Below are positions 1 through 21,505 of a stretch of 21,505 nucleotides of DNA, piece after piece. The number at the start of each line of letters is the position of its first letter. Position 1 is the first letter of the stretch. The stretch covers positions 1 through 21,505 of the IMG/VR virus record IMGVR_UViG_3300042397_001535, one strand, 5' to 3'. The position numbers and the translations under genes are program-made. The notes beneath the pieces were generated by a model. The model ran no database searches. It saw nothing but the letters and a program-made list of their open reading frames with translations, and had not been told where the DNA came from. This DNA comes from a virus.

Positions 1-1
1 C

Positions 2-793
2 CCGTTCCAACGCATCGAGGGCGCGCAGATCATGAAGGGCTGCGTCGGCACCTTCGCCTGTTGCGCCTACCAGGAAGCGATCGCGTTCCTCGGTGGCGGG
101 CGCAACGAAGCGCCTGCAATCTACCTAGGCGGCAACGCGCAGGCGAACAAGCTCTCGACGCAAGAGATCGACGAGATTCTTGCAACCTACACGGAAGCGC
201 AGCTCGCAGGCGTGAAGCTCGAAGCGCGCAACGATCGGGCGCACACGTTCCTCTACGTGCATCTCCCCGACCGCACGCTCGTCTTCGACGGCGAGGCGTC
301 GAAGGCTCTCGGGACGCAAGTCTGGTTCGTGCTCACGAGCGCCGTTCAAGGCTTCTCGACGTACCGCGCGCGAAATTTCGTCTGGGCCTACGACCGCTGG
401 TGCGTCGGCGACCCGTTGAGCGCAGCGTTCGGGCACTTCGTGCAGACGGTCTCGACGCACTGGGGCGAGCGCGTGCGGTGGGAACTCACGACGCCGATCT
501 TCTTCAACGAGTCCGCGGGGGCCATCTTCAACGAGCTGGAGCTGATCGCGCTTCCTGGCTCCGTGCCCTTCGGCACCGACCCGATCATCTCGACGAGCTA
601 CAGCCTCGACGGCCTCACGTGGTCGGTCGACCACACGGTGCGCGTCGGTGCCTTCGGCGCTCGGCAACATCGCATCGCTTGGCGTCGCCAAGGCTCGATG
701 CGCCGCTTTCGCATTCAGCGCTTTCGCGGTGACTCGTGGGCGCACCTGCCCATCGCGCGCCTCGAAGCCGCCCTCGAACCGCTGGCCTGGTGA
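2..793 (+). CDS. P22 gp10-like tail hub / packaged-DNA stabilization protein (5' partial)
   Basis: The reading frame is open to the left edge, so this is the C-terminal 263 residues of a larger protein; P22 gp10 is roughly 470 residues. The ATG at 32 is internal and not the likely start. The stretch DRTLVFDGEASKAL, followed by a Tyr-Arg-Ala-Arg segment and WCVGDPLS, has the look of the P22 gp10 family, whose members close the portal after packaging and form the hub to which tailspikes bind. The rest is beta-rich (paired statements such as SYSLDGLTWS and RIQRFRGDSW), as expected for the beta-propeller-like part of such hubs. The position at the head of a needle, ejection-protein and tailspike series supports the call. 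The stop TGA overlaps the next ATG (TGATG). Family level is fairly sure; the exact fold is inferred. Confidence 0.75.
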   Translation, partial: PFQRIEGAQIMKGCVGTFACCAYQEAIAFLGGGRNEAPAIYLGGNAQANKLSTQEIDEILATYTEAQLAGVKLEARNDRAHTFLYVHLPDRTLVFDGEASKALGTQVWFVLTSAVQGFSTYRARNFVWAYDRWCVGDPLSAAFGHFVQTVSTHWGERVRWELTTPIFFNESAGAIFNELELIALPGSVPFGTDPIISTSYSLDGLTWSVDHTVRVGAFGARQHRIAWRRQGSMRRFRIQRFRGDSWAHLPIARLEAALEPLAW

Positions 794-1563
794 TGACGAT
801 TCGACGCCTTGGCCTCACCCGCGACCAGCTCGCAAAGTTCCTCGTCGAGCACGAGCAGATCCGTCAATTCGAGCTTCTCTTCTCGACGGTCGACGAGATT
901 CAGACGACGGGCCTCGACGCGGTGACGCTCGACGCCGGTGCGGCGCTCGCAGGCGTCAACAAGCTCGCCGGTGTCGTCGCACAGTTGGCCCAAGACGGGG
1001 CGATCGAGGCATCGAACGCACTCGCTATCGCCCAGGCTGCCGAACGCGCGTTAAACGCCGTTTCCGAGCTGGCGATGGTCGGTGCGACGTTGCCGCCCCA
1101 GGTGCCGAAGCGCCGGAACGTGGGGGCGTGGTACGACACAACGAGTCAAACCCTGACCGCGATCAACACGGGCAAGCCCGTCACGCTCAACTCGACGAGC
1201 TTCGAGCGCGGCGTCTGGCGCGACTCTGCGACGACCTCACGCATTCACGTCGCCGACGCGGGCGTTTACAACCTCGAATTTTCCGCTCAGCTCGACAAGA
1301 CTTCGGGCGGCTCTGACCCCGTTTACGTCTGGGTTCGCATCAACGGCGTCGACGTACCGGACAGCGCGACGCTCATCCAGATGAAGGGCAACAACGACGA
1401 GCTAGTCGCCGCGTGGAATTTCCTTCTTGAGCTCGCAGGCGGCGACTACGTCGAGCTCGTGTGGGCCTCGCCGACGCTCGCGATGCGCCTCGAACACTTC
1501 GCTGCGGCCGCATTTAGGCCTGCTATCCCCTCCGTCATCCTCACCATCACGCAGGAAGCCTAA
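793..1563 (+). CDS. Phage structural protein with helical N-terminus and C1q/TNF-like C-terminal domain; candidate tail needle or fibre
   Basis: 256 residues from the ATG at 793, chosen because it overlaps the upstream stop as TGATG; an upstream GTG at 736 lies inside the hub gene. Residues 1-100 are helical and Ala/Gln-rich (RDQLAKFLVEHEQIRQFELL, then an Ala-rich segment), suiting a trimeric stalk. From about residue 150 there is a C1q/TNF-type jelly-roll pattern: DAGVYNLEFSAQLDKTSGG, VYVWVRINGVDVP, AAWNFLLELAGGDYVELVW. Such domains occur in phage virion proteins. In P22 the gene after gp10 is gp26, the tail needle, and the Sf6 needle carries a TNF-like knob, so a needle with a jelly-roll knob is a reasonable inference. 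A separate receptor-binding fibre is the alternative. The jelly-roll domain is well supported; the needle role is not proven. Confidence 0.65.
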   Translation: MTIRRLGLTRDQLAKFLVEHEQIRQFELLFSTVDEIQTTGLDAVTLDAGAALAGVNKLAGVVAQLAQDGAIEASNALAIAQAAERALNAVSELAMVGATLPPQVPKRRNVGAWYDTTSQTLTAINTGKPVTLNSTSFERGVWRDSATTSRIHVADAGVYNLEFSAQLDKTSGGSDPVYVWVRINGVDVPDSATLIQMKGNNDELVAAWNFLLELAGGDYVELVWASPTLAMRLEHFAAAAFRPAIPSVILTITQEA

Positions 1564-1566
1564 GCC

Positions 1567-1887
1567 ATGGCCGTCACTCCCTCGCAGATCATCGCCCCCG
1601 GCTTCGTGCCGAACGTGAAGGGCACCGCGTACACGTCGAACGCCGCGAAGACGCGCATCGACTACATGGCATTTACGAACGAGCACACGGCGAACGTGAC
1701 GCTCTCCGTGTGGCTTGGCCCTGCTAGCGCATCGCCGCGCATCAAGGACAAGACCATCCTCCCCGGCGAGACTTACCTCTGCCCCGAGGTCATCGGCGCG
1801 CTGCTCATGCCCGGCGAGGTCGTGCAGTACTCGTGCAGCGTCGCAGGCGTGCTCTACGGTTCCGCGAATGGAGTGCAATTCACATGA
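1567..1887 (+). CDS. Small conserved phage protein of unknown function, virion region
   Basis: 106 residues, no Trp-rich or catalytic motif. The composition and spacing of hydrophobic residues (RIDYMAFTNEHTANVTLSVW, KTILPGETYLCPEV, GEVVQYSCSVAGVLYGSANG) suggest a small beta-sandwich. Short beta proteins of this kind in phage late operons are often minor virion or decoration components, but I cannot assign a role. The ATG at 1567 lies three bases after the previous stop. The stop TGA at 1885-1887 overlaps the next ATG at 1884 (ATGA), so it is translated as part of the late operon. Two cysteines (in YLCPEV and YSCSVAG) show no metal-site spacing. Confidence 0.6.
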   Translation: MAVTPSQIIAPGFVPNVKGTAYTSNAAKTRIDYMAFTNEHTANVTLSVWLGPASASPRIKDKTILPGETYLCPEVIGALLMPGEVVQYSCSVAGVLYGSANGVQFT

Positions 1888-2258
1888 TGATGCTCGGAAT
1901 TCCCGTCGAAAAGCCGTTCCCGTCGACCAGCGAGAACAAGAAAAACACGCTCATGGTGATCCAAGACTGGCAGCTCGGTCCCGAGCAGCCGTCGAACGAG
2001 CGCGGAGCAAACGGCGAGTACTGGCGCGCACTCGCGAAGGCGATGCAGGTCGACGAGGCCGAGGCGCGCCGTCGTCGCTGCTCCAACTGCGAGTACTACG
2101 ACAACACGCCGGGGACGCAGCTCAAGATGGAGCGCATCCCGTGGAACTCGTTCGATGTCGGCGCGGGCTTCCGTGGCTTCTGCACGAAGTTCTCGTTCGT
2201 CTGCCATGACCTTCGCTCGTGCCAGGCGTGGGAAGAGAAGGAATTTGAGGGCGATTGA
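1884..2258 (+). CDS. Cys-rich small phage protein, possible metal or Fe-S binding
   Basis: 124 residues from the ATG at 1884, which overlaps the upstream stop (ATGA). Three ATGs stand in a row at 1884, 1887 and 1890, so the exact start is open by two codons. The C-terminal half carries C66-x2-C69, C100, C107 and C113 followed by Ala-Trp (RRCSNCEYYD, GFCTKFSFVCHDLRSCQAWE). The order CxxC, C, C-x2-W with aromatic residues between is loosely like high-potential iron-sulfur proteins or a zinc knuckle. The N-terminal 60 residues are polar and probably flexible. Proteins of this shape recur next to ejection-protein genes in podoviruses, but I know of no proven function. The stop overlaps the next start as TGATG. 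Confidence 0.6.
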   Translation: MMMLGIPVEKPFPSTSENKKNTLMVIQDWQLGPEQPSNERGANGEYWRALAKAMQVDEAEARRRRCSNCEYYDNTPGTQLKMERIPWNSFDVGAGFRGFCTKFSFVCHDLRSCQAWEEKEFEGD

Positions 2259-2722
2259 TGACGCTTGCAGAGGCACGGGCGAGCGAAGACGTGCAGAAGA
2301 TCGAGCGGCTCGAAGGAGCGATGCTCGACCTTCCGCAGGTCGATTGCCCCGTTGAGCACTTCTTTGCGCCTGGGATTTACATTCGACAAATGGTCATCCC
2401 AGCGGGCGCGCTTGTCGTTGGTCACGAGCACAAGACCGAGCACGTCAACATCATGTTGAAGGGCCGCGTGACCATCGCAACGGCGGAAGGCGTCGCAACG
2501 CTCGTCGCGCCGATGACGTTCATCGCCCCGCCTGGGCGGAAGGTGGCCATCGCGCACGAGGAAACCGTCTGGCAGAACGTGCACGCCACCGAAGAGCGCG
2601 ACCTCGCGAAGATTGAGGATGCGTTCATCCGCAAAAGCGAAACGTGGCAAGCACACAACGAGGCGGCTGCGCTAGTAGATAAGCTGCGAGAGCACGCGCT
2701 CTCTGATAGGGGTGTTCCATGA
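2258..2722 (+). CDS. Cupin-fold protein in the virion gene cluster
   Basis: 154 residues from the ATG at 2258 (TGATG overlap with the upstream stop; an in-frame TTG one codon earlier is less likely). Cupin motif 1 is visible as GHEHKTEHVNIMLKG, giving metal-ligand candidates H56, H58, E61 and H62. Motif 2 follows as APPGRKVAIAHEETVWQNVH with H100. All usual ligands are present, so it may bind a metal. A polar helical tail fills residues 112-154. Similar cupin genes lie beside ejection-protein genes in other podoviruses; whether they are enzymes, chaperones or virion parts is not known to me. The stop overlaps the next start (ATGA). Confidence 0.75.
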   Translation: MTLAEARASEDVQKIERLEGAMLDLPQVDCPVEHFFAPGIYIRQMVIPAGALVVGHEHKTEHVNIMLKGRVTIATAEGVATLVAPMTFIAPPGRKVAIAHEETVWQNVHATEERDLAKIEDAFIRKSETWQAHNEAAALVDKLREHALSDRGVP

Positions 2723-3381
2723 CTTGGGTTGCAACAGCGGTCATCGGCGGGTCGGTTATCTCCGGGGTTGGCGGCTACATGGCGCAGAAGAGCGCCGCCG
2801 AGGAAGCGTCGGGCGCGCAGCGCGAGGCGTCGCAGGCTGCGATCGCCGAACAGCGTCGCCAGCAGGCCGAGATGGAGCGTCTCCTTGCACCCTACATGCA
2901 AGCGGGGCAAGGCGCGCTCACCGCGCAGCAGAACTTGCTCGGCCTCGGCGGACCCGAGGCGCAGCAAGCGGCGATCGCGCAGCTTGAATCGTCGCCACAG
3001 TTTCAGGCGATGGTGCAGCAGGGCGAAGAAGCCATCTTGCAGAATGCAAGCGCGACGGGCGGACTTCGCGGCGGCAACACGCAGGCGGCGCTTGCGCAGT
3101 TCCGCCCCGCGATGCTCTCGCAGCTGATTCAGCAGCAGATGGGCCAGCTCGGCGGTCTCGCGGGCATGGGAGCGCAAAGCGCGCTCGGCGCAGCAGGCTA
3201 CGGTCAGCAGGGCACGCAGGGCGTCATGGGCCAACTTGGCGCTATGGGGCAAGCGCAGGCCGGTGCGGCGATGTCGCAGGGTCAGGGCATGTCGAATCTC
3301 TTCGGCGGCGTCGGCGGCGCACTCGGCACGCTTGGCGGGCTCGGGGCAATGGGTAAGGGGCCGTTCGCCCCGAAGGCGTGA
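2719..3381 (+). CDS. DNA ejection (internal virion) protein, P22 gp7-like
   Basis: 220 residues starting at the ATG of an ATGA overlap. An N-terminal hydrophobic Gly-rich segment (residues 5-20, AVIGGSVISGVGG) is followed by a long Gln/Ala/Glu helix (25-110). Then comes ATGGLRGGNTQAALAQFRP at about residues 112-130, a stretch I recognise from gp7-type DNA transfer proteins. The C-terminus (142-213) is Gly/Met/Ala-rich and could insert in a membrane. In P22, gp7, gp20 and gp16 leave the virion with the DNA and help it cross the cell envelope. Here the three cognate genes are adjacent and in the same order. The assignment rests on motif plus position. Confidence 0.75.
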   Translation: MTWVATAVIGGSVISGVGGYMAQKSAAEEASGAQREASQAAIAEQRRQQAEMERLLAPYMQAGQGALTAQQNLLGLGGPEAQQAAIAQLESSPQFQAMVQQGEEAILQNASATGGLRGGNTQAALAQFRPAMLSQLIQQQMGQLGGLAGMGAQSALGAAGYGQQGTQGVMGQLGAMGQAQAGAAMSQGQGMSNLFGGVGGALGTLGGLGAMGKGPFAPKA

Positions 3382-3392
3382 ACGAGGGAACC

Positions 3393-4685
3393 ATGACGCA
3401 GCCGTTCAACTATACGCTAAACGTACCGAATCCAGCCGAGGCCGTAACCGGTGGACTTCAGCAGGGCATTCAGCTCGCGGGCATGATGGAGCGTGCTGAC
3501 GCAATGGCGGCGCAGCGTCGCCAGACGGAGTTGGAGAACCAGGCGCTTCAAGCGAAGGCGCGACGTGCACAAGAGTTCCAGGGAGAACTCGGCAGGCTAG
3601 GCGCGGAGGGCTTCAGCGCGCGTGGGCTCAACGAGCTAATGATCAAGTACCCCGAAGCGGCCGAGCAGCTTAAGACGCCGTTCGCGAACCTCAGCACGCA
3701 AGAGCGCGAAACGAAGGTTGCCGAAATTCAACCGATCGTCGCGGCGCTCAACGCGGGAGACCGCATCACGGCTGGCGACCTTCTCGAACGTCAAGCCGAG
3801 GCTCTCCGCAACGCGGGCAAGACGCGCGAGGCCGAAGCGGCAGACGTGCAGAAGAACATGGCCCTCTTCGGCGACCTCAACGCAGCGCAGACGAGCCTGA
3901 ACACGGCGGTCGCGATGGCGATGGGTCCGGAGAAGTACAACGAGACCTTCGTCAAACTCGAAGACCAACGCCGCGAACGGATGCTTGAAGATTCGACGAA
4001 TCTGAAGGCGTACGCTGATGCAAAGATCGCAGAGGCGAAGGCGAGGTTCGCCGATCTTCGCGAACAACTCGAAGTCGACAAGCTGAAGCCGAAGCCGATG
4101 GGTGCCGGTGGACCAGCGAAGCCAGCGCTCTCGCTGAAGGATCAGATCGGCGTCGAGGGCAAGCTGCGCGACGATTTTACTCGCGATTACAAGCCCATCT
4201 CAGACCAGCGTTATTCTTACGATCGCCTCACCTCGGCCGAGGAGACTCCCGAGGGAGATATTGCCCTCATTTACAATTACATGAAAATGCTTGACCCTGG
4301 AACAGGCGTCAAAGAAGGCGAATTCGCGACGGCGCAAAATGCGGCTAGCATCGACGTGAGAATTCGCAACGAGTACAACCGACTCAAGAGCGGCGAGCGG
4401 CTGGACCCAACGCAGCGCACGAATTATCGCTCACAGGCAAAATCTATCTGGGACAAGTACAAGAAGCAGGGCGATCGGCTCCGCACGCAGTACACAACCG
4501 AAGCGAAGCGTCTTAACCTCGAACCGTCGGCCATCTTCCTTTCTGCGCCCGAAGAGGAGCAGCCGCAGCAGGCAGCAGCGCAAGCAGGCCCGCAAGTCTC
4601 GAAGGCCCCGCCGCAGGTTTCGCAGGCGCAGCCGATGACGAGCGGCGGCGGCTGGAGCATCGTCAGCGTATCGAAGGGTAAGTGA
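3393..4685 (+). CDS. DNA ejection (internal virion) protein, P22 gp20-like
   Basis: 430 residues from the ATG at 3393, preferred because GAGGGA stands just upstream (3384-3389); a GTG at 3378 that overlaps the previous stop as GTGA would add five residues. The N-terminus (FNYTLNVPNPAEAVTGGLQQG) and the long Ala/Glu/Gln/Arg helical region to about residue 240 are typical of ejection proteins. Around residue 290 the segment IALIYNYMKMLDPGTGVKEG, then EFATAQNAAS, recurs in podoviral internal virion proteins. P22 gp20 is about 470 residues. The C-terminus is Gln/Pro-rich and low in complexity. It lies between gp7-like and gp16-like genes. No enzyme motif is seen. Confidence 0.7.
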   Translation: MTQPFNYTLNVPNPAEAVTGGLQQGIQLAGMMERADAMAAQRRQTELENQALQAKARRAQEFQGELGRLGAEGFSARGLNELMIKYPEAAEQLKTPFANLSTQERETKVAEIQPIVAALNAGDRITAGDLLERQAEALRNAGKTREAEAADVQKNMALFGDLNAAQTSLNTAVAMAMGPEKYNETFVKLEDQRRERMLEDSTNLKAYADAKIAEAKARFADLREQLEVDKLKPKPMGAGGPAKPALSLKDQIGVEGKLRDDFTRDYKPISDQRYSYDRLTSAEETPEGDIALIYNYMKMLDPGTGVKEGEFATAQNAASIDVRIRNEYNRLKSGERLDPTQRTNYRSQAKSIWDKYKKQGDRLRTQYTTEAKRLNLEPSAIFLSAPEEEQPQQAAAQAGPQVSKAPPQVSQAQPMTSGGGWSIVSVSKGK

Positions 4686-7243
4686 TGGCACGCTACACGG
4701 TACAAGCTCCGGACGGATCGACGATTGAACTTGAAGGCCCCGAGGGCGCTTCTCAGGATCAGGTCATTGCGCAGGCGCAGAAGCTCTACGCGCAGCGTCA
4801 AGCTGCGCCCGCCGAGCAGCCGCAAGGCCGACGCATCGCCTCGTTTCAGCGAGGGCCATCGCCGGAAGACTTGGCCGCAGCGCGTGCGGCGAAGGCGCAG
4901 CCAGCCGCCCAGCCAGCGCAGCCACAAGCCGCGCCGCAGGAAGAGCCTGGACTCATCGCGCAGCTGAAGGAAGCCTTTACGGGCGCTGCGCGCACGACGC
5001 CAGAGATTGAGCAGCTTCCCGACATCGGCGCGATGCCGGAGCGCAACCAGTTCAGCGGGCCTGGCTTCAAGGCTGCGCTCGGGCAGATTGCGGCATCTGG
5101 TCCGCAAGAGGTCGCGCAGGTCATCGGCGAGAACTTTCCAGGCGTGATGGCGCGCGTCGACGCGAAGGGAAACTACATCCTTCGGTCAGCGATCAACGGC
5201 CAGGAATACGCCATCAAGCCAGGACTCCAGGCGAGCGACGTCGCGCCCGCGATCGGCAAGCTGCTCCCGCAGATTGCAGCGTCGGAGATCGTTGCGCCTG
5301 CTGCCGCCGCTATGGGGCTCGGGAAGGCTGCGCAGCTTGCGACCGCACTCGTCACCGCTGGCGGCGTTCAAACGTCGGTGGAGGGCGTCTCTGCGCTGAC
5401 TGGTGGCCAGTTCGAGCCTGGTGAAGTCGCCAAGGCCGTCGCGGGCGAAGCGCTCGGGCAAGGCGTCGGCGCGGCGCTCAAGGGCGCAGGCTCGCTCGTC
5501 ACCCGTGGAGCTCGTGCGGTCAAGCAAGCGGTGAAGCCTTCCGCAGCGCAGGCGGCGGTCGCTGGCGTCGAGCAGGCCGTCGAAGCTGCCGCGCCCGCCG
5601 CTGCTGGTGCCGCTGGTACTGCTGCGGCTCCCGCGCAGCAGTTCCTTGAACCTGCCGAGCTTGCCAGCATGGTGCGCAAGGCATCGCGCGGCGGCATTGG
5701 GTCGGCTGAAGCTAAGCAACAACTCGTCGACCTAGCGCGCGTGAACCCGCAGGCGAAGGCCGACGCGGAGGCGCTCGGGATTGATCTTCCGATCGACGTC
5801 TTCGCCGATAATCCACAGCTCCGCGCGGCGGCTGGCCTCGTGCGCTCGCAAGCTGGCGGTGCAGAGGAGGCGGCGTATCGCGAGACGATCAAGAACGCGG
5901 CGACGCGCGCCGACGACCTCATGCGCGAGTTCGGTGCGACGTTCGTCGAAGGCAAGCCCGCGCCCGCGGAGGTTTCCGATCGCGTGCTCGCATCGCTTAC
6001 CGAGCAGTCGAAGGAGCTCGCCGCTCAGGCGAAGCCGCTCTTCGACCAGTTTGACGCGGCGGTCGGCAAGGAGACGAAGATCACGCTCCCTGACCTTGCC
6101 GCCGAGCTTGAATCGGTGACGAAGACGGTCCTCCCGAGCCAGCTCACGAAGGCGGAAAAGGGACTCCTCGCGCTCGTTCGCAAGAACGACAAGGGCGAGC
6201 TTGTCGAGATTCCCTACAACGCGCTCATGCGCGAGAAGCGCGCCATCTTCGATCAGGTCGAGAAGCGCATCGGGAACAAGTACAAGGACGTCGATCAGGT
6301 TCAGCTCGAACGCTACTACGACATCCTGCGCAAAGAGCAGCTCGCCGTCGCGGAGCGACTTGGCGACACCGAAGCGGCTTCCGCGATCGCCGATGCGAAC
6401 GTGCTCTGGGCGAAGAAGAAGGCGCTCGACAACCGAGTCGTCGAGGGCTTTGGAACGGCGGCAGACAACAGCGTTGCGAAGCTGATGAAGTCGGCGCTCA
6501 AGGGCGCAGCCGAGGGCGACCGCAAGGCGTTCAATCAGCTCAGCGACATCGTGAGCAGCGTCCCGCCGGAACTTCGTCGCGAGACGTTCGCGACGGCGCT
6601 TGCCAACTCGGCGCGCAGCGGAGCGAAGATCGCAGGCATGGACCCGAACGCCTTCGGCTTCACCGAGTACGCGAAGCTTTATCAGGGCTTGCGCGGGAAT
6701 CCGAAGGTCTACAAGGAGATCGTTAATTCGCTTGGCACTGGCGCAGACGAGACCCTCCGCCGACTCTACGAGGTTTCAAAGCGCGTTACCGATGCGCGCG
6801 CAAACGTGCTTGGCACAGGGAAAGCAAATCAGGCTTACATCGACCAGCTCAACGTCGAAGGCGCGCTTGCGAAGTTCGCAGACGTTGCCCTTCGTGGCGG
6901 CGTTGGAAAGATGGCCACGACGGCGCTTGGCGCAGGCGTAGGAGGCCCCGTCGGTGCTGCCGCCGCTGCTGGCCTCATCAACGCGGCGGGGCTTCGCAAG
7001 AGCGGCGTGAAGGCAGCGTCCGACCTCTTCGCAAGCGAGGAGTTCAAGCGACTCCTTTCCGAAGCTGCGGTGCGACCTGCATCCGACCGCAACATCCGCT
7101 CGCTCGCGGTGTCTCCGGTCTTCGCCAAGTTCGCAAACGCCGTCGGCCTTCCGCGTGCTATCGAAGACCGCGACCGCTGGATTCGCGATGCGCTTGCGAC
7201 GCAGGCGACGCAGCAGCCGACCGAGGAGCAACCGACCCCATGA
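4685..7243 (+). CDS. Large DNA ejection (internal virion) protein, P22 gp16-like
   Basis: 852 residues from the ATG at 4685, which shares a base with the upstream stop (TGATG). The N-terminus (YTVQAPDGSTIELEGPEGAS, then an AQKLYAQ helix) is a short module seen at the start of many large phage internal proteins. Next come a Pro/Ala/Gln-rich linker, an Ala/Gly-rich hydrophobic region at about residues 190-275, and a helical body. A second hydrophobic Gly/Ala stretch lies near 737-775, which could help membrane passage. I see no lytic transglycosylase or peptidase motif. It is longer than P22 gp16 (about 610). As the third ejection protein of the set it probably completes the DNA channel across the envelope. 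The stop overlaps the tailspike start (ATGA). Confidence 0.7.
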   Translation: MARYTVQAPDGSTIELEGPEGASQDQVIAQAQKLYAQRQAAPAEQPQGRRIASFQRGPSPEDLAAARAAKAQPAAQPAQPQAAPQEEPGLIAQLKEAFTGAARTTPEIEQLPDIGAMPERNQFSGPGFKAALGQIAASGPQEVAQVIGENFPGVMARVDAKGNYILRSAINGQEYAIKPGLQASDVAPAIGKLLPQIAASEIVAPAAAAMGLGKAAQLATALVTAGGVQTSVEGVSALTGGQFEPGEVAKAVAGEALGQGVGAALKGAGSLVTRGARAVKQAVKPSAAQAAVAGVEQAVEAAAPAAAGAAGTAAAPAQQFLEPAELASMVRKASRGGIGSAEAKQQLVDLARVNPQAKADAEALGIDLPIDVFADNPQLRAAAGLVRSQAGGAEEAAYRETIKNAATRADDLMREFGATFVEGKPAPAEVSDRVLASLTEQSKELAAQAKPLFDQFDAAVGKETKITLPDLAAELESVTKTVLPSQLTKAEKGLLALVRKNDKGELVEIPYNALMREKRAIFDQVEKRIGNKYKDVDQVQLERYYDILRKEQLAVAERLGDTEAASAIADANVLWAKKKALDNRVVEGFGTAADNSVAKLMKSALKGAAEGDRKAFNQLSDIVSSVPPELRRETFATALANSARSGAKIAGMDPNAFGFTEYAKLYQGLRGNPKVYKEIVNSLGTGADETLRRLYEVSKRVTDARANVLGTGKANQAYIDQLNVEGALAKFADVALRGGVGKMATTALGAGVGGPVGAAAAAGLINAAGLRKSGVKAASDLFASEEFKRLLSEAAVRPASDRNIRSLAVSPVFAKFANAVGLPRAIEDRDRWIRDALATQATQQPTEEQPTP

Positions 7244-9066
7244 GCGCCTTTTCTGTCTCCGAGCCCTTTCCGACGTTTCACGACCGCGACGGCCAGCCGC
7301 TCGACGCAGGGTTTCTCTACTTCGGCGCGGCTGGCTTCCCTGCGCAGTCGAACCCCATCCCGGTCTACGTCGACGCGGCGCTGACGATCCCAGCGGCGCA
7401 GCCCGTGCGCACGCTCAACGGCTTCCCTCAGTACCAGGGCGCGGCGTGCCGGCTCTACGTCGACGCCGACGACTTCTCGATCGCGGTCAACCAATCAGAC
7501 AACACGCTCGTCTTCTCGTCCCTCAACTCGACGGTGCGCATCCCGCTCGCGTCGACGACGGGCAGCATCAGCGCTGACCGTGTAAACTACACCGAAGGCG
7601 GCATCGGCTCGACGACGCGCACGCTCACGAGCAAGCTGAAAGAGTCGGTGTCCGTCTTCGACTTCATGACGGCGGCGCAGATCGCCGACGTGCAAGCAGG
7701 CACGCTGCTCATCGACGTGACCGCGCCCATCAACGCGGCGATTGCGGCGGCGGATGACGTGTTCTTTCCCGAGGGCGCGTACCGCGTCTCGAACGACGGA
7801 ACGACGGCGAACGGGGCGATTCAGATCCCCAACGTCCTAGCAGCGAAGACGCTTCGCGGCGCTGGTCGCGGCAACACGGTGATCCGAAACTACGGGCAAG
7901 GCCCCTGCATCACGTCGATCGGCAACCTGCTTTTCTTCAACGTGTCGCTGCACGTCTGCGACCTGACGATTCAGGGCGAAGTCGGCTCCGGCGACGGCAT
8001 CTTCTGCGACTACACGTCGCAGAGCATCTTCGAGCGCGTCGAGCTACTTAGCTGCGGCACGAACGGCATCAAGCTCCAGCGCGGCGCGCACAACGCGCTG
8101 AACGACGTATGGGCGCGCGTCTGCGGCCTCGACGGCGTGCTCGTCGGTCAGGAGGCTTTCTTCACGACCATCGTCGGCGGCACCTTCGAGTCGAACGGGC
8201 GGCACGGGCTCAACTTCGCGGCCGATGGTGGCGCGGCCCCGAGCGGCGTGACCGCGACCGGCGCTTCGTTCCGCTCGAACGCGGTGCACAACGTCAACGT
8301 CCTCGACGGCGCTGGAGACGTTCGCCTCTTCGGATGCACCTTCACGACTACGACGTCGACCACGACTGCGCGGCACCTTAGTTTCGACGGCGGCGTGGGC
8401 ACGTCGACCGCGTGCCTTGCCTACGGCTGCACGTTCGTCGGTCAAAACTCCGCATCGTCTGTCGTCGGCATCTACGGCAACGCCTGCGAAGACCTCAGCC
8501 TCGACGGCTGCTCGATCGACTGCACGGGCTCGACGGCGTACTCGTTCACCGCGTCGGCGCTGATCACCCGCATCGTCAACTGCTCGAAGCTGTTTGGCGC
8601 AAAGGTCGACGCGAGCGCGGGAACGACGCAGATCTTGCCCGATGGCGGTTCTGTCTTCCTCAGTCGTTCGGCGTCGTACGTCGGCCCTACGACGATGAGC
8701 TTCGGCGGTGGGTACTCGACGTTTACCGTCGGCGGCAGCGTCAACGCCTTTCGCTTCCGCCTGCTCGGCGCTGGCGTCAACGAAGTCTTCGAGCTTGGCG
8801 GCTGGCGTCTCTGGGTCGACTCGTCGACGGGCAATCTCCGCATCAAGGGCACCGACCCGACGAGCGCAGCCGATGGCTTCTCGGTCGGTCCCGGCGTGCC
8901 GTCGTCGACGTTTGCAAACCTTCCCGCTGGCCCTCCCATCGGCACGATGGCGCGCTGCACTAACCTATCGGCAGCGCCTACCTTTGGTGCCGTTGCCGCA
9001 GGCGGCGGCGTCTTCTCTGGCTTCGTCATTTGGAACGGAGCCAACTGGACCGTCTTCGGCGTCTGA
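7240..9066 (+). CDS. Tailspike: P22-type head-binding domain plus right-handed beta-helix
   Basis: 608 residues beginning at the ATG of an ATGA overlap. Residues 1 to about 95 match the P22 tailspike N-terminal head-binding domain pattern: PFPTFHDRDGQPLDAGFLYF, NPIPVYVDAALTIPAAQPVR, TLNGFP. Residues 130-190 hold the usual entry into a pectate-lyase-like fold (SVFDFMTAAQIADV, then VFFPEGAYRVS). From about 195 to 450 there are repeating short beta-strand turns (GAGRGNTVI, LTIQGEVGSGDGIF, GTNGIKLQRGAHN, DGVLVGQEAFFTTIVGG) typical of parallel beta-helices. The C-terminal 120 residues are a separate beta domain. The protein would bind and probably cleave a surface polysaccharide; the active-site acids cannot be identified by eye. 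It attaches to the hub encoded at the left edge. Confidence 0.85.
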   Translation: MSAFSVSEPFPTFHDRDGQPLDAGFLYFGAAGFPAQSNPIPVYVDAALTIPAAQPVRTLNGFPQYQGAACRLYVDADDFSIAVNQSDNTLVFSSLNSTVRIPLASTTGSISADRVNYTEGGIGSTTRTLTSKLKESVSVFDFMTAAQIADVQAGTLLIDVTAPINAAIAAADDVFFPEGAYRVSNDGTTANGAIQIPNVLAAKTLRGAGRGNTVIRNYGQGPCITSIGNLLFFNVSLHVCDLTIQGEVGSGDGIFCDYTSQSIFERVELLSCGTNGIKLQRGAHNALNDVWARVCGLDGVLVGQEAFFTTIVGGTFESNGRHGLNFAADGGAAPSGVTATGASFRSNAVHNVNVLDGAGDVRLFGCTFTTTTSTTTARHLSFDGGVGTSTACLAYGCTFVGQNSASSVVGIYGNACEDLSLDGCSIDCTGSTAYSFTASALITRIVNCSKLFGAKVDASAGTTQILPDGGSVFLSRSASYVGPTTMSFGGGYSTFTVGGSVNAFRFRLLGAGVNEVFELGGWRLWVDSSTGNLRIKGTDPTSAADGFSVGPGVPSSTFANLPAGPPIGTMARCTNLSAAPTFGAVAAGGGVFSGFVIWNGANWTVFGV

Positions 9067-9080
9067 CGTAAGGGGTTGAT

Positions 9081-9335
9081 ATGGACAGCATCCGCATCGG
9101 CGAACTGATCGGGCTCCTCGCTCTCGGCGGCTCTATCGTCGGCGTTTACGTCGGCACACGCACCGAGGCCGCGAAGCTCGCGAGTGCGTTTAACGCGATG
9201 GCCGAAGCGATGAAGCAGATCCGCGACGATATTCACGAGATGCGCAAGGAGCTTCGCTCCGACCTGCAAGCGCACTCGAAGCAACTCGGCGACCTCTCGC
9301 AGCGCGTCGCCGTCGTCGAGACGAAGGTGCAGTGA
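9081..9335 (+). CDS. Membrane-anchored coiled-coil protein, lysis region (possible inner-membrane spanin or holin-like)
   Basis: 84 residues. The ATG at 9081 has AAGGGG seven bases upstream. One hydrophobic segment (about residues 7-25, IGELIGLLALGGSIVGVYVG) is followed by a charged heptad-like helix (DDIHEMRKELRSDLQAHSKQ, LSQRVAVVETKVQ). A single N-terminal membrane helix plus coiled coil suits an inner-membrane spanin, but also XhlA-type lysis accessory proteins. It is the first gene after the tailspike, and the endolysin follows about 1.2 kb later, so a part in lysis is likely from context. The stop overlaps the next ATG (TGATG). Confidence 0.6.
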   Translation: MDSIRIGELIGLLALGGSIVGVYVGTRTEAAKLASAFNAMAEAMKQIRDDIHEMRKELRSDLQAHSKQLGDLSQRVAVVETKVQ

Positions 9336-9547
9336 TGGAAGCCCTTGCGCTGAAGGTCGCCGTCTGGTGGCCCGTCGTTTCCGGCGTGCTGAATGTGCTC
9401 CTTCGCACGCGGACGCCGGAACAGTGGGTCGAGCGATGCGAGCGCACGCCACGCTTTGCAGCGTTCACTCGCTTCATGCGCTCGGTCGGCGTCGACCCCG
9501 TGAAGATGGTTCAAGCTCTCGGCGAGATGACGGAAGGAGGCAAGTGA
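9335..9547 (+). CDS. Small hydrophobic phage protein of unknown function, lysis region
   Basis: 70 residues from the ATG at 9335 (TGATG with the previous stop). Residues 3-22 (ALALKVAVWWPVVSGVLNVL) are hydrophobic enough for one membrane segment. The rest is an amphipathic basic region: RTPEQWVERCERTPRFAAF, then RSVGVDPVKMVQAL. I know similar short proteins with the pattern WWPVxSGxxNVLLRxRTPExW from other phages, always unnamed. It could be a holin-like or anchoring component because it sits between a coiled-coil membrane protein and a lipoprotein, but nothing in the sequence proves this. It ends in TGATG with the next gene. Confidence 0.55.
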   Translation: MEALALKVAVWWPVVSGVLNVLLRTRTPEQWVERCERTPRFAAFTRFMRSVGVDPVKMVQALGEMTEGGK

Positions 9548-9780
9548 TGCAGACGTTCGTGAAGTTCTTCGCTCTGCTCGTGGTCCCGAGCGCGATCGCC
9601 GGTTGCGGCTCTCCGTGCGCCCGCGTCGCATCAGACGCGATCACGCTCGACGGGGACTGCGCAAAGGCCGCGCTCGACAAAGGAGACGGTCAGCTTGCTG
9701 CGGCGTGCGCGACCGCTTACGGCCTGGTGAAGCGCGGCCTCCTCACTGGCTCGTGCGCGAACGACGTAGGTGCGCGATGA
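9547..9780 (+). CDS. Small Cys-rich lipoprotein (possible outer-membrane spanin or superinfection-exclusion protein)
   Basis: 77 residues. The ATG at 9547 lies in a TGATG overlap with the gene before. Residues 1-19 form a signal peptide (MQTFVKFFALLVVPSAIAG) followed by Cys20, giving a lipobox I-A-G-C. The residue after the Cys is Gly, not Asp, which favours sorting to the outer membrane. The mature part of about 58 residues holds four more cysteines (C24, C38, C54, C70), enough for two disulfides. Its place two genes after a membrane coiled-coil protein and upstream of the endolysin suits an o-spanin. However, it lacks the Pro-richness of Rz1, so a superinfection-exclusion lipoprotein is the main alternative. 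The lipoprotein call is firm, the function is not. The stop overlaps the next ATG (ATGA). Confidence 0.65.
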   Translation: MQTFVKFFALLVVPSAIAGCGSPCARVASDAITLDGDCAKAALDKGDGQLAAACATAYGLVKRGLLTGSCANDVGAR

Positions 9781-10073
9781 GCACGGCTTCGAACGTGCTG
9801 ACGTGGCTCGACACGGTGATCACCGTCGTCGCGAAGGTCGAGGACGCCATCGGTCAGCTTCCTCGCTTCGACGATGGGAAGCTGCTCATGCCCGAGAGCC
9901 AGGCGGCGGTCGTCGCGGCGCGGCTGCTCGATCCTGCTGAGATTGCCAACATGCTCCTGCGCGCAGCGTGCGACGCTGACCCGGAGCTTGAATCGGCCAT
10001 CAGCATCGCGGCGCTGAACTCGCAGGGCCTCGACCGTCGACGGCTCGAAGCGGCGTTGCGCAGGCTGACGTAG
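9777..10073 (+). CDS. Hypothetical phage protein
   Basis: 98 residues from the ATG at 9777, overlapping the lipoprotein stop (ATGA); upstream in-frame codons lie inside that gene. The protein is predicted mostly helical: an N-terminal amphipathic helix (VLTWLDTVITVVAKVEDAIG), a middle LMPESQAAVVAARLLDPAEI segment, and a C-terminal Ala/Leu/Arg helix (LDRRRLEAALRRL). No membrane segment, Cys motif or catalytic signature is visible. I do not recognise the family. It is part of the lysis/accessory block between the lipoprotein and the basic DUF5872-like gene. Confidence 0.5.
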   Translation: MSTASNVLTWLDTVITVVAKVEDAIGQLPRFDDGKLLMPESQAAVVAARLLDPAEIANMLLRAACDADPELESAISIAALNSQGLDRRRLEAALRRLT

Positions 10074-10082
10074 GAGCAAACC

Positions 10083-10496
10083 GTGACGACGTACACCAAG
10101 CCCGCGCTGCGCGAGCGCATCAAGGATCGCGTGATGGCAGGCGGCAAGGGCGGCAAGCCTGGCCAGTGGAGCGCGCGCAAGGCGCAGATCGTCGCGCAGG
10201 AGTACAAGGAAGCGGGCGGTGGCTACGAGGGCGCGAAAACAGGCGCGCAGAAGTCGCTCTCGACGTGGACGCGCGAAGACTGGGGCACGAAGAGCGGCAA
10301 GCCGTCGACGCAAGGCGCGAAGGCGACCGGCGAACGCTATCTGCCTAAGGCCGCGCGTGAAGCGCTCTCGCCTGCGGAGTACGCCGCAACGACGCGCGCA
10401 AAGCGCGAAGCGACGAAGCGCGGCGAGCAGTTTGCGAAGCAGCCGAAGAAGATCGCCGCGAAGACGGCGGCGCATCGCAGCCGGAGCAAGACGTGA
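10083..10496 (+). CDS. Very basic DUF5872-like protein
   Basis: 137 residues with a GTG start at 10083, chosen because AGGAG stands six bases upstream (10072-10076). The run PALRERIKDRVMAGGKGGKP, then GQWSARKAQIVAQEYKEAGG, then SLSTWTREDWGTKSGKPSTQ and KATGERYLPKAAREAL is what I remember of the DUF5872 family, found in phages, algae and large DNA viruses with no known function. Lys and Arg are frequent throughout, and the tail (KKIAAKTAAHRSRSKT) resembles a nucleic-acid-binding extension. It sits late in the plus-strand operon directly before the endolysin. DNA binding or packaging with the genome is an inference. The stop overlaps the next GTG (GTGA). Confidence 0.65.
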   Translation: MTTYTKPALRERIKDRVMAGGKGGKPGQWSARKAQIVAQEYKEAGGGYEGAKTGAQKSLSTWTREDWGTKSGKPSTQGAKATGERYLPKAAREALSPAEYAATTRAKREATKRGEQFAKQPKKIAAKTAAHRSRSKT

Positions 10497-11347
10497 CCGC
10501 GCGCGAGCTACCTGCTAGGGCGACGCCGGTGCACGCCGCCGAAGTCTACCTAGCCCTGCGCCTTCAGCTTGCCGCGCAGCTCGGGGCACCGCCGCCGCGT
10601 GAAGCCGTCGCCATCATGCTTGGGCAGATGGCCCTGGAGACGGGGCGTTTCAAGAGCGTGATGAACTACAACCTCGGCGGCATCAAGTGTTCGAAGAGTT
10701 GGCCTGGATGCTGGCAGCACTTTGCCACGACGGAGCGCCTGCCGATGCGCACCGCGCAGAAGTACCTCGACGAGGTGCCGCAAGACTCGACCGTCGAGCT
10801 CGTCGAGCGCTCCGGCGACTTGTGGACGTTGCGCTTCAAGGGCAAGCATCCTGTCAATCGCTTCGTCGCCTTCGAGAGCCTCGACGCTGCGATTGAGCAC
10901 CACGTCGCCTTCCTCCTCGGCCGCTACCGTTCCGCCGTCGAGGTGGCCGTCACGACGCGCGACGCTGAAGCCTACGTCACCGAGTGCCATCGGCTCGGGT
11001 ATTTCACGGGCGACCCGGACGCCTACCGCGCATCCGTGCGCAGCCTCGCTCGTGAGTACACGCGCACCATGCCCGCCGATCCCGCGCCAGTGACGCCCAT
11101 GCCGCCCACTGAGCCCGTTGTCAGCGTCGCGGCGAGTGTGCCTGCTCCCGAGCCCGAAAGCCCCGCCATGGCCCCGTCAGCGCCCAGGGATGAGGCTCCG
11201 CGTCCGGTGGGCGAAGCGCCACCCGTGGCCACGCTTCCGCAGATCGGCATCGGCCTCACGAAAGACGAAGAGCCGCGTCCCTGGTGGGTGCGGCTCCTCG
11301 TGTGGCTCGTCGGTGCGATGACGGGGAAGTTCGGCGCGCGTCGCTAG
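10493..11347 (+). CDS. Endolysin with N-terminal glucosaminidase (GH73/FlgJ-like) domain
   Basis: 284 residues from a GTG that overlaps the preceding stop (GTGA). Residues about 15-190 show the endo-N-acetylglucosaminidase pattern: REAVAIMLGQMALETGRFKS with E49 as the likely catalytic acid, then NYNLGGIKCSKSWPGCW. Later come FVAFESLDAAIEHHVAFLLG and LGYFTGDPDAYRASVRSLAR. The enzyme would cut the glycan strands of the cell wall at lysis. Residues about 195-250 are Pro/Ala-rich and look like a linker. The last 20 residues contain a hydrophobic segment (WWVRLLVWLVGAM), which may tether the protein to the membrane; there is no N-terminal signal peptide. It is the last plus-strand late gene, and its stop shares CTAG with the opposing gene. 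Confidence 0.8.
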   Translation: MTARELPARATPVHAAEVYLALRLQLAAQLGAPPPREAVAIMLGQMALETGRFKSVMNYNLGGIKCSKSWPGCWQHFATTERLPMRTAQKYLDEVPQDSTVELVERSGDLWTLRFKGKHPVNRFVAFESLDAAIEHHVAFLLGRYRSAVEVAVTTRDAEAYVTECHRLGYFTGDPDAYRASVRSLAREYTRTMPADPAPVTPMPPTEPVVSVAASVPAPEPESPAMAPSAPRDEAPRPVGEAPPVATLPQIGIGLTKDEEPRPWWVRLLVWLVGAMTGKFGARR

Positions 11348-11532
11348 CCGTCGACCATGAGCGCTAGCCCAGCGGTGACGGCCAGCGTCGCCGCGAGCAC
11401 GTCGAGCAAGAACGCCCGAATCATCCCCTTGCGGGGCTCGGGAAGCTCGAAGCGCAGGGCGTAGACGGGCGGTCTCATGCCGCGCAGTTGCGTTTGCGTC
11501 GTTTGCGGTCGGAGTGCGTAGCGTGCCTTCAT
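11344..11532 (-). CDS. Small membrane protein, end of early operon
   Basis: 62 residues from the ATG complementary to 11530-11532; the in-frame ATG at 11478 is an alternative and neither has a strong ribosome site. The only clear feature is a C-terminal hydrophobic helix (MIRAFLLDVLAATLAVTAGL), with a basic stretch before it. I do not recognise it. It is the last gene of the minus-strand operon and runs four bases into the stop codon of the endolysin gene on the other strand. Because the coding evidence is only length, packing and the helix, it could be spurious. Confidence 0.4.
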   Translation of the reverse strand: MKARYALRPQTTQTQLRGMRPPVYALRFELPEPRKGMIRAFLLDVLAATLAVTAGLALMVDG

Positions 11533-11536
11533 GCGA

Positions 11537-11797
11537 CTACTTTCGCGCGCTCGCGTCGGCGGGTAAAGTTTTCGGCAGCTTTCCGCGCAGGGCCTCGGCG
11601 AACGCAAGGTCGATGACCTGCGTGTGTTGGTAGTCCGGGGAGACCAACTTCGCGCACTCGTGCCCGAAGGAGTGGATGGCCCAGCCGGTCAGCTCGACGA
11701 GCGGGGCAAGCTCGCGCCGCCAGCTCTCGCAGTAGGCCGACGCGCTCGCGTGAACGCGCCCGTCTGGGCCTCGTCGTCGGATGCTTGGAAGGCTCAT
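11537..11797 (-). CDS. Hypothetical phage protein
   Basis: 86 residues. The ATG at 11795-11797 has a very good ribosome site (GAGGAGG about seven bases upstream) and overlaps the previous stop (ATGA), so the start is secure. The N-terminus is basic (RRRGPDGRVHASASAYCESW), followed by RRELAPLVELTGWAIHSFGH and CAKLVSPDYQHTQVIDLAFA. Two Cys (23 and 48) and nearby His residues do not form a standard zinc motif. I do not recognise the family. It belongs to the series of small genes at the distal end of the early operon. Confidence 0.55.
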   Translation of the reverse strand: MSLPSIRRRGPDGRVHASASAYCESWRRELAPLVELTGWAIHSFGHECAKLVSPDYQHTQVIDLAFAEALRGKLPKTLPADASARK

Positions 11798-11997
11798 GGC
11801 GTCGCCTCCTCGCGCTGCGTGCAGCGGTCGCAGACGACGAGCCCGAAGCGCCCGGTCGCCCGGTACGTCCACCCGGTAGGCCAGTCGACGGCGCGCCTTC
11901 GTCGATGCTTCACCGCTTCGACCTCGCGCGTCGGCACGTTGCGCACGACGCCGCACGCGCCGCACTTCCACTCTGCAAAACTTCCCATCGGTTCCAT
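11794..11997 (-). CDS. Small zinc-ribbon-like protein
   Basis: 67 residues. The ATG at 11995-11997 is preceded by GAAGGAAGG with about nine bases spacing; a second ATG three codons on is possible. Two CxxC knuckles, C12/C15 (KCGACG) and C56/C59 (VVCDRCT), frame a basic middle part with RRRR, the usual layout of a single zinc ribbon. Nothing else identifies it. Such proteins often bind nucleic acid or act as small adaptors, which is only an inference here. The stop overlaps the following start (ATGA). Confidence 0.55.
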   Translation of the reverse strand: MEPMGSFAEWKCGACGVVRNVPTREVEAVKHRRRRAVDWPTGWTYRATGRFGLVVCDRCTQREEATP

Positions 11998-11998
11998 T

Positions 11999-12634
11999 CT
12001 ACACGCCTTCCTTCGTTACTTTTCGAACAAGCAGTCTCTCCCACTTCTTGAAGCCGCCGCGCCGACCGAACTCGGCGAGATGCTCCTCGAACGGGTGATT
12101 CGACGAGATGTCATCCGGCCTTCGCGCAGTGATCCTGTCGCCGACGTAGACGAGCGCGCAGGGCGTCGAAGGGAGCCGAATCACGTCGCCGACTACGCGC
12201 AGCGGCGGCAGGTTGTGCAGCGGCTTCCAGGGGCCGCAGGCGAGCGAGGTGATCGCCACGTCAACCTTCCAGAGGTCGTGCGAGCTGAGCCCGTCGAGGT
12301 CCGGCACCCGAGCGACGATGCAGGGCGTCGCAGCGGCGTTCGCTCCACCGCAGCGCGTCGCCTCGATCGAGCAGGCGAGGCCTGACTGCGAATCGATCTC
12401 AACTTCGATGTCACCGTCGACGCTTAGCGTCCACCGCATCTTGTTCGTCGCGTAGGTGATGGTTCCAGCGGCGCGGTCGAACGTAGGTAGGCTTCGCCCG
12501 ACCTGCGCGTACTCACTCGCCGTCGTCCAGTTCCACTCGACGCCGTGCGTCTTCGGGATTCTAATCGCCCACCCTTGTCGGTAGCCCCTCGCGAGGCGAA
12601 TCGCCATGCGGGCGATCGTGTCATGGTCAGTCAT
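11999..12634 (-). CDS. Hypothetical phage protein
   Basis: 211 residues from the ATG at 12632-12634, which follows GAAGAGGG at suitable distance; upstream codons in the same frame overlap the neighbouring zinc-ribbon gene. The first half contains short beta-like stretches (TITYATNKMRWTLSVDGDIE, VEIDSQSGLACSIEATRCGG). The second half has DVAITSLACGPWKPLHNLPP and LVYVGDRITARRPDD. Five cysteines are scattered without knuckle spacing. The C-terminal end is basic. I do not recognise a family, and no membrane segment or enzyme signature is visible. It is the longest of the unexplained genes at the end of the operon. Confidence 0.55.
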   Translation of the reverse strand: MTDHDTIARMAIRLARGYRQGWAIRIPKTHGVEWNWTTASEYAQVGRSLPTFDRAAGTITYATNKMRWTLSVDGDIEVEIDSQSGLACSIEATRCGGANAAATPCIVARVPDLDGLSSHDLWKVDVAITSLACGPWKPLHNLPPLRVVGDVIRLPSTPCALVYVGDRITARRPDDISSNHPFEEHLAEFGRRGGFKKWERLLVRKVTKEGV

Positions 12635-13055
12635 GTCGTCGCCCTCTTCGCGCGGCTGTTGCGCGCTCTCCAAATTTCGCCTGCGCCTCCCTGAGCGCGC
12701 AGCCGCATGAGATTGTGTCACCGGATCGAAGTTGCCAGGCATCGCGGAGGACGGCAGGCGAGCCGCAGTCGCACTCGCACACCCAGCGGCTCAGGCCGTC
12801 GAGCTGCTTCGCGGAGCGGTCGACTACGACGAGACGACCGAAGCGATGCCCCCACAGGTCGAAGCGTCGCACGCACCCGCACGAGCGCGTCTGCTTCGTG
12901 CGTAGGTGCGTCGCGCGAACGGTGACGCGCTCGCCGCACTCGCACACGCACGCCCACCAGGTGTTGCCCTTGCGGTCGCTTGCAGGGCGTGGCGCTGGCT
13001 CGCAGACGGTGAGCAGGCCGAAGCGCTGCCCGGTCAGGTCTAGTCGCGCGGGCAT
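12627..13055 (-). CDS. Protein with two tandem DLTGQRFG/SCGC zinc-ribbon repeats
   Basis: 142 residues. The ATG at 13053-13055 has a strong site (GGGAGGT seven bases upstream). Two copies of the same module are visible. Copy one runs from DLTGQRFGLLTV through CVCECGERVTV to TKQTRSCGC (about residues 5-62). Copy two runs from DLWGHRFGRLVVV through CECDCGSPAVL to GDTISCGC (about residues 65-122). This module (DLTGxRFGxLTV, CxCG, SCGC) is common in phages, alone or attached to AP2 or HNH domains, and is thought to bind DNA through a zinc ribbon. Here there is no HNH or AP2 part. The C-terminus is basic. Start and ribosome site lie inside the coding end of the preceding gene (16-base overlap). 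Confidence 0.65.
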   Translation of the reverse strand: MPARLDLTGQRFGLLTVCEPAPRPASDRKGNTWWACVCECGERVTVRATHLRTKQTRSCGCVRRFDLWGHRFGRLVVVDRSAKQLDGLSRWVCECDCGSPAVLRDAWQLRSGDTISCGCALREAQAKFGERATAARRGRRHD

Positions 13056-13402
13056 TTGCCGCACCTCCCTCGGATGCGCCCGAAGCGCAGATGCGTGTCG
13101 GAGATGGTCGACGCCTCGCCGCAGCGCACGCAGCGCACGTCCCACGTTGAATAGCGTTGCTTCGGTCCCTCGTGGTACGCAACCGCCTCGAACCCGAGGC
13201 CGTCGAGCTGAGACGAGAGGCGCCTCGCCTGCGATGCGCGGAAGACGCAGCCGCACGATTTCATGCCGCTTTGCAGGTGAGAGAGCGTGCGCTTGCGCAA
13301 CTCAGTGCCGCAGTCGCACCGCAGGATGACGGGGCGAACGCTGATGCAGACGAGGTGGTGGTGTCGGTGGCCCACTTCGAGGGGCGGAAGGCGCACTCGC
13401 AT
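13040..13402 (-). CDS. Protein with two zinc-ribbon-like modules
   Basis: 120 residues from the ATG at 13400-13402, which overlaps the previous stop (TGATG); the longer frame upstream runs antisense to nothing useful and through two other genes, so it was trimmed. Module one is LRCDCGTELRKRTLSHLQSG followed by MKSCGC (about residues 28-53), the same CxCG...SCGC pattern as in the next gene. Module two is VRCVRCGEASTISDTHLRFG followed by RIRGRCGKC, a CxxC pair of knuckles with the same L-x-x-G spacing. Together with its neighbour this makes four related metal-binding modules in tandem. Function unknown; nucleic-acid binding is the likely guess. Confidence 0.6.
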   Translation of the reverse strand: MRVRLPPLEVGHRHHHLVCISVRPVILRCDCGTELRKRTLSHLQSGMKSCGCVFRASQARRLSSQLDGLGFEAVAYHEGPKQRYSTWDVRCVRCGEASTISDTHLRFGRIRGRCGKCPRD

Positions 13403-13983
13403 CAGTGGTCGTCCATGAGCGCGGCGATCTCGCGGCGAAGCGCGGCGCATTCGGCGCGGAGCTTGTCGCGCTCGTCCATCATTTGCTTCGCGAGCTGCTG
13501 CGCCTCTGCGGCCTGCGCGCGTAACAGCGTCTCGCCTTCGGAATACGTCACCGCTGGCTGCGCCATCGCCCGCGCCGCAGCGCGAATCAGGTCCATGAGC
13601 TTGCCGAACGAGATCTCCCCGTCGTCGTGCTCGCGCAGCACCTGCCGCACGCCCTCGTAGCTCAAGCCGTACTCGCGCATTTGCTCGGCCTCCTGGCGAA
13701 TCATCTGCGAGAAGTTCTGCGCCGCGAAGGTCTTCATGCGCTCGCACTCCGCTTCGAGCCGCTCGCACTCCTCGTGCATGACGCGTCCGAGGTCTTGATA
13801 GTCCGCAAGCGCCTTGCCGCGCTCCGCCTCCAGCTCCCGCACTCGCGCGACGAGCGCGGGCACGTCCGCTCGTGCGTCGCTGTTTGCAAGTCGGCCTTCG
13901 GGCCAGCGTCCTTCGATTGCGTCGAGGATTTCTGGAATGGTGCTGGTGGATGGCACCGGCGGCAACGGTTTCCACGGCTTCAT
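13402..13983 (-). CDS. Coiled-coil phage protein of unknown function
   Basis: 193 residues. The ATG at 13981-13983 follows GGAGGGG at good spacing and overlaps the stop of the gene before. After a Pro-rich start (WKPLPPVPSTSTIPEILDAI) the protein is nearly all charged helix: ADVPALVARVRELEAERGKA, ECERLEAECERMKTFAAQNF, SQMIRQEAEQMREYG, and a C-terminal coil (QQLAKQMMDERDKLRAECAA). The segment GLSYEGVRQVLREHDDGE interrupts the coil. It shares the ARxDVPAL(V/I)AxVRxL segment with the next upstream gene, so the two probably arose by partial duplication. No enzyme motif. Confidence 0.6.
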   Translation of the reverse strand: MKPWKPLPPVPSTSTIPEILDAIEGRWPEGRLANSDARADVPALVARVRELEAERGKALADYQDLGRVMHEECERLEAECERMKTFAAQNFSQMIRQEAEQMREYGLSYEGVRQVLREHDDGEISFGKLMDLIRAAARAMAQPAVTYSEGETLLRAQAAEAQQLAKQMMDERDKLRAECAALRREIAALMDDH

Positions 13984-14258
13984 GGCGTCCCCTCCAACAG
14001 TTTGCGCAGCCTGCGGACCTCTGCGATGAGCGCGGGCACGTCGGTGCGGGCTCCGTTGTACGCCTCCCGCGTCGCGCGAAGCTCCGCGCCTTGGTCGGCC
14101 ACTCGACCGAGAAGCTCGTCGCGTTCGTCGGTGAGGCGGTCCACCTCAGCACGCGATTCGCTCAAGCGGTCTTCCAGCATGCCCGCTTCGGCGCGCGCTT
14201 CGTCGCGCTCGCGCGTGGCTACCTCTAGGCGTGCTTCCAGTTCCTCCACCGTCTTCAT
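13980..14258 (-). CDS. Short coiled-coil protein, partial paralogue of its neighbour
   Basis: 92 residues from the ATG at 14256-14258 with AGAGGAAGG just upstream; the stop overlaps the next ATG (ATGA). It is a continuous coiled coil (KTVEELEARLEVATRERDEA, then DRLTDERDELLGRVADQGAE). It ends in ARTDVPALIAEVRRLRKLLE, nearly the same as ARADVPALVARVRELEAER in the following gene. The DNA of the shared DVPAL core is identical over 15 bases (13852-13866 and 14028-14042). It probably oligomerises, perhaps with the neighbour. Function unknown. Confidence 0.55.
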   Translation of the reverse strand: MKTVEELEARLEVATRERDEARAEAGMLEDRLSESRAEVDRLTDERDELLGRVADQGAELRATREAYNGARTDVPALIAEVRRLRKLLEGTP

Positions 14259-14443
14259 GCCTTCCTCTGAATCGCAGCCATGCACCGCTTGCACTCGTCG
14301 TGCGCGCCAGTCATGTCTTGCAGTGCGCTCTTCGGCGAGAGCACGATGCCGCAAAACGAGTTACCGAATTCAAGCCAGTGGGCCTTGGCTCGCTTCGTGT
14401 CGTAGCGATAGAACCAGCCGGTCATCCATTCGTAATCGGTCAT
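14255..14443 (-). CDS. Small Cys/His protein, possible zinc knuckle
   Basis: 62 residues from the ATG at 14441-14443, which overlaps the previous stop region. H22, C31, C51 and C54 (AHWLEFGNSFCG, HDECKRCMAA) could form one zinc site. Phage proteins with a W/H...CG...C-x2-C pattern of about this size are common in early operons and unnamed. The N-terminus is aromatic (DYEWMTGWFYRYDT). An upstream GAGGAG with long spacing may serve as ribosome site. The stop overlaps the next start. Confidence 0.5.
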   Translation of the reverse strand: MTDYEWMTGWFYRYDTKRAKAHWLEFGNSFCGIVLSPKSALQDMTGAHDECKRCMAAIQRKA

Positions 14444-14718
14444 GCTCCGTGACTCCTCAGGTATCGAACCTCCGCCTCGAAGGCCTCGCCTGCGACGCTA
14501 CGCGCCACCGCCAAGCGCTCGTCGAAGCCAGGCGCGGCGTAGTGCCACGCACCCGGCGCAACGTCGCCCAGGTGGCGAATCAGCGCGCTAGCGGCGGCGC
14601 TACGAGCCGCACGGGCGATGCGCCCGCGCTTCGTATCGCGGCGAAGCTGCGAACCCCACTCGGGGCCGCAAGCGTCGTCGGCCAGCTGGTTTGCGATGGT
14701 CATGGTGAGGATGCTCAT
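14440..14718 (-). CDS. Hypothetical phage protein
   Basis: 92 residues from the ATG at 14716-14718, overlapping the stop of the preceding gene (TGATG); the next in-frame ATG at 14703 is an alternative. Features: LTMTIANQLADDACGPEWGS, then basic RRDTKRGRIARAARSAAASA, then DVAPGAWHYAAPGFDERLAV and an Ala/Glu/Arg helix. No metal or enzyme motif is seen and I do not recognise a family. Confidence 0.5.
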   Translation of the reverse strand: MSILTMTIANQLADDACGPEWGSQLRRDTKRGRIARAARSAAASALIRHLGDVAPGAWHYAAPGFDERLAVARSVAGEAFEAEVRYLRSHGA

Positions 14719-14897
14719 CAGAGGGCCTCGGTCGCGGCGTTGTAGCGCGCCATCTGACGCAGCACGCGCTTGCGGTCGTCGGCGTGCATCGCGGCCAGCT
14801 CGCGATCGGAGACGCGCACGGTGCGCGTCCAGCACTGGTTGTAGACCGACCAGAAGGTGATGCTGCCGTCGCGGTGAAGAGTAACCTTGTCCGTCGT
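14718..14897 (-). CDS. Paralogue of the 58-aa early protein, without a standard start codon
   Basis: The minus frame ending with TGA at 14718-14720 is open up to the TGA at 14997-14999 but contains no ATG, GTG or TTG ahead of the conserved part. It encodes DKVTLHRDGSITFWSVYNQC, WTRTVRVSDRELAAM, then DDRKRVLRQM, closely matching the protein encoded at 19815-19991 (KLHKDGSVTHWSTYSQMW, DLAAM, RTRVMRHL). AGAAAGG upstream would position translation at ACG codons 14895-14897 or 14892-14894; a CTG at 14910-14912 is the other choice. The stop is coupled to the next gene (TGATG), and conservation extends to the end, so it seems functional or only recently broken. The coordinate of the start is a guess; a sequencing error in an ATG is also possible. 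Confidence 0.55.
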   Translation of the reverse strand, partial: TTDKVTLHRDGSITFWSVYNQCWTRTVRVSDRELAAMHADDRKRVLRQMARYNAATEAL

Positions 14898-14964
14898 CGT
14901 TGCCTTTCTCAGTTCCCCGCCCGTTCGGCGGCGTCGTCGCGATTGCGTCGACGAGTGATGTTCT

Positions 14965-14985
14965 ACGAGAGAAAAGAACTCTCGT
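14965..14985 (-). other. Perfect 7-bp hairpin after the nuclease gene
   Basis: ACGAGAG at 14965-14971 and CTCTCGT at 14979-14985 are exact inverted repeats with a seven-base loop. On the transcribed (minus) strand the stem begins right after the stop codon of the VRR-NUC gene and the loop is T-rich. No U-run follows, so it is not a standard terminator; an attenuator or RNA-stabilising stem is possible. Confidence 0.4.
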
Positions 14986-15345
14986 CTACATCTTTCTCAC
15001 GAAGGCTTCGATTTCTTCTTTCGCGTGGGAAAAGCCACGGCAAACGAGCACCGTGTGGCCGATGCTCCGCAGGTAAGTGTGCCAGTCGCGTTGTTCGGCG
15101 GACACGCTTCCGCCCTCGGAGCGCTTCATCTCGATCCAGAGCGAGAAGGCCGGGATGAAGAGGTCAGGCACTCCGGCGCTGACGCCTTCGGCCTTCAGCT
15201 TCGCGCCGGTCGTTCGGCTGCGCTGCGAGCCGTTTGGGATGGCGAAGATGCGCACCCCGCCCTTGCTCACGAGCCCGTACGTCTGGCGGAACCATCGGAC
15301 GAGGTTGCGTTGCTCTTCGTGCTCGGTGGGAATTCGCTCGGTCAA
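14986..15345 (-). CDS. VRR-NUC domain nuclease
   Basis: 119 residues if translation starts at the TTG at 15343-15345, which overlaps the upstream stop as TTGA; a GTG at 15364-15366 is about as plausible, and an ATG at 15429 would overlap the neighbour too far. The VRR-NUC signature is clear: EEQRNLVRWFR, VRIFAIPNGSQRS, GAKLKAEGVSAGVPDLFIP with D61, LWIEMKRSEGGSVSAEQRDW with E72 and K74, then a GHTVLVCRGF end. These are the PD-(D/E)XK active-site residues. Such stand-alone nucleases are frequent in phages and are believed to process branched DNA; the exact substrate is unknown here. It lies downstream of the helicase gene in the replication block. Confidence 0.8.
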   Translation of the reverse strand: MTERIPTEHEEQRNLVRWFRQTYGLVSKGGVRIFAIPNGSQRSRTTGAKLKAEGVSAGVPDLFIPAFSLWIEMKRSEGGSVSAEQRDWHTYLRSIGHTVLVCRGFSHAKEEIEAFVRKM

Positions 15346-15539
15346 AACGGAATCATCTGCACCCACTCGGGGCAATCGTTTTCCGACTCGGCGTATTCCT
15401 GCGGAGGGTTTGCGTTGTACCTTTTGCATATCTCGTCAGTGCTCCAGTAAGCATCGGTGTAGTGGTCGCAGTTCACGCAGCAGCGCGGCGGATTATTCAC
15501 GACCGAGCGCCACTCTCTGATCGTCTTCAGCTTCACCAT
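15342..15539 (-). CDS. Small Cys-rich phage protein
   Basis: 65 residues. The ATG at 15537-15539 has GGAGG at good spacing, and the frame begins inside the helicase stop region. Cysteines C20, C21, C24, C38 and C56 occur in RCCVNCDHYTDAYWSTDEIC, then NDCPEWV. The order C-x-N-C-x2-Y, C, C-x2-W resembles the Cys-rich protein encoded at 1884-2258. One zinc or Fe-S site is likely from the spacing; no function is known to me. Confidence 0.6.
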   Translation of the reverse strand: MVKLKTIREWRSVVNNPPRCCVNCDHYTDAYWSTDEICKRYNANPPQEYAESENDCPEWVQMIPF

Positions 15540-17143
15540 TCGCGCCTCCGTACCCTGAAAAACTTCCCATCACGCTCGAACGTCACCACGCGCGGCGGCT
15601 TCGCATCGTTCATCGCAGCGGCGATCGCGTCGATGTTGTTTTCAAGCGCCCAGCCTGGCGAAGTACCTGCGCTCTGCGCGATGGTCGCGAGCGAGCGGCG
15701 CGCCTTGTCGCCAGCGTAGCCAGGATGCGCGATCGTCAGGTACTCGTCGATGGGCTTCTCGGCGATCCCGCCGTAGTAGCGCACGCGCAGCATTTCGAGG
15801 CCGCTCGACGCGCTGACGTGCCTACGCCAGTCCCACTCGGTAACGATGAGATCCGAGCCTTCAGCGCCCATGATGTCGTCGTTCCTGAGCGCGAACTTCT
15901 TCTCCTTCGGCGGCGGGAACTCGAAGCCGCACGATGGGCACACGCGCGCCGTCGGGTGCACGAGTTCGCCGCACTCGTCGCAGACCTTCACGGGTGGCTC
16001 GCCGTCGCCCTCGCCAGCCTTGTCCGGCGGCTGCACGGCGGTGATGGGGCCGTGCGTTGCGACGACGCCAGCGAAGTCGAGCACGAGGCAGTGATCGGTG
16101 TGCGCCTTCGGCCTGAGCCCGCGTCCCGCCATCTGCACGTAGAGGCTCGGCGAGAGCGTCGGGCGAAGCATCGCGATCAGGTCGATGTTCGGTGCGTCGA
16201 ACCCCGTCGTGAGGACGTTTGCGTTCGTGAGGGCGCGCAGCTCTCCGCGCTTAAACGCCGCTAGGATGCGCTGACGCTCGGCCTTCGGTGTCTCGCCTGT
16301 CACGCACGCAGCGGCGACGCCTTCGGCCTGTAGTGCGTCGCAAACGTGCTTCGCGTGCTCGACGCCGCAGCAGAAGAAGAGCCAGCTCTTTCGGTCGCCT
16401 GCGAGCGCGAGAACCTCGCGCACGACGGCGGCGTTTTTGTCGGCGGTGTCGACCGCCGCTTGCAGTTCGGATTCGATGTACTCGCCGCCGCGCTTGTGCA
16501 CGCCCGCCGTGTCGAGCTTCGCCTGCGTGACCTTCGAGCGCAGCGGGGCCAGGTGGCGCTTGTGCACGAGTTCCTCGATGCTCACCGGCTCGATGAGGTC
16601 GGCGAAGAGCGCAGGCTCGTCGGTGATGAGGCCGTGCCCGAGACGGTACGGCGTCGCGGTGAGACCGACGACGCGGAGCGCAGGGTTGATGCGCACGAGG
16701 TCGGCGATGAAGGTGCGGTATCCGCCCTCATCCTTGTGGCTGACGAGATGGCACTCGTCGATGATGACGAGATCAACGTGACCGACCTCGGCGGCGCGCT
16801 TTCGAATCGACTGGATGCCCGCAAAGGTGATGGGCTCGCCGAGTTCCTTCCGTCCGATGCTCGCCGAGTAGATGCCCATGGGGGCGCCTGGCCAGTGCTG
16901 ACGCATCTTCTCGGCGTTCTGCTCGATGAGTTCCTTGACGTGCGTGAGCATGAGCACGCGCGTCTCCGGCCAGCTCGTGAGCGCGTCGCGGCAAAGCGCG
17001 GCGACGATGTGCGATTTGCCCGCGCCCGTCGGAAGCACGAGGCACGGGTGCCCGCTCGGGTGCGACTCGAACCAGGAGTAGAGCTGGTTGATGGCGCGTT
17101 GTTGGTAGTCCCGGAGCTTGACGGTCGACGTCGACGCGCTCAC
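15533..17143 (-). CDS. SF2 DEAD/DEAH-like helicase with C-terminal zinc ribbon
   Basis: 536 residues with a GTG start (complement of 17141-17143), supported by GGAAGGA seven bases upstream and GTGA overlap with the gene before. Motifs in order: Q-type region LRDYQQRAI, Walker A PTGAGKS (38-44), motif Ia LTHVKEL, DECH box (129-132), GLTATPYR (160-167), ALTNANVLTTGFDAPNIDLI, and QMAGRGLRP (337-345). A zinc ribbon follows (C388/C391, C402/C405), then a poorly known C-terminal domain of about 130 residues. This is the UvrB/RecQ-like phage ATP-dependent helicase type. It probably unwinds DNA during replication or recombination, working with the adjacent nucleases. All key residues are intact. Confidence 0.88.
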   Translation of the reverse strand: MSASTSTVKLRDYQQRAINQLYSWFESHPSGHPCLVLPTGAGKSHIVAALCRDALTSWPETRVLMLTHVKELIEQNAEKMRQHWPGAPMGIYSASIGRKELGEPITFAGIQSIRKRAAEVGHVDLVIIDECHLVSHKDEGGYRTFIADLVRINPALRVVGLTATPYRLGHGLITDEPALFADLIEPVSIEELVHKRHLAPLRSKVTQAKLDTAGVHKRGGEYIESELQAAVDTADKNAAVVREVLALAGDRKSWLFFCCGVEHAKHVCDALQAEGVAAACVTGETPKAERQRILAAFKRGELRALTNANVLTTGFDAPNIDLIAMLRPTLSPSLYVQMAGRGLRPKAHTDHCLVLDFAGVVATHGPITAVQPPDKAGEGDGEPPVKVCDECGELVHPTARVCPSCGFEFPPPKEKKFALRNDDIMGAEGSDLIVTEWDWRRHVSASSGLEMLRVRYYGGIAEKPIDEYLTIAHPGYAGDKARRSLATIAQSAGTSPGWALENNIDAIAAAMNDAKPPRVVTFERDGKFFRVRRREW

Positions 17144-18162
17144 GCGAGAATCCTTCCGCCGAACTTCATGCGCAGCCTCACCACGTCAGGGTCAACGCAG
17201 GCCCTCGGATTCGCGACGATTTCAGACGAGCTGAACCCGCCGGGGCCGTTGACGACTTCTGCGCCGTCGATGCGGAAGACGATCGCCCAGTCCCGCACGC
17301 CTACGAACTCGAATGGCACGAGATCGAAGTGCAGCGCATGGCAGTCGTGCGCCTCGCGTTGCCAGTCGGTCGGGATGACGTTCTCGCCGTGTCGCGCGCA
17401 CGTCCAAACGCTTTCCTCCGTTGCCGTCGAGTGCGCGCACGTCCTGCAATTTACTTCGCGAACCACGCCCGACCCATGGCAGAGGTCGTGCGCGCTGCAC
17501 CACTTGCACTCGTACCAAGTCGGGTCCGTGCTGATGGGCGGCGGCATCTCGTCGGAGAGCGCGATGCGCTGACCGCGTTCGATGGCGCGCTCCGCGTACT
17601 CGCGGTCGTAGCGCACGCGCTCGGTGTACAGGCGGTCATCGTCCTTGCAGACTGCAACGTAGAGCGCCCGGTCGACGCCGGTTCCGCGCATGTACACTTG
17701 CATCTGGGTGTAGTGCTTCGGCTGCGACTTCTCGACGCCCTGCTTTTCGACGTCTTCCCACGACTTCTTCGAGTGCGTCTTGATTTCGAGAACGTGCGCA
17801 GCCTTTGGGGCCTCGGGCACGCCTGCGGTGATGATGCCGTCGATCGACCCCGAGACGTGCGAGCCGAACTCGACGCGCGTCTGGTCTGCGCCGGTGGCGC
17901 GCACCTTCATGCCGATGGCGCGCAGGTCTTCGACGACCGTCTCCTCCTCGCGGTGCCCGCGACGGAAGACGCGAAGAATCCGCCCTGGGAACTGCTCGCG
18001 CACGGCCCACCTGAAGCTGAGCCAGAGCTTACGCTCGCACTTCTCGCCGAGCGTCGACGCGCCCATGTGCGGGCGGAACGCCTCCTTGTGCGATGCGCGC
18101 TTCGCCTCGTGCGCTGCGTCGATGAGCGCGGTGATGGTGTTCTGTGGTTCGGGAATCTTCAT
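17140..18162 (-). CDS. Cas4/RecB-like PD-(D/E)XK exonuclease with Fe-S cysteines
   Basis: 340 residues from the ATG at 18160-18162 (GAAGG just upstream); the 25 in-frame codons before it look non-coding. Motifs: GASTLGEKCERKLWLSF with C42, FRRGHREEE (H70), GSIDGII (D108), VLEIKTHSK (E126, K128) and YTQMQVYM (Q153, Y157). These make a complete PD-(D/E)XK site. C42 together with C219, C222 and C228 (YECKWCSAHDLC) is the four-Cys arrangement that holds a 4Fe-4S cluster in Cas4 and AddB. A second Cys group (C239, C242, C255, C274) follows and may bind zinc. There is no CRISPR nearby, so it probably resects phage DNA ends for recombination with the ssDNA-binding and Sak4-like proteins upstream. 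Confidence 0.8.
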   Translation of the reverse strand: MKIPEPQNTITALIDAAHEAKRASHKEAFRPHMGASTLGEKCERKLWLSFRWAVREQFPGRILRVFRRGHREEETVVEDLRAIGMKVRATGADQTRVEFGSHVSGSIDGIITAGVPEAPKAAHVLEIKTHSKKSWEDVEKQGVEKSQPKHYTQMQVYMRGTGVDRALYVAVCKDDDRLYTERVRYDREYAERAIERGQRIALSDEMPPPISTDPTWYECKWCSAHDLCHGSGVVREVNCRTCAHSTATEESVWTCARHGENVIPTDWQREAHDCHALHFDLVPFEFVGVRDWAIVFRIDGAEVVNGPGGFSSSEIVANPRACVDPDVVRLRMKFGGRILA

Positions 18163-18200
18163 GGCCTTCTTGCTCTGGCTGGTGCTATCGGAAACAGCGA

Positions 18201-18233
18201 GGACCGCCGTCGAACGCCTTCCGGCGGCGGCCC
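18201..18233 (-). other. GC-rich hairpin between ssDNA-binding and exonuclease genes
   Basis: Within the 95-base gap between genes, GGACCGCCG (18201-18209) and CGGCGGCCC (18225-18233) can pair over nine positions. The single imperfect position is A-C on the plus strand but G-U in the minus-strand RNA, so the stem fits the transcribed strand better. The loop itself can form GCC-ggaa-GGC. No T-run follows; it is more likely an attenuator, processing or stability element than a terminator. Confidence 0.35.
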
Positions 18234-18257
18234 TCACTTCTTCGCACTACGTGCGCG

Positions 18258-18734
18258 TCACTTCGCCCAGGGCGGCTTCGGCCCGGCCTTCGCCGGTGCA
18301 GCAGCCTTCGCAGCAGCAGGGGCGGGCGGCGCGGAGCCTTCGAGGGCCTTGTGGGCCTGCACCTCGTTGGACGCCTCGTAACCGTTGGCGGCGTCGCGCA
18401 CCTTGAGCTTGACGCTGACGTTCGCTCCGAGGAGCTGGTCGGTATCGTTGACGCGGGCGAGGCCGACGCAGCGGCAGAGTTCCGCGAGCTGCTCGCGCCC
18501 GATGCTCTCGGCCTTCGGGTTCTCATTCCTGACGTTGTAGTTCGACCAGACCTTGCGGCCTGCGCCGCTCGGCCCCGAGATCGTGTACTCCACGCGGAGG
18601 TACTGACCCGTTCCGCTCTTCGTGGCCTTCACCTCGGCGCCGGTGACGCTGGCGGTGTACCAGCCGGGGGCGAGCACCTCGAAGGACTTCTCGGTGGCGG
18701 GAACGTCGGACGGGTTGAAGTCGAATGATGCCAT
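18258..18734 (-). CDS. DUF669-type ssDNA-binding protein
   Basis: 158 residues from the ATG at 18732-18734, beginning close after the previous gene's stop. The pattern DFNPSDVPATEKSFEVLAPG, WYTASVTGAEVKATKSGTGQ, YLRVEYTISGP, GRKVWSNYNVRNENPKAESI is that of the DUF669 family of phage proteins, regarded as single-strand DNA-binding proteins. The OB-like part covers about residues 1-125. The tail is Ala/Pro-rich and ends PPWAK, similar to the protein-interaction tips of SSBs although without the acidic run. Its place beside a Sak4-like ATPase and a resection nuclease fits a recombination role. Confidence 0.75.
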   Translation of the reverse strand: MASFDFNPSDVPATEKSFEVLAPGWYTASVTGAEVKATKSGTGQYLRVEYTISGPSGAGRKVWSNYNVRNENPKAESIGREQLAELCRCVGLARVNDTDQLLGANVSVKLKVRDAANGYEASNEVQAHKALEGSAPPAPAAAKAAAPAKAGPKPPWAK

Positions 18735-18737
18735 TGT

Positions 18738-19139
18738 TCAGTCTTTCTTGCTGGGAGCGGTGATGGAAAACGACGGGCGACCCGGCGTCGTGGTGATGGC
18801 GCCGAGGAGCGGCGCGGTGATCGTTGGTGCGGCGGCTTTCCAGGCTGCGGCGTTGATGTCCGCCGACCAGCGAAAGAGGCTTCCGAGGTGCTCGGAGAGG
18901 CCGTGCTCGGCTGCGAGTTCTTGCAGCTTGTCGGCGTCGACCTTGCGGTTCATGCGACCGACGACCTTGATGGCGTAGCCCTGCTCGGTCTTCGCGTTGG
19001 TCGTGCCCTCTTTGCCCTCGTCGAGGGCGAGGAGCTCAACGAGGCGGTCTTCGATGGTGCGGCGATGCGCCACCGCGTTCGCCTCTTCGGCCTTGGCGAT
19101 GCACCATTGATGCGCGAGGTCGTCGAGTTCGCGACTCAT
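18738..19139 (-). CDS. Conserved phage protein, DUF7173-like
   Basis: 133 residues from the ATG at 19137-19139, overlapping the upstream stop (ATGA) with GCGGGG before it. The N-terminus (ELDDLAHQWCIAKAEEANAV, then RRTIEDRLVELLAL) is helical. It is followed by EGTTNAKTEQGYAIKVVGRM, then NRKVDADKLQELAAEHGL, the pattern I recall for a small phage family found between ATPase and ssDNA-binding genes (DUF7173). The C-terminal 45 residues are Ala/Pro/Thr-rich. Function is unknown; context suggests a partner in recombination. The family name is from memory and less sure than the gene itself. Confidence 0.6.
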   Translation of the reverse strand: MSRELDDLAHQWCIAKAEEANAVAHRRTIEDRLVELLALDEGKEGTTNAKTEQGYAIKVVGRMNRKVDADKLQELAAEHGLSEHLGSLFRWSADINAAAWKAAAPTITAPLLGAITTTPGRPSFSITAPSKKD

Positions 19140-19813
19140 GGCGTCCCCGCAATCTTGCGGATGACCGCGCCGAGGTCCGGCGCTTCCCAGGCGTCGAGGC
19201 GACCGCTGCGGTCCTTCGCCGTCCAGAGGCCGTCCGGGTGCGCCATGAGCGCGCGCTGCGGAACGCCGTCGGCGTCCTTCTCGACTCGGAGTGCGAGCAC
19301 CTCGTCGAAGAAGTAGGGCAGCTGTTGCCCGGTCTTGTTGCCGGGCATCGACGGCGCGTAGAACACCTTGCCCATCTCGTCCGTCGACTTCTCCAGCTTC
19401 GCGGACATGTAAACATGGCGGCCGGGCAGGTCGCGGAAGGCGCGGATGAGGTCCGTCATCTGCTCCTGCATCGCGCCGTACGCCTGCCTGGGGTCTTTGG
19501 CGATCTTCTTTTCGTAGTTGAGGACGACCTCGGCGATCTCGCTGATGGAGTCGACGGCGACCGACTCGAAGCCGCGGGCCTCGTCGGAGCCTGCGAGCCA
19601 CTCGTACGCCTCGCGCAGCGTCGCCATGCTCGACACCTCGACGTACGGCAGGTCCTCGCCGACGAGGCTCAGGAGGCCCGCCTCCGCACTGATGATGATG
19701 GGGTTTGGAAGCGTGCGGATCAGGCTCGTCTTGCCTGCGCCGGCAGCGCCGAAGACGAGGAGCTTCACGCCGTTGGCGTGCGCTTCGCGGGTGCGTTTGA
19801 TGCTGATGGCCAT
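19136..19813 (-). CDS. Sak4/AAA_24-like P-loop ATPase, candidate recombinase or annealing protein
   Basis: 225 residues from the ATG at 19811-19813 with GAGGAGA at good spacing. Walker A is FGAAGAGKTSL (G22-T29); a Walker B-type strand is ESVAVDSISEIAEVV with D88. EAGLLSL, then SSMATLREAYEWLAG, HVYMSAKLEKS and PYFFDEVLALRVE follow, as in the phage nucleotide-binding (AAA_24) family that includes Sak4, a minimal RecA-like protein that anneals single strands together with a phage SSB. Here the ssDNA-binding gene is two genes downstream and a 5'/3' resection nuclease follows, the usual Sak4 setting. ATP binding is secure; annealing activity is inferred from family and context. Confidence 0.75.
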   Translation of the reverse strand: MAISIKRTREAHANGVKLLVFGAAGAGKTSLIRTLPNPIIISAEAGLLSLVGEDLPYVEVSSMATLREAYEWLAGSDEARGFESVAVDSISEIAEVVLNYEKKIAKDPRQAYGAMQEQMTDLIRAFRDLPGRHVYMSAKLEKSTDEMGKVFYAPSMPGNKTGQQLPYFFDEVLALRVEKDADGVPQRALMAHPDGLWTAKDRSGRLDAWEAPDLGAVIRKIAGTP

Positions 19814-19814
19814 C

Positions 19815-19991
19815 TCAGCTCTCCTCGGCGAAGCGGTTCGCGTGCTTCTGGAGGTGCCGCATGACGCGCGTGCGCTCCTCGGGCTGCATCGCGGCGAGGT
19901 CGGCGTTCGAGATGCCGTGCGCACGCCTCCACATTTGGGAGTAGGTCGACCAGTGGGTGACGCTCCCGTCTTTGTGCAACTTTGCCTTCAT
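19815..19991 (-). CDS. Small conserved early phage protein (58 aa)
   Basis: 58 residues. The ATG at 19989-19991 has AAGGA six to seven bases upstream, and the stop lies one base before the next gene's start region. The protein reads KAKLHKDGSVTHWSTYSQMW, RRAHGISNADLAAM, then EERTRVMRHLQKHANRF. I recall short phage proteins with the H-x-D-G-x-x-T-x-W-S-x-Y-x-Q-x-W pattern, none characterised. A close relative without a normal start codon is encoded at 14718-14897 in the same operon. The beta-turn start plus helical end suggests a compact fold; function unknown. Confidence 0.65.
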   Translation of the reverse strand: MKAKLHKDGSVTHWSTYSQMWRRAHGISNADLAAMQPEERTRVMRHLQKHANRFAEES

Positions 19992-20044
19992 GTTCGATCC
20001 TTGCTCCGACTGGTCCGGTGATTCGGGTTTGTCGGGGTGCGCAG

Positions 20045-20063
20045 GCGGGGCATCGAGCCCCGC
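20045..20063. other. Perfect 7-bp GC hairpin in an operon gap
   Basis: GCGGGGC (20045-20051) and GCCCCGC (20057-20063) are exact inverted repeats around a five-base loop, in the 108-base gap (19992-20099) between the first and second gene of the minus operon. Neither strand has a long T-run after it (ATTT on the plus side), so a partial terminator, attenuator or processing stem is possible. Nothing else is seen in this gap. Confidence 0.4.
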
Positions 20064-20099
20064 ATTTCCCTCATGGGCTGCGCTGAGTGGCGGTGCGCC

Positions 20100-20390
20100 T
20101 CACGCGCAGAGGCGCCACGTCGTGTGCTGGCGCCCGCTCGCGGTCTCGTCCTCGTAGCGGATCATCGCGTAGCCGGCCGCAGCCCAAGCGGCGAGTTCGG
20201 ACTGCCGGTCGCCGGGGTAGACCATGTTGTCGCGGTCCTCGCGGGACACCTCGACGCGCAGCGCCTCGCCGGACACCTCGATTTCGTGGACGTTCGCGCC
20301 ATACTCGGCCGCGATGCGGCGATCGTCGGTGAGGCAAAGGCCGGCGTGCATAACGAGGGTGGCGTTGTTCGTGCCGTGGAAGAGAATCAT
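20100..20390 (-). CDS. Small possible ADP-ribosyltransferase-fold protein, first gene of the early operon
   Basis: 96 residues from the ATG at 20388-20390, chosen because GAGGA lies eight bases upstream; the ATG at 20403-20405 would add five residues but has a poor site. The start ILFHGTNNATLVMHAGLCLT, then DDRRIAAEYGANVHEIEVSG and LRVEV, follows the order of ADP-ribosyltransferase cores of the H-Y-E kind: an initial HGT, a T/S-x-D...A-x-x-Y helix, then a strand. Candidates for the catalytic acid are in RQSELAAW or YEDETASG. It ends QHTTWRLCA. At this length it is a minimal version at best. Phages use such enzymes to modify host proteins early in infection, and its leading position in the early operon fits; activity is unproven. 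Confidence 0.5.
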   Translation of the reverse strand: MILFHGTNNATLVMHAGLCLTDDRRIAAEYGANVHEIEVSGEALRVEVSREDRDNMVYPGDRQSELAAWAAAGYAMIRYEDETASGRQHTTWRLCA

Positions 20391-20405
20391 CGTTTCGTTC
20401 CTCAT

Positions 20406-20556
20406 CGCCTCGGTCGGGTGATTCCGTTTGGGCGATGTGTTGTTTCTACGCGAGTGCGTTCCCGTTGTCGAAGACAATCGACATCGACGTGCGTTTTTTA
20501 TTTCTTGCGCTGTAGACTACGAACAGTGGTAGGATGCGCCGCAGGAGGCTCGAACC
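20406..20556. promoter_or_regulatory. Divergent control region between early operon and regulator gene
   Basis: About 150 non-coding bases separate the minus operon from the plus-strand HTH gene. An exact inverted repeat TTGTC-gaa-GACAA lies at 20465-20477, and a second short one, GTAG-a-CTAC, at 20512-20520; either could be an operator for the adjacent HTH protein. There is a T-rich tract at 20494-20506, unusual in this GC-rich window. TTGCGC (20505-20510) with TAGGAT (20530-20535) is a weak plus-strand promoter candidate with a long 19-base spacer. I found no convincing minus-strand promoter by eye. AGGAGG at 20543-20548 is the ribosome site of the HTH gene. Confidence 0.45.
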
Positions 20557-20730
20557 ATGTTGACGCTCGAAGAAATCAAGGAACGGCTCGCTGATCGGCG
20601 GCTCGACATCGTGGCCGAGGCGACGGGGCTGCACGTCAACTCGATCGCGCGCATCAGGAGCGGAGCGAACGCGAACCCGAAGCACGCGACGCTGGTGGCG
20701 CTGAGCGCCTATCTGGAGGCGCGACCATGA
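20557..20730 (+). CDS. Short HTH (XRE/Cro-like) transcriptional regulator
   Basis: 57 residues. The ATG at 20557 follows AGGAGG with eight bases spacing. The protein reads LTLEEIKERLADRRLDIVAE, ATGLHVNSIARIRSGANANP, KHATLVALSAYLEARP. Residues about 5-50 are a compact helix-turn-helix: ATGLH as the first HTH helix and turn, NSIARIRSG as the recognition helix, and the NPKHATLVALSAYL closing helix usual in XRE proteins. It is shorter than CI and Cro-sized. It probably represses or times the divergent early genes through the inverted repeats upstream. The stop overlaps the next ATG (ATGA). Confidence 0.7.
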   Translation: MLTLEEIKERLADRRLDIVAEATGLHVNSIARIRSGANANPKHATLVALSAYLEARP

Positions 20731-20897
20731 ACGCAGACGAAAAGCAGGCGCGCGCCATCATCGGAGACTGGCTGTTCGAGCGCATCGTGCGTGTCGAGGA
20801 TCGCGCGCACGCCATCCGAGCGGCAGAGGTGCGCCTCTACGCCGAGCAGCACCAGGCGCGGGCGTTCTGGGGGCTGGCGAAGGCGGTGGCCAAGTGA
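20727..20897 (+). CDS. Small helical protein between regulator and primase
   Basis: 56 residues from the ATG of an ATGA overlap. Reads NADEKQARAIIGDWLFERIV, RVEDRAHAIRAAEVRLYAEQ, HQARAFWGLAKAVAK: charged and Ala-rich, almost certainly all helix, no Cys and no membrane segment. I do not recognise a family. The stop overlaps the primase start (GTGA), so it is translated together with it. Confidence 0.55.
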   Translation: MNADEKQARAIIGDWLFERIVRVEDRAHAIRAAEVRLYAEQHQARAFWGLAKAVAK

Positions 20898-21505
20898 GCC
20901 CGCTCGATGCCGCGCTCGCCTATGCCTCGTGGGGCTGGCCCGTCCTGCCCATCGTGCCGAACGGCAAGCTGCCCGCGACGCAACACGGCGTCAACGACGC
21001 GACGACGGACGAGGCGACCATTCGTCGATGGTTCGAGGGCCACGACGACCGGAACGTGGGCATCGCCTGCGGCGCGGTCTCGGGGCTCGTGGTGTTCGAC
21101 ATCGACCCGCGCAACGGTGGCGACGACTCGTGGAGCGCGTGGACCGACGAGCGAGGCGCGCAGCCTGACGGCGCGGTGCAGCTCACGGCAGGCGGTGGTC
21201 AGCACTACCTCGCCGCGTACGTCGAGGGCGTCAAGTCGTGCAAGCTGCGCGACGGCATCGACCTTCTCTCCGATGGCCGTTACTTCGTCGCGTTCCCTTC
21301 GCGCATCGAAGGGCGAGAGTACCGATGGGAACTCAGCTCGGACCCGTTCGAGGGCGTAGCCCCGATGGGCATCCCGCAGCGGTGGCTCGAAGGCATCGAG
21401 GCGAAGCGGCGACAGCCGGTCGCGCTCACCGGCGACGGCTCGCTCATCACGGGCAACAGGAACAACGGCCTGCACTCCCTCGCAGGCGTGATGCGCCGCT
21501 ACGGC
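20894..21505 (+). CDS. Bifunctional DNA primase/polymerase (Prim-Pol), 3' partial
   Basis: The first 204 codons are in the window; the frame is open to the right edge. Start GTG at 20894 in a GTGA overlap. The Prim-Pol pattern is clear: DAALAYASWGWPVLPIVPNG with the early K-x-P (GKLPAT), TIRRWFEGHDDRNVGIACG, SGLVVFDIDPRNGG with the catalytic D-x-D, TAGGGQHYLAAY, and GIDLLSDGRYFVAFPSRI. After about residue 185, ITGNRNNGLHSLAGVMRRYG looks like the start of a primase C-terminal (PriCT-type) helical domain. In phages such proteins often continue into a D5-like helicase; that part would lie outside. It would prime phage DNA synthesis. Confidence 0.85.
   Translation, partial: MSPLDAALAYASWGWPVLPIVPNGKLPATQHGVNDATTDEATIRRWFEGHDDRNVGIACGAVSGLVVFDIDPRNGGDDSWSAWTDERGAQPDGAVQLTAGGGQHYLAAYVEGVKSCKLRDGIDLLSDGRYFVAFPSRIEGREYRWELSSDPFEGVAPMGIPQRWLEGIEAKRRQPVALTGDGSLITGNRNNGLHSLAGVMRRYG

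Follow-up and report, generated by a model that had tools for sequence, protein, structure and literature searches.

The 96-residue protein and its genomic surroundings

The window analysed here, 21,505 bases in length, is an IMG/VR virus record. Its minus strand encodes a 96-residue protein whose translation carries MILFHGTN, LTDDRRIAAEYG and VHEIEVSG, the stretches from which an earlier note had read a likeness to ADP-ribosyltransferases (ARTs). While the longest mechanically called ORF reaches upstream to a TTG at 20477, we place the start at the ATG at 20390, because all six distinct members of the family begin there, with MILFHGT as the N-terminus, and because the upstream ATG of contig L005 is out of frame. 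The ORF is a gene rather than a chance reading frame, since our IMG/VR scans found it on eight contigs (the window included; six distinct proteins) with pairwise dN/dS values of 0.10–0.76 (15 pairs; 0.21–0.64 for pairs with the window copy). The family is under purifying selection.

Table 1. Coordinates of the 96-residue protein's gene, its candidate catalytic codons and neighbouring features in the window
Feature	Coordinates	Strand	Support
96-residue AcrIF11-like/ART-like protein	20100..20390, stop included	(-)	translation; start conserved in 6/6 distinct sequences
His5-Gly6-Thr7 codons, HG[ST], putative first ART motif	20370..20378	(-)	6/6 invariant; H and G also in 15-row alignment with AcrIF11
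Tyr30 codon, putative second ART motif; His in AcrIF11 rows	20301..20303	(-)	6/6 invariant
Asp81-Glu82 codons, opposite AcrIF11 D115/E116	20145..20150	(-)	6/6 invariant; 15/15 rows
Gln88-His89 codons, alternative third H-Y-[EDQ] position	20124..20129	(-)	6/6 invariant
Leader, 42 nt, with short inverted repeat ATCGCC/GGCGAT	20396..20437	(-)	identical in L005 although protein 59% identical
orf58, next gene after the 96-residue protein's gene	19815..19991	(-)	carried by window phage; matched in neither L005 nor L006
Sak4-like ssDNA annealing ATPase	19136..19813	(-)	AAA_24 E 2.7e-28; phrog_124 E 9.5e-53
Divergent Cro/C1-type HTH regulator, 57 aa	20557..20730	(+)	HTH_3/HTH_26 below cut-off; phrog_18104 transcriptional regulator E 1.3e-14

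On the minus strand the gene comes first in a run that continues with orf58, Sak4 (AAA_24), DUF7173, DUF669/SSB, a Cas4-type exonuclease and a helicase; upstream, and divergent from it, lie the Cro/C1-type HTH gene, orf56 and the primase gene. As judged by this content, the surroundings are those of a typical phage replication/recombination region, and it is from the gene content of the region that both ‘early’ and ‘operon’ derive. Described previously as the lead gene of an early operon, the gene does hold that position in the window and in contigs L002, L003 and L005, but in L004, L010 and L012 it lies downstream of the primase gene. We found no Aca-type gene beside it, and neither a sigma-70 promoter nor an intrinsic terminator nearby. 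The gap between the gene and orf58 contains a perfect 7-bp hairpin (20045–20063), retained in L005 and possibly an attenuator. A paralogue of orf58 (45%) is encoded at 14742–14888 on the minus strand, a second copy within the same phage.

The gene varies between related phages

Relative to the window protein, the copies in L002 and L003 are identical, those in L004, L010, L011 and L012 are 73–75% identical, and the copy in L005 is 59% identical. The L005 divergence is local: identity to the window is 99% for Sak4 and 97% for primase, but only 59% and 66% for the 96-residue protein and the HTH regulator, and the 42-nt leader and the downstream hairpin of the window gene are both kept. The HTH gene of L005 (positions 2503–2667 of that contig, 66%) is far more divergent than its neighbours (97–99%); since the regulator, too, is divergent there, the two genes seem to change together. 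In L004, a DNA methyltransferase gene comes next after that of the 96-residue protein. In the complete relative MW202867 (L006) the gene is missing, as the interval from Sak4 to the HTH gene measures only 84 nt. These comparisons show an accessory, fast-changing gene; absence, relocation and divergence of this kind are what counter-defence cargo displays, without being peculiar to it.

Within the protein, conservation is uneven. In the N-terminal part H5, G6, T7, G17, T21, D23, A27, Y30, G31, V34, H35 and E36 are invariant in all six distinct sequences, and D52-D54, Y58-R62, W69, G73, Y79, D81, E82, Q88 and H89 are among the invariant positions of the rest. His5 and the Tyr of the AAEY stretch (Tyr30), both singled out beforehand as residues that ought not to vary, are thus kept in 6/6 sequences.

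Beyond the small phage group, tblastn against phages and plasmids detected no homologue, and sequence searches of PDB sequences and genome contigs likewise returned no homologue of the family. The family profile gave hits against 185 genomes that we judged to be chance, and a joint-alignment profile gave two weak hits against 398 genomes. A pattern scan of genome contigs yielded 84 stretches, none of them in an HGT-bearing frame; the pattern YPGD...E....A..G[YW] matched only the family and one unrelated frame; and six-frame motif patterns run on IMG/VR, which are the family's own motif, recovered mainly ART-PolyVal domains and the family itself.

Profile comparison with ART families

The family has no significant profile match in Pfam, PHROGs or NCBIfam. 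At E ≤ 10, none of the six members matched the Pfam ART-PolyVal profile (PF18760), and no Pfam match to KptA (PF01885) was found among them. One of the six, L005, gave a weak Pfam match to PARP (PF00644; residues 1–31, E 0.21), which is presumably in register with the HGT region of PARP. PARP was carried by none of the 200 genomes scanned for a profile set.

For profile–profile comparison, ART-PolyVal domains were picked with the Pfam model and expanded to viral loci, 68 of 80 being kept; those removed were duplicates or fragments, or had no HG close to their start. This unbiased set replaced that of an earlier comparison (probability 95) in which the rows had been selected by the family's own motif. 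Against the 68 domains, HHalign aligned the six-sequence family with a probability of 78.4 and a score of 32.5, which none of 150 column shuffles reached (maximum 19.5). With HGT removed the score was 24.7, again above all 150 shuffles (maximum 17.2). On its own, the C-terminal half showed no similarity to ART-PolyVal beyond that of shuffles, 86 of 150 of which scored as high. As controls, nine KptA sequences gave a probability of 12.2 (score 23.6), Arr 0.7 and RES 0.5.

Predicted structure

AlphaFold2 modelling from three family sequences reached a pLDDT of 41, and from a 30-row alignment a pLDDT of 73 with a pTM of 0.67. The 30 rows comprised six family members, four small or motif-selected ART-like sequences and 20 ART-PolyVal domains (19 of the 68 above plus one Pfam-picked domain, L206), with no AcrIF11 protein among them. 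Residues 1–40 and the last strands are well ordered in the 30-row model and residues 51–71 are not. Because ART sequences are part of its alignment, the model is no independent proof of an ART fold, and the structural comparisons have to be read in that light.

All 50 VIA-align matches listed for this model, built as it was from an ART-containing alignment, are ARTs or ART-fold toxins (as judged by titles and family knowledge), the toxins ParT and RES among them. The AcrIF11 structure 6KYF aligns to the same ART-informed model with Z 5.4 and 2.9 Å over 78 residues, at 24% identity, the highest among the matches listed; Z is at most 6.1 among the matches listed, which is middling. Foldseek returned no significant match for the model in the PDB. 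In BFVD the best E was 1.7e-3 and several PolyVal ARTs ranked high; of six BFVD matches at E ≤ 0.034, two bear the name PolyVal ADP-ribosyltransferase and the other four no functional name. For the ART fold proposed from sequence, the comparison, which lists ARTs and ART-fold toxins only, gives support, but by way of a model that ART sequences helped to shape.

Similarity to AcrIF11

Because the modelling alignment held no AcrIF11 rows, the likeness to AcrIF11 was then checked by sequence. AcrIF11 proteins were sampled with a degenerate pattern of an AcrIF11 motif, which gave 12 stretches, eight of them with AcrIF11-type proteins (one, L322, inside a giant ORF); further members came from tblastn searches of phages and plasmids. 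L313 is the protein of structure 6KYF (E 7.9e-88), and all four AcrIF11 rows tried passed the NCBIfam AcrIF11 cut-off. Against 13 AcrIF11 proteins, HHalign aligned residues 1–43 of the family with a probability of 92.2 (E 5.8e-7, score 42.6; none of 200 shuffles as high, maximum 24.3). Removal of HGT left a score of 27.8, still above all 200 shuffles (maximum 23.5), and the C-terminal half alone did no better than shuffles (27/200). AcrIF11 and ART-PolyVal aligned to each other with a probability of only 37.3 (score 28.6), which leaves those two farther from each other than either is from the family.

Profile–profile comparison places the 96-residue protein among the ARTs with AcrIF11 closest, with significant similarity limited to residues 1–43. 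The ART-like order of motifs reported earlier holds up well, the profiles of both families beating every shuffle even without HGT; the proposed kinship with KptA and PARP cores needs qualifying, as AcrIF11 and ART-PolyVal stand nearest to the family, KptA reaches a probability of 12 and PARP only its Pfam E of 0.21.

Over the C-terminal half the correspondence is looser. A joint alignment of the family with AcrIF11 (15 rows) has ten invariant columns, including H5, G6, W69, G73, D81, E82 and H89, a number reached by none of 200 full shuffles but by 15 of 200 in which the N-terminus was kept. The conserved Asp-Glu pair of AcrIF11 (D115/E116; D146/E147) is present as D81-E82 in 15/15 rows: with the N-terminus kept, a DE pair fell onto D115/E116 in 20 of 1000 shuffles, and together with a Gly eight residues earlier in 4 of 1000. 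As sequence alignments, the N-terminal correspondence with AcrIF11 is solid and the C-terminal one suggestive.

The family also has the HG[ST] of AcrIF11 and its second-motif Tyr/His. NCBIfam NF052490 (cut-off 50 bits) gave no match for the window protein (P0001), L005 or L010, and none at E ≤ 10 in six family-carrying records (controls: L313 1.8e-30, L311 1.4e-41). Among 15,128 ORFs, the AcrIF11 profile scored the ART-PolyVal protein L086 at E 8e-5 versus 0.02–0.44 for the family, and the family's own profile found no AcrIF11 protein among its 26 best outside hits. For these three reasons we call the protein AcrIF11-like rather than an established AcrIF11.

Candidate catalytic residues

The H-Y-[EDQ] clade of ARTs is defined in an excerpt of PMC9503650, and Gln88 would also fit that definition. 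The His of the first strand motif (H5) and the Tyr of the second (Y30) are both present in 6/6 sequences; for the third position, an E/D/Q in or ahead of the last strand, there are two invariant candidates, D81-E82 and Q88, in a structure that is itself uncertain. At the position matching Gln88-His89, ART-PolyVal has E in 24, Q in 8 and H in 5 of 61 sequences, and an excerpt of PMC5512222 describes the polyvalent-protein ARTs as H-Y-D. In AcrIF11, according to the excerpted text of Chen et al. 2025 (PMC12421852), conservation is highest in the loop that carries D115/E116 (Pae1) or D146/E147 (Pae2), and changing D146/E147, H20/Y46 or D115 abolishes activity. A lone Glu, as first suggested, is a less likely third catalytic residue than the invariant acidic pair Asp81-Glu82 (AcrIF11 D115/E116) or Gln88.

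Interpretation

Drawing on what is read off the sequences themselves – the gene, its invariant residues, its profile similarity and its accessory behaviour – we favour, at a probability of about 0.45, a minimal H-Y-[D/E/Q] ART that is closest to AcrIF11 and is carried as accessory cargo alongside the replication/recombination genes of the phage. AcrIF11 is an enzyme that phages use against bacterial CRISPR immunity, and its target is Cas8f (Csy1) of the type I-F CRISPR complex. The 96-residue protein would be made early in infection and bind NAD+ in a pocket of His5 and Tyr30; Asp81-Glu82 (or Gln88) would stabilise the transition state, and ADP-ribose would pass to a protein of the host, for which a component of an antiviral defence is the likeliest candidate. 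Fold, catalysis, early expression and defence target are what we infer here, and confidence in them differs: the ART fold is highly probable, enzymatic activity is reasonably likely given the conserved residues, a counter-defence role falls somewhat short of even odds, and a target shared with AcrIF11 is improbable. Doubtful too, if slightly less so, is the most specific version, a sub-100-residue enzymatic anti-CRISPR in which an AcrIF11-type ART is cut to its NAD-binding core and the helical, target-recognising region to ~30 residues.

The strongest competitor, which we consider possible but less probable than the AcrIF11-like reading, is a small, generic phage ART belonging to the ART-PolyVal/Tox-ART-HYD2 neighbourhood that modifies host housekeeping proteins for takeover, as T4 Alt and Mod ADP-ribosylate RNA polymerase, its AcrIF11 likeness being superfamily ancestry. 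It can draw on the HHalign probability of 78 against ART-PolyVal, on the BFVD matches with PolyVal names, on L086 outscoring the family with the AcrIF11 profile, and on Gln88, which aligns with the E/Q/H position of ART-PolyVal and suits the clade definition in the excerpted PMC9503650. Set against this, the AcrIF11 score is the higher one (42.6 vs 32.5), VH at 34–35 and the DE pair are common to AcrIF11 and the family, and the gene stands alone as a small accessory one instead of forming part of a giant virion protein. Less probable still is an ART-fold protein that has lost catalysis and serves only to bind a partner or NAD+/ADP-ribose: the small size, the mostly missing helical region, the weak overall profile scores and a catalytic glutamate that is only a candidate would suit it, but His5, Tyr30, Asp81, Glu82 and Gln88 are invariant while much else varies, which suggests that catalysis has been kept. 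A toxin paired with orf58 as antitoxin, suggested by the position of orf58 directly downstream in the window phage and by ParT and RES among the structural matches, we reject, since no orf58 match lies beside the gene in L005, L004, L010, L011 or L012 and a second orf58 copy sits elsewhere in the window. An unrelated small fold with HGT by chance would explain the missing library matches and the low model confidence without ART sequences, but is very improbable when 0/150 and 0/200 shuffles equal the scores against two ART families, with HGT removed as well.

Other ART-like proteins in phages and plasmids

Several further ART-like ORFs were observed. Contig L322 (positions 3–13391, plus strand) encodes a 4463-residue ORF with an AcrIF11-like domain, in which LFNGG replaces [FY]HG and whose ending is DDEHGTSW: an AcrIF11-type domain within a giant polyvalent-type protein. 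Small phage ORFs of 84–132 residues in L102 (10729–10980), L105 (11614–11943), L091, L083 and L096 share [LI][YF]HG[TS]...AT.D..EA..YG..VYEV... and look like another minimal ART-like family; L102, L105 and L096 were scanned and gave no Pfam match. Phage ORFs of 165–180 residues in L084, L108, L118 and L119 have YRG instead of HGT, followed by [LI]TDD..YA..YG..VEE, and are possibly an R-type relative (no Pfam match for L084 and L118, the two scanned). AcrIF11-type genes with no more than a hypothetical annotation (L323–L325, L327–L329) occur in phages of Yersinia, Erwinia and Moraxella and also on conjugative plasmids, where they adjoin parM or stbAB; L323 passes NCBIfam. The gene studied here, missed by the Pfam, PHROGs and NCBIfam profiles, shows how such genes stay unannotated.

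Comparison with known systems

The PARP catalytic domain (PF00644) shares the register of L005 residues 1–31, and tankyrases and PARPs are among the fold matches listed; it differs in that the match is not significant and concerns one of six members. With the RNA 2'-phosphotransferase KptA/Tpt1 (PF01885) the protein shares HGT in register with [HRQ]GT, but the HHalign probability is only 12 and the winged-helix half of KptA is absent. The ART domain of polyvalent phage proteins, ART-PolyVal (PF18760), has the same HGT, LT.D...A..Y, V.E/PV strand, G-Y-D-like hairpin and E/Q/H before the last strand; the 96-residue protein differs in being standalone, in lacking a QIKS tail and in its conserved DE pair, and the profile score is weaker than that with AcrIF11.

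AcrIF11 (NF052490; PDB 6KYF, 8DWQ) follows the same order – a [FY]HG[ST] start, G-L, A..[YH]G..[VL]H, G[YFW]..[VI]...DE and a final T-T-W-like strand – and is likewise a standalone phage gene with a conserved Asp-Glu pair. It differs in length (131–162 residues in full-length rows, the annotated start of L329 being truncated) and in having His where the 96-residue protein has Tyr; our protein has an additional loop separating DE from the last strand and falls below the NCBIfam cut-off, and the helical segment is about halved. A limited literature search turned up no AcrIF11 relative shorter than 100 residues, and enzymatic anti-CRISPRs are few. If the protein truly is a reduced AcrIF11, it would tell us what AcrIF11 can do without, or else that the core has been re-aimed at another defence protein; as a very small ART scaffold it would have uses as well. 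The helical region of AcrIF11 (~51–107 of Pae1) is, in the excerpted text of PMC12421852, the most variable part and the proposed source of target specificity, and the choice of target is stated there to be open (AcrIF11 is also reviewed in PMC13131331, likewise an excerpt). The 96-residue protein retains H5, Y30 and D81/E82 with only ~30 residues opposite that region, and such a natural variant, with the catalytic residues and without most of the variable helical region, would make the question of the AcrIF11 target directly testable.
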